DNA from: Prochlorococcus sp. AG-469-F22
GTDB taxonomy: Bacteria > Cyanobacteriota > Cyanobacteriia > PCC-6307 > Cyanobiaceae
DNA length: 44,706 nt
Direction of reading: 5' to 3'
Assembly (NCBI GenBank): GCA_003211655.1
Contig: QCSC01000002.1
Span: 1 to 44,706 of the forward strand
This document shows, piece after piece, positions 1 to 44,706 of the stretch. The notes beneath the pieces are model-generated. The model was not told the origin of the DNA and searched no databases. It saw only the letters and a program-made list of their open reading frames with translations. How positions within the stretch are numbered: position 1 is the first letter of the stretch; the number at the start of each line of letters is the position of its first letter. The position numbers and the translations under genes were made by a program.

Positions 1-390
1 GAAACTAATAAAATTGAGAAAGAAAAAATTAATCTTAACTCATCCGATAAGACGCAAGTTAAAACTCAAAGAGGTAATACTTCTGATCAGAAAAAAAATG
101 ATATACCAGAAAAAGGTTCAGTAAAAGGGAAAAGTAAAATTGAAATTACATGTTTAAAATGTGTTAGTCCAAAATATCCAACAAGGGCATTAAGAAGAGG
201 TGCCGAAGGTAAACCTTTAGTAAAAGTTTGGATTAATAAGTTTGGAAAAGTAACAAAAAGCGAACTAATAAATTCAAGTGGGAATGAATCCATAGACAAA
301 GCAGCTTTATTAGCTGCGGATAAATCAACGTTTTATCCTTTAAAAACTGAAACTACATTAAGAATTGAATATGAGTTAAAAATTAGATAA
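1..390 (+). CDS. tonB: TonB-like energy transducer, C-terminal part (5' end outside window)
   Basis: Open in frame 1 from the window edge to TAA at 388-390, giving 129 residues without a start. After a charged Lys/Glu/Ser linker come the typical features of a TonB C-terminal domain: a Y/P-rich 'SPKYPTRALRRGAEG' entry, a 'KVWINKFGKV' strand, and 'NESIDKAALLAADKSTFYP'. TonB spans the periplasm and passes proton-motive energy from ExbB/ExbD to outer-membrane receptors; the N-terminal membrane anchor and any exbBD genes would lie left of the window. It converges on the receptor and ABC genes that follow, which fits a shared role in uptake. The ORF track missed it because it has no start codon inside the window. 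Confidence 0.85.
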   Translation, partial: ETNKIEKEKINLNSSDKTQVKTQRGNTSDQKKNDIPEKGSVKGKSKIEITCLKCVSPKYPTRALRRGAEGKPLVKVWINKFGKVTKSELINSSGNESIDKAALLAADKSTFYPLKTETTLRIEYELKIR

Positions 391-395
391 TAAAA

Positions 396-1244
396 TTAAA
401 GTGATTCTAATTTCTCGCATGTTTTATTTATTGAATTTAAGCTACCAACATTAATTAATCCATAATAATCAAAATAATCAATATTATTATTTTGTACTGC
501 TTTTAACTTATTCCAGAAAGGTAAAGAGTTATATTGATTGTATTGCTCATTTCCAAATTTTATCAATATCAAATTATCTGGTTCCTCTTTTATAAGCCAT
601 TCAGGCGAAAGATTTAAATAACCTTTCATTCTTCCTGAGCCTTCTAACTCAGCTGTTAAATTTCTTAGATTAAAATTATCTAAAAGAGACCCTGCCCAAC
701 TTTTATTATTTGGGGATAATAATGGTTTTGTACTAACAAGAACAACAACTTTTTTATTCTTAGGTGAAGGATCTATAAAACAAGCATTTAGCTTATTAAA
801 AACAATTTTACTATCTGTATTTGTTATTTCTGAAATTTTATTAATTAAGCTAGTTAAATCAGACAATGAATTAACTTTTGTTTTAAGAACACCAATCCCC
901 ATTTCATCCAATTTTGATAATGTTTTATCATGAAACCCATCAGATCCAATCACTAATTTAGGATTAAGTGAAATAATTTTCTCAAGATTTGGAGGTGTTC
1001 TGCCTTCACTTACAGTAGGAATATTTTTAAAATTATCATTTTTTCTTAAGATAGAACTTCCAGGAATTCCAATTAATTCTTCTGGTTTTAGAGTATAAAT
1101 TATGTCCGAGGTTAAAGAATTTAAGCTAACAATTCCTATATTATTATTTGATTTTTTTTCTTTAATACTAGTTTGATTTTTATTAGAACATCCAAATGAA
1201 ACTAATAGGAAAATAAAGATAAGGAAAATTTTTCTTAATTTCAT
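396..1244 (-). CDS. ABC transporter substrate-binding lipoprotein (BtuF/FepB-like)
   Basis: 282 aa. The N-terminus is a lipoprotein signal with lipobox LVSFGC (Cys19), so it should be a membrane-tethered periplasmic binding protein. The body has the pattern of the periplasmic-binding-protein type 2 family used for iron-siderophore, haem or cobalamin: 'NNNIGIVSLNSLTSDIIYTL' at the start of lobe 1 and 'EKIISLNPKLVIGSDG' before the linker helix. It lies 24 bp downstream of the TonB-dependent receptor on the same strand, as the last gene of the uptake set. The substrate cannot be read from sequence; iron-siderophore is favoured over cobalamin because Prochlorococcus makes its own corrinoid, but that is inference. 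Confidence 0.85.
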   Translation of the reverse strand: MKLRKIFLIFIFLLVSFGCSNKNQTSIKEKKSNNNIGIVSLNSLTSDIIYTLKPEELIGIPGSSILRKNDNFKNIPTVSEGRTPPNLEKIISLNPKLVIGSDGFHDKTLSKLDEMGIGVLKTKVNSLSDLTSLINKISEITNTDSKIVFNKLNACFIDPSPKNKKVVVLVSTKPLLSPNNKSWAGSLLDNFNLRNLTAELEGSGRMKGYLNLSPEWLIKEEPDNLILIKFGNEQYNQYNSLPFWNKLKAVQNNNIDYFDYYGLINVGSLNSINKTCEKLESL

Positions 1245-1268
1245 TTGGCAGTAATTTTAAATAATTTA

Positions 1269-3611
1269 TTAGAAAACGAATTTAAATCCAACTTTAACAT
1301 TAGTACCTGGCTCAGAGAATTTATCTAAATCAGCAGCAGTAGGAGATTCTGTTTTAACAGTTTGATAATTATAATATTTAGTATCAAAAATATTATATAG
1401 TCCAACATCTAGACTTAAACGATCATTTACATTGTAGTTAGTAATTGCGTCAAAAATTGTACTTGCATCAGGTACAAAATATGTATTACTACTTGATGTT
1501 TTAGCAACACCAGTATAAGTTGCAATTAATTCTGAGCTCCATTTCTCAGAGTCTGAATCATAACGCAAACCAAATATTGCTTTAAAAGGATCAATGCTTG
1601 TGAGAGGAACATAATCACTTGTTGAAGTATCATTTCCTTCCGTCCAAGCAATAGAATTAATAAGACTAAAGCCACTTGGTTCTGCGTTGAAATTATAGTT
1701 TGAAGTAAGCTCTATTCCATATATTTCCGCTGAGTCTTTATTTTGAAACTGAAGTACCGAGTAGCCTGGGTCTGCTAATGGATGATCGGATGGTAATGTT
1801 TCATAACCATCAATTCTATTAGTAAAATTACTGAAAAAACCGTTAAGCCCAAAATTTAATTTATCATAATTACCATTTACACCAATTTCATAGTTATCAC
1901 TACTTTCTGACTTTAGATCAGGATTACTTACGACGTAATACCTATAAGCCAAATTTTGGAAAGTAGAGTTAATTTCGCTATATTGAGGAGCTCTAAATCC
2001 TTTGTTATATTTTCCATAAAAAGTTAGATTATCATTTGTTTTATAGAGAATTGCGAGACTAGGGTTAATAACTTCTTCCTTAAGATCCTTTGCTACTGAG
2101 GCTTTTTTCGACTGCAAATATTTTGAATCAGAAGTTGAATCTAAATTATAAGAATCAAATCTAATTCCAGGAATTATTTCCCATTTGTTATTGTCAAAAG
2201 AAATTTCATCTTGTAGGTAAATCCCCAATAATGTGGTGTCTGAATCCGGTGAATCTTTAACATTGGTAGTTGACGCTGCAATCATACCTTTACTAGATAA
2301 TCCTCCAGATTGATATTTTATTCTTTCTCTTGCATTACTTGTTTTGGAATAATCAATTCCATAAGTTAATCTGTGATTTGTTTCTTTATCAAATAAATCA
2401 TTTCTTAACTGTAAATTAGCTCCATAGCTATCATCCTCAAGATCATAATCATTTATAAATTCACGAGTTCCAAAGAAAGCAACCCCGAATTCGCTCTGTC
2501 CAGGAACTCCATAAAGGGGATTCGGAAATCCAGGATCATATCCAGCCTTTCTAGTAAGAATTGAATCGTCTTCAGAATACGCACTTTGATAATAGATTCC
2601 AAGTTTTGAGTAGTCGAAGAAATTTTCACTATCGGCATTATCATATTCATAATTTGCAGAGATTAAAGTCCTTTCAACATTTCTATCTTCAGTGCTTGCT
2701 GAATAACTTCTGCTTAAATTATCAGCTTTTAAAGTTGTATCTGAATCTTTATCTGTTTTTTCGATAATTAAGTTTAATCTTGAGTAATCATCAATATTCT
2801 TTACTAAGTTAGTAAAGAAATTCAAACCTTTACTTTCAAAATCATTAATATATTTTGCTTCAGATTTTACTTTGGTCTCATTTGAGTTTGACCTGGTTAC
2901 AACAAAAACACCTTCCAATCCAGAATCATCATCCCTTCCAGCCATTCTTAAAGAATTTGAAAAACCAGAATTAACTGAATTATAGTTATTTATAGTTTGA
3001 TAAAAAGATGTCTCTCCATCCTTTAGTAAATCTTCTGGATATAGAGATTGAAAAGTAACTACTCCTCCTAAAGCATCACTACCATAAAGTGAAGAAGCTG
3101 GACCTTTAAAAATTTCTGTTCCATTAAGAGCATTAAAATCTACCATCTCAGATCTAAAAATTGTGTAGCTAGATCCAAATTTATAAACTGCTGGAAGCCT
3201 TATATTATCTCTTTGCATTAATATTCTGTTTCCGCTGAAACCTCTAATAGAAATATCGCCTTGTCCATAATTGTTAAATGCCCCATCATTTTCAGACTTC
3301 AAGTCAACCGCTGCATCGTATCTAAAAAGATCTTTTAATTCTGTAACACCTCTCTCAATAATTTCTTCTTGGCCAATAACATTAACAGAAGCTGGGACAT
3401 TTTTTATTTCCCTAGGTGTTCTAGTTCCAGTAACTGAAATTTTTAAAGTCCCCGAATCGTCTGTTGTTGGATTTTCAGCTATTAAAGGTTCTGAATTAGG
3501 TGGAGTTAAAATTTTAGTTTTATTTTCAAATCCTTTATTGACCTGAGAATATATCGGTAATGAAAAAGATGCTGCAAATGCCGCAGCAAAAACCTTTTTT
3601 GTAAATTTCAC
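1269..3611 (-). CDS. TonB-dependent outer-membrane receptor
   Basis: 780 aa, GTG start at 3611. It has a signal peptide (MKFTKKVFAAAFAASFSLPIYSQ region), then a possible TonB box near 'GTLKISVTGTR', and a plug domain at roughly residues 55-190 ('PASVNVIGQEEIIERGV', 'DISIRGFSGNR', 'IEIFKGPASSLYGSDALGG'-like segment). The C-terminal barrel has repeated alternating strands, the 'NPDLKSESSDNYEIGV' signature typical of siderophore/haem receptors, and ends in Phe. It would import a ligand using TonB energy. It lies between the ABC ATPase (198 bp upstream) and the binding lipoprotein. This type of receptor is rare in Prochlorococcus and is an accessory trait. Confidence 0.9.
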   Translation of the reverse strand: MKFTKKVFAAAFAASFSLPIYSQVNKGFENKTKILTPPNSEPLIAENPTTDDSGTLKISVTGTRTPREIKNVPASVNVIGQEEIIERGVTELKDLFRYDAAVDLKSENDGAFNNYGQGDISIRGFSGNRILMQRDNIRLPAVYKFGSSYTIFRSEMVDFNALNGTEIFKGPASSLYGSDALGGVVTFQSLYPEDLLKDGETSFYQTINNYNSVNSGFSNSLRMAGRDDDSGLEGVFVVTRSNSNETKVKSEAKYINDFESKGLNFFTNLVKNIDDYSRLNLIIEKTDKDSDTTLKADNLSRSYSASTEDRNVERTLISANYEYDNADSENFFDYSKLGIYYQSAYSEDDSILTRKAGYDPGFPNPLYGVPGQSEFGVAFFGTREFINDYDLEDDSYGANLQLRNDLFDKETNHRLTYGIDYSKTSNARERIKYQSGGLSSKGMIAASTTNVKDSPDSDTTLLGIYLQDEISFDNNKWEIIPGIRFDSYNLDSTSDSKYLQSKKASVAKDLKEEVINPSLAILYKTNDNLTFYGKYNKGFRAPQYSEINSTFQNLAYRYYVVSNPDLKSESSDNYEIGVNGNYDKLNFGLNGFFSNFTNRIDGYETLPSDHPLADPGYSVLQFQNKDSAEIYGIELTSNYNFNAEPSGFSLINSIAWTEGNDTSTSDYVPLTSIDPFKAIFGLRYDSDSEKWSSELIATYTGVAKTSSSNTYFVPDASTIFDAITNYNVNDRLSLDVGLYNIFDTKYYNYQTVKTESPTAADLDKFSEPGTNVKVGFKFVF

Positions 3612-3809
3612 TTAAAAGCCTCACACTTTTATTAATTACTATTAATTCTTATGTTGAAAAAATTATTTTGAATTTTTTTTAAGTAACTTTTTTTACTAAA
3701 AAAATTTTTTGACTTGAAATCGAAAAAAAAGTTATAAATTAAAATAACTCAAAATACTTTTTTTTGTATTATTTAATACTTTTACTTTTAATGTTTTGAT
3801 CGAAAGACA
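3612..3809. other. AT-rich spacer upstream of the receptor gene
   Basis: About 200 bases of A/T runs between the ABC ATPase stop and the receptor start. It holds a direct repeat of ATTAATT separated by three bases around 3630-3648, close to where a promoter and a Fur operator for the receptor would be expected. No ORF or hairpin terminator stands out. Confidence 0.4.
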
Positions 3810-4592
3810 TTAATTATTCAAGGATTTTATTGCACAAATTTGTTTTCCTACTGAGGTATTAATATATTCTGATTCTACTGAAAAAGCATCTTTTATTATC
3901 TTTTTAGATAATGCATTAATAGGTTTATCAATAGCTAATAATTTGCCTTCTTTTAAAACAGCTAATCTGTCGCAATATCTTGCAGCCAAATTAATATCAT
4001 GGATAACAGATAAGATAGTTAAGTTATTTTTTTTATTTAAAATTTTTATCAGATCTAACATCTGGAGTTGGAAATTAATATCTAAGAAAGTTGTTGGTTC
4101 ATCTAAAAGTATTATTTTTGTTTTTTGAGCAATTGTAAGTGCTAGATATGCACGTTGACATTGTCCTCCTGATAAAGAAGTTAATTCATAGTCAGAATAT
4201 TTCTTCAAGTCGCATAACTCTAAAGCCTCTTTAATTATTGAAAAATCTTCTTTACTCCAATCAAATTCCCAAAAATATTTATGAGGGGATCTTCCTAGAG
4301 ATACTAATTCTTTTACAGTTATAGGCAAATTAGAATTAATTTTTTGCGGAAGATATGAAATAATTTTGGCTAAATTTTTTGTATTTATAGATTTCATACT
4401 TGATTTATTTATTAAAATTTCTCCATTTTGTGTAGGAATAATTTTTGCAATTCCTTTTAATAAAGTTGATTTCCCAGATCCATTAGAGCCTATTATTCCA
4501 ACCCACTCCCCAGATTTAATTTTTAAATCTAGGTTTTGAATAATTGTATTACCTTCATAACCCGTAGAGAAATTTTTTAAAGATAAATCCAT
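3810..4592 (-). CDS. Iron-siderophore/cobalamin-type ABC transporter ATPase (FecE/BtuD-like)
   Basis: 260 aa, usual length for the family. Walker A GSNGSGKST at residues 35-43, a Q-loop segment 'ISYLPQKI', signature LSGGQ near residue 140, Walker B 'IILLDEPT', and a switch His in 'SVIHDINLAARYCDR', which is characteristic of the FecE/FhuC/BtuD branch. It powers the inner-membrane step of import. Its ATG shares the base at 4592 with the stop of the permease gene just upstream, so the two are translationally coupled. The exact ligand cannot be told from the ATPase. Confidence 0.92.
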   Translation of the reverse strand: MDLSLKNFSTGYEGNTIIQNLDLKIKSGEWVGIIGSNGSGKSTLLKGIAKIIPTQNGEILINKSSMKSINTKNLAKIISYLPQKINSNLPITVKELVSLGRSPHKYFWEFDWSKEDFSIIKEALELCDLKKYSDYELTSLSGGQCQRAYLALTIAQKTKIILLDEPTTFLDINFQLQMLDLIKILNKKNNLTILSVIHDINLAARYCDRLAVLKEGKLLAIDKPINALSKKIIKDAFSVESEYINTSVGKQICAIKSLNN

Positions 4593-5593
4593 CAGTTCAT
4601 ACCTATTTTTTTTGATGATCTTTTATATAAAATTATTATAAAAATTGGTGCTCCTAATAAAGAGGTAACTATTCCAACTGGAATTTCAATAGAACCTGAT
4701 CTCGCAATTAAATCTGCTGCACTTAATGTTAATCCCCCTGTAAGGGCTGAAAAAGGTAAAACATATTTGTAATCATTTCCTATTAGTAATCTCGAGAAGT
4801 GAGGAACTACAAGTCCAATAAAACCAATTAAACCACCAATAGAAACTGCGCTTGCTGCTAAAAGTGTTGCCACAAGTCCAATTAGACATCTTGATCTCAA
4901 TAAAGAGTTTCCAAGGCTTGTTGATAACTCTTCCCCTAAGGCTAATAAATTTAACTGCTTTGATAGGAATAGTCCTACTAATAAAGCTAATAAAATTGGA
5001 ATCCAAGTGATTTTAATTTCACTCCATCCCCTTGCATTCAAACTGCCTATTAACCAAGTTAAAGCAGCTTGAATTCTTCCATCTTCTACTTGCAAGATTA
5101 GAGTGGCTTGAATTGCCCCAAATAAACTACTTAATGCAACACCTCCTAAGATTAATCTTTCAACAGATATTTTATTTTCACTCTTTGCAAGAATGAAAAC
5201 TATTATCGTTGTGAATACAGCACCAAACCAAGCCGCTATTGGCATAAAAATTTGAGCTAATCCAAAACTTATAAATGAGACAATAACTAAACCAGACCCT
5301 GCTGATATTCCTAACAAATAAGGACTTGCTAAACCATTCCTCAGCATACCTTGGAGAAGTGCTCCTGACATACCTAAGGAAGAACCAACTAATAATGAAG
5401 CTAATAATCTAGGTAATCTTAGATCCCAAATAATAGTCTTATTTATTTCTTCACCCCTTTGAAAAATTGCTAACCAGATATCTTCATTCGAAATATAAAC
5501 TGAACCTTTAGCTAATGAAAATATAGAAATAATTATTAAAAGGACAATAACTGTTGATAAAGAAAATAAAAATCTCGTTTTAAATAATTTAAT
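4592..5593 (-). CDS. FecCD/BtuC-type ABC permease, probable ATT start
   Basis: The ORF track begins at an internal Met (5371), but the same frame stays open upstream to a stop near 5630 and clearly encodes the missing family N-terminus: a first membrane helix and 'RLPRLLASLLVGSSLGMSG', the classic FecCD loop. There is no ATG, GTG or TTG in this extension. The best start is ATT at 5593-5591, preceded by AGAGGT with 6 bases of spacing, giving 333 aa, the normal length for this family. About 9-10 membrane helices and the C-terminal 'GAPIFIIILYKRS' are present. It forms the membrane channel with the overlapping ATPase. The family call is firm; the ATT start is inferred. Confidence 0.82.
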   Translation of the reverse strand: MKLFKTRFLFSLSTVIVLLIIISIFSLAKGSVYISNEDIWLAIFQRGEEINKTIIWDLRLPRLLASLLVGSSLGMSGALLQGMLRNGLASPYLLGISAGSGLVIVSFISFGLAQIFMPIAAWFGAVFTTIIVFILAKSENKISVERLILGGVALSSLFGAIQATLILQVEDGRIQAALTWLIGSLNARGWSEIKITWIPILLALLVGLFLSKQLNLLALGEELSTSLGNSLLRSRCLIGLVATLLAASAVSIGGLIGFIGLVVPHFSRLLIGNDYKYVLPFSALTGGLTLSAADLIARSGSIEIPVGIVTSLLGAPIFIIILYKRSSKKIGMN

Positions 5594-5610
5594 TTTTTTA
5601 CCTCTACTAC

Positions 5611-5631
5611 TTATTAATGATTATTCTTTAA
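5611..5631 (-). promoter_or_regulatory. Possible Fur-type operator upstream of the permease
   Basis: TTATTAATGATTATTCTTTAA contains the odd palindrome TAAT-G-ATTA centred on 5619 and resembles half of the usual Fur consensus. Its place just ahead of an iron-type ABC operon, in a genome that encodes Fur (41665-42126), makes it reasonable, but in AT-rich DNA such matches arise easily. Confidence 0.25.
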
Positions 5632-6386
<755 letters not shown>

Positions 6387-6470
6387 TCTTTTAAATATTT
6401 TTTTGATTAATAATTTTTCTCATTTAACTCGTAAATTATTTGTGATTGACTAAAAATATTTTTTATTGCT

Positions 6471-7061
6471 CTAAAAATTATCCTTAGTATTTGATGCTAA
6501 GTTCTTTTTTTTTTTTTTTGAAATTTTTTCAATAAATCCTTGGAATCTTTTGAATAGTTTTTCATCGCTCTTTTTCCTTAATATAAATAACGTCCCTTTA
6601 TCACCTCTGCATATTCTTAGATCATTACTTAAGTAGGTAATATCTAACCATCCTTTTTGTTCTTTTTTTATTTCTGCTAAGGCTTTTACTTTATTGAATC
6701 CTATTTGGGGACCTATTAATCCTGTATGAGTAAATTGAACCTCAACTCTAATATCGTTGATTGGTTTTAACTTGGCTATGATACCAGCCCCAACAATTGC
6801 ATTAATACCTCTTGGTTTAAGCAAGTTCATGGCACTTGACTTTAAAGGATCCAAGATTTGTAGATTATCTACTAATGGCGAATAATTTAAGAATGGAGCA
6901 TTAGAACTGCTCCATCTTAACTCCCATATTCCCTGCAATTTCTCAATATCTTTACTAAGAATGAAATTTGAATTGCTTTCAAGTTTTGGAGTTAATAATA
7001 AAATATCCTTTGAATTTGGTTTATCAAAAAGTAATTTTATTAGCTTTTGTTCTGTCTCCAT
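6471..7061 (-). CDS. PAP/fibrillin family protein
   Basis: 196 aa. The central part fits the plastid lipid-associated protein (PAP/fibrillin) family: 'LQGIWELRWSSSNAPFLNYS' is the family's entry motif, followed by 'VDNLQILDP' and the strand pair 'INDIRVEVQFTHTGLIGPQ' and 'GWLDITYLSNDLRICRGDKG'. Such proteins are lipocalin-like and sit at thylakoids, where they are thought to bind lipids or isoprenoids; the ligand is unknown. The C-terminus is a Lys-rich tail. It converges on psaC with an 84-bp gap. Confidence 0.85.
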   Translation of the reverse strand: METEQKLIKLLFDKPNSKDILLLTPKLESNSNFILSKDIEKLQGIWELRWSSSNAPFLNYSPLVDNLQILDPLKSSAMNLLKPRGINAIVGAGIIAKLKPINDIRVEVQFTHTGLIGPQIGFNKVKALAEIKKEQKGWLDITYLSNDLRICRGDKGTLFILRKKSDEKLFKRFQGFIEKISKKKKKNLASNTKDNF

Positions 7062-7495
7062 TATTTCATCTTAAGGATTAAGTACTTTCATTTCTGCTAA
7101 TGAGACTTGATTGTCAATAAGAAAATTCCTTTTGATGAGTTTGAAGGAATCTACATTGCAATCAATTCTATAACTTCAATAAGCCACTAAGTTTTTGGTC
7201 GGTTGTACATCATTATGTAGCTAAGTTATCCGAAGAGACGGAAATGACTGAAGAGAGACTTAAAAGTTGAACTAAAACTTATCCAAAGTACTATATACAT
7301 ATATATAGATATATATATATGGTTGGACAAATAGGAAAAGGCAAATAATTCCATCATCTTCTTAAATACATTGCATTATACATTTATGTAACAGTTACGC
7401 GTACTTTTTTACTCTTTATGCCGGTTTATGCAATAAATCTCTTTACATTGGTTAATATTACCGTTATATTTCTTAGCATTTATTAATTTTAAATT
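7062..7495. other. Intergenic region upstream of the hli gene
   Basis: 434 bases without a supported gene. Around 7290-7321 is a run of alternating TA/TATATAGATATATATATA. The 100 bases before 7496 probably hold the hli promoter and leader. No structured RNA recognised. Confidence 0.45.
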
Positions 7496-7603
7496 ATGAC
7501 TCCTAAAGCAGAAAGATTTAATGGATTGGCTGCAATGCTTGGCTTCGTAGCAGCTGTTGGTGCTTACGTTTCAACTGGGCAAATTATCCCTGGGATCTTT
7601 TAA
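7496..7603 (+). CDS. hli: High-light-inducible protein (Hlip), very short
   Basis: 35 aa, too short for the ORF track. 'AERFNGLAAMLGFVAAVGAYVSTGQIIPGIF' matches the single chlorophyll-binding helix of Hlips (ExxNGRxAMxGF pattern, here ERFNGLAAMLGF) followed by the typical 'TGQIIPG' end. Hlips bind chlorophyll and carotenoid in the thylakoid membrane and protect photosystem assembly under light stress. The usual Arg of the NGR motif is Leu here, so the helix pair may bind pigment differently. Many such short hli genes in Prochlorococcus are found in variable regions, which suits the neighbourhood. Confidence 0.9.
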   Translation: MTPKAERFNGLAAMLGFVAAVGAYVSTGQIIPGIF

Positions 7604-7605
7604 AA

Positions 7606-7668
7606 ATGAAACCAATTTCTTTTGAACTTTATGAAAAGCTTTTAAAGGCTTATGAATCATCTAAATAA
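7606..7668 (+). CDS. Possible 20-residue peptide after hli
   Basis: MKPISFELYEKLLKAYESSK, starting two bases after the hli stop codon and so possibly co-translated with it. It is amphipathic and without cysteines. The tight spacing is the only support; I do not recognise a family. Confidence 0.25.
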   Translation: MKPISFELYEKLLKAYESSK

Positions 7669-7714
7669 TTTTTTAATTTTACTTAAATCTTTTATTTCAA
7701 CGATTTCTTCTTGA

Positions 7715-7740
7715 ATCCGATACTAACATCCGATACTAAC
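7715..7740. repeat. 13-bp tandem repeat, two copies
   Basis: ATCCGATACTAAC occurs twice head to tail without a mismatch. It lies in non-coding sequence between the hli gene and a decayed ORF. Confidence 0.8.
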
Positions 7741-7808
7741 CATAAGATTCACAAAACTAATTTTAATTTCCAAAAAATATGAATTTAGGAATTCTCTTTC
7801 TCAAATGA

Positions 7809-7957
7809 AATACAACTGGAGTAATAACTTTATCTGAATTGGATTGGATTACAAATCATCAATCAGAATTTTCAAGGTTAGATATGGCACTAGTTTAAAA
7901 ATTGGTCGCTTAATGGATGAAGGAATAATAGAACTTGATTGTAGATTGCAAGCATAA
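7809..7957 (+). pseudogene. Frameshifted small protein remnant
   Basis: One frame reads 'LSELDWITNHQSEFSRLDMALV' then stops; shifting by one base at about 7894 continues as 'LKIGRLMDEGIIELDCRLQA' and ends in TAA at 7955-7957. Together these read as one coherent small soluble protein of about 45 residues, interrupted by a single-base change in the A-run near 'gtttaaaaatt'. No good start codon lies before the first half. A terminator hairpin follows at 7981. The family was not identified with certainty. Confidence 0.5.
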
Positions 7958-7980
7958 TTTACTTATATAAAATCATCACG

Positions 7981-8014
7981 AGCTTGCTTTTAATAATATG
8001 GGCAAGCTTTTTTT
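7981..8014 (+). terminator. Rho-independent terminator
   Basis: AGCTTGC and GCAAGCT form a perfect 7-bp stem with a 14-base loop, followed directly by a run of T. It points rightward and would end the hli transcript and the decayed ORF behind it. Confidence 0.75.
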
Positions 8015-8250
8015 ATTTTCTATTTGCGATGAGTGTGTCTTATCCGCTAATTTTATTTCTAATAAATTATGGTTGGCTTCAGTTGTATCCCTGCAACTGC
8101 CTCATGACAACCATGTATTAGTCCTAGGACTGGCAATTTAATAATAGTCTCAAAATTTGGTCCTCTTTCCGAACCTAAAAGTTCATCAAACCGCCCTATG
8201 AATTTCAAGAAATTAGGAGGACAATATAGGAATAGATCTAGGAGGTCTAA
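8015..8250. other. Non-coding stretch
   Basis: About 235 bases with no supported gene; short open stretches in all frames are broken by stops. AGGAGG occurs at 8216-8221 and again at 8239-8245, the second in the right position for the decayed ORF at 8251. Confidence 0.4.
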
Positions 8251-8391
8251 ATAAAACTATTCAATCAATTCACAATCCTAAAAAAGAATTTAAGAGACAT
8301 TGATTATGCTAAGAAAAATAAGGTTAACTACTGAACTAGAGAATGCGAAGAACATCCAACTAATCCATATTGTTTAATCTATTGTGACTAA
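8251..8391 (+). pseudogene. Decayed small Cys-containing protein (lost start and one nonsense codon)
   Basis: Frame at 8251 reads 'KLFNQFTILKKNLRDIDYAK...NY' then TGA (8332-8334), then 'TRECEEHPTNPYCLIYCD' and TAA. The first codon is ATA, 5 bases after a strong AGGAGG, where ATG would be expected. The internal TGA would be TGG (Trp) before one G-to-A change. Two G-to-A changes therefore explain both defects. The C-terminal motif with three Cys (CEEHP...YCLIYCD) looks like a conserved small marine picocyanobacterial protein, function unknown. Confidence 0.5.
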
Positions 8392-8659
8392 CTAGTTATG
8401 CTCCTCTCTCGTGGAAGCAATAAGTGTTGAAAGTAATGTAAAAAGTTCTTATGAAATTAGCTGGTTTTGAAGAAATATAAAAAGTTAAAGAAGGTTTACT
8501 TTAAATTATATTTTTATAGTTTTTATATTCCTATATTCGCTCATTTCTAAATCACTTTTTATCTTTTATCTATGTTTTGGTAAAAAACGATATTACATTG
8601 GTATAAAAAAGAAAGAAATTAAAACTATATAGGTGTAGATTTCTTTTTATTTGATAGTT
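8392..8659. other. Non-coding stretch
   Basis: Only very short open frames here, such as a 10-codon ORF from ATG at 8398. The last 60 bases probably contain the promoter of the next small gene. Nothing else seen. Confidence 0.4.
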
Positions 8660-8806
8660 ATGCATTTATTTTTTGCGTTTACAGAAAATAATATTGATAC
8701 TAAATTTTTTTTTAGTTCATTAATTGGTGTAGGAGTAACAGCTTTTTTTTTCTATTTAATATTTTGGTTAACTAATCAAAAGGCTATGTATAACCGCTCA
8801 AACTAG
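8660..8806 (+). CDS. Small single-helix membrane protein
   Basis: 48 aa, ATG start, not in the ORF track. A single hydrophobic helix 'SSLIGVGVTAFFFYLIFWLT' is preceded by a polar N-terminus and followed by a short basic tail 'NQKAMYNRSN'. It lies 55 bp upstream of the DUF1330 gene on the same strand. Family unknown. Confidence 0.5.
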   Translation: MHLFFAFTENNIDTKFFFSSLIGVGVTAFFFYLIFWLTNQKAMYNRSN

Positions 8807-8861
8807 GTTTACAAAGTAACAACAACATTAATATATTTAATGGGTAGATTTAGGACTTTAA

Positions 8862-9203
8862 ATGGATAAAAGAGGAGCTAAAGGTTACTGGCTTTCTACG
8901 GCAAAAATAGTAAATCAGCAATTATTTGATGAATATGTAAGCAAAGTTATTCCATGGCTAAAAGAAGTTCATGGAGAAGTCTTTGCTAAAGATACAGAGC
9001 CACAAGGAAAACAAAAAACGGAAGATGCCAACCTAGCCGTTATTTGCGAATTTCCATCAATGAGGGCAGCCGTTGAGGCTTATGAATCTGAAGAATATAA
9101 AGAGCTTTCAAAACTAAGGAAAGAAGCTACTGAAAATTCAACGTTTACAATTATGGAAGGTTTAGATGAAGCTGCAAAGCTTAGAAGAGCAATGGGTAAG
9201 TAA
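8862..9203 (+). CDS. DUF1330 family protein
   Basis: 113 aa. The protein follows the DUF1330 pattern, a dimeric alpha-beta barrel of the ABM type: 'KGYWLSTAKIVNQQLFDEYV', a middle 'HGEVFAKD' strand, 'LAVICEFPSMRAAVEAYESEEYKEL' and a final 'FTIMEG' strand. The family has no established reaction; some members are thought to bind or oxidise small molecules. A C-terminal extension 'LDEAAKLRRAMGK' is added. The cytoplasmic location is inferred from the lack of a signal peptide. Confidence 0.85.
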   Translation: MDKRGAKGYWLSTAKIVNQQLFDEYVSKVIPWLKEVHGEVFAKDTEPQGKQKTEDANLAVICEFPSMRAAVEAYESEEYKELSKLRKEATENSTFTIMEGLDEAAKLRRAMGK

Positions 9204-9258
9204 GTTTTTAAAGATTGACAGTCGATCTAAAATTGGAGGGATAAAAACCTCTTTTTGT

Positions 9259-9546
9259 ATGGCTAAAAAAGAATTAAAAAAAGTTTTTAACTTAAACTCT
9301 TATGAATGGTGGAGAAATCATCGAAGGGTCGTAACCTTTGTTTTGTTCTTATCCCTTTTTGCTTTTTATTTAGGGAACCCTTTTCATAAGGAAGCAAAAG
9401 TAAAGGATACCTGCGCAAAATTAAATTCAAGCTTCCAAATTACAGGCGATGAAGCGATGAAGAAGCTTAATCTCAAGGAAATAAAAAATTATAATAATCG
9501 CGAGTTAGCTAACTATTACTGCGAGAGATATTTAGGCATAAAATAA
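9259..9546 (+). CDS. Small membrane-anchored protein with two conserved-looking cysteines
   Basis: 95 aa from the ATG at 9259; the ORF track begins earlier at 9166, but that extension only overlaps the DUF1330 gene in another frame and has no hydrophobic or conserved features. One helix 'VVTFVLFLSLFAFYLGNPF' anchors a C-terminal domain that runs from 'DTCAKLN' to 'NYYCERYLGIK', about 40 residues. A similar arrangement (helix, CA motif, YC near the end) is seen in the gene at 20518-20757. A weak GAGG/CCTC hairpin with T-run sits just before the start and may end the previous transcript. Function unknown. Confidence 0.65.
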   Translation: MAKKELKKVFNLNSYEWWRNHRRVVTFVLFLSLFAFYLGNPFHKEAKVKDTCAKLNSSFQITGDEAMKKLNLKEIKNYNNRELANYYCERYLGIK

Positions 9547-9551
9547 GAAAA

Positions 9552-9617
9552 ATGAAATGCTTTCTACTCCTATTTCTAGCTTCTCTAGCTTTATGTACTT
9601 CTAACCTATGCAGTTAA
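9552..9617 (+). CDS. Signal-peptide-like 21-residue ORF, possibly a remnant
   Basis: MKCFLLLFLASLALCTSNLCS, then TAA directly next to the stop of the opposite gene. It looks like a complete export signal with nothing after it, as if a secreted protein had lost its mature part. Could equally be chance in T-rich DNA. Confidence 0.25.
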   Translation: MKCFLLLFLASLALCTSNLCS

Positions 9618-9854
9618 TCAGGCAAGTGATGTTTCAATAAGATTTCTCAAGACTTCTTTAGCGTTTAAAAGTGTGTCATTAAATAAAGACTGACCAATTG
9701 ATATTGCTAAAGGAACACCTAATAAAAGACCACTAAAAACAATGATTATCAATAAACATGCAATCCTAATAAGCCATATGGTGAAAGGGTCAATAATTTT
9801 TGTATTGTTTTTCAGTTCTTCAACTGGTTGTTTAGCTTGATTTGTTGCAAACAT
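9618..9854 (-). CDS. Small single-helix membrane protein
   Basis: 78 aa with ATG start. A polar N-terminus (about 25 residues) is followed by one strong helix 'IWLIRIACLLIIIVFSGLLLG' and an amphipathic C-terminus 'LLNAKEVLRNLIETSLA'. It converges on the preceding gene. I do not recognise the family, but composition and codon use look like a real gene. Confidence 0.6.
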   Translation of the reverse strand: MFATNQAKQPVEELKNNTKIIDPFTIWLIRIACLLIIIVFSGLLLGVPLAISIGQSLFNDTLLNAKEVLRNLIETSLA

Positions 9855-9976
9855 TTTTAATTATTAAATTGTAGGACATTAAAATAAATCTAATTTTTAA
9901 TCAAGCCAAATTTATACCATTTAATAGCCAATTATTTTATGGTGAAATAAATGAAAATCTTACTACTTACACCGCT

Positions 9977-10162
9977 ATGTTAAATACTGATAGGGCTAAT
10001 GCATTAGCTAAGTGGATACAAAACTGGAAAAAAACTTATAATGAAAATCCAAAGTTAAATTAATGTATTACTTGGTTTGAGTGGAAATATGAAGATAAAG
10101 AGCTCTCACCAAGCGACAAGAGTTCAATCGCAACCATCTTGAGATATAACTCGGAAGAATAA
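9977..10162 (+). pseudogene. Small ORF interrupted by an in-frame TAA
   Basis: From ATG at 9977 the frame reads 'MLNTDRANALAKWIQNWKKT' and on to TAA at 10061-10063, then carries straight on in the same frame with 'CITWFEWKYEDKELSPSDKS' and 'SIATILRYNSEE' to TAA at 10160-10162. Both halves look like coherent soluble protein. A single CAA-to-TAA change would explain the break. The upstream frame is also open ('FIPFNSQLFYGEINENLTTY') without a start codon, so the original protein may have been longer. Family unknown. Confidence 0.45.
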
Positions 10163-10164
10163 TT

Positions 10165-10257
10165 ATGTATGGAATAGCAATTACTTATGCGGTTATTAGT
10201 TTGTTATTACTAGGTGGCTTTGCATATTTAACATTTAAAATGACCTCTAAAAAATGA
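10165..10257 (+). CDS. Tiny membrane protein, 30 aa
   Basis: MYGIAITYAVISLLLLGGFA then YLTFKMTSKK: one hydrophobic helix with a basic C-terminus, which predicts N-out, C-in topology. Its stop overlaps the start of the next tiny gene (ATGA at 10254-10257), which strongly suggests both are translated. The size is like small photosystem or cytochrome subunits, but it matches none that I know. Confidence 0.5.
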   Translation: MYGIAITYAVISLLLLGGFAYLTFKMTSKK

Positions 10258-10349
10258 TTGGAAGTTTACCTAAATTAATTGCTCTTCTTATGGTTTTGCT
10301 ACTTGTAGGTAGTACTTTTGTTGGTGGGATTATTTACTTTTTAAGATGA
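10254..10349 (+). CDS. Tiny membrane protein, 31 aa, coupled to the previous one
   Basis: MIGSLPKLIALLMVLLLVGS then TFVGGIIYFLR: again a single helix with Arg at the end. It starts inside the stop codon of the 10165 gene (ATGA overlap). Two coupled single-helix peptides suggest a heterodimer or accessory subunits of a membrane complex; this is inference. Confidence 0.5.
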   Translation: MIGSLPKLIALLMVLLLVGSTFVGGIIYFLR

Positions 10350-10367
10350 GTTATGACATTGTTTTAA

Positions 10368-10538
10368 GCTAATAATGATTGTATTCTTGGGACACTTAAT
10401 CTAATTCAAAATCAAATCTTTTCGATGATGAAATCCTCAAATGATGAAGAAAAAGCTATCGATTAAATAGTAAAAATAATTCAAGATTTTCAATACAATG
10501 ATGAACTTAGTGAGAAAAAAAGAGAGATTTTAGATTAA
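10368..10538 (+). pseudogene. Second small ORF interrupted by an in-frame TAA
   Basis: The frame reads 'NDCILGTLNLIQNQIFSMMK', 'SSNDEEKAID', then TAA (10464-10466), then 'IVKIIQDFQYNDELSEKKRE' 'ILD' and TAA. A Gln codon CAA changed to TAA would restore one helical, charged protein of about 55 residues. No normal start before the first half. It lies about 300 bases from another ORF broken in the same way. Confidence 0.4.
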
Positions 10539-10642
10539 GATAAAATATATGATTGACAGTTGATATAAATTAAAGATAAAAGTTCCTTTTTATCTAAAAC
10601 TTTATAAGCTTTTTCAGAAAATGTAAAAGAGCATAAAATATA

Positions 10643-11071
10643 TTATTGAATATCTTTAAATGCATTTAATAACCAACTAAAAAAGTTAAGAGGATTTAAA
10701 AGATCTCTTATTTTAGATTTTAATTTGTATTCTGTAGGAATAATTAGTGCTAATAAAGTCCAAGAAACTACTTTAATGAAATTAAAAATTTCAAACAGTA
10801 AATCAATTTCCTCTTCTATTTCTGCATTTTCTAAAATTTCTCCGTTTTCATTGAGTATGTCTATCTCTTCTTCAAAAAACCACTCCTCTTTTCCATTAGA
10901 GAGTTTTAAAATAACGCCAATACCTTTACCATCGGTGATTTTGAAATCAATTATTTGACATATTGATGAAATCTCAATTGCTTTTATACTTTCTTTCCCC
11001 AATCTTTTTTTGGCTAAATCAATTTTAATTTGAACGTTTGACCCTATTTGCGCTCTTTCATAAATTTTCAT
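10643..11071 (-). CDS. DUF2862-like protein with C-terminal hydrophobic segment
   Basis: 142 aa, ATG start. The N-terminal half resembles cyanobacterial DUF2862: 'IGSNVQIKIDLAKKR' followed by 'DFKITDGKGIGVILKLSNGK' and 'EEWFFEEEIDIL', a small beta-rich fold. An acidic stretch follows, then a hydrophobic helix 'VVSWTLLALIIP' and an amphipathic tail that may anchor it to a membrane. Function unknown. The tail makes it longer than a bare DUF2862 protein. Confidence 0.7.
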   Translation of the reverse strand: MKIYERAQIGSNVQIKIDLAKKRLGKESIKAIEISSICQIIDFKITDGKGIGVILKLSNGKEEWFFEEEIDILNENGEILENAEIEEEIDLLFEIFNFIKVVSWTLLALIIPTEYKLKSKIRDLLNPLNFFSWLLNAFKDIQ

Positions 11072-11219
11072 TTTTTAAGTAATTATACTTATTTGTAATA
11101 TGAAATAGAGAATCAAATATCAATAAAAAAAGTAAGGGCTTTGAAATAATTTGAATCATTTGTACTTTTCAGATCAAAAAAATATTTATAAATTTAGTTA
11201 TGAGAATACCTTGCTAAAG

Positions 11220-11405
11220 ATGGAAAGTTGTCAAATCATTTTTCTAAATCTTGCAATAGTTGGATTTATTTCTCAACTTTTCAAATATATATTATTTTTC
11301 AATCGAAACTTGGTCTTGAAAAGAGATAATGCTAAAGATTTATTAGAAAAAATCTATAGCAAACCTTCTTCTTATGAGAGTTATATTAGAAAACTAAACT
11401 TTTAA
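11220..11405 (+). CDS. Small membrane protein, 61 aa
   Basis: I use ATG at 11220 rather than the TTG at 11151 in the ORF track, because the extra 23 residues show no membrane or conserved feature. The helix 'CQIIFLNLAIVGFISQLFKY' is followed by a basic, soluble tail 'NAKDLLEKIYSKPSSYESYI'. Another small membrane ORF follows 5 bases later. Family unknown. Confidence 0.45.
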   Translation: MESCQIIFLNLAIVGFISQLFKYILFFNRNLVLKRDNAKDLLEKIYSKPSSYESYIRKLNF

Positions 11406-11410
11406 ATCTA

Positions 11411-11533
11411 TTGAGAGATCCTGAACAATTAATTATATTTTTAGATGGATTTGCCTTTATTATTTTAATTGGTCTTTTTATTCTTTTATTTAAAAGCAAC
11501 AAATGGTTTAAAAGAAATAAAAATACAAGTTAA
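11411..11533 (+). CDS. Small membrane protein, 40 aa, TTG start
   Basis: Starting at TTG 11411: 'RDPEQLIIFLDGFAFIILIG' continuing 'LFILLFKSNKWFKRNKNTS'. One hydrophobic helix then a strongly basic tail. It follows the 11220 gene by 5 bases, so the two may be one unit. Support is only compositional. Confidence 0.4.
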   Translation: MRDPEQLIIFLDGFAFIILIGLFILLFKSNKWFKRNKNTS

Positions 11534-11707
11534 CCCTATTTTCAGTCTCGAATGTAATCTGAGAATTAATAGTAAAGATAAAGAATGAATACCGCTGCAA
11601 AAATATTACTTTAGTGATCAAGGTCACAATTTTGATTGATTGATTTATACCAAGATCAAAATTGTTGGAATGATTTGTTAGGGTTTTGATCAAACAATTA
11701 AAAAGCG

Positions 11708-11827
11708 ATGGAAGCCATAAATAAAATCCTACCTTTCGGTTTAAAAGTTCAGAAGTTAGTTCCATTTTTTATAGTCACTAAATTAGTTAGCTTCGTTGGG
11801 TTTGCAATCTTTATGATGAACCGCTAA
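11708..11827 (+). CDS. Small membrane protein, 39 aa
   Basis: MEAINKILPFGLKVQKLVPF then FIVTKLVSFVGFAIFMMNR. One helix preceded by a short amphipathic region. It has a clean ATG start and its stop TAA overlaps a following ATG (TAATG). The minus-strand ORF in the track (11508-11765) over the same place looks like its shadow. Confidence 0.5.
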   Translation: MEAINKILPFGLKVQKLVPFFIVTKLVSFVGFAIFMMNR

Positions 11828-11969
11828 TGGATCAGAAACTTTTAGAGTAATTTTATTAACTATATTTGTTCCCTTCGCTGGATATAAAGTTTATAAATTT
11901 TTCAAGAAACTTTATAAATTATCAGAACCATCTTTTAAAAAAAAATCAGAAAAAATATTTAAAATTTGA
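11827..11969 (+). pseudogene. Small membrane protein with a probable frameshift near the start
   Basis: ATG at 11827 overlaps the previous stop, reads MDQKLLE and stops. One frame over, the sequence continues 'RVILLTIFVPFAGYKVYKFF' and 'KKLYKLSEPSFKKKSEKIFK' to TGA at 11967-11969, a membrane helix and basic tail. A one-base insertion in the T-run at about 11839 would join them into a normal small gene coupled to the 11708 gene. Alternatively the second frame uses an unusual start. Confidence 0.35.
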
Positions 11970-12166
11970 TTTAAATTTTTATCGAAAAACTATTAAAAAT
12001 AATTGTTTTTAAATCATCAAATTAAATAGTTATTTATATAGAATGATTTCCTAGAGTTATACAGAATATACATTAACTAATATTTTTTGAACACATAAGT
12101 ATTTTTACTCTTTAAAGTATCAAAACCTATTGGCATGCTGGTATTTCATTATAAAAATTAGCTTTT

Positions 12167-12346
12167 ATGCAAGAAAGAATTAATAAAGAAGTAAATAAAA
12201 ATTTATTTAATGAGATAGATATTAATCTTCTTTCTGGGATGCAATGTTCAGGGAATAATAAATTTCATCAAAATTATTTGGAAAAACTAAAATTCCAAAC
12301 TGAATCTGCATTTATAAATAAAAAATATAATAATTTTAAAAGTTAA
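12167..12346 (+). CDS. Small soluble protein, 59 aa
   Basis: ATG start, not in the ORF track: 'MQERINKEVNKNLFNEIDIN' ... 'FQTESAFINKKYNNFKS'. Charged and helical, with one Cys (GMQCSG). It lies 20 bp upstream of ycf34 on the same strand and may be co-transcribed. Family unknown. Confidence 0.45.
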   Translation: MQERINKEVNKNLFNEIDINLLSGMQCSGNNKFHQNYLEKLKFQTESAFINKKYNNFKS

Positions 12347-12366
12347 ATTTATTTAGTTATATAAAA

Positions 12367-12618
12367 ATGTGTATTTGTATTAACTGTAAATTGGTCGATA
12401 GGTGTAAGACATATCATGATGTAGAAAAAAATCATGAGGTTGAACATCTAACTTCTTATCCTGATGTCACTGCTAAGAATCCAATAATTCATGTAAATCT
12501 AGTTAAAGAAAAAACTGGAAATTTTTCAATAGAATGGGATGTTAGATCTTGTTCTAGTTTTTATAAAGAGATTGGTAGATGGTCTAAAATCAATCCTGGG
12601 GTTGAGGTCCCCGCATAG
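12367..12618 (+). CDS. ycf34: Ycf34 iron-sulfur protein
   Basis: 83 aa, standard length for Ycf34. The N-terminal MCICINCKLVDRCKTYH supplies Cys2, Cys4, Cys7 and Cys13, known to hold an iron-sulfur cluster in this family, and the C-terminal half has 'FSIEWDVRSCSSF', the second family signature. Ycf34 is found in cyanobacteria and algal plastids; in Synechocystis it affects photosynthetic electron transport and redox-linked transcription. The neighbours are small unknown genes. Confidence 0.95.
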   Translation: MCICINCKLVDRCKTYHDVEKNHEVEHLTSYPDVTAKNPIIHVNLVKEKTGNFSIEWDVRSCSSFYKEIGRWSKINPGVEVPA

Positions 12619-12789
12619 CGGAATTCATAACTTACACAAAAAGTCTAACCATTTAATAAAAGATTTTTTTAAGACTTTCTACTATTAAATTCAAAATAAA
12701 TAGTTCAATTATGAAATCAACCTACAAAAAGAACACAAAAGCCTCGCAAGTATAAATACCTAGATAATATAAGAATAGAATTTTATTTT

Positions 12790-13008
12790 ATGCTTATGAA
12801 ATATTTTCTTGATACAGCATTTAAACCTTACCAAGATATTTTTGAAATCCTAGAAAATCTTATGAGGATGGAAAAAATAATGGACTCAAAAAATGAGCAT
12901 TGGGATTTTTATAATGATAATATTCCAAATTGGTTTTATAAAATGATCATTATGATGGGAATATCTGTATTCTTCGGTTTTTTATTGATATTGGCTGGTT
13001 CTATTTAA
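12790..13008 (+). CDS. Small membrane protein, 72 aa
   Basis: ATG at 12790; an internal ATG two codons later is an alternative. A soluble, acidic N-terminal half ('DIFEILENLMRMEKIMDSKN') leads to a single C-terminal helix 'MIIMMGISVFFGFLLILAGS', a tail-anchored arrangement. It converges on the oxidase operon. Family unknown. Confidence 0.55.
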   Translation: MLMKYFLDTAFKPYQDIFEILENLMRMEKIMDSKNEHWDFYNDNIPNWFYKMIIMMGISVFFGFLLILAGSI

Positions 13009-13202
13009 TATTTATAGCTTTAATAATTTACTTGAAAATTGAATATTTTGAATTATTGAATTTAAATTCATAAAAAATTTTAAATGTATAATTAACTAAC
13101 ATTTTTTATTTCAATTAAAGTCTTAAGGCCTACATATCAAGGGTTTATAAAGATTGCCAGAGGTAAGATAATCTCCTAATTTGAGGGACAAGGCAATAAC
13201 TG

Positions 13203-13622
13203 TTAAACCATGACCAATACTTGGGCAACTTGGAAAAATACTTGCAAGCTGAAAGTTAGTTCAGACCACTCAACATATTGTCCATATACAAAGTAACTTC
13301 CCATCATCATAGTTATGAACCAAATAATTCTGAAACCCCATAAATTTTTCTTATGAAGATATTTTTCTGCAAAGTAAATTACAAAACTTGAAGAGACTAA
13401 AATTACAGTATTTATAAGCGGCATTTTTATATCAATCCCATTTATACCTGTGGGGTACCAAACAGGTGCACTAATTTTAAGGACACTGTAACCTACAAAA
13501 AAAGCAAAAAATATAATACTTTCCGAGCATAAAAATATAATAAATCCAGTCATATTATGGCCATCATGTTTTATATGACCTGGTTTATGATTTAAAGATA
13601 AATTTTGATTTTCTGTAAGCAT
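13203..13622 (-). CDS. ctaE: Haem-copper oxidase subunit III, shortened at the C-terminus
   Basis: 139 aa against about 200 for cyanobacterial CtaE. Helices I-III are recognisable ('FIIFLCSESIIFFAFFVGYS', 'LINTVILVSSSFVIYFAEKY', 'FITMMMGSYFVYGQYVEWSE'). After 'ELTFSL' the frame runs into 'QVFFQVAQVLVMV' and stops; the usual 'FYxLTGFHGLHV' and last two helices are missing, and neither other frame downstream restores them, although one stays open for about 40 codons. Its start follows the subunit I stop by 2 bp in the operon. It is probably a non-functional or reduced subunit; subunit III is not part of the catalytic core. Confidence 0.8.
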   Translation of the reverse strand: MLTENQNLSLNHKPGHIKHDGHNMTGFIIFLCSESIIFFAFFVGYSVLKISAPVWYPTGINGIDIKMPLINTVILVSSSFVIYFAEKYLHKKNLWGFRIIWFITMMMGSYFVYGQYVEWSELTFSLQVFFQVAQVLVMV

Positions 13623-13624
13623 AT

Positions 13625-15316
13625 TTAAATTTTTTTGAGTGACTTCTCTATATAAAATTGCTCATCTTCAACAAATGGTTTATCTAGGCCATAGCAATAT
13701 GGTTCATTTAAAACCGTTGGGATATCTTCTTCAAAATTTTCGTGAGGAGGTGGAGAGGGAAGTAGCCATTCTAATCCTATAGCTTTCCAAGGATTTGGAG
13801 GAGCTGATTTTCCTCTTACCCACGAACTAACCATATTTAAGATAAAAGGAATAGAGGCAACGCCAAGAATAAAAGCTCCAATACTTGCTAAGACATTCCA
13901 TATAGCAAACTCAGGATCATATGATGCAACTCTTCTAGGCATTCCTAATAAACCAGCCCAATGAAGTGGTAACCAATTTAAAGTCGCTCCAATAAAAGTA
14001 AGCGCAAAATGTACTTTCCCTAAACCTTCATAAAACATCTTTCCTGTAAATTTTGGGAACCAGTGATAAATAGCTGCAAATATTCCAAAAGCAATGGTAT
14101 TAAAAATAATATAGTGAAAATGAGCAACAACAAAATATGTATTTCCAACATGTATGTCTACTGGGACTGTTGCAAGCATTACTCCCGTAATACCTCCAAA
14201 GATAAAATTAAATAATCCCCCCAAACAAAAAAGCATCGGTGTACTTAACCTAATATTCCCACCCCATAATGTAGCAATCCAAGCAAATACTTTTACACCT
14301 GTAGGTACAGCAATGAGCATAGTAGTAAACATAAATAAATTCCTCATCCACATCGGTGTACCTGTATAGAACATGTGATGAACCCAAACAACTAGAGAAA
14401 GAATAGTTATACCAAAAGAAGCTACAGCAACAAATTTATATCCAAAAAGAGGTTTTCTTGAATAAACAGGAAAAAGTTCAGAAAATATTCCAAATACAGG
14501 GAGAACCATCACATAGACAGCAGGATGAGAATAAAACCAGAAAAAATGTTGAAACAAAACAGGGTCACCTCCTCCCTCAACCCTGAAAAAACTTGTTCCA
14601 AATGTAAGATCAAAAAATAACATTATCGCTCCACCAGTCAAGGCAGGTAATCCTAGTAATTGCAATAATTGAGCTGCTAAAACAGTCCAAATAAAAATTG
14701 GCATTTTGAAAAAACCCATCCCTGGTGCTCGCATTCTTATTATTGTCGTAACAAAGTTGACAGCACCAATAATCGAAGAAATCCCAGATAACGATATTGC
14801 TATTATCCACAACATTTCCCCATTTATAATTTTTCCCAGAGGATTTTGAATACTTATAGGTGGATATGACCACCAACCTGAAGAGGCTGGACCTCCAGGG
14901 ACAAAAAAACTTAAAAGTAGAATTATTGAGAAAATTGGCACTAGCCAAAATGCTAAGGCATTAAGCTTTGGGAAAGCCATATCTGGCGCTCCTATCATTG
15001 GAGGTACAAGTAAATTTGTTAAGCCACTTAAAATAGGGAAAAGGAACAAAAAAAGCATTATTGTTCCGTGCATAGTGTAGAGGCCGTTGTAAACGGTTGG
15101 ATCAAAAAGATCTGAAGGGGGTGTTATTAACTCTCCTCTAATCAACATCCCTAAAAGACCGCCTATTAATAAGAAAAAAAGAGCTGTGACTATATATTGA
15201 ATGCCAATTACTTTGGCATCTGTATTAAAACTAAAAAACCTTTTCCAATCATTTGGCCCCTTAGGATAAGAATTTTTCGTCTTAACTAATCTTGGATCAT
15301 AATTAAAGATTGTCAT
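13625..15316 (-). CDS. ctaD: Haem-copper oxidase subunit I, A2-type (alternative oxidase, ARTO-like)
   Basis: 563 aa with twelve membrane helices. It holds low-spin haem, high-spin haem and CuB and reduces oxygen to water. 'GLTNLLVPPMIGAPDMAFPK' supplies the D-channel Asp, 'VWVHHMFYTGTPMW' the two CuB histidines, and 'VGNTYFVVAHFHYIIF' the haem ligands in helix X. The helix VI motif is WFYSHPAVYVMVLP: the usual Glu of GHPEVY is Ala and the YSHP pair is present, which defines A2-type oxidases. This and the subunit II change point to the alternative cyanobacterial oxidase rather than the mitochondrial-like Cox. It lies 8 bp after ctaC. Confidence 0.95.
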   Translation of the reverse strand: MTIFNYDPRLVKTKNSYPKGPNDWKRFFSFNTDAKVIGIQYIVTALFFLLIGGLLGMLIRGELITPPSDLFDPTVYNGLYTMHGTIMLFLFLFPILSGLTNLLVPPMIGAPDMAFPKLNALAFWLVPIFSIILLLSFFVPGGPASSGWWSYPPISIQNPLGKIINGEMLWIIAISLSGISSIIGAVNFVTTIIRMRAPGMGFFKMPIFIWTVLAAQLLQLLGLPALTGGAIMLFFDLTFGTSFFRVEGGGDPVLFQHFFWFYSHPAVYVMVLPVFGIFSELFPVYSRKPLFGYKFVAVASFGITILSLVVWVHHMFYTGTPMWMRNLFMFTTMLIAVPTGVKVFAWIATLWGGNIRLSTPMLFCLGGLFNFIFGGITGVMLATVPVDIHVGNTYFVVAHFHYIIFNTIAFGIFAAIYHWFPKFTGKMFYEGLGKVHFALTFIGATLNWLPLHWAGLLGMPRRVASYDPEFAIWNVLASIGAFILGVASIPFILNMVSSWVRGKSAPPNPWKAIGLEWLLPSPPPHENFEEDIPTVLNEPYCYGLDKPFVEDEQFYIEKSLKKI

Positions 15317-15324
15317 ATCAGATT

Positions 15325-16260
15325 TTAACTATCATGAAGTCGTGCTTCAGAACCAACCTCATTAACTTTTGGATCAGGAGCAGGTTTAACTGTAGCCCAA
15401 CCTCTATTACCATTTCTTAGCCTTTTTTCATACAATCGGCCAGCAGGATTTAATCCATTTTGAGGTTCTTTTTTTACAGTCTCCTTAATCCATTTGTAAA
15501 AAATTTCTTCAGACTCTACGATTACATTTGTTTGGTTTTCTGAGAAATATGCACCACTAAACATTGCATCTCTTAATCTAAATACACCCTCTTTCGTAGG
15601 TGTAAGAGAATATGTAATTACACTTCCAGGAATAATATCTTGCTTTAATCTAAATGCCGGGACATAAAAGCTATGAATAACATCTTCTGTTATTAATCTA
15701 AAATTTGATCTTTTATCAACTGGCAAATGTAATTCAGAACTATGTATTCCATTTGGATAAACAAACTCCCAATTCCATTGTCTTGAAATCACATCAATAG
15801 GTCCATAATCAAAAACTTTTTTCTCCTCAACAAAAGGAACCTCCGCTCCAAAATCATATTTTATTTTTGACCCTAAGTTTTCAAGTTTATAATTAACACT
15901 TGTTGAGTATGTTGATATCCCCAAAACTAAAATAAGTGGAACTATTGTCCATATAATTTCAAGTTTTAAATTGCCTTCTAATGGTTCGCCATTACTTTCA
16001 TCATACTTGGGGGCTCTATTGAATACTAAAATCCAAGCCATTGTCCCTGTACAACCTAGAAAGATAAAAGTACCAATAGTTGTTTCAAAAGCAAATAGAT
16101 TATCTACATAATGAGCAGCTTCTGAGGCTTGTATTGGTAACCAACTATAAGACCAATATCCCATTAATAAACTAACTACGACGTTTAGAACTACTGCAAT
16201 AATAATTATAATAATGCTTGAAAAATTCTTTTTCTTTAACCTTCTTATTTTAGTATTCAT
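15325..16260 (-). CDS. ctaC: Haem-copper oxidase subunit II lacking CuA ligands (ARTO-like)
   Basis: 311 aa. Two N-terminal helices (about 15-37 and 100-120) carry a periplasmic or lumenal cupredoxin domain. The CuA centre normally needs two Cys, one Glu, two His and a Met. His196 in 'DVIHSFYVPAFRLKQDIIPG' is kept, but the loop that should read CxxxC is RDAMFSGAYF: the positions of Cys, Glu, Cys and His are Asp231, Met233, Ser235 and Phe239. The only Cys is in a helix. The protein therefore cannot bind CuA and is not expected to take electrons from cytochrome c directly; CuA-less subunits occur in quinol oxidases and in cyanobacterial ARTO. The conserved aromatic 'QWNWEF' remains. Start overlaps the previous stop by 4 bp. 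Confidence 0.95.
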   Translation of the reverse strand: MNTKIRRLKKKNFSSIIIIIIAVVLNVVVSLLMGYWSYSWLPIQASEAAHYVDNLFAFETTIGTFIFLGCTGTMAWILVFNRAPKYDESNGEPLEGNLKLEIIWTIVPLILVLGISTYSTSVNYKLENLGSKIKYDFGAEVPFVEEKKVFDYGPIDVISRQWNWEFVYPNGIHSSELHLPVDKRSNFRLITEDVIHSFYVPAFRLKQDIIPGSVITYSLTPTKEGVFRLRDAMFSGAYFSENQTNVIVESEEIFYKWIKETVKKEPQNGLNPAGRLYEKRLRNGNRGWATVKPAPDPKVNEVGSEARLHDS

Positions 16261-16934
16261 TGGAAAATTTGATTAAGATCTTCTCCTCTTACAAGAAGTT
16301 GGTCAGCTGTAATATGAACTCCAAAGTCACTTGCAAGCCATGCTCCTAAACTGCCATGAAGCCCCATCAAAATTAAAATTAAGGCCCCTAAAGATATGTA
16401 AGACCAAGAGACTTGTCTTCCGAAATCCTTCCTAAAAACAAATCTTTGATAACCCCTCCATATAGTCATTGAAATCATTACAAATAGAATAGCTACTCCG
16501 CCTATGGCATGCCAAAGCATTGTAGATATTGCACTTTGACCTAAAATATTTTTCACTTCAGGTATCGGAACTGCGAGTAACATTTCAAAGAAACCAGTTG
16601 CAACCGTAAAGAAAGTTATAAAGGAAGCGGCAAGAATGTTATACCAACCAACATCATGAAATCCAACTCTCGTAACTGGAAAAGAAAGAAATCTTAGAAT
16701 TCTTTTTTCAAAAGGATAAAAGGCTCCTGCAATATCAAAGAATATTCCAATAGCAAATAAACCTATAGTTAAATGAACAAGATTTGGATGCAATGGAATT
16801 TTATAAGGCAAATCATTTGGACCCAACTTGTCTGATATTTCACTAATTGGTGATTTTATTAAAAGACAGAAAAGGTAGTTAATACTTTTTAAACCACCTA
16901 TTTGCAAAGAAAGATAATGATCAAAAATTATCAT
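16257..16934 (-). CDS. DUF2231 membrane protein, oxidase-operon associated (second)
   Basis: 225 aa with four to five hydrophobic helices. 'IPLHPNLVHLTIGLFAIGIF' is the DUF2231 entry motif with its paired His, and 'STMLWHAIGGVAILFVM' a second His-bearing helix, which could bind haem or copper. It overlaps the DUF2231 gene before it (ATGA) and ctaC after it (ATGA), so it belongs to the oxidase operon. Pairs of such genes ahead of alternative-oxidase genes occur in other cyanobacteria; their job (electron donor or assembly) is not established. The first 35 residues are poorly typical, so the real start might be further in. Confidence 0.85.
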   Translation of the reverse strand: MIIFDHYLSLQIGGLKSINYLFCLLIKSPISEISDKLGPNDLPYKIPLHPNLVHLTIGLFAIGIFFDIAGAFYPFEKRILRFLSFPVTRVGFHDVGWYNILAASFITFFTVATGFFEMLLAVPIPEVKNILGQSAISTMLWHAIGGVAILFVMISMTIWRGYQRFVFRKDFGRQVSWSYISLGALILILMGLHGSLGAWLASDFGVHITADQLLVRGEDLNQIFQ

Positions 16935-17485
16935 AATAATCCATCTCTAACAGCCTGAACAACTGGTACAGTATGCAATCCATAAATCCAAACCAACATA
17001 TCTCCCAAATAAACCTGAGTACAAACTAAGGCTGCTAAAATCAAATCTATAAAAACAAACCCTTTTGATAGAACTTGAGGATTACTTTGTCTTGATACAT
17101 ATCGCCATCCTGTTATAACCGAGAGTACTCCTGCTAAGGACCATCCTATTGTGCTGTGATAGTTCAAAACATCTCTTGATACTCCATATGGATTACTTAG
17201 TCCCGCCTCAATTTGACCAAATACAATAGCAATAAAAATTGCTATTGTAGCAACGGTTAAATTTAAAAAACTTACTTCAAATAAATTAGGCTTTTTAAAA
17301 ATTATTCCAACAAAATCAAAGACTACAGCACCTAAAGCCATAGCAATTACAAAATGAACAACAATAGGATGAATGACATCAATCCAAGGAAGATTTTTTT
17401 CATTCAAGGCAGGAAGCAAACTTGAAAATATTGAAAAAGTATTGATCAATATATAAGCCATAAAATTAAAGGTTGAATGGACCAT
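16931..17485 (-). CDS. DUF2231 membrane protein, oxidase-operon associated (first)
   Basis: 184 aa, the first gene of the oxidase operon. Four helices; the DUF2231 motif is 'WIDVIHPIVVHFVIAMALGA' with His residues in the first helix, and 'LNYHSTIGWSLAGVLSV' with another His in the third. It resembles the next gene and is probably its paralogue. The conserved His pairs in opposite helices could carry haem b, which would let the pair pass electrons from quinol to a CuA-less oxidase; this is inference. The stop overlaps the next start by 4 bp. Confidence 0.85.
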   Translation of the reverse strand: MVHSTFNFMAYILINTFSIFSSLLPALNEKNLPWIDVIHPIVVHFVIAMALGAVVFDFVGIIFKKPNLFEVSFLNLTVATIAIFIAIVFGQIEAGLSNPYGVSRDVLNYHSTIGWSLAGVLSVITGWRYVSRQSNPQVLSKGFVFIDLILAALVCTQVYLGDMLVWIYGLHTVPVVQAVRDGLL

Positions 17486-17959
17486 ATTTGAAAAGATATT
17501 TTCTATTAAATAAAGAGCTTCTTTTTCAAATCTATATATAATTTTTTAGATAAGCAACAATTTTAGAGACCTTTTAATGTATTAATAATGTATTAAATTT
17601 TATTCGAAGAATATATCATTATTGTGTAAAAGTTATTTTTACCTTCTAATGTAAATTATTTATCTATCCAATTATTTTTAATTAATAAAAATAAAAAATA
17701 ATTATCTATAAGTTCCAAGAATATTTTTTCAGCTATCAGAATTTATCTTTTAATTAAATTTTAAATCTACATAAAAAGATAAAAAATAATCAGAGAAAAA
17801 TAAAGTCTGAAAATTGGTTAAAGAAAAAATTTTTTAATAAATTATTCTATTTTCTAGGTCATTATACTTTCTTAAGAAATAAATATCACAGTATCTTGAA
17901 AACTTAATTACACATTTTTTCGTAATCATTTATTAGTTTATTTAAAAGAATAAATACCA
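17486..17959. other. AT-rich intergenic region between divergent genes
   Basis: 474 bases with dense A/T runs between the oxidase operon (leftward) and a small rightward gene. It must contain the oxidase promoter, but no distinct operator or ORF can be picked out. Confidence 0.45.
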
Positions 17960-18169
17960 TTGGAAATTTTTATCGTAGGAATTGGTTTATTAATTGGCCT
18001 AATCTTTAGTTGGGTTATGGGTTTGCCCGGTGGTGATATTTTCATTTGGATTTTCTGTCTTTTTCTTGGATTAAAAGTTGGCGAAATAATTTTTTCAGAT
18101 GAGAATAAAGATGATGATGATGATGATCTTGATGGAGGGATTTTAATTCCAGATTTTCAAGGAATATAA
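17960..18169 (+). CDS. Small membrane protein with acidic tail, TTG start
   Basis: 69 aa. Two short helices ('IFIVGIGLLIGLIFSWVMGL', 'GGDIFIWIFCLFLGLKVGEI') are followed by an acidic run (NKDDDDDDLDGG). The DNA of that run is a GAT repeat, so its length might vary between strains. Family unknown. The acidic cytoplasmic tail could bind a cation or a basic partner; inference only. Confidence 0.6.
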   Translation: MEIFIVGIGLLIGLIFSWVMGLPGGDIFIWIFCLFLGLKVGEIIFSDENKDDDDDDLDGGILIPDFQGI

Positions 18170-18347
18170 TTTGAATTACAGGCTTTAAATTAACCCTGTT
18201 TTAACTGGACAAGAACTCCTATATGTTCATAAAGAAATAGTAGTAAAGTAGATACCTAAAAAAAATTTTTAAAATCTAAATAAAATATATATTTTTAAAA
18301 TCTACTTAATTATGTTTGCTAGACCATAAATAGAGCTAAATTTAATT

Positions 18348-18524
18348 ATGAAAGCAAAAACATTCTATGCAAAAAATTTCAATTTTGATAATGCATCAAA
18401 AGATCAGATAATTTTTCTTGCTGTTTCAGGGTTAATTATTTTCTTTGCGAAAGCTGCTTATGATCTATATCTTCATAATCCTGCTTTTCATATGTTTATA
18501 CAAAGTAAAGGAATATTTTTATAA
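18348..18524 (+). CDS. Small membrane protein, 58 aa
   Basis: ATG start, absent from the ORF track. 'MKAKTFYAKNFNFDNASKDQ' then helix 'IIFLAVSGLIIFFAKAAYDL' and a polar tail with two His (YLHNPAFHMF). Family unknown. It is one of five short membrane ORFs on the same strand between 17.9 and 19.4 kb. Confidence 0.5.
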   Translation: MKAKTFYAKNFNFDNASKDQIIFLAVSGLIIFFAKAAYDLYLHNPAFHMFIQSKGIFL

Positions 18525-18840
18525 ATAAAAAATTTAAAAAAAATTTATTCAAATCAAGTTTTTTAATATTTATTAGCTAAAAATTTTCTATTTTAATATC
18601 ATTTTATGTAGATGATTTTTTAGTACATACGTTAGATTTTGCCCAAACTTTTTTGATTATAGATTTATAATCTATGAAGTTTGAGACAATGGAAAGTAAG
18701 GCTTTTAATTAATTGCATTTAAGAAGCTTCGACTAATTATTAACATTATAAAATTTTGTTCATTAAGCATTATCAAATAATTATTTATAAGTAATTTTTA
18801 AAAGTAAATGATGTATTTTTAGCTATTTATTATGTAAAAG
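18525..18840. other. Intergenic region with a perfect palindrome
   Basis: 316 bases without a supported gene. ATAGATT-TAT-AATCTAT (about 18659-18675) forms a perfect 7-bp stem without a T-run, so it is not a typical terminator; it could be an operator or RNA hairpin. Confidence 0.4.
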
Positions 18841-19026
18841 TTGTCCTTGACTCTTTTAGGAAATATTTTTATTGTCCTCATATGCATTCCTTATATTAAA
18901 CAAATGTATCTCTTTGCAGTCTTGGGCTTTTTTGCTGCCTTTATTGCTTTTATGAAATTCGGATCAAATGATTTTGGTATTTCATCAAGTAAATCTCAAT
19001 TAAAAGATCAAATAACTTCTAAGTAA
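18841..19026 (+). CDS. Small membrane protein with NDFG motif, TTG start
   Basis: 61 aa. Two hydrophobic stretches ('LTLLGNIFIVLICIPYI', 'MYLFAVLGFFAAFIAFMKFG') then 'SNDFGISSSKSQLKDQITSK'. The gene after it also ends its helix with a basic or small residue and NDFG, which suggests a shared ancestor. Function unknown. Confidence 0.5.
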   Translation: MSLTLLGNIFIVLICIPYIKQMYLFAVLGFFAAFIAFMKFGSNDFGISSSKSQLKDQITSK

Positions 19027-19044
19027 AAAATTTATCATTTTATT

Positions 19045-19146
19045 ATGGAAACTCTTTCTATTTTAAGCTTTTTTTTATTGGTAATTACTTTCTTTGCTAG
19101 AGGTAAAAATGATTTTGGTCTAAAACCTAAACCAAAAAAGGATTAA
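19045..19146 (+). CDS. Tiny membrane protein with NDFG motif, 33 aa
   Basis: METLSILSFFLLVITFFARG then KNDFGLKPKPKKD. One helix and a basic tail. The start lies 18 bp after the 18841 gene; the shared 'NDFG' after the helix suggests a related protein. Too short for the ORF track. Confidence 0.45.
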   Translation: METLSILSFFLLVITFFARGKNDFGLKPKPKKD

Positions 19147-19218
19147 TTATTTTTGAACTATCTTTTAGCAAGTCATCCAAATATAAATTAAGTTTTTTTA
19201 ATTTTTTAAATATCTTTT

Positions 19219-19353
19219 ATGAAATCATCAGAAGGATCCAATTCACTAAGAAAAAAACTACAAAATAGTATTTTAAAATTTATTCTTATCTCAATAGGTA
19301 TATCTGTAGTTATATTTTCTTATCAAAAAGACGGATTCTTTTTTGGGATTTAA
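19219..19353 (+). CDS. Small membrane protein, 44 aa
   Basis: MKSSEGSNSLRKKLQNSILK then helix 'FILISIGISVVIFSYQ' and 'KDGFFFGI'. Basic N-terminus and one helix, predicting N-in topology. Family unknown. Confidence 0.45.
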   Translation: MKSSEGSNSLRKKLQNSILKFILISIGISVVIFSYQKDGFFFGI

Positions 19354-19452
19354 TAACTTATAGTCTCTTATTAAATATGGAGAAATGTTATTCTAATTGC
19401 TTAAATTTTAGAGGGTCTTAAATTCTTAGATAATTAATTCCTCCCCCTCAGT

Positions 19453-19548
19453 TTAAAGCGGATTATTACCACTAATAACTAACCCGTAATAAACGAGAAC
19501 TCCAAGTAAAAGAAGAATAAACGCTATTTTGTTTGAGCTGTCTGAAAT
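19453..19548 (-). CDS. Possible tiny membrane protein without a standard start
   Basis: Minus-strand frame 'SDSSNKIAFILLLLGVLVYY' 'GLVISGNNPL' to TAA at 19455-19453. The helix and end look protein-like, but upstream there is only ATT (19548-19546) before an in-frame TAA; no ATG, GTG or TTG. It may use ATT or be a remnant. Confidence 0.3.
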   Translation of the reverse strand: MSDSSNKIAFILLLLGVLVYYGLVISGNNPL

Positions 19549-19727
19549 AATAAAAAAGTAATTTTAAACATTTTATATCAGGTAAAAAAAATTTTTTATC
19601 TTTTGTATATTTATTATGTCTCAACTGTTACAGACAATAATAAATTTTAAACACCTAACTCATAACTTATTTACTTTAAAATTCTTTTATAAATCATTAA
19701 AGTCTGATGTAATTATTTATTTTTAAT

Positions 19728-19985
19728 ATGGTTGCAGCTAATAGCGATCCTACACTCCTTTTTGTATTAGGAAGCATTGGTTTATTATTATTTGGTGCGA
19801 TTGGTTATGGTATTTACACTACTATAGGACCTAAATCCGGCGAATTAAGAGATACTATTAAAGAACATGCAAGGATGCATGAGCTTGGAATTGCTCATGG
19901 ACATAATAAAGGCGAAGCAAATCATACTCATTTAAAAGAAGTCCTAAAAAAGGAAAATAAAACTTCTACTGTTAATAAATCATAA
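19728..19985 (+). CDS. PsbN-like protein with His-rich C-terminal extension
   Basis: 85 aa, ATG start. The helix 'LLFVLGSIGLLLFGAIGYGI' is followed by YTTIGPKSGELRDTIKEH, which mirrors the PsbN end (GYxLYTAFGxPSxELRDPFEEH). PsbN is a single-helix thylakoid protein needed for photosystem II assembly and is normally about 43-46 residues. Here about 38 more residues follow, rich in His ('ARMHELGIAHGHNKGEANHT'), which could bind a metal. A PsbN paralogue is the best guess; the standard psbN, usually near psbH, would lie elsewhere. Cytoplasmic or stromal tail by analogy. Confidence 0.55.
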   Translation: MVAANSDPTLLFVLGSIGLLLFGAIGYGIYTTIGPKSGELRDTIKEHARMHELGIAHGHNKGEANHTHLKEVLKKENKTSTVNKS

Positions 19986-20126
19986 ATGAAAATCAGTCCA
20001 AAAGTATCAACTGAAAATCATTATTAAAAGCTTAGTAATTCAAAAAAGTAGAATGCTCATCCTTGTAAGCAGGATTAAATTATGGAGCTTATGAAATTTA
20101 TCATTTTTTTTTCTTAATCAATATTT

Positions 20127-20360
20127 TTAGTTTCCCTCCTCACCAAAATTATAAGATGGAGTGGTATCTTGAATTTTAATATTTACCCCCTCGATTTTGC
20201 TCTTAGAAACTTCTTTTAATTCTTTACCAGTAAATTGAAATCCATAGTGTGAAGCTATTAAGGCGATTTCATTAGCAGTAGCTGCACTTGAAACTTCATC
20301 GAGAAAAGTTTTATTTGTTTTGAGTTCAATTAAGAACTTTTTTATTTGATCAAAAGTCAT
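20127..20360 (-). CDS. Nif11 leader-like domain protein
   Basis: 77 aa, ATG start. 'TFDQIKKFLIELKTNKTFLD' and 'ANEIALIASHYGFQFTGKEL' match the Nif11 domain, which serves as leader peptide for ribosomal peptide precursors such as prochlorosins but also occurs in proteins of unknown role. After the domain comes 'KSKIEGVNIKIQDTTPSYNF' and a Gly-rich end, without a double-Gly cleavage site and without Cys, so a lanthipeptide product is unlikely. No modifying enzyme or exporter is nearby. An orphan Nif11 protein is the safest call. Confidence 0.75.
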   Translation of the reverse strand: MTFDQIKKFLIELKTNKTFLDEVSSAATANEIALIASHYGFQFTGKELKEVSKSKIEGVNIKIQDTTPSYNFGEEGN

Positions 20361-20517
20361 TTAAAAAAGATTAAAAAATTAATGAGAGGTAAAGAACTTT
20401 ATTTATTTGAAACGCTATAAAATTTATTTTTGGATAAGAATTTTTTTTGTATATTAAAGAAGTAAGAAGAGACATTGTTTTTCAATAAAAAAATAGATTT
20501 TCATGGTTTAAGCGGTT

Positions 20518-20757
20518 TTAAAGACTATTACAATAATCTATTACATTAGCTTTTTCATTACCAATAAACTTTTTTTGAATTTTAAACCCCTTTTTTAATC
20601 CTTCCATAGAATCTTTTTGTGAAATATATTCTGCACATAATAGTTTTGCTTTGTGGACTTTAAATTGGGGAATTTGTCCTAATGCTATTACTACTAGAGA
20701 GAGTGTAGAAGTAATTACGCAATAGCCAATTATATTTGGACCTTTGTGTGGAGACAA
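20518..20757 (-). CDS. Small membrane-anchored protein with CA...YC motif, TTG start
   Basis: 79 aa. An N-terminal helix 'IIGYCVITSTLSLVVIALGQ' leads to a soluble part that runs from 'KAKLLCAEYIS' to 'NVIDYCNSL'. Spacing of helix, CA and final YC resembles the 9259-9546 gene. Function unknown. It lies downstream of the integrase remnant on the same strand. Confidence 0.5.
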   Translation of the reverse strand: MSPHKGPNIIGYCVITSTLSLVVIALGQIPQFKVHKAKLLCAEYISQKDSMEGLKKGFKIQKKFIGNEKANVIDYCNSL

Positions 20758-20871
20758 ATTTAGAAGTTTTATTTAATAGTGATTTTAATTTAATAAAAGT
20801 ATTTTTCCTACAAATGTGGATATAGGGCCTGTAAAAAATGTACCTATCCTTCACGTCCAAAAGTAGGAATA

Positions 20872-21069
20872 TTACTTCTTCCAATATTTAAAGTAGGGTC
20901 TGCCAACATTATCAATTATTGGTACTCTTTCAATTTTTCCTTCAGTAAAAAGTTTTATACAAATTCTTCTTGAGTGTTCAGGATTGCATTTAAATTTTTC
21001 TGCTAATTCTTTATAGGTAAACTTTTTCTCTTCCTTAGTTAATATCTCTAAAAAATTATCACTTAATTC
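20872..21069 (-). pseudogene. Winged-helix-like fragment behind the integrase remnant
   Basis: The ORF track gives 84 aa from 21126, but the first 20 residues are the integrase remnant read in another frame. The true part is 'NELSDNFLEILTKEEKKFTY' 'KELAEKFKCNPEHSRRICIK' 'LFTEGKIERVPIID...KYWKK', with a likely recognition helix and wing. It has no start of its own and appears joined to the truncated integrase by deletion. It may be the tail of a regulator carried by the same element. Confidence 0.45.
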
Positions 21070-21829
21070 ATTATTTCTGAAGTTCTTGTACCAAAAACTA
21101 ATTGAGCAGCTAAAGCCCAACCCCATGTTGGATCTTCTCTCAATAATCGAGCATGATATAAATATTCCTCGTCTTTTAATCTTTTTCTGGATCTTTTCTT
21201 GGCATCATCTCTATATGCTTTTTGAGTAGCAGTTGCCCATTCCTGGAGTTTCTTCAGGTTAGGTATTTCAGCAAATTTAGCTAGCCTTAAAAAATGTTTT
21301 GCAGTATCGGCTTTTTTCTTTGATCCATAGGTGATCTATTAGCAAGTTCAACAATATTTTCATAATTTAGAATTTTATGTTTTTCCATCTGCAAAAGATA
21401 ACCTTCTATCTGTTTCCACCCAGCCATATTTTGATTATTGTTTCTGTCTTTATCTTCAGCACTCCAAAAGTCCTTTTCAAATCTTTTGATAATATCTCCA
21501 ACTTTTCTACTTTCTTTTAAAAGTTCAACAGTTTCTTCCTCTTCATTTTTTAACCAGTTATCCCATTTAAAAGAACCAGCTATTTTTTCATCACTTAATC
21601 TTTTAGCTAATCTTTCAGCCTCATCAAGATTTTTAATATCTGCTTTTAAATTTATTGGAACTCTTTGCTGGATTGTCTGATCAGATTCTGGATTAGTTTT
21701 ACTTGGTAAATAAGCTCTAAGAGTAAAACCATCTTTTCTAATTTGTATAGTTACTCCTCTCCTCTCACTTTTCAAAAGTCTATTTCTAGCATCTAGCTTT
21801 ATCTCTAATATTTGTTGTGAATTTGCCAT
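21063..21829 (-). pseudogene. Tyrosine recombinase (integrase), frameshifted and truncated
   Basis: From ATG at 21829 the protein starts 'MANSQQILEIKLDARNRLLK', with an N-terminal strand region 'VTIQIRKDGFTLRAYLPSK' and a core-binding helical domain. After 'SPMDQRKK' the frame is lost at a run of six A (T at 21312-21317); one base shift continues 'ADTAKHFLRLAKFAEIPNLK', 'LREDPTWGWALAAQLVFGTR' 'TSEIMN' and stops at 21065-21063. 'VFGTRTSEI' is the box I Arg region of tyrosine recombinases; the catalytic HxxR and Tyr are absent. It would have integrated a genomic island. It lies 236 bp from tRNA-Ser. The ORF-track Met at 21946 reads through the tandem repeat and is not the likely start. Confidence 0.75.
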
Positions 21830-21859
21830 TGTTCGGTAGTTCTTAAGACTAGAGTTTGC

Positions 21860-21901
21860 GGTGGCCTTGTCTTGGTGGCCTTGTCTTGGTGGCCTTATTC
21901 T
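21860..21901. repeat. 14-bp tandem repeat, three copies
   Basis: GGTGGCCTTGTCTT occurs twice exactly at 21860-21887, followed by GGTGGCCTTATTCT at 21888-21901. It is GC-rich against an AT-rich background and sits 31 bp upstream of the integrase start. Such repeats may be recombinase arm sites or an operator; this is inference. Confidence 0.85.
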
Positions 21902-22064
21902 AGCCAATATATACAAATAGATGCAAGTACACCTATATTCTGTCAATCATAATTTGGTTTCATTTTATAACCCCTCAGAACCATTGCAAATAGGTGACTT
22001 GCTTGACTATGACTAACTTCTTGTGATATAAATAACAAGTTCGGAAACAACTGAATAACCCGTT

Positions 22065-22154
<90 letters not shown>

Positions 22155-22231
22155 TATTTATAGACAATCAAATTTAACTGGTGTTTTTGGGAAACTGAAA
22201 GCACTTTTTTATTGGAAACATAGGATTTTGA

Positions 22232-22954
22232 TTAGTCATATGTTTTTGAAGAGTTTTTGAGTAATTCATTCAATTCAAAGAGTTCTTCTTTGGTAAACTC
22301 GCGATATTCTCCTGTTGATACATCTAATTTAATATTCATAATTCTTACACGCTTCAATGATTTTACTCTGAATCCTAGGGATTCACACATTCTCCTAATC
22401 TGACGGTTAAGTCCTTGAGTGAGTATGATTCTGAATTTTTTTGGTCCCAATTGTTTTACGAAACAATTCTTAGTAATGGTATCTAATATTTCAACGCCAT
22501 TACTCATTCTGTTAATAAAGTCTCTATTAATCGGTCGATTAACGCTTACGATGTATTCTTTTTCATGATTATTTCTTGCTCTGAGTATTTTATTTACGAT
22601 ATCTCCATCGTTAGTTAAGAAAATTAATCCCTCACTGGGCTTATCCAATCTTCCAATTGGAAAAATTCTTGTAGGATATTTAATGAAATCTATGATATTG
22701 TCGGATTCTACTCTTCTATCGGTTGTGCAAACAATTCCAGCAGGTTTATTAAAGACTAAGTATATTTTTTCGTGTTTCGTTGATTTCTCTATTCTTTGAC
22801 CTTCAACTTCTACTTGATCTCCATCATCTACCTTGGTACCCATTTCTGTAATTTCACCATTAATAGTTACTTTTCCTTCTTCAATTAGACTATCCGCTGC
22901 TCTTCTAGAGCAGTAACCGACTTCACTTAAATATTTATTTATCCTAGTAGCCAT
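22232..22954 (-). CDS. rluF: 23S rRNA pseudouridine synthase RluF-like
   Basis: 240 aa. N-terminal S4 domain 'TRINKYLSEVGYCSRRAADS', then the catalytic segment 'FPIGRLDKPSEGLIFLTNDG' with the essential Asp in GRLD, 'VNKILRARNNHEKEYIV', and 'GLNRQIRRMCESLGFRVKSL'. Details match RluF, which converts a uridine in helix 80 of 23S rRNA, more closely than RsuA or RluB. It is shorter than E. coli RluF (about 290) because it lacks the basic tail. It lies on the opposite strand just beyond tRNA-Ser, so it might have come with an island, but it is an intact gene. Confidence 0.9.
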   Translation of the reverse strand: MATRINKYLSEVGYCSRRAADSLIEEGKVTINGEITEMGTKVDDGDQVEVEGQRIEKSTKHEKIYLVFNKPAGIVCTTDRRVESDNIIDFIKYPTRIFPIGRLDKPSEGLIFLTNDGDIVNKILRARNNHEKEYIVSVNRPINRDFINRMSNGVEILDTITKNCFVKQLGPKKFRIILTQGLNRQIRRMCESLGFRVKSLKRVRIMNIKLDVSTGEYREFTKEELFELNELLKNSSKTYD

Positions 22955-23264
22955 TTTGTCAAAGTTACCTTTTAATTATTTGAAATTTAGTTATTTTTCG
23001 AAAAAAAAATTATTGACTTTATTTTAACCAATTGATTTAGTAAGCATAATTAAATTGCAATTTTGAAGGGATCCTTTTGTGACTGTTGATATTGATCTAC
23101 TACTGACTGTTTAATTTCTAGTTTTCTTTCGAGTTTGTGGATGACTTACCAAGTCGCGAATTTCTATTTAGATAAAAGAACTACTTAATTGTTTGATCTT
23201 AAGTTTTTATTGATTAACTCCTAGCGCGCTTGCTTCATTCCTCTGAACATTAATAAATCATTTT
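22955..23264. other. Intergenic region
   Basis: 310 bases with no supported gene or RNA. An A-run of nine lies near 23003, and the near-palindrome AAGGGATCCTT near 23066. It includes the rluF promoter. Confidence 0.4.
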
Positions 23265-23555
23265 TCATAAAAGATGTCTACACATATACCAAAAATGTTC
23301 TATATCGATAGTGGTCGTTTTGAACTTATCAGTTTCTATTTTTCTTGATGATGACCTTTGCATTAAGACTTTTATTGATGGATGCTTCATTGAATATACA
23401 GGTTTGAATCCTGCTTTTTTTGCTTCGCTATGAAGACCTCTCTTTTGATAGGAATCCATTCCACAGAATAATATAGAGGGTTTATTGTCTAATCCTTCTT
23501 CTGATTTCAACATTCTATATTTTAAAACTTTTGCAATCTTTTCTAATTCCCACAT
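23265..23555 (-). CDS. Unknown soluble protein, 96 aa
   Basis: ATG start. Sequence 'MWELEKIAKVLKYRMLKSEE', 'KPSILFCGMDSYQKRGLHSE', 'AKKAGFKPVYSMKHPSIKVL', 'MQRSSSRKIETDKFKTTTID'. A beta strand followed by Gly and an amphipathic helix with Lys gives a faint BRCT-like look, which is weak. It has no signal or helix for membranes. I do not recognise the family. Confidence 0.5.
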   Translation of the reverse strand: MWELEKIAKVLKYRMLKSEEGLDNKPSILFCGMDSYQKRGLHSEAKKAGFKPVYSMKHPSIKVLMQRSSSRKIETDKFKTTTIDIEHFWYMCRHLL

Positions 23556-23585
23556 TATTATTTATTCAAAAAAAATAATCAATCA

Positions 23586-23789
23586 TTACTTATAGTATTT
23601 AATGACACTAAATACGCCAACAAAAAGGATAACAATTGCAACACCATAAAATACGAAAGGAATAATCGGATATTTATATAAAGTATTTCTAACTTTCTGC
23701 TTGACCTTATCTTTATTAAATTCGGGTAAAACAAATTCTTTTTCTCTAGGAGGTAAACCCAAATCTTTCCTTCTTTTAGCTTCTCCCAT
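23586..23789 (-). CDS. DUF2839 family membrane protein
   Basis: 67 aa from MGEAKRRKDLGLPPREKE, the exact N-terminal signature of DUF2839; the earlier Met in the track (23810) adds seven atypical residues. A single C-terminal helix 'PIIPFVFYGVAIVILFVGVF' follows a basic linker. The family is cyanobacterial with unknown function. The overlapping ORF 23579-23800 is another frame of the same DNA. Confidence 0.85.
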   Translation of the reverse strand: MGEAKRRKDLGLPPREKEFVLPEFNKDKVKQKVRNTLYKYPIIPFVFYGVAIVILFVGVFSVIKYYK

Positions 23790-23893
23790 ATTAAAAACAA
23801 GACTATTCAAATGGTAATCTAATACAGATCTTATTTGATTTTAAATACACTGTTTATTTTTGTTTTTGTTAAAGTTAATTTTTGGTATTAGCT

Positions 23894-24094
23894 ATGGAAA
23901 AAGGATTTGCAACAAAAACACAAAATACCAATAAAACAAAAAAAATAATTACTTCAAAAGAACCCAAAGGTAGACTCATAACATGGTCTCCTTGGCCACC
24001 AGCAAATTTCCAAACTCGCTATCCTGCTTTTCCCCTGGTTCTCACATTATTAATTGTCTTAGTTGGGCAATGGTATATTTCTCTTTTAAGATAA
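23894..24094 (+). CDS. Small membrane protein, 66 aa
   Basis: I use ATG at 23894 rather than the TTG at 23882. A polar, Lys-rich start ('ATKTQNTNKTKKIITSKEPK') leads to 'WSPWPPANFQTRYPAFPLVL' and a C-terminal helix 'LTLLIVLVGQWYISLLR'. The Trp/Pro-rich membrane-entry segment looks conserved, but I cannot name the family. Confidence 0.6.
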   Translation: MEKGFATKTQNTNKTKKIITSKEPKGRLITWSPWPPANFQTRYPAFPLVLTLLIVLVGQWYISLLR

Positions 24095-24149
24095 TTTAAA
24101 CCTTCATATTAAATTTAAATTTAAAATAAATTGAGTATTTTAAATAAAT

Positions 24150-24746
24150 TTGTTTTTCTTTCTCTTATTTTCTGCACATTTGCAAGCAGTAATTGTTCCA
24201 ATAATTTTTGGAATTAAATCAGTTAATAAATTTAAAAATATAAAAAACCATGTTCTTATTCCCTTTGGTTTTATCTTTTTAGGCTTGGCCTCAATGTTTG
24301 AGATGATTGATCATACAAAAACAAATTGGATTTATATAGATCATTCTTCTCTCTTTAATTGGTTTTTTTATACTTTTCTTGCATTAGGTTTAACTAGTTT
24401 AAGCATATCAGTTATTAAAAACAAATTTGCTATTGGAACAAATATCTTCCTATGTTTTTGCTCAATAGTTTCCTATTTGTTAATTGATAAAACGATCGCT
24501 CTAACATTACAAGTAATTATTAGTATATTTTTAATCATAAATTGGCAACGAATGTTTAAAGATTGGATCTTCATTGCTTACCCAATCTTTGGCATTATTT
24601 TTACAACTTTCTTTGGAACAAATCTATCAATAACTGGAAACCAAATTTGGCATGTTTTTATTGGCCCATCAGGGACCATTAGTGTAATTACTTTTTATTT
24701 AGTATTAAGGAGATCAAAAAATAAATTATCTGAGATTTTGAAATGA
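24150..24746 (+). CDS. Polytopic membrane protein, unknown
   Basis: 198 aa, TTG start. Six or seven hydrophobic helices in a row ('FFFLLFSAHLQAVIVPIIFG', 'HVLIPFGFIFLGLASMFEMI', and so on) with His in loops ('AHLQ', 'MIDHT', 'IDHSS', 'IWHVF'). This spread of His at helix ends is seen in membrane enzymes and in haem-binding proteins, but no family is recognised. It overlaps the next gene by 4 bp (ATGA), so they form an operon. Confidence 0.7.
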   Translation: MFFFLLFSAHLQAVIVPIIFGIKSVNKFKNIKNHVLIPFGFIFLGLASMFEMIDHTKTNWIYIDHSSLFNWFFYTFLALGLTSLSISVIKNKFAIGTNIFLCFCSIVSYLLIDKTIALTLQVIISIFLIINWQRMFKDWIFIAYPIFGIIFTTFFGTNLSITGNQIWHVFIGPSGTISVITFYLVLRRSKNKLSEILK

Positions 24747-25072
24747 ACAGATTTATCGTTATCTCTTTTTTAATTTTGTTAACTTTCACCGCTTCACCAA
24801 ATAAAACTCTAGCTGAAACACCTCTTGATGTTTATATGAATGATTTTTACTCTAAATCAAACGAAGCCAGCAAAATTCTCAAAGAAATAGAAACTACTCT
24901 CAAAGAGGGTTCTAGAAAAAATGTATGTTCAAGACAGAGAGAAGCTGCAAGGTTAGGATTATTAGCTAATAAATCCTTAATTAAAGCATTTGAGGTAGGA
25001 GGAACAGAACCACCAATGGAAGCTATAAAATCCAGTCAAAAAAGATGGGAATCTATTTTCAATGAATGTTAA
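24743..25072 (+). CDS. Secreted small protein, unknown
   Basis: 109 aa. Signal peptide 'NRFIVISFLILLTFTASPNK' 'TLAETP' with likely cleavage after TLA. The mature part (about 85 residues) is helical, with two Cys (NVCSRQREAARLGLLAN and the final FNEC) that could form a disulfide in the periplasm or lumen. It is coupled to the membrane protein before it. Family unknown. Confidence 0.65.
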   Translation: MNRFIVISFLILLTFTASPNKTLAETPLDVYMNDFYSKSNEASKILKEIETTLKEGSRKNVCSRQREAARLGLLANKSLIKAFEVGGTEPPMEAIKSSQKRWESIFNEC

Positions 25073-25108
25073 AAAAAATGCAAGTAAACAAAAAACTTAT
25101 GAAGTTCT

Positions 25109-25543
25109 TTAAATTTGCATTCTTACAGATTTGCTAATAAATGGTATTTCAGGTTCAACACCATTAATACACTGGAAGATAGAAAAAATAAAAATAGATA
25201 GTGTAAATATAAATACTATTGAACCAAATTCAACTAAAGGCAAAATACGTAATAGATAACTAATTATGATTAAGGCAATATCAAGTAGTAATGCTTGGCA
25301 AGCGTTATATCTTATGAAATAAGGTACATTTGGATTTTTTACAACTCCTGCAAACAATATTATAAAAAATAATAACCCCCCAAAAGGTAAGGATCTTTCA
25401 ATTATCGCAACAGGAAATGTAAGCAATAAAAGTACTTTTAAAAAAGAAAATTTATATAATAAATAATATCCAAAAGGCAATGAAGCCTTCAATGGCAAAG
25501 TATAAAAAATAACTGAAGTTGCTCGTTGAATTATTTGATTCAA
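25109..25543 (-). CDS. Tic20-like membrane protein
   Basis: 144 aa, TTG start, four helices. 'VPYFIRYNACQALLLDIALI' and 'CINGVEPEIPFISKSVRMQI' are the strongest signatures of the Tic20/Ycf60 family. In plastids Tic20 is part of the inner-envelope protein import channel; in cyanobacteria the homologue's role is not settled. Size and topology are normal. It faces glyoxalase I across a 90-bp divergent gap. Confidence 0.85.
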   Translation of the reverse strand: MNQIIQRATSVIFYTLPLKASLPFGYYLLYKFSFLKVLLLLTFPVAIIERSLPFGGLLFFIILFAGVVKNPNVPYFIRYNACQALLLDIALIIISYLLRILPLVEFGSIVFIFTLSIFIFSIFQCINGVEPEIPFISKSVRMQI

Positions 25544-25633
25544 TTAAAACCTACTCTTTAATATTTAATTTAACGTATTTTCATAAAAACCTACTTTACT
25601 AAATATCATTGTATATAAACAATTAAACTTTAA

Positions 25634-26023
25634 ATGAAAATCTTACACACCATGTTGAGAGTTGGTGATTTAGATAACTCTATTGATTTTTATGTAAATA
25701 GATTAGGGATGAATCTCATAAGAAGGAAAGATTATCCTCATGGAGAATTTACTTTAGCTTTTGTTGGCTATGGTTCTGAGAAAGACAATGCAGTAATTGA
25801 GTTAACTTATAATTGGAGCAAGAAATCAGAAGACTACGAGCTTGGAAATAAGTATGGACATATCGCTATTGGTGTAAAAGATATATATTACATTTGCAAG
25901 AAATTAGAAGATAACGGCTGTAATGTTACGACTAAACCAAAAACGATGAAGAACAGCACAACTGTTCTAGCATTTGTTGAAGATCCTGATGGATATAAGA
26001 TTGAACTTATTGAAAGAGATTAA
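25634..26023 (+). CDS. gloA: Lactoylglutathione lyase (glyoxalase I)
   Basis: 129 aa. Converts the hemithioacetal of methylglyoxal and glutathione to S-lactoylglutathione in the cytoplasm. All four metal ligands of the GloA type are visible: His5 (KILHTMLRV), Glu56 (AVIELTYNW), His76 (YGHIAIGV) and Glu124 (YKIELIER). '[20 protein letters not shown]' is the family signature. Normal length. A 50-residue gene follows three bases after its stop. Confidence 0.95.
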
Positions 26024-26025
26024 TT

Positions 26026-26178
26026 ATGGCAATTTCGGAATTAAATGAAGATACACAGGATCAAATATGTGATCTTCTTGAAAATTTGCAGCAAATAGAG
26101 AAACTTAAAAATAAAGATATGCGTATTTTGTTAGATAAAATAGTTAGAACGTATGGAGGAAAAGTAGTAAATAAATAG
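26026..26178 (+). CDS. Small helical protein, 50 aa
   Basis: MAISELNEDTQDQICDLLEN then 'LQQIEKLKNKDMRILLDKIV' 'RTYGGKVVNK'. All-helical, charged, no membrane segment. It starts just after gloA stops and must be on the same transcript. Too short for the ORF track. Function unknown. Confidence 0.55.
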   Translation: MAISELNEDTQDQICDLLENLQQIEKLKNKDMRILLDKIVRTYGGKVVNK

Positions 26179-26208
26179 GTTAGTTTCTAATTATTTTGCT
26201 ATAAATTA

Positions 26209-26251
26209 ATTGAGGCCAAACCTCAATGAGTTAAATATATATATTTAACTC
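26209..26251 (+). other. Two tandem perfect inverted repeats
   Basis: ATTGAGG-CCAAA-CCTCAAT (26209-26227) is a 7-bp hairpin with 5-base loop; directly after it, GAGTTAAATATA/TATATTTAACTC (26228-26251) is a perfect 24-bp palindrome. Neither has a T-run. With the terminator at 26295 they could form a small RNA of about 130 bases, or a structured 3' end of the gloA transcript. Confidence 0.5.
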
Positions 26252-26294
26252 CAAGACATAGATTGATTACGTATAGTAGTGTACTCAATTTAAT

Positions 26295-26338
26295 AACCCT
26301 TCTGGTAGTGGGAATTTCTGGAAGGGTTTCTTGTTTTT
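26295..26338 (+). terminator. Rho-independent terminator
   Basis: AACCCTTC and GAAGGGTT pair as an 8-bp stem around an 18-base loop, followed by TCTTGTTTTT. It points rightward and ends the gloA unit or a small RNA before the gene at 26371. Confidence 0.65.
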
Positions 26339-26370
26339 ACTTTGCCTTGTCAATACAAAATTAAATATTA

Positions 26371-26748
26371 ATGAATAAAACTATAACTTGGCTAATTAGA
26401 GGGTCTGTTCTTATTGTTATGGGAGGATTCCTTCTTGCATATTTAAACTTAGAGAAAAAACCATCCTTAATTTTTTCACAACCTACTATTGAGGATTTGA
26501 AATATAAAGAATTAGATAAGAAACGGGCAAATGCGGAATTTGCTGCAAAAAGAGATTCTATAGACTATGACAAATTTGGAAGTACAATTTTTTGTAATTC
26601 CTCAATGAATAGCTGGATTGAATCAGTAAATTATTCTAAGGAAATGGATTTGTATATTTTTGGGAAAGACGCGGATTTATCAGAATGGAATAATGCAATC
26701 AAAGATTATGAAAACGAAAGGTCAAGATGTAGAGACTTTAATCCTTAA
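26371..26748 (+). CDS. Membrane-anchored protein, unknown, 125 aa
   Basis: N-terminal helix 'TWLIRGSVLIVMGGFLLAYL' then a charged linker 'KYKELDKKRANAEFAAKRDS' and an extracytoplasmic-looking part with two Cys ('STIFCNSSMNSW' and 'RSRCRDFNP') that may pair. Likely anchored in the inner or thylakoid membrane. No family recognised. Confidence 0.6.
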   Translation: MNKTITWLIRGSVLIVMGGFLLAYLNLEKKPSLIFSQPTIEDLKYKELDKKRANAEFAAKRDSIDYDKFGSTIFCNSSMNSWIESVNYSKEMDLYIFGKDADLSEWNNAIKDYENERSRCRDFNP

Positions 26749-26763
26749 AGGAATTTTTATTTG

Positions 26764-26823
26764 CCCAGAACTGTGGGTAACCCCAAAGGGCGAAAGCCTT
26801 AATCAGATTAGATAACAGTTATC
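26764..26823 (+). other. GC-rich hairpins and a 13-base palindrome
   Basis: CCCA...TGGG, TGGG-TAAC-CCCA and AAGG(G)C-GAAA-GCCTT (a GNRA tetraloop) follow each other, standing out from the AT-rich surroundings. GATAAC-A-GTTATC follows at 26811-26823 and could be an operator. No T-run. It may be part of a leader RNA for the gene at 26938 or a small RNA. Confidence 0.35.
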
Positions 26824-26937
26824 ATAATTTTAAAATTTATAATGGCGATATAAATACTACAATCTAAACATATTCTAAATAGAATCTGTAGACAATTTAA
26901 ATAGATTAAAGTATTCTTAGATTGCATTTAAGAATTT

Positions 26938-27429
26938 ATGTCCAAGAATTGGTCTTACATTAGAGATGAATGGCTTAAGAGCACAACTATTGCGGAGGAT
27001 GACGCAAAGTGGGCGTTAGAAGCTTTAATTAATACCGAAGAAGATTTATTTGAAATAGAGAGGAAATTTAAAAATAATCAAGATGCATTAGGACAAGTAA
27101 GAACTTTAAAGAAAAAAGTAAAAGAAACTATATCCTCAAAGGAGACAAGCCTCGATGATATTGCTTTAAATACATCTAATTCAAACAAAGTTCAAATTTC
27201 CGTCCCATCAAATCTCAATTATCTTTTAAAGGTTTGGGCAGCTGCAGAAGGCCGAGATCTATCAAGTGTTGCATTTCAGTGTTTAGAAACTGGTCTTAGA
27301 GAAATGAAGAGCAAAGGTTCAATTCCATCAATAGCAATAAATCGATATGATTCTGCTTGTCAGAAAAGAATTGCTTTAGCAGAAGTGAATAATTTATTAG
27401 AAAAATATGAAATTTCTCAAGCCGAATAA
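26938..27429 (+). CDS. Ribbon-helix-helix-like protein
   Basis: 163 aa, ATG start. Residues about 88-135 look like a ribbon-helix-helix DNA-binding unit: strand 'NKVQISVP', helix 'SNLNYLLKVWAAAEG', turn 'RDLS', helix 'SVAFQCLETGLREMKSKG'. The N-terminal 75 residues are helical and charged and may mediate oligomers. It is 7 bp ahead of the next gene. It could be a regulator or the antitoxin-like part of a pair, but many such proteins in marine cyanobacteria have no known role. Confidence 0.6.
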   Translation: MSKNWSYIRDEWLKSTTIAEDDAKWALEALINTEEDLFEIERKFKNNQDALGQVRTLKKKVKETISSKETSLDDIALNTSNSNKVQISVPSNLNYLLKVWAAAEGRDLSSVAFQCLETGLREMKSKGSIPSIAINRYDSACQKRIALAEVNNLLEKYEISQAE

Positions 27430-27436
27430 AAATAAA

Positions 27437-27826
27437 ATGTTATTTAAAAAAGATATTAATAAAGAATATCGAAAATTGATTTCATCATCTTTAAATCTAG
27501 CTCCTCAAAAATCTAAATTTGGAATAGTTTATACTCTTTATTCTGATAGGTTTAATTCAATAGAAGTAGGCTTTGCTGAAAATGATAAAATCCTGAAAAA
27601 TAAGATTTTGCAAAGCAATTCAATTTTATTAGATAAAAAGAAAGGTAAAGAACAAGAACTTAATTTATTAATAAAAACTTTAAATGAATTGGATATAAAT
27701 TTAGCTAGTAGATTAAATTTCAGATATTCAAATATCTTAATAAGACATTTATCTACTTTGGGTTGGCCAGTGGGGCGATCACTTTATAAACAGAGAAAAA
27801 TCAAAAAAGAACTTTCATTAGCTTAA
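27437..27826 (+). CDS. Small protein, possibly degenerate GIY-YIG type
   Basis: 129 aa from ATG at 27437; the track start at 27407 lies inside the previous gene. 'FGIVYTLYSDRFNSIEVGFA' has the spacing of a GIY...YIG pair and 'KEQELNLLIKTLNELDINL' supplies a later Glu in the expected place, yet the key Tyr and Arg are not all there, so nuclease activity is doubtful. C-terminus 'GWPVGRSLYKQRKIKKELSL' is basic. Neighbour of a ribbon-helix-helix protein. Confidence 0.5.
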   Translation: MLFKKDINKEYRKLISSSLNLAPQKSKFGIVYTLYSDRFNSIEVGFAENDKILKNKILQSNSILLDKKKGKEQELNLLIKTLNELDINLASRLNFRYSNILIRHLSTLGWPVGRSLYKQRKIKKELSLA

Positions 27827-27828
27827 AT

Positions 27829-28302
27829 TTAAATATAATCGCATTCTAATGTTTCCCTAGTTTCTCTATTAGTAAAAGGATTAGTTCCAGTGGCTTCTTT
27901 ACAAAATTCCCTCACAACATCCCTTGGCAAGTAGACATTTGTGAAATCTGCGCCTTGAATTTTTACATTTTCAAATTGTGTACTATAAGCAAAAGAATCC
28001 TCTAAATTAGTATTTGTTAAATCAGTTCCATCTAGTACGGCTGAGTCTAGAGTAACTTCTCTTAAATTAGAATTACTTAAATTAGTATCCTTTAATTTTG
28101 CTCCATATAAGCTTGCATTTTGAAGATCACAATCTGACAAATTTGCATCCTGTAAATCCGTCAAATAGAAAGTTGCACCTTGTAAATCAGATCCCGAAAA
28201 ATCAGTTCCTAATAATGATTGTTTGCCATAATCTAAGGCTGCAAAACAACTCGATGGAAAGATTAAAGTAATCGAACAAATAATCAATATTATAAATCTC
28301 AT
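27829..28302 (-). CDS. Secreted pentapeptide-repeat protein
   Basis: 157 aa. Signal peptide 'FIILIICSITLIFPSSCFAA' with probable cleavage after FAA. Then about 15 pentapeptide repeats of the A(D/N)LxX type: 'LLGTDFSGSDLQGATFYLTD', 'LQDANLSDCDLQNASLYGAK', 'LKDTNLSNSNLREVTLDSAV' and so on, which form a right-handed beta-helix. A Cys pair follows ('EFCKEATG', 'LECDYI'). Exported to periplasm or thylakoid lumen, where such proteins are common in cyanobacteria; function unknown. Confidence 0.85.
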   Translation of the reverse strand: MRFIILIICSITLIFPSSCFAALDYGKQSLLGTDFSGSDLQGATFYLTDLQDANLSDCDLQNASLYGAKLKDTNLSNSNLREVTLDSAVLDGTDLTNTNLEDSFAYSTQFENVKIQGADFTNVYLPRDVVREFCKEATGTNPFTNRETRETLECDYI

Positions 28303-28410
28303 TTAAATCTAAAGATGTTTAGATAAATTCTAACTTCTTAAGTTGAAAACAAGAAATATATTTCTAACTGAATGCTATATTTGTTGAAATGAAAAATATA
28401 AAAGTCGATT

Positions 28411-30057
28411 TTGGATATAAATCCTTTTGATGCAATCATAGTAGGTTCAGGCGCAACAGGAGGAGTAGCTGCACTTACTTTGGCCGAACAAGGAATTAGA
28501 GTTTTAGTAATAGAAGCAGGACCTCAAATTAAAAGAAATGAGGCTAGTAGTAATGAGCCGAAAGATACCTTAAACAGATTATCGGGAATAATCTCAAAGA
28601 AACATGCTAATCAAAGTCAACATCCTGGTTATTGGAAAAATAACCCTAATTTATATTCAAATGAATTAAATCATCCTTATAGCCAATCAAAAGAGAAGCC
28701 ATTCCTTTGGACTCAAGGAAAGCAATATGGAGGTAGATCATTAACTTGGGGAGGTATTACCTTGAGATTTTCTCCAGATGATTTTCATCCATCAAAAAAA
28801 GATGGGTACGGACCAGATTGGCCTATAACCTACGATGAATTATCACCTCATTATGATTTTATTGAGAAATTTTGTGGAATTTATGGACAAAAAGATAACA
28901 TTGAAGAGGTTCCAAACGGGAAATATATAGGTGAAATACCTCTCACAAGTACTGAAAGTATTTTTGGTAATCAAGTTAAATCAAAATTAAACTACCCATT
29001 TATTCAATCTAGAGGATTTGACCGTAACTCCTCAGTTAAAGAAGACCAATGGCCGAGATCTTCAAGTGTCGGGACCACCCTTAAAAAAGCCATAAGCACA
29101 GGAAATGTTCAAATACTTTCTAATCACCTCGTAGAATCATTCGAAACAGACAAAGTAAATGAGCTAGCTTCAAAAATAATCATTGTAAATCTAGAAAATG
29201 GTCAAAGAATATCATTAAATTGCGATTTAATTATTCTATGTGCATCCACAATATCAACACTTAGAATTCTACTTAACTCAGAATCCAAATCAAATTCTTC
29301 AGGTTTTGAAGATACCTCCGGTAAGTTAGGAAAATTTTTGATGGATCATATTTCTATCTGTAGGTTTTTTTCAATTCCTAATACAATTCAGACAAAAAAT
29401 GAATTTAATTCTAATTCTTATCCTGACCTCTCGGGCGCAGGGAGTTTTTTCATACCCTTCGGGTCAAACTTACCTAAACCTGAAAGTATTAACTTTTTAA
29501 GAGGTTATGGAATTTGGGGAGCAATTGATAGGCTTGGAATCCCTAAATTTTTACAAAAAGAATTAAATTCTTCTACAGGTTTTCTAATCGCCCATGGTGA
29601 GGTCTTACCAAGAAAAGAAAATTCAGTAACTCTCTCTAAGAGAACAGATAGCTGGGGGATTCCAATCCCTCATATTGAATTCAAATGGAGTGAAAACGAA
29701 TTAAATATGGCTAAACATATGGAAAGTACGATAAGAGATTCAATAAAAGCGGCAGATGGAAAAATCAGAAGAATAGATGAGCTCATAAATATCCCATATG
29801 TAGGATTATTTACAGAAAAATCAATTGCACTTTCAGGAAATCCACCACCACCGGGATATTATATTCATGAAGTAGGGGGAGCAGCGATGGGATTTAGTGA
29901 GGAAGAAAGTGTCGTCAATAAATCAAATCAACTATGGAGATGCAAAAATGTCCTTGTAATAGATGGTGCATGTTGGCCGACTTCTTCATGGCAAAGTCCC
30001 ACCCTGACGATGATGGCCATAAGCAGAAGAGCTTGTTTAAATATTAAAAAGACTTAG
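28411..30057 (+). CDS. GMC-family FAD oxidoreductase
   Basis: 548 aa, TTG start. FAD-binding motif 'FDAIIVGSGATGGVAALTLA' at residues 6-25, ending 'RVLVIEAG'; a GMC motif 'WGGITLRFSPDDF'; C-terminal 'YIHEVGGAAMGFSEEESVVN' and 'NVLVIDGACWPTSSWQSPTL', with His in the position of the catalytic base. The family oxidises alcohols or sugars; the substrate is not predictable. No signal peptide is seen, so it is likely cytoplasmic. It converges on the DUF2811 gene with a 14-bp overlap. Confidence 0.9.
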   Translation: MDINPFDAIIVGSGATGGVAALTLAEQGIRVLVIEAGPQIKRNEASSNEPKDTLNRLSGIISKKHANQSQHPGYWKNNPNLYSNELNHPYSQSKEKPFLWTQGKQYGGRSLTWGGITLRFSPDDFHPSKKDGYGPDWPITYDELSPHYDFIEKFCGIYGQKDNIEEVPNGKYIGEIPLTSTESIFGNQVKSKLNYPFIQSRGFDRNSSVKEDQWPRSSSVGTTLKKAISTGNVQILSNHLVESFETDKVNELASKIIIVNLENGQRISLNCDLIILCASTISTLRILLNSESKSNSSGFEDTSGKLGKFLMDHISICRFFSIPNTIQTKNEFNSNSYPDLSGAGSFFIPFGSNLPKPESINFLRGYGIWGAIDRLGIPKFLQKELNSSTGFLIAHGEVLPRKENSVTLSKRTDSWGIPIPHIEFKWSENELNMAKHMESTIRDSIKAADGKIRRIDELINIPYVGLFTEKSIALSGNPPPPGYYIHEVGGAAMGFSEEESVVNKSNQLWRCKNVLVIDGACWPTSSWQSPTLTMMAISRRACLNIKKT

Positions 30058-30301
30058 AAGGTGTAAAAAGTTGATTAATATAAATCTCTGAAACTGAACT
30101 ATCAGTGCATCCATTTTGGACAAGAAAAGTAGCTAAAGCTGAGTTTATAAGTTTGTATTGATCCCAAGTAGGATTATGTAAAACAAAATCTTTCATAGTT
30201 TCATAAAGATTTTCTGAAAGCTCAGTTTCTAAAGAAACTTTTGATGATAAAGAATTATCAAATTTAACTTCAATTTTACTCTCTTGATCTATTTGATTCA
30301 T
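30044..30301 (-). CDS. DUF2811 family protein
   Basis: 85 aa. 'VSLETELSENLYETMKDFVL', 'HNPTWDQYKLINSALATFLV' and 'QNGCTDSSVSEIYINQLF' follow the cyanobacterial DUF2811 pattern closely. All-helical and soluble, unknown role. It overlaps the end of the GMC gene by 14 bp, tail to tail. Confidence 0.85.
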   Translation of the reverse strand: MNQIDQESKIEVKFDNSLSSKVSLETELSENLYETMKDFVLHNPTWDQYKLINSALATFLVQNGCTDSSVSEIYINQLFTPSKSF

Positions 30302-30652
30302 AATTACAAACCTCGTGTTTACATATAATTGTCTATTTTTTTTAAAAAGTCAAAAATATATTTTTATCACTTCTAAGCCATTATCAAATGAGACTCATGT
30401 TATAGAGATGATTTAACGAAAATGGGTTTTAAAAGGGTTAAATTGAAAAATGCTTTAAGAAAAGTCAATAATAATGTTGAAGTGCTGTTATTTTCGAAAT
30501 AAGGCTTTATACCTAATTCCATGTGGATATGGACGTGGAAAACTTATTATTAACTGTGGAAAATATAGCCTAAAATATATTTTCAAACATCTATTAGGAA
30601 TACTAATATATGATTAGTCTATTGAGACCAAGCTAAGAAAGAGACGGTTGAT
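30302..30652. other. Intergenic region
   Basis: 351 bases. The best small frames are ATG at 30422 (26 codons, basic: 'MGFKRVKLKNALRKVNNNVE') and an open frame reading 'LIPCGYGRGKLIINCGKYSL' near 30510-30613 without a start; neither is well supported. No RNA or terminator recognised. Confidence 0.35.
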
Positions 30653-31789
30653 TCAGTCTTTTTCAACTGAATTTCTTAAGATTTGATCATCACTAAGCAA
30701 GCGAAGCGTAACAGGACCCAAGGGATGTTCTGAATTTGGGTAAACACTATGATGATGATTATCTTCATGTTTATGATGATGTTCATCGTTATTTTTTTCT
30801 ACTAAAAGCACTGGCTGATTATCAACATCAGTCAAGTTTTGGCTATTCGTTTCGCATGCCCCATTACATTCAGAATCACACAAATCACAACTGAGTCCTA
30901 TGCCCTCAACATGATCATGATGACTTTCTTGTACTAATCCAACTTCTTTTTCAAAACCAAATAAGTTCGATCTATATTTGCACAGGGAACAATTCATAAA
31001 ATTGTTGCTCTCATCATTAAAAATTTCTTCAATCCTTTCTACAAATGTTTGAACAACATATTTATGAGAGGAAAGGTATTTTGCCTCATGGAATTCAACA
31101 TGTGGATTATCAAGTGCTACTAAATCGCTTTGCCTTTTTATTCTTGTTACCAGGACACCTGAAAAAAGAAAGTAAGGAAAAATAATTATGTTTTTATAAC
31201 CAAGTCTTACAACATTTCGCAACCCAGGTTCAACTAATGGAAATGTTACTCCAGAGAATACAGTTTCTCCCCATCCCAAACCAACACCCTCAACAACCAT
31301 TCTTGTAATTTTAGATACGTTAGAATTCGCATCAGGATCAGAAGAGCCTCTTCCAACTAATACTAATAATGTTTGTTCAGGAATTAGAGAATTATTTTTT
31401 TGGAATACTTCTTTAACTCTCTCGCAGGCTGCACTAATCATTAAATTATTAATTCCTAATTCTCTTCCATAAATTATTTCTATATCTGTTTTCTTCGCAT
31501 AATTCATAAGCAAACTTGGTATATCATTTTTCACGTGCCCAGCAGCAAAAAGCATAGCCGGTATAGCTATTACTTTTTTTATAGAACTATTTCTTAGTTT
31601 ATCCAAAGCATCAGTAAGAGAAGGTTTTGCAAATTCCAGAAAACCAAACTCAACTAATATCGATGGATATTTTTTTTGTATAAGCCTAGTTAATTCTTGA
31701 AATTCTGTAATAGCTAATTTATTTCTACTCCCATGACCACAAATGAGTATGCCAATTTGCTTATTTAAGTTCGAATCAAAAGTATCCAA
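30653..31789 (-). CDS. cbiX: CbiX-type sirohydrochlorin chelatase with Cys/His tail
   Basis: 378 aa from TTG at 31789; the 27 residues before it in the track run into the divergent gene and lack conservation. Two CbiX domains (about 12-125 and 140-260): 'IGILICGHGSRNKLAITEFQ' carries the metal-chelating His, 'AIPAMLFAAGHVKNDIPSLL' and 'IIFPYFLFSGVLVTRIKRQS' are typical. It inserts Co or Fe into sirohydrochlorin for corrinoid or sirohaem. The C-terminus has Cys clusters (NCSLCKYR; CDLCDSECNGACET) and a His cluster (DEHHHKHEDNHHH), suggesting metal storage or delivery. It faces an FAD dehydrogenase across 47 bp. Confidence 0.9.
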   Translation of the reverse strand: MDTFDSNLNKQIGILICGHGSRNKLAITEFQELTRLIQKKYPSILVEFGFLEFAKPSLTDALDKLRNSSIKKVIAIPAMLFAAGHVKNDIPSLLMNYAKKTDIEIIYGRELGINNLMISAACERVKEVFQKNNSLIPEQTLLVLVGRGSSDPDANSNVSKITRMVVEGVGLGWGETVFSGVTFPLVEPGLRNVVRLGYKNIIIFPYFLFSGVLVTRIKRQSDLVALDNPHVEFHEAKYLSSHKYVVQTFVERIEEIFNDESNNFMNCSLCKYRSNLFGFEKEVGLVQESHHDHVEGIGLSCDLCDSECNGACETNSQNLTDVDNQPVLLVEKNNDEHHHKHEDNHHHSVYPNSEHPLGPVTLRLLSDDQILRNSVEKD

Positions 31790-31836
31790 TTGTAAGCAAT
31801 AACTAATATCATAATAGTAAAGAAGAATATTCAGTA

Positions 31837-33117
31837 GTGAACAAAAATAATAATTTACTTGAAGTCCCAAATATTAATTCCAGTGATGCACAAGTTAAAA
31901 ACCTAATTTATAGAATAGACGATGATTTATTTAATAGCCATTACAAATCATCCCCAAAATCAGAATATCTTTGTGTTTGCAGCGGGGGTACTACATCAAG
32001 CTGCGCTAGAAATGGTTTAATTACACTTGATTTAAGAAAAGAATATAACCAAATTCATCTTGAGAAAGAAAAGAATCTAATAAAAATTGGAGGTGGGGTG
32101 ATTATGAAGGATCTTATGAATTATTTAGAAAAACATAATAAGACCTTCCCTACAGGCCTATCAAAACTTCCCGGAGCAGGTTACATATTAACCGGAGGAA
32201 TAAGTCCGATGAGTCGAAGATATGGATTAGCTATTGATAATATTGATTCTATAAAAGGATACTTAGGGAATGGAAATTTTATATCATTAGAACAAAACAG
32301 TCTGGATTCCGCCCAAAAACTATTATGGGAAGGACTTAAAGGTGCTGCTCCTTTTCTAGCAATAATTACTGAAATTGGTCTTAAAACATTCCAATCTCAC
32401 CCTATCCAAATTATTGAAGGATTCGTAGATGATAATGAACTCTCAAAGATTATTAATTTGGCTGAGGGATTCCCAGAGAATTTAAGCCTACAATGGATTT
32501 ATGCTGAAGATATATATATTTATATCTTCGCGGAGATAAAAAATGATTCAGATAACAAAATTACCAAAAACTATTTAAAAAAACTTGAAAAATTTAATTC
32601 TCTTAAAATAAAAAGTTATGAAAACTATAATCAGATAAACTTTTTTCCAAAAGAATTAGATCTATTTGAATTAAATAAGAATAACTATTCAGAAGTAATA
32701 AGCCTTCTTGGAGGAGATTTAAAAGATAATGTTCAAATTTTTGTTAAATGTATGAATGAAATAATTAGGGATAAACCAAATAAATCTTGTTATGTCGCCT
32801 CACAACAGCTTGGAGGAAAGACAAAAGAATTAGAGCATAAATCAAGTTTCTTTATTCATCGGGCAAGCACTTGGAAACCTTGGATCTATGCCGCATGGAA
32901 AAAAGATGATCTTAAAGAAAAGGAAATTGTTTTGAAGTGGATGAATGAATCGTGGAAGAAACTAAAAATATTTTTTCCAAAAATACATCTTGCTCAGATT
33001 CATAATCATTTAAATTCTCACGAAGAAGAAGTCTATTTATCTTTTGGAGAAAGACTTAGTGAATTAAAAACTTTAAAGAATATTTGTGATCCAGAAAGTA
33101 TTTTGCCTCCTCTATAA
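31837..33117 (+). CDS. FAD-linked oxidase/dehydrogenase (GlcD-like)
   Basis: 426 aa, GTG start. An N-terminal FAD-binding type 4 domain: 'CVCSGGTTSSCARNGLITLD', 'EKNLIKIGGGVIMKDLMNYL', 'FPTGLSKLPGAGYILTGGIS' with the flavin-pyrophosphate loop, then a C-terminal substrate domain ending 'ICDPESILPPL'. It oxidises an unknown hydroxy compound. The short divergent spacer with cbiX and 31-bp spacing to the SulP gene suggest a shared setting. Confidence 0.85.
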   Translation: MNKNNNLLEVPNINSSDAQVKNLIYRIDDDLFNSHYKSSPKSEYLCVCSGGTTSSCARNGLITLDLRKEYNQIHLEKEKNLIKIGGGVIMKDLMNYLEKHNKTFPTGLSKLPGAGYILTGGISPMSRRYGLAIDNIDSIKGYLGNGNFISLEQNSLDSAQKLLWEGLKGAAPFLAIITEIGLKTFQSHPIQIIEGFVDDNELSKIINLAEGFPENLSLQWIYAEDIYIYIFAEIKNDSDNKITKNYLKKLEKFNSLKIKSYENYNQINFFPKELDLFELNKNNYSEVISLLGGDLKDNVQIFVKCMNEIIRDKPNKSCYVASQQLGGKTKELEHKSSFFIHRASTWKPWIYAAWKKDDLKEKEIVLKWMNESWKKLKIFFPKIHLAQIHNHLNSHEEEVYLSFGERLSELKTLKNICDPESILPPL

Positions 33118-33148
33118 GGTAACTTTTTAAGTATAAGAAGAAATTAAA

Positions 33149-34717
33149 ATGTCAAATTTCCACAAATATTTATCTAAAAATTGGTTAGATGATCCAAAAT
33201 CTAATATTCTTTCGGGATTAGTAGTAGCTTTTGCAATGATTCCTGAAGCGATTGCTTTTTCAGGAATTGCTGGGGTTGATCCTAAAGTTGGACTTTATGG
33301 CGCATTCTGCTTATCTATAACAATTGCGATTCTTGGTGGCAGAAGGGGTATGATTACTTCCGCAACAGGATCAACAGCTCTTTTAATGACTGGGGTTGTT
33401 GCTATTGGAGAAGCTCAGGCCCCTGGAACAAATCTTGGTCTTTCCTATTTAATAGCAGCAGGATTATTAACAGGTCTTTTTCAAATACTCTGGGGATATC
33501 TAAGGCTGGCTTATCAAATGAGGTTTGTACCGACAGGTGTATTAAGCGGATTTGTAAATGCTCTTGCATTATTAATATTTCAAGCTCAATTCCTTCAACT
33601 AGGAATTGGCATTAATGAAGGGAAACTATTAGAAAACGGACTTTCAAAATATCCAACAAATAGTCAAATACCTACCGTTTGGATTCTTGTAATTTTAGGA
33701 TTAATTGTTATTTACGGATTTCCCAAAATAACAAAAATAATTCCTTCTCAATTAGTAGCAATTGTTTTACTTACTTTAATAAGTGTATTTTTTAAATTAG
33801 GTATCCCTACTGTTAGTGATTTAGGAACATTACCGAATGGATTCCCTAGTCTCTCCTTGCCATTTGGTGAATTAGCTAATGGGAAAGTACCATTCAACCT
33901 TTCAACTTTAGGTGTAATATTGCCAACATCTTTGGCAATATCCCTCGTTGGTTTAATGGAAACATTCTTAACTCAAGATATATTAGATGATGCCACAGAC
34001 ACAAGTTCCAACAAAAACAAAGAAGCAAGGGGACAAGGTATAGCTAATATAATATCCTCTTTATTTGGAGGCATGGCAGGTTGTGCGCTAGTAGGGCAAT
34101 CAGTTATGAATAATGAAAATGGAGGTAAATCTAGATTATCAACTTTAATTTCAGGATTATCCTTACTATTAATGATCATCCTTTTAAAACCATGGATAGG
34201 GGCTATACCCATGGCCGCTTTAGTAGCAATAATGATCACAATTGCAATAAGCACTGCTGATCTAACTGGTTTGAAGAATATTAGAAAGATACCAAAAAGT
34301 GACACTGCAGTAATGCTTATGACATTTGCGGTTACGATGCTTACAAAACCACATAATCTTGCCCTAGGTGTTATTGCAGGAGTTGGTTTAGCTGCAATAC
34401 TTTTTAGCAGAAAAGTTGCAAAAGTAATCACGGTTTCAAGAGTTAAAGGTAAAAACCAAATAACTTACAAAGTTGAAGGTCAGTTATTTTTTGTAAGTAA
34501 AATATATTTTTTACAAGGATTCGATATTTATGAGCATCCAAAAGATATTTTAATTGACATGTCTTTAGCTCATATTTGGGACCAGAGCGGGGTTGTTGCT
34601 TTAGATCAAATTATTAGAAAATTCAAAAATAGCGGTTCAAAAGTTGAAATTATTGGTTTAAATAAAGAAAGCTTGAACTTATTTGAAAGACTAGGAGGTC
34701 TTGAAACCTCTCACTAA
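33149..34717 (+). CDS. SulP-family anion transporter with STAS domain
   Basis: 522 aa, somewhat shorter than the usual 550-600. About 10-12 helices begin 'LSGLVVAFAMIPEAIAFSGI', a diagnostic SulP motif, followed by 'ATGSTALLMTG'. A STAS domain occupies roughly residues 430-522 ('ILIDMSLAHIWDQSGVVALD'). SulP proteins carry sulfate, bicarbonate or other anions, often with Na+ or H+; specificity cannot be told, but bicarbonate is common in cyanobacteria and sulfate would fit the methionine genes next door. It converges on metA with 6 bp between stops. Confidence 0.9.
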   Translation: MSNFHKYLSKNWLDDPKSNILSGLVVAFAMIPEAIAFSGIAGVDPKVGLYGAFCLSITIAILGGRRGMITSATGSTALLMTGVVAIGEAQAPGTNLGLSYLIAAGLLTGLFQILWGYLRLAYQMRFVPTGVLSGFVNALALLIFQAQFLQLGIGINEGKLLENGLSKYPTNSQIPTVWILVILGLIVIYGFPKITKIIPSQLVAIVLLTLISVFFKLGIPTVSDLGTLPNGFPSLSLPFGELANGKVPFNLSTLGVILPTSLAISLVGLMETFLTQDILDDATDTSSNKNKEARGQGIANIISSLFGGMAGCALVGQSVMNNENGGKSRLSTLISGLSLLLMIILLKPWIGAIPMAALVAIMITIAISTADLTGLKNIRKIPKSDTAVMLMTFAVTMLTKPHNLALGVIAGVGLAAILFSRKVAKVITVSRVKGKNQITYKVEGQLFFVSKIYFLQGFDIYEHPKDILIDMSLAHIWDQSGVVALDQIIRKFKNSGSKVEIIGLNKESLNLFERLGGLETSH

Positions 34718-34723
34718 TTAAAT

Positions 34724-35614
34724 TTAACTTAGACTAACTTGCTGATAACAAAACCATAGCCATTGCTGGAAAAGGAGATTCCGATGAGATCTCCAAGATG
34801 TATTTGAACAATTAATATCAAAATTCTCAGGAGGAGGTACATCTCCCTTTTCTTTATCTCTATTAATTTCGCTAATTATTCTATGAACTGTATATTCAGG
34901 ATGACCTAAGTGCATTAGTTGTTTTTGATCTTTAGTTTCAAATATTGTGTAACCAACATCCTTGCCATATGCAAGCAAATTCAATTTCCCTTCTTTTTGA
35001 GCTTCTTCCATTTCAAGATCTGGCAACCCTGCAAATCTACTTTGAGGACAGATAAATTCATCATCTTGCGTACCCATTAAAGGATGACCAGGGGAAAGAC
35101 TCTTTAATGGGAATACCCCGAATAATTTCTTATCAAATACTGTTTTATTAACACCAGCCAAATAAGCAAGTGCAAATCCTGCCCAACACAACCCAAGAGT
35201 GCTTGCACATAAATTTCTTGCTTCATTAGTTATAGTTACGAATTCATTCCAATATTTAACTTCTTCAAAAGCTAAATGCTCAACAGGTGCTCCTGTAATA
35301 ATTACTCCATCTAAAGGTTCTGGATCATTTGCGTCCTCCCACGTTGTATAAAGATTATTTAAATGGTTAAGATCCCATGTTTTATATGAGTGAGTTTTTA
35401 ATTTTATCCAAACTGGCTCAATTTGAAGAGGAGATAAACCAAGAGGATGTAATAAATTGAATTCGTATTGCTTACCAAGAGGCATGATATTTAAAATACC
35501 AATCCTTAATGGACGTATATCTTGTCTTTCAGCCAAATCCGGTTCAATCCAAGAAATATGATTTTTCTCAACGTCACTAATCTTGTGATAATTGCTAGGT
35601 ATTATTAAAGCCAA
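34724..35614 (-). CDS. metA: Homoserine O-acyltransferase MetA
   Basis: 296 aa, TTG start. It activates homoserine with an acyl group (succinyl or acetyl) for methionine synthesis. 'RPLRIGILNIMPLGKQYEFN' is the MetA entry; the acyl-binding Cys is in 'LGLCWAGFALAYLAG' and the catalytic His-x-x-Glu in 'MHLGHPEYTVHRI'. Because the partner gene encodes a MetY-type sulfhydrylase, acetylation is the more likely chemistry, despite the MetA family's name. It follows metY by 14 bp, so the two form an operon. Confidence 0.93.
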   Translation of the reverse strand: MALIIPSNYHKISDVEKNHISWIEPDLAERQDIRPLRIGILNIMPLGKQYEFNLLHPLGLSPLQIEPVWIKLKTHSYKTWDLNHLNNLYTTWEDANDPEPLDGVIITGAPVEHLAFEEVKYWNEFVTITNEARNLCASTLGLCWAGFALAYLAGVNKTVFDKKLFGVFPLKSLSPGHPLMGTQDDEFICPQSRFAGLPDLEMEEAQKEGKLNLLAYGKDVGYTIFETKDQKQLMHLGHPEYTVHRIISEINRDKEKGDVPPPENFDINCSNTSWRSHRNLLFQQWLWFCYQQVSLS

Positions 35615-35628
35615 AGAATCTCCATTAT

Positions 35629-36984
<1,356 letters not shown>

Positions 36985-37029
36985 TTAACTTAAAAACTTC
37001 CAAAAAATAAATATAAAGAAGATAAATCT

Positions 37030-37689
37030 TTATAAATCCTCTTTTAATGATGGATAATTTCCCCTCATAAATGATTTTAAATCTTCATTTATTTCAGATC
37101 TCAAATCTTCTGCATTATTACTGTCCACAATAGGAAAAGTTTTGTTTGCCTCAGGATTTTTTTCAATAATAGATTTCCAGCTTTTACTCACATCTTTTTT
37201 AGATTTATTAAATACATTAATGAAATCAAAAGGCTCATTGTTATTTTTAGCATCGTATTCTTCAAAAGCTTTTTCAATAATTTGTTTTCTATGAACAAAC
37301 AAATTTTTAGCCTTCAAAGTATCTGGTAATCCCATTACTGGTTGTAGCTCCTTAAGAAGTTTCAACTCCTCTTCAATCAAAAGAGTCCAAACACTTACTT
37401 GTTTTTGGGGTACGTTAGATTCACTAAAAATTTTAATTTCTTCAAGATAGAAATTCAACCATAAATAATAAGATTTCTCTTCAATAGATTTTTTAACAGA
37501 TGCTTTTTTATTTTGTATTTTAGGAAGTAACTTTTCTGCTTTTTTCAAAAATTGTCTGTCTTCTCTTTCTAGATTTATCAATCCCCATCTTTGACTATAG
37601 TCCCATAAGTCTTCATACCTTGATAAATCTTCTTGGTTCCATCCAAGAGCTTTGAGTTCATGAGAGCGATGTGATAATTCTTTATTCAA
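37030..37689 (-). CDS. Conserved-looking protein of unknown function, 219 aa
   Basis: TTG start. Soluble, helical, charged protein: 'LSHRSHELKALGWNQEDLSR', 'YEDLWDYSQRWGLINLERED', 'YYLWLNFYLEEIKIFSES', ending 'SFMRGNYPSLKEDL'. Trp-rich helices suggest a conserved core. No catalytic motif. It lies between metY (72 bp downstream) and the Rossmann-like gene (103 bp upstream) on the same strand. I do not recognise a named family. Confidence 0.7.
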   Translation of the reverse strand: MNKELSHRSHELKALGWNQEDLSRYEDLWDYSQRWGLINLEREDRQFLKKAEKLLPKIQNKKASVKKSIEEKSYYLWLNFYLEEIKIFSESNVPQKQVSVWTLLIEEELKLLKELQPVMGLPDTLKAKNLFVHRKQIIEKAFEEYDAKNNNEPFDFINVFNKSKKDVSKSWKSIIEKNPEANKTFPIVDSNNAEDLRSEINEDLKSFMRGNYPSLKEDL

Positions 37690-37792
37690 AAAAAACCTAC
37701 TTTAACTTAATAAGTCTAACTCTGAAATTAGGATAAGTAAATAATTGAAAAGAGCAACTCAATTGATTTAGATAAATTTAGTAAATATTTTA

Positions 37793-39319
37793 CTAATTAG
37801 TAAAGTATTTATTTATTATATTTATTGCTTTAACGTAGTTTGGATTTTTTTTTGAAGATAATTTTTCATATAATTTTTCATCAAAATCACTTTTATTATT
37901 ATTTGAAATTAATTTCTCATAAAATAATTTTTTATTATCAAAAATATCTATTCCTTGCAGTTTATAATTTAGTTCTAAACATAAATTAGGCTTTACAGAT
38001 TCCTGACAAAAATTAGTTATTGCATCTGAATTAATTAATACTTCATAAATATCTTTTTTTTCTTCAGCTTTTGCATTAAAGCACAAATAAATCAGATTAA
38101 TCATCGAGCAATTGTTATTTTTAATATTAAATTCCCTGTAAATTTTGGGCCAATATATTAGCGATTTCAAACCCTCAAGGCCTCCTTGACCTAAACTAAA
38201 TTTTTCACACCAATTAATAAATTCACCGACATCATTAGGACATCTATTAAGTCTTAAAAGCATATCTGATAAAACTTGTCCTGCCTGAAAATTCCTTGTT
38301 GGATTTCCCTCTATTGGCAAAGACATGCTCCCTAAAACATCAGCTTTAAGAGCATTTAGTTGAGAAAAAGTATAATCAGCTGATTCAACATATTTGTTCC
38401 AAAGATTTTCTTTAGCGATAATAATATCTTCACCATATCCAAGTTCTTTTAAGGAAAAATTTACGTTTTGAAATTTATTTTCTTTTCTAACTTTCAAAGA
38501 AACAGTAGCTGCTTGATCCAAGCACTGAGTTAATAAAACAGTATTGATTGTTGGCAACATTCCAGGCTTTTCTGAATGAAAGTTAGTAACAAACCCTGCG
38601 AATATAGAAGAAATATTTTTTATGGACTTAATGTACTGGGATTCAATATTATGAACTCCTGGTGATACTTGAATACTTGGAGATAATTGATTTAAAATTC
38701 TTGCACCAATTAGAGCTGTTAATGAGTCAGGATGACAAAAATTAGCGGTAAAACTATCTTTAGGGTTTCGTAATGCACCATGACGATGAAAGCCTGTAAA
38801 GAAAGCTATTTCAGGATATTGATCACATAAAATATATGGTTTTTCATCTTCATCATCAAAACAAAAAGAGCCCACAAGACATGCAAGAACTACATTTTCA
38901 CGATTTAAAGATTTTCTTAATTCTATGGCATAACGAATATCATTTATTATGTGATTACTATTTGAAGAGAGAATAACGATCTTACATTTTAGAAGAAGAT
39001 CTTCGAGTGTATTAGTCTTACTTTTACCCTCAAAAAAGTAATTTCCCATACCTTCAACTTTTTCTATTATTTTTTGTTCCATATTGGATAGAACATCTTT
39101 AGAAAAAGCACCTAATAAATCTCTTCCAGGTCTGGGAGCTAAAAGAATATTATTTGACTCAGAATGCATCGCACAGTTATATGCTAATGATGCTGGATAT
39201 AATCCAACACTATAGAATCCTACTTTGGAGCCTTCAATGTCTTCTAACAGTGAATAAAAAGATTCTTCGTTATTTAACTGCCTAAAAAAACTATTATTCA
39301 TTTTGTTCTTTTTATCCAT
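37793..39319 (-). CDS. Unknown protein with Rossmann-like N-terminus, 508 aa
   Basis: ATG start; an internal Met7 is an alternative. The N-terminus 'SKVGFYSVGLYPASLAYNCA' (loose GxxxxxxxA pattern) and 'NNILLAPRPGRDLLGAFSKD' recall NAD-dependent glycerol-3-phosphate dehydrogenases, and 'CKIVILSSNSNHIINDIRYA' fits a second strand-helix. The rest is helical without recognised motifs. It faces stpA across a 150-bp divergent spacer, and glycerol-3-phosphate is the acceptor in glucosylglycerol synthesis, so a link is possible but unproven. Confidence 0.7.
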   Translation of the reverse strand: MDKKNKMNNSFFRQLNNEESFYSLLEDIEGSKVGFYSVGLYPASLAYNCAMHSESNNILLAPRPGRDLLGAFSKDVLSNMEQKIIEKVEGMGNYFFEGKSKTNTLEDLLLKCKIVILSSNSNHIINDIRYAIELRKSLNRENVVLACLVGSFCFDDEDEKPYILCDQYPEIAFFTGFHRHGALRNPKDSFTANFCHPDSLTALIGARILNQLSPSIQVSPGVHNIESQYIKSIKNISSIFAGFVTNFHSEKPGMLPTINTVLLTQCLDQAATVSLKVRKENKFQNVNFSLKELGYGEDIIIAKENLWNKYVESADYTFSQLNALKADVLGSMSLPIEGNPTRNFQAGQVLSDMLLRLNRCPNDVGEFINWCEKFSLGQGGLEGLKSLIYWPKIYREFNIKNNNCSMINLIYLCFNAKAEEKKDIYEVLINSDAITNFCQESVKPNLCLELNYKLQGIDIFDNKKLFYEKLISNNNKSDFDEKLYEKLSSKKNPNYVKAINIINKYFTN

Positions 39320-39471
39320 AAATTATCTTAAGATTTTATATAAATAGCATTTTTATACATTAAACCAATTTATTGCCATCGCAAATCGTTTTAATATAAA
39401 TATTGAATTTTATATTTTCAAGTTCAAGCTTTATTATGGATTTAAAAGATAGTGAATTTTCATAATATAAA

Positions 39472-40677
39472 ATGAAAAACATTAATTTAGATTTTGAAGA
39501 AATAATAATTAATTCTAAAAATATCTTATTTATTCAAGATATAGATGGAGTATGTATTCCATTGGTAAAAGACCCAATGACTAGAAAACTGGAATCAAAA
39601 TTCATATTTGCAGTAAAAAATTTAGAAAAAGAATTTTATGTTTTAACTTGCGGAGAACATGAAGGTCCAAGAGGAGTTAACAGAATAGTTGAAAGGAGCC
39701 TAAGAAGTATTTATCAGCCAAAAGAAAAAGGTCTTTATTTAAGAGGTCTAGCTGCATGCGGGGTCGAATATCAAGATAATAACGGGAATATAAGTTTTGA
39801 GGGAGTATCAAAAGAAGAGGTCGATTTCTTAGCCAAAGTTCCTGACTTAATGAGGCCTAGCTTTGAACAAATAGTAAAGAAAATTTTTCCTAATCTCGGT
39901 CAAGAAGAAATAAATTCTCATGCTTCAAAATCGATATGTAAAACAAGGTTCTCTCCAACAATAAATTTTAATAGCCTTTTCGATTTAGTAAAAGATGATT
40001 CTAAAAAAAGAAAAATTATTCAAAAAAGCTTTGAAGATATGATGAATGAAATTATTTATAAAGCCGAAGCTCAAGGACTTAAAAACTCATTTTTTCTTCA
40101 CATATCTCCAAATCTAGGGAGCAAAGATGGCAATGAAATAATAAAACTTTCTAGTAATAATGATATTGGATCAACGGACATACAGTTACTTATTAAAGGC
40201 GCAGTAAAAGACTCCGGGGTCCTCTTTTTGTTAAATAAATTTATTTATGATACTACTGGTAAAGCTCCATTTGGTAGAAACTTTAATTTTAGAGACTCTC
40301 CTAAATCATTAAAAGAAAAAGTAAATTTCTGCAAAAAATATATTAAATCAGAAGATATGCCAACAATTATTGGGATTGGTGACACAGTTACATCCCAAAA
40401 AAATCCAAATAATAGTTATTCAAGAGGAGGAAGTGATCGATCTTTCTTAGAATTTATACAATTACTAGGAAACGAATTTGAGAGTAATAATAAAATAATT
40501 TTCGTTGATAGTAGTTCAGGAGAAGTTTATAGACCTTCTACAAAAATATCTGGTTTAGAAGGAATAAGTGATGATGATGACAACTTAAAGTTCGATATAA
40601 TTTTTCAGAATGGTCCTAAAGAATATTTAAATTGGTTTATTACATTTGCAAAAAATAGATCAAAATTAAAAACCTAA
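39472..40677 (+). CDS. stpA: Glucosylglycerol-3-phosphate phosphatase (StpA)
   Basis: 401 aa, ATG start. HAD-type phosphatase: 'LFIQDIDGVCIPLVKDPMTR' supplies the nucleophile DxDG, 'YVLTCGEHEGPRGVNRIVER' is characteristic of StpA, and 'TIIGIGDTVTSQKNPNNSYS' the metal-binding Asp of the last motif. StpA removes phosphate from glucosylglycerol phosphate, a compatible solute. The synthase GgpS is not in this window; high-light strains often lack it, so this enzyme may act on another sugar phosphate such as glucosylglycerate phosphate. Confidence 0.9.
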   Translation: MKNINLDFEEIIINSKNILFIQDIDGVCIPLVKDPMTRKLESKFIFAVKNLEKEFYVLTCGEHEGPRGVNRIVERSLRSIYQPKEKGLYLRGLAACGVEYQDNNGNISFEGVSKEEVDFLAKVPDLMRPSFEQIVKKIFPNLGQEEINSHASKSICKTRFSPTINFNSLFDLVKDDSKKRKIIQKSFEDMMNEIIYKAEAQGLKNSFFLHISPNLGSKDGNEIIKLSSNNDIGSTDIQLLIKGAVKDSGVLFLLNKFIYDTTGKAPFGRNFNFRDSPKSLKEKVNFCKKYIKSEDMPTIIGIGDTVTSQKNPNNSYSRGGSDRSFLEFIQLLGNEFESNNKIIFVDSSSGEVYRPSTKISGLEGISDDDDNLKFDIIFQNGPKEYLNWFITFAKNRSKLKT

Positions 40678-40707
40678 TATTTAATTAATATTTAATTAAT
40701 ATTTAAT
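40675..40707. repeat. 11-bp tandem repeat, three copies
   Basis: TAATATTTAAT occurs three times in exact tandem directly at the stpA stop codon and before the radical SAM gene. AT-rich and probably slippage-derived, but it lies where the next gene's promoter would be. Confidence 0.8.
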
Positions 40708-40735
40708 TATACTGAAATTAAAAACTTCCCACTTC

Positions 40736-41668
40736 ATGATAGATAGTTTTCCTTTAATAAAGAAAGAACATATTGAAACGCTCCAGATAAATATCGGCCT
40801 TAAATGTAATCAGGCTTGTAAACATTGCCATGTAAATTCAAGCCCATTACGTAGCGAAAAGATGTCTTATGAAATAATTTCACTCATTCCAAAAGTAATA
40901 GAAAAATATAAAATTAAAACTTTAGATATTACAGGGGGGGCACCAGAAATGCATCCTGAATTTAGAAATTTAATTACTACTTTAAGTGATAAAAATATTG
41001 ATATTATTGATAGATGTAATTTAACAATTTTCTTTGAAGATGGATTCGAAGACTTACCCCAGTTTCTTGCTAAGAATAAGGTAATAGTAACAGCATCACT
41101 CCCATGCTATGAAAAGGATAATGTAGAATTTCAAAGGGGTTATGGAGTCTTTGATAAAAGTATTAATGCTTTAAAAATACTTAATAATTTAGGATATGGG
41201 AAACAAAAAGATGGACTTCAATTAAATCTGGTTTATAATCCCGTAAAGCCTATTCTTCCTCCATCACAAGAAATCCTAGAAGAAGATTATAAAAGAATAC
41301 TTTTTGAAAAGTACAATATCTCATTTAATAATCTTTATACAATAACCAATATGCCAATTAATAGATACGCAGACTCTCTTAATAGAGAAAACAAACTTAA
41401 TTCATATTATAAATTACTTAAAGAAAATTTTAATAAAAATAATTTAAAAAACCTTATGTGTAAAAAAACGCTAAGTGTTAATTGGCAAGGTCAAATATAT
41501 GATTGTGACTTTAATCAGCAAATAAATTTTAAGGGAAATAAAGGACCAAAGACACTTTCTGATTTAATGAATAAATCATTTAAATTTGATTACGGAGTAG
41601 CAGTTAAGGAACATTGCTTTGCATGTACCGCTGGTGCAGGATCAAGCTGTGGAGGAACTTTAACCTAG
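40736..41668 (+). CDS. arsS: ArsS-family radical SAM protein
   Basis: 310 aa, ATG start. The radical SAM cysteine motif is CNQACKHC at about residues 29-36 (CxxxCxxC), followed by 'TLDITGGAPEMHPEFRNLIT', the SAM-binding GGxP region. The C-terminal half, with 'LNLVYNPVKPILPPSQEILE', 'CKKTLSVNWQGQIYDCDFNQ' and 'CFACTAGAGSSCGGTLT', belongs to the ArsS (DUF3641) family linked to arsenosugar synthesis in cyanobacteria. The terminal Cys set may bind a second Fe-S cluster. It overlaps fur tail to tail by 4 bp. Confidence 0.88.
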   Translation: MIDSFPLIKKEHIETLQINIGLKCNQACKHCHVNSSPLRSEKMSYEIISLIPKVIEKYKIKTLDITGGAPEMHPEFRNLITTLSDKNIDIIDRCNLTIFFEDGFEDLPQFLAKNKVIVTASLPCYEKDNVEFQRGYGVFDKSINALKILNNLGYGKQKDGLQLNLVYNPVKPILPPSQEILEEDYKRILFEKYNISFNNLYTITNMPINRYADSLNRENKLNSYYKLLKENFNKNNLKNLMCKKTLSVNWQGQIYDCDFNQQINFKGNKGPKTLSDLMNKSFKFDYGVAVKEHCFACTAGAGSSCGGTLT

Positions 41669-42126
41669 TTTCTGCTAATACAATTAGGACATATAGCTCT
41701 AACATTCAAAGAAGATTCAATAAGTTTAAAACCATAAACTTTAGCGGCGACTTTACCGGCCATCAATACTTCATCACTTTCAAATTCTTCAGTTCTTCCA
41801 CATCTAATACAAATCAAGTGATGATGATCTGCTGTTTCATTACTTAATAATTCATATCGATGACCGCCTTCACTAAGCTCTAATTCATGTAATAAACCCA
41901 TCTGAACGAGAAGTCTCAAAGTTCTATATATTGTTGCGAGGGAAACTTTAGAACTAGATTTAATTAATTTTCCATGAACCTCTTCCGCACTTAAATGATT
42001 ACCTGTTCCGATATTCTCAAATAAATTTAAAACTTTAAGTCTTTGAGGAGTCAATCTCTTCCCATCTTTATGTAAGCCATCTCCTAAAGGAGAAGTGATA
42101 ACTTGATATTGAGAAGATAAGGACAA
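41665..42126 (-). CDS. fur: Ferric uptake regulator family protein (Fur)
   Basis: 153 aa, TTG start; no other start would keep the DNA-binding domain. Winged helix at about 20-90 ('KRLTPQRLKVLNLFENIGTG', 'VSLATIYRTLRLLVQMGLLH') and a dimer domain with 'DHHHLICIRCGRTEEFESDE' and 'ICPNC', giving two CxxC pairs for structural zinc. Fur or PerR is more likely than Zur. It represses iron-uptake genes when iron is present; the TonB system at the other end of the window would be a natural target. Confidence 0.9.
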   Translation of the reverse strand: MSLSSQYQVITSPLGDGLHKDGKRLTPQRLKVLNLFENIGTGNHLSAEEVHGKLIKSSSKVSLATIYRTLRLLVQMGLLHELELSEGGHRYELLSNETADHHHLICIRCGRTEEFESDEVLMAGKVAAKVYGFKLIESSLNVRAICPNCISRN

Positions 42127-42277
42127 TTAAAAAGCTATATTTATTCTCAACAATAACTCTTGATGAGATTATATCAACTTTTAACTAATAAATATTTACT
42201 AAAGTTCCTCAAAAAGATTACATTAAAAAAATGTATATATTTAAAGTATATCTTTAACTATTGTAGAAAAGAAATTA

Positions 42278-42835
42278 ATGACACATTCTTCTAAAAGCGA
42301 ATTACCACTCAAAAACGCTTTACTATTAGTAGATATTCAGGAAAAGATTATATCCCCAATTAATAACAAAGATTCAATAATCAAAAATATTCAAAAGCTA
42401 TTAAGCGCTTACCAAATCCTGGATGAGAACATATTTGTCTCAGAACAAAACCCTCTAAAACTGGGCAAAACAATCCCAAAGTTATTACCCAAAGTAGGTT
42501 TTATTAATATTCAAAAAAGGGATTTTAGCTTAGCTACTAGTAAAGTTCTTTTTGAGGAACTTGATGATAAAAAAATTAGTAATTTGATAATTTGCGGATT
42601 TGAAACACACATTTGTATCCAACAAAGTGTCCTAGAATTTTTAAAAAAGGGATATGAAGTACTAATAATATCTGACGCTATGGGAAGCAGAAATAATTCA
42701 GATCACGAAATAGCACTACAAAGAATGCTTCATAAAGGAGCAATTATTACTACAACTGAATCAATAATTTTCGAAATTTGTAAAACCTCAGATAGAAAAG
42801 AATTTAAAGAAATTAGAAATATCATCAAAAGTTAA
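42278..42835 (+). CDS. Isochorismatase-family cysteine hydrolase
   Basis: 185 aa. Catalytic triad Asp19 (LLLVDIQEK), Lys80 (IQKRDFSLAT) and Cys113 (CGFETHICIQQS) are all present, with the cis-peptide region before the Cys. Members hydrolyse amides such as nicotinamide or carbamoyl groups, or ureidoacrylate; the substrate here is unknown. It is divergent from fur with a 150-bp gap, which might hold a shared Fur site. Cytoplasmic. Confidence 0.88.
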   Translation: MTHSSKSELPLKNALLLVDIQEKIISPINNKDSIIKNIQKLLSAYQILDENIFVSEQNPLKLGKTIPKLLPKVGFINIQKRDFSLATSKVLFEELDDKKISNLIICGFETHICIQQSVLEFLKKGYEVLIISDAMGSRNNSDHEIALQRMLHKGAIITTTESIIFEICKTSDRKEFKEIRNIIKS

Positions 42836-42908
42836 AGATAATTAAGACTGGTTTATTTTTAGAGATAATTTAAACTTTAAATATTAGTTATTTAAGAATT
42901 TATTAGAT

Positions 42909-43940
42909 ATGAAATTATTTACGGAAAACTTGTTTTTAGCAATTTCTATATTTCTTATTGGAATAATATTATCAATTATAATATCTAAAATTTCCAAGAT
43001 TATTTTTAAAAGGATTTCTAAAAGAACAAAAACAAATTTTGATGATTTTATTTTTGAAACACTTACTGGAGTTATAAGACCAATAGGTTTTCTTCTCTCA
43101 GCCTATTTCGCAATTGATTATTTTTTTACTGATGAAATAACTTTTATATCTGTAGTATTAAATATTCAAAAATTACTTATATTAATAATTATTATTAAAG
43201 CTCTAAATAAATTATTGATAAGATCTCTTACAGAATCAACAGCAAAAATTGATGACTCCTCAATTAGTTCAATGATCTCATCATTAACGCCTTTAATTAA
43301 GGCTTTTACTTGGACCATAGGATCAATATTTTTCTTACAAAATATAGGAGTACAAATGACCGCAATTTGGGCTTTGCTAAGTGCAGGTGGAATAGGAGCT
43401 GGTTTAGCATTAAAAGATCCAGTACAAGAATTTTTTGAATACATTACAATTTTGCTAGATAAACCTTTTCAGAAAGGGGAATTTATAAAGTCTGATAGCG
43501 TATTAGGAATGGTAGAAAGAGTAGGGGTAAGATCTTCAAGAATAAGAAGTATTAACGGAGAAGTAATAGTTATGAGTAACAGTGCTTTAACTAATGGGAT
43601 CATTTCAAATTATGCTCAGATGAAGAAAAGGAGACTAGTGCATAAATTAGGAGTGGTTTATGAAACTTCTCCATCCCTGATGAAAATGATTCCAAAAATA
43701 ATAGAAAAAATAATTGAAGAAACTAAAGATGCTTCTTTTGATAGATGTCATTTTACAGATTTTGGAGACTTCAGTCTTAATTTTGAACTAGTTTATTACA
43801 TCCCAACCAATAATTATTTAGCTGCTATGGAAGCACAACAAAGTATCAACTTAAGGATTATTGAAGAATTTTCTGTAAATAAAATAGAATTTGCATTCCC
43901 AACTCAAACATTAAATATTGAGAGAAACGAATCCAAATGA
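42909..43940 (+). CDS. MscS-family small-conductance mechanosensitive channel
   Basis: 343 aa. Four N-terminal helices, then the pore helix 'MTAIWALLSAGGIGAGLALK' with the Ala/Gly pattern of MscS TM3, 'DPVQEFFEYITILLDKPFQK' and the beta domain 'VERVGVRSSRIRSINGEVIV'. It opens under membrane tension to release solutes. The TM2 region is somewhat longer than in E. coli MscS (286 aa). Its last 30 bases overlap the opposite gene. Confidence 0.9.
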   Translation: MKLFTENLFLAISIFLIGIILSIIISKISKIIFKRISKRTKTNFDDFIFETLTGVIRPIGFLLSAYFAIDYFFTDEITFISVVLNIQKLLILIIIIKALNKLLIRSLTESTAKIDDSSISSMISSLTPLIKAFTWTIGSIFFLQNIGVQMTAIWALLSAGGIGAGLALKDPVQEFFEYITILLDKPFQKGEFIKSDSVLGMVERVGVRSSRIRSINGEVIVMSNSALTNGIISNYAQMKKRRLVHKLGVVYETSPSLMKMIPKIIEKIIEETKDASFDRCHFTDFGDFSLNFELVYYIPTNNYLAAMEAQQSINLRIIEEFSVNKIEFAFPTQTLNIERNESK

Positions 43941-44705
43941 TCGGCATAATTCCTCGCTAAAACTCCAAAGTTTTAAAGCAATTTCTTTTTGACTAGCTTC
44001 CTCACTTACATCACTCTTAAGTAATTTATGTTTTTTATAAAAGACAAGCTTATTGCTTAAATGTAAGTACTTAATATTATTGAAATCAGTATCAAAAACA
44101 ATATCAGAAAGCAACTTCCCTGCATTTTCTACATTTTCAGAAATACCTAAAATATTTTTTGCAAAAATTGAAAAAACAATATATCCAAAGAAATTAAATT
44201 TTATACTATATCTGAAAAAGCCAAAATCTTCATTAGGAATTACAAGACCAGGAGCCCAAGAAATAACAGAAATTTTACTAGATTTAATTTGTAACCTTTT
44301 TGAAAGTTCCTTAGCAAATAAAATATTACATAATTTACTATTTTTATAAGCCTTGTCAGAATTAAAATTTGTATATTTTCCTGAAATTTCGTCTTTAAAG
44401 TTTAGTAAATTATTTAAACCCTCATGCCATTTTATTAGAGACTTATTACATTCATTTAACCAGTAAGTATGTAATTTCTTCTTGTCAAATAATCCATAAT
44501 CTAAAGAATGCTCAGTTGCTTTATTCTCATAGTGATGTTCTTCAAGAGAACCATGCCCAAAAAAACTAACGGTATTTTTCCACCTATATTCAAGTAAATC
44601 CTGAAGACCAAGTTGATCTACTTCCTTTCCCCAAATCCCATAAGTGTTTGGCCAAGGCTCGTCAGGACCATTAGGGGAAAGAACCTCTACCTCTAATTTT
44701 TCTTT
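43911..44705 (-). CDS. In-frame chimera: lycopene cyclase N-terminus joined to a protochlorophyllide-reductase-like SDR C-terminus (partial, runs off the edge)
   Basis: Open from the edge to TAA at 43913-43911 (264 residues, start outside). The first ~96 residues, e.g. 'LSPNGPDEPWPNTYGIWGKE', 'LLEYRWKNTVSFFG' and 'LHTYWLNECNKSLIKWHEG', are the N-terminus of a CrtL lycopene cyclase. From about 44415 on, 'FNSDKAYKNSKLCNILFAKE', 'SKISVISWAPGLVIP' and 'LWSFSEELCRSFGF' are the C-terminal half of a POR-like short-chain dehydrogenase with its YxxxK. Neither enzyme is complete: the cyclase lacks most of its fold, the SDR its NAD-binding half. Deletion fusion or a misassembly at the contig end. The track ORF 43911-44114 is only its tail. 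Confidence 0.8.
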   Translation of the reverse strand, partial: KEKLEVEVLSPNGPDEPWPNTYGIWGKEVDQLGLQDLLEYRWKNTVSFFGHGSLEEHHYENKATEHSLDYGLFDKKKLHTYWLNECNKSLIKWHEGLNNLLNFKDEISGKYTNFNSDKAYKNSKLCNILFAKELSKRLQIKSSKISVISWAPGLVIPNEDFGFFRYSIKFNFFGYIVFSIFAKNILGISENVENAGKLLSDIVFDTDFNNIKYLHLSNKLVFYKKHKLLKSDVSEEASQKEIALKLWSFSEELCRSFGFVSLNI

Positions 44706-44706
44706 C

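Follow-up and report, generated by a model that had tools for sequence, protein, structure and literature searches.

A TonB-dependent organic-iron uptake cassette next to a second psaC copy on a Prochlorococcus genomic island

A cluster for the uptake of organically bound iron was described by Hogle et al. 2022 in 47 picocyanobacterial genomes (PMC9122953) and by Doré et al. 2023 as Pro-eCAG_015, fecDCAB-tonB-exbBD, enriched in low-iron waters (PMC10119275). The former authors themselves say that its substrate is not pinpointed, and argued for a siderophore because haem oxygenase is absent from the cluster (PMC9122953). According to Malmstrom 2013, as cited in PMC9122953, the Prochlorococcus receptor and substrate-binding protein (SBP) rise only under iron deficiency. 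An orthologous operon lies on plasmid pAQ7 of PCC 7002 (RS15605-RS15625). Its genes are probably SYNPCC7002_G0079 onward (G0079-G0082), a tag match that we infer from gene order and the receptor list of Mirus 2009. Iron limitation induces SYNPCC7002_G0079-G0082, and in a Fur knock-down they are derepressed already (PMC4628125); a PCC 7002 pAQ7 receptor was placed in the HutA subtree (Mirus 2009). Finally, the ARTO oxidase genes (ctaC2D2E2) constitute the low-iron eCAG_016, named as a low-iron adaptation (PMC10119275).

The window analyzed here is a whole contig of 44,706 bp from an assembly of 1.1 Mb in 80 contigs that is 59% complete. It opens with the C-terminal 129 aa of tonB (1..390, + strand; PF03544 (TonB_C) 5e-14, TIGR01352 1e-13), the 5′ part being cut off by the contig end. 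On the minus strand follow a periplasmic ferric-complex-binding lipoprotein, the SBP (396..1244; Peripla_BP_2, PF01497 4e-13), a TonB-dependent outer-membrane receptor (1269..3611; PF00593 barrel 9e-52, PF07715 plug 9e-21, and TIGR01785 over cut-off), an ABC ATPase of FecE/FhuC type (3810..4592; PF00005 (ABC_tran) 3e-31, with FecE as top NCBIfam model, under its cut-off) and a full-length FecCD permease (4592..5593; PF01032 3e-91; start codon ATT at 5591-5593). All five proteins passed the Pfam cut-off, which bears out the five-part cluster of the preliminary description at the positions given there. That description also suggested looking for exbB and exbD beyond the left end. Neither ExbB nor ExbD was found in the 59%-complete assembly, and both genes adjoin tonB in other Prochlorococcus loci; since they lie directly beyond tonB there, the end of the contig probably explains why they are missing, and they are likely to lie just past it.

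In PMC9122953 the cluster is defined by a PF00593 receptor with at least 5 of SBP, permease, ATPase, TonB, ExbB and ExbD adjacent, or by an interrupted contig; in the window four partners accompany the receptor, and the contig breaks off within tonB. The order permease-ATPase-receptor-SBP, then tonB-exbB-exbD, occurs in other Prochlorococcus too, and permease-ATPase-receptor-SBP is also found on pAQ7 and on a Leptolyngbya plasmid. The cassette is the already published Prochlorococcus ‘siderophore consumer’ operon (PMC9122953, PMC10119275), one further divergent member of that system and no discovery. By a genus-wide search of species genomes the permease was present in 10 of 266 Prochlorococcus genomes, and in 3 of the 87 with completeness of at least 90%, in agreement with the earlier claim that such sets are accessory in Prochlorococcus. 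A receptor-only search of the named genomes gave no match, probably since receptors diverge too fast; permease alignment worked instead.

The start of the permease is unusual in its codon. In the window and in AG-686-J21, the 57-64 open codons that precede the conserved W(D/E/K)LRLPR motif include no ATG, GTG or TTG. At the aligned start position all 12 loci aligned carry ATT or ATA, preceded by a GAGG-like sequence about 7 nt upstream in most of them. Because a canonical start is absent and ATT or ATA is kept at the aligned place, translation probably begins at this conserved AUU/AUA codon. The alignment of the 12 loci also revealed a conserved promoter-like block upstream of the permease (AACTTGAA ... 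AATAATNATTA; 5594..5680, − strand), and we suspect a candidate Fur site upstream of the gene. In the window itself, 64 open codons devoid of canonical starts precede WDLRLPR and an in-frame stop lies just upstream.

Over its full length, the window permease shared 77-83% identity with the five further Prochlorococcus permeases of the comparison, and the window ATPase, SBP and receptor were 44-53%, 44-50% and 33-42% identical to the other Prochlorococcus counterparts compared. Recent recombination as the source of the high permease identity of the window was ruled out: about half of the four-fold sites are identical in the permease, about the same as in the ATPase, and protein-level constraint is therefore behind this identity, not recent exchange. 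Recent sharing does hold among the permeases of MIT 9201, AG-439-O21 and AG-321-E21 (G021). G021 and MIT 9201 were 97% identical in the permease, 86% in the ATPase and 34% in the receptor; because these cassettes differ in receptor yet are near-identical in permease, receptors seem to be swapped between cassettes. MIT 9201 is a sequenced isolate carrying the cassette.

For the ligand, the receptor was compared with characterized TonB receptors, as the preliminary description had advised. It passed the haem/haemoglobin receptor model TIGR01785 (324.9 bits, cut-off 316.85), for which its relatives scored 284-346 with three of them over the cut-off, and fell just under the cut-off of the haemoglobin/transferrin/lactoferrin model TIGR01786 (322.9 bits, cut-off 323.75). 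It failed the siderophore receptor model TIGR01783 (116 bits, cut-off 223.5), opposite to the controls FepA (577) and FhuA (688), CirA being intermediate (199). PhuR was the top sequence match (3e-62) and the top fold match (E 1e-47, TM 0.76/0.82), before TbpA, ChuA/ShuA and HasR; with moderate models (pLDDT 70.2 for the receptor and 73.5 for the SBP) the fold ranks serve as supporting evidence only. Tyr558 in the FRAP-NPDL loop is kept in all 12 receptors compared and aligns with a Tyr of PhuR, a receptor that uses a His/Tyr pair. The receptor is thus nearest to the PhuR/HutA-like haem type and not to the siderophore type, although the classical haem histidines are missing: neither of the diagnostic residues reported for haem receptors (His128/His461 type; in the plug, and between FRAP and NPNL) was found in the plug or FRAP-NPDL loop of the window receptor, as would be required for a HemR/ShuA/HmbR-type receptor. 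Nine Prochlorococcus receptors all lack a plug His, and their FRAP-NPDL loops are free of His save for a stray one in two of them.

The cluster might accordingly import haem or another porphyrin from lysed plankton, with an ordinary haem oxygenase freeing the iron. The model scores, the PhuR matches and Tyr558 favor this alternative, as do the HutA placement of the pAQ7 receptor (Mirus 2009) and a haem oxygenase in the three near-complete carriers searched; haem oxygenase is however probably core in Prochlorococcus, so that its presence lends weak support. Besides the missing histidines, the absence of a haem oxygenase within the cluster (the argument of PMC9122953) and the SBP speak against it. 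The best solved match of the SBP by profile was the staphyloferrin protein HtsA (4.5e-15), with HutB far lower, and HtsA was again first by fold, followed by HutB and others, in a model that separates siderophore from haem binders poorly. On balance we regard haem import as unlikely. Import of cobalamin or another non-iron metal complex appears highly improbable. FecCD permeases include BtuC, and the BtuC models come close to FhuB in score, but a search for a cobalamin riboswitch found none, the score on the B12 receptor model was 89 bits (cut-off 599.7), and expression is reported only under iron deficiency in Malmstrom 2013, as cited in PMC9122953.

In favor of iron-chelate import we counted the gene families and their order, the conservation of that order in relatives, the Fur and iron response of pAQ7, expression under iron deficiency, low-iron enrichment, the lack of a B12 riboswitch, the nearness of the SBP to HtsA and the missing haem histidines. 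Counted against it were the receptor, nearer to haem/transferrin receptors than to siderophore ones by sequence and fold, and the missing exbB/exbD and tonB N-terminus in the assembly. The cassette is very probably an island-borne iron-scavenging import line, its ligand being most likely a ferric siderophore or similar chelate. As to the ligand taken by itself, a scavenged ferric siderophore or other chelate is fairly likely, haem or a porphyrin rather doubtful, and any other compound more doubtful still. The preliminary description was right to leave the ligand open, as the receptor family conflicts with the histidine and SBP evidence; of its ‘iron/siderophore-type’ reading, the organic-iron uptake pathway is supported and the siderophore part stays unproven, with a receptor that scores as haem-type. 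Since the receptors look haem-type by family, the arguments behind the label ‘siderophore consumer’ are indirect; the label is testable in MIT 9201.

According to the scheme that we favor, iron-chelate import, the outer-membrane receptor would bind a ferric organic complex, and TonB, driven by ExbB/ExbD, would supply the energy for its passage into the periplasm. There the lipoprotein would collect it, and the FecCD permease with the ATPase would carry it into the cytoplasm. Gene content, gene order, family membership, scarcity, mosaicism and island context are observed facts in this scheme; ligand, energy coupling and regulation by iron are predicted. The mobile mosaic cassette may be acquired by the cell along with other low-iron genes, in this window the ARTO oxidase and an additional psaC.

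The second psaC (psaC2) lies at 6141..6386 on the plus strand (TIGR03048 186 bits, cut-off 130.65), with a TTG start and a protein identical to native PsaC. Native psaC of Prochlorococcus has an ATG start and occupies a tktA-fabF-acpP / psaC / glmS locus. Comparing psaC neighborhoods across strains, another suggestion of the preliminary description, showed the native copies between acpP and glmS and the window copy outside this locus, devoid of both neighbors. Its upstream region differs from that of native psaC, and its DNA is 82-88% identical to the native copies compared. The two psaC copies of MIT 9201 share 87% of their DNA letters and are thus readily distinguished. Hence the cassette does stand directly next to a psaC, as first described, but this gene is an island-borne second copy and not the core photosystem gene. 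Likewise, the Fur-family gene noted later in the window is present (41665-42126) but, at a distance of 36 kb and beyond the island, carries no specific information on the cluster. As to a possible replacement of native psaC by psaC2 in the window genome, none of the six incomplete genomes searched showed a glmS, in a search run without positive control.

Genus-wide, several Prochlorococcus genomes have two psaC copies, and the TTG-start signature of psaC2 (5′ signature TTGTCTCACGCAGTAAA) occurs in 10 of 266; in G204, a single-contig genome, both copies are present about 300 kb or more apart. TTG is the native start codon in two other genera, g56 and g4, whose psaC sits beside acpP; psaC2 is therefore defined by locus and clade, not by start codon. 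In a 246-bp tree of low resolution, psaC2 copies cluster together, apart from the native copies of the genus. The window psaC2 shares 99-100% identity with its counterparts in G032, G093 and MIT 9201, and MIT 9201 falls in a different clade of a metY tree from the window; such near-identity across metY clades points to recent transfer. A phage origin of psaC2 was not supported: among phage records only P-TIM68 has psaC (95% protein identity, ATG start), and the TTG-start signature was absent from the viral contigs searched. A long phage branch sits beside G081_2 in the psaC tree.

From 5822 or 6002 to 21078, the window matches the islands of G032, G093 and MIT 9201 at mostly 90-97% identity and with indels. 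Within this stretch lies the ARTO operon (13203..17485, − strand; COX3, COX1, COX2 and two DUF2231 by Pfam), a low-iron marker in PMC10119275. Because ARTO is in the same window as the cassette and psaC2, one island carries all three. A tRNA-anchored element (tycheposon type) would have a tRNA at one end, a tyrosine recombinase and a terminal repeat of the tRNA; observed were a tRNA-Ser(TGA) as putative island anchor (22065..22154, + strand; ARAGORN, Rfam), a partial 39-bp copy of tRNA-Ser at the contig start of G032, and, at 21287..21946 (− strand), a shortened (219 aa) relative of a 391-398 aa island gene read as integrase, whose family occurs where the islands of G032, G093 and MIT 9201 end. 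This fragment had no Pfam match and its recombinase identity is assumed. These three relatives have their tRNA-Ser end on the side of psaC2, and the window has it on that of ARTO. At 21072-21078 an abrupt switch with a 7-bp overlap was observed, the order being inverted relative to the three relatives; it represents an inversion or else a chimera from amplification.

Cassette and psaC2 region join at a repeated intergenic motif (5786..5839, + strand) common to several other loci, at which cassette-type flank homology ends and psaC2-type starts; as an RNA hairpin, the segment 5775-5850 folded no better than shuffled sequences. The adjacency could also be unreal, a chimera of single-cell amplification, in a genome whose 80 contigs and 59% completeness suggest a fragmented single-cell assembly, and with a switch on a short repeated motif followed by the second one at 21072-21078. 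We consider this improbable: G021 also has the cassette and psaC2 on one contig, 2.5 kb apart, and the association of these genes across genomes is independent of the window junction. ARTO is present in 16 of 266 genomes and shared by 9 of the 10 psaC2 genomes (0.6 expected, P 7e-12). The cassette is shared by 5 of these 10 (0.38 expected, P 5e-6), and ARTO and cassette occur together in 4 genomes (P 0.0015). Leaving out the window genome, the values were 1e-10 (psaC2-ARTO), 7e-5 (psaC2-cassette) and 0.01 (ARTO-cassette); all are plain hypergeometric and ignore relatedness and genome incompleteness. In a one-gene tree the psaC2 carriers are spread over several clades. psaC2 and ARTO are physically linked in the window genome (G000), G032, G093 and MIT 9201, and psaC2 and the cassette in G000 and G021 only.

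The cluster is ordinary and psaC2 is the less expected part, the lead worth following. We found no published mention of a second psaC in the literature searched, which did not extend to subscription papers, among them the tycheposon paper and Malmstrom 2013. Tentatively, Prochlorococcus populations of iron-poor waters might carry psaC2 as a separately regulated, horizontally moving second psaC, acquired along with ARTO and organic-iron uptake; it could provide photosystem I with its FA/FB iron-sulphur subunit where the native copy is insufficient, for example during rapid rebuilding after iron starvation. If true, it would directly link iron supply to photosystem I assembly in the ocean’s most abundant phototroph, and psaC2 might serve metagenome studies as a new low-iron marker. 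The value of a follow-up lies in psaC2 and in the ligand question.

Among characterized proteins, PhuR of Pseudomonas aeruginosa is closest to the window receptor by sequence and fold; unlike PhuR, the latter has no His at the aligned plug position, and a haem oxygenase gene is absent from its cluster. HtsA, the staphyloferrin A binding protein, is the best solved match of the SBP by profile and model, at about 21% identity. The pAQ7 iron operon shares the order permease-ATPase-receptor-SBP (53%, 42%, 33% and 47% identity, respectively) but has an additional VOC-family gene between receptor and SBP, with tonB elsewhere on the plasmid. The ARTO genes are the same operon as eCAG_016 (PMC10119275), in the same region as in MIT 9201; in contrast, some 7 kb separates those of the window from psaC2, and the TonB cassette shares their contig. 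Similarly, the cassette has the gene families, order and sporadic occurrence of the published Prochlorococcus siderophore-uptake clusters (PMC9122953; PMC10119275) and differs from them in being joined to psaC2 and ARTO.

Identity between two related cassettes of the TonB-dependent uptake cluster (loci L010 and L015) was 97% for the permease and 86% for the ATPase and only 34% for the receptor. Receptor genes were apparently swapped between these otherwise similar cassettes. The start codon of the FecCD permease (5591-5593 in the window) is AUU or AUA, conserved at permease 5′ ends of related loci; automated annotation would be expected to yield a truncated protein. An intergenic motif, AAGGAGCTAATTGCCTCTTATTGTGGATC (5786-5839), is repeated close to cassette ends in several Prochlorococcus genomes; it does not form a stable hairpin.

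An abrupt junction lies at 21072-21078; gene order is inverted relative to three relatives and an integrase-like gene is shortened. This junction is possibly an amplification chimera or a real inversion. The cyanobacterial small RNA Yfr13 was separately matched at 26212-26314 (Rfam, 102 bits).

The second psaC copy, psaC2 (6141-6386, TTG start), encodes an identical protein at a separate locus. It was found in 10 of the 266 genus genomes (loci besides the window copy: L057, L059, L061, L063, L064, L066, L109 and L122) and strongly co-occurs with ARTO. Between psaC2 and ARTO, a protein encoded at 10643-11071 carries a Tsr0524-like cytochrome b6f-associated domain; this gene is common to the islands of MIT 9201 and two further genomes (G032 and G093). 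The ARTO operon itself, ctaC2D2E2 with two DUF2231 genes (13203-17485, same island), corresponds to an already published low-iron marker.

Follow-up and report, generated by a model that had tools for sequence, protein, structure and literature searches.

The question raised by this locus is which terminal oxidase is encoded by a Prochlorococcus gene pair whose subunit II has lost the CuA centre, and from where such an enzyme might draw its electrons. We analysed the whole 44,706-nucleotide stretch of contig QCSC01000002.1 from Prochlorococcus sp. AG-469-F22, here called the window (source assembly G000: 1.1 Mb, 80 contigs, 59% complete). Our main reading, to which we give a probability of roughly 0.88, is that the locus encodes the alternative respiratory terminal oxidase (ARTO, ctaC2D2E2), a claim that covers the identity of the enzyme and the anatomy of its cluster. 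ARTO is an already described enzyme found here in a new genome, and the initial annotation had recognized it correctly from subunit II. What is new here is the finding that ARTO sits within a cluster of six genes (DUF2231a-DUF2231b-ctaC2-ctaD2-ctaE2-GMC flavoprotein) at almost every locus examined.

The state of the CuA site was assessed in a joint alignment of the window CtaC2 with the normal Cox of the same genome, E. coli CyoA, 29 normal cyanobacterial Cox sequences and 57 ARTO rows; two rows of the alignment that are labelled Cox, L121 and L122, are ARTO copies by position. The ligand columns read H-C-E-C-H-M in 29/29 normal Cox and H-D-M-S-F-N in the window. This bore out the earlier observation that one His is kept and that Asp, Met, Ser and Phe stand at other ligand positions; the replacement of the sixth ligand, Met, by Asn had been absent from that list. 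Nearly all 57 ARTO rows have the pattern H-D-x-S-F-x, and as the third position varies freely, as does the sixth, the Met found there in the window is merely the commonest variant. Both ctaC2 and ctaD2 have intact reading frames and are under purifying selection, with dN/dS against relatives of 0.10-0.17 and about 0.03, respectively.

Subunit I retains a complete catalytic centre. Alignment of the window CtaD2 identified the heme and CuB ligands H106, H284, H333, H334, H419 and H421, the cross-linked tyrosine Y288, the K-channel lysine K362 and the D-channel aspartate D135, and all of these catalytic histidines, Y288, K362 and D135 are conserved in 54/54 ARTO sequences. A2-type heme-copper oxidases constitute the YSHPXV subfamily, in which YSHPXV replaces GHPEV. 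The window CtaD2 contains FWFYSHPAVY and is of this type; so, equally, are the normal cyanobacterial Cox, the Glu of GHPEVY being Ala in 54/54 ARTO and in 29/29 normal Cox, that of the same genome included. Thus, YSHPAV is present in subunit I as first described but is not the ARTO signature it was taken for; the criterion had to be corrected, because this motif is unusable for separating ARTO from normal cyanobacterial Cox and only subunit II is diagnostic. The cyanobacterial aa3-type Cox (ctaC1D1E1) belongs to the same superfamily and shares both YSHPAVY and the order of subunit genes with the window, but has an intact CuA site and forms a separate clade.

This separation was clear in a subunit I tree built from 46 ARTO and 29 Cox sequences with CyoB added, where the two sets split with a support of 98/95 and in 100% of bootstraps, and where the window CtaD2 grouped among the Prochlorococcus ARTO within the ARTO clade; the root is not readable from CyoB because its branch is very long. 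The initial annotation was right to name an alternative cyanobacterial oxidase without CuA, and the phylogeny that it proposed places CtaD2 with ARTO and not with Cox. The normal Cox, whose presence elsewhere in the genome had also been put forward as a check, was located through a further COX1 gene that lies on a different contig of the source assembly, where ctaC, ctaD and ctaE adjoin one another and the CuA motif is intact (CAELCGPYHGGM). That sequencing errors at the ligand codons, or a miscalled normal Cox, gave rise to the apparent loss of CuA is exceedingly improbable, since the same ligand pattern recurs in tens of independent genomes, dN/dS is low for both genes, a separate normal Cox is present and we found no evidence in favour of error.

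ARTO-type subunit II was detected in 17/266 Prochlorococcus genomes and in 198/390 genomes sampled across the class. Named Prochlorococcus carriers include MIT 9107 and MIT 9201, both of them high-light strains, HNLC1 and several AG- and AH- assemblies. The HNLC1 genome (G024; L043, L049) has ARTO genes at two places with broken frames and one partial ctaD, which is probably an assembly problem. The ctaC2-D2-E2 operon has been reported in most low-iron Prochlorococcus, where it is enriched, and shown in MIT 9201 (Dore et al. 2023; PMC10119275). The occurrence of ARTO in a high-light Prochlorococcus, singled out as notable when the window was first read, is accordingly not new, given that report and the presence of ARTO in MIT 9107 and MIT 9201. 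An Anabaena operon, alr2729-alr2730-coxB3A3C3 (cox3/qox), is also known (PMC6616624); like this ARTO operon, the window cluster has a subunit II devoid of CuA, a subunit I with heme-CuB ligands and a pair of small membrane proteins encoded ahead of subunit II. The two membrane-protein genes upstream of ctaC2, which encode DUF2231 proteins, occupy the place of alr2729 and alr2730, an equivalence by position and not by sequence. The window cluster differs from the Anabaena system in its truncated subunit III and in the deletion, in this assembly, of the GMC gene.

Table 1. Components of the ARTO cluster in the window, in order of transcription
Feature	Position	Strand	Description	Evidence
DUF2231a	16931..17485	(-)	184 aa small membrane protein, first cluster gene	ORF; PF09990 E 3.4e-33
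DUF2231b	16257..16934	(-)	225 aa, DUF2231a paralogue	ORF; PF09990 E 1.1e-36
ctaC2	15325..16260	(-)	oxidase subunit II without CuA, 311 aa	ORF; Pfam COX2/COX2_TM; alignment
ctaD2	13625..15316	(-)	oxidase subunit I, 563 aa	ORF; Pfam COX1; alignment; tree
ctaE2	13203..13622	(-)	truncated subunit III	ORF; Pfam COX3; comparison with relatives
Deletion junction	13241..13246	(-)	ctaE2 codon 127 to GMC gene tail; at most 5 bp shared	
GMC oxidoreductase gene remnant	13123..13244	(-)	last ~40 codons and stop, without start	

Transcription on the minus strand runs from DUF2231a through DUF2231b, ctaC2 and ctaD2 to a short ctaE2 (Table 1). The full cluster in the window extends from 13123 to 17485; the span first assigned to the oxidase, 13625-16260, does contain both oxidase genes but is too narrow, and the accompanying description mentions neither the companion genes nor the shortened subunit III with its underlying deletion. 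The window CtaE2 has 139 residues, the first 127 normal and the last 12 out of frame, so that the complete subunit III expected of ARTO is absent; complete relatives have 198 aa in Prochlorococcus and 195-205 aa elsewhere, except for one odd value (L225). After codon 127 the DNA runs on, out of frame, into the GMC gene, of which the final ~40 codons are left. Approximately 1.7 kb are gone, comprising the last 71 CtaE2 residues and all but the tail of the GMC gene, and no copy of this DNA was found elsewhere in this assembly. The deletion is unlike every Prochlorococcus relative checked.

Loss of the ctaE2 end and of the GMC gene may have inactivated ARTO in this lineage, leaving a dying cluster. 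We regard this as a serious contender that falls somewhat short of an even chance: the deletion is there in the assembly and the deleted DNA occurs nowhere else in it, but the remaining genes show no decay, and an assembly in 80 contigs at 59% completeness fits a genome amplified from a single cell, a procedure known to generate such chimeras. Even the protein encoded by the GMC remnant is 100% identical to that of a relative, which implies either a recent deletion or an artefact introduced by whole-genome amplification. The window copy has thus either been damaged recently or carries an artefact of single-cell genome amplification; the genes of the catalytic core look functional.

The companion genes are closely linked to ARTO well beyond the window. 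In a set of 40 loci drawn from many cyanobacterial families, ctaC2 is preceded by the DUF2231 pair every time (40/40), and ctaE2 is followed by a GMC oxidoreductase gene in 35 cases; the five exceptions, all outside the family of the window, indicate that GMC is not essential everywhere. Eighty further loci, found via DUF2231a and mostly from Prochlorococcus, Synechococcus and Cyanobium, had the whole six-gene order in 68 cases, and GMC adjoins ctaE2 in all 65 where the contig reaches that far; these loci partly overlap the set of 40 and so are not independent samples. Among 266 Prochlorococcus genomes, DUF2231a was present in 16/17 ARTO genomes versus 0/249 others (Fisher p 9e-25) and the ARTO-linked GMC in 15/17 versus 1/249 (p 2e-21); these p values are computed as if the genomes were independent samples, although they are not. 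In the lone GMC genome outside the ARTO set (G258), ctaE2 adjoins GMC at a contig end. Across 16 cyanobacterial genomes, each ARTO copy is mostly matched by one pair of DUF2231 genes, and a few singletons occur besides. One such solitary DUF2231 gene (L142 in G359) lies away from ARTO and has, by eye, Phe at the second invariant histidine (H44); singletons like L142 also occur in G376, G451, G523 and G626. A separate case is G026 (L046 / L150), an assembly with 4% contamination, in which ARTO genes lack the upstream DUF2231 pair. In the open-licence literature we found no paper dedicated to DUF2231 in cyanobacteria or to GMC proteins with terminal oxidases, and no mention of a GMC neighbour in the ARTO papers found there.

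The two DUF2231 proteins share a set of conserved histidines. H39, H44, H110 and H171 of DUF2231a are invariant in 55/55 ARTO-linked sequences, as are H49, H54, H142 and H207 of DUF2231b in 56/56. The profiles of the paralogues align (hhalign probability 98.8), the first two and the last histidine being equivalent and H110 lying beside H142 across a gap. AlphaFold2 models (pLDDT 81 for DUF2231a and 78 for DUF2231b) comprise four long helices and an extra N-terminal helix, and the helix boundaries orient all four histidines toward one end of the bundle. For the pair, mean net charge is +2.2 and +2.8 in the TM3-TM4 loop and -1.4 and -1.7 in the TM2-TM3 loop; because the loops opposite the histidines are positively charged, the positive-inside rule predicts the histidines on the lumenal or periplasmic face. 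Foldseek searches of both models against the PDB gave no match at E <= 1e-3, and so no fold was assigned to DUF2231; the weak matches were mixed (Cox subunit III, cytochrome b561, STEAP and unrelated helical bundles). Profile searches against PDB sequences gave none for DUF2231a and one chance-level match for DUF2231b. The pair is a candidate electron-entry module whose histidines could hold heme or metal.

The closest PDB relatives of the ARTO-linked GMC protein are an FAD glucose dehydrogenase (E 4e-30) and the large subunit of fructose dehydrogenase (E 1e-21). In contrast to these enzymes, the GMC protein lacks the CCxxxxC iron-sulfur cysteines in the alignment, and the column of their catalytic His is mostly Tyr. 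The window contains a second GMC-family oxidoreductase at 28411-30057 (548 aa), different from the ARTO-linked one. We considered and rejected the idea that this gene is the relocated ARTO partner, as the deleted DNA matches only the remnant in the assembly; the genome has no match to the ARTO-linked GMC at E <= 1e-150.

How electrons reach the enzyme can be narrowed down from these observations. A-type oxidases reduce O2 at the heme-CuB centre and move protons. By analogy, CtaD2 would reduce O2 at its intact heme-CuB centre and should translocate protons like the rest of its family. CtaC2 keeps the fold of subunit II without CuA, and loss of these ligands suggests that plastocyanin or cytochrome c6 should not deliver electrons by the usual route. 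The electrons would most likely come from the plastoquinol pool, and we consider plastoquinol the probable donor. Entry might be direct, at a site on subunit I unlike that of E. coli bo3, or through the two DUF2231 membrane proteins.

The first option corresponds to a plain bo3-like quinol oxidase, in which plastoquinol docks on subunit I, subunit II is structural, and the DUF2231 and GMC proteins serve assembly or some other purpose. This is a credible though minority reading. It agrees with the published annotation as a bo3-type quinol oxidase (PMC6616624), with a CuA site lost as in CyoA, and with a sequence search that also matches the quinol oxidase subunit II 6kob. The E. coli bo3 ubiquinol oxidase is similar to the window ARTO in its subunit II without CuA and in its catalytic centre, but differs at Glu286, which is Ala in the window, and in its quinol site. 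This site consists of R71, D75, H98 and Q101. In alignment with the E. coli CyoB reference (from NC_000913), the window CtaD2 has I, L, V and G at the four positions, and thus none is conserved; in addition, the DUF2231 pair is linked too tightly for a passenger. With both the CuA and the bo3 quinol-site residues absent, the initial description of the electron donor as unsettled holds.

Alternatively, the DUF2231 pair may take the place of CuA as a heme- or metal-bearing relay, passing electrons to the low-spin heme of subunit I. Four equivalent invariant histidines in both paralogues, their predicted location on the face opposite the positively charged loops, and one pair per oxidase all point in this direction; on the other hand, there is no significant fold match to a known cytochrome and the models contain no cofactor. 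We put the relay forward tentatively, as on balance unlikely, and an assembly role for the pair seems about equally so. The broader proposal, that ARTO comprises five or six proteins, with a heme- or metal-bearing DUF2231 pair in place of CuA and GMC as a possible electron source, is rather doubtful.

A further alternative to oxidase function fed by plastoquinol is that ARTO, at the plasma membrane, mainly reduces ferric iron itself or assists a ferric reductase, and serves iron uptake rather than respiration. Two papers cite lower ferric reduction and iron uptake in a Synechocystis ARTO mutant (PMC7676907, PMC10119275). Prochlorococcus with ARTO are enriched in a TonB-dependent iron/heme receptor (3/17 versus 3/249, p 0.004), whose gene lies about 10 kb from ARTO in the window. 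However, the residues needed to reduce O2 are all retained and strongly constrained, which would be needless for a pure ferric reductase, and no Fur-box match rose above chance with the patterns tried. We therefore think this quite unlikely as the main function; some contribution to ferric reduction or to iron uptake is possible by analogy and fits the low-iron distribution. Promoter and terminator scans of the DNA revealed nothing specific, promoters scoring below the shuffle mean. Elsewhere in the window, positions 396-5371, 8-10 kb from ARTO, encode a periplasmic binding protein, the TonB-dependent receptor, a FecE-like ATPase and a FecD/BtuC-like permease. The receptor passes the cut-off of TIGR01785, a model for heme/hemoglobin receptors, and occurs in 6/266 Prochlorococcus genomes, three of them ARTO carriers, with G258 among the others.

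Here we have placed a CuA-less oxidase of Prochlorococcus with ARTO, and the interest lies in its companion genes more than in the window itself. The conserved cluster, with one DUF2231 pair per oxidase, provides named and testable partners for the question of the electron donor, a question that bears on organisms dominating the iron-poor oceans.
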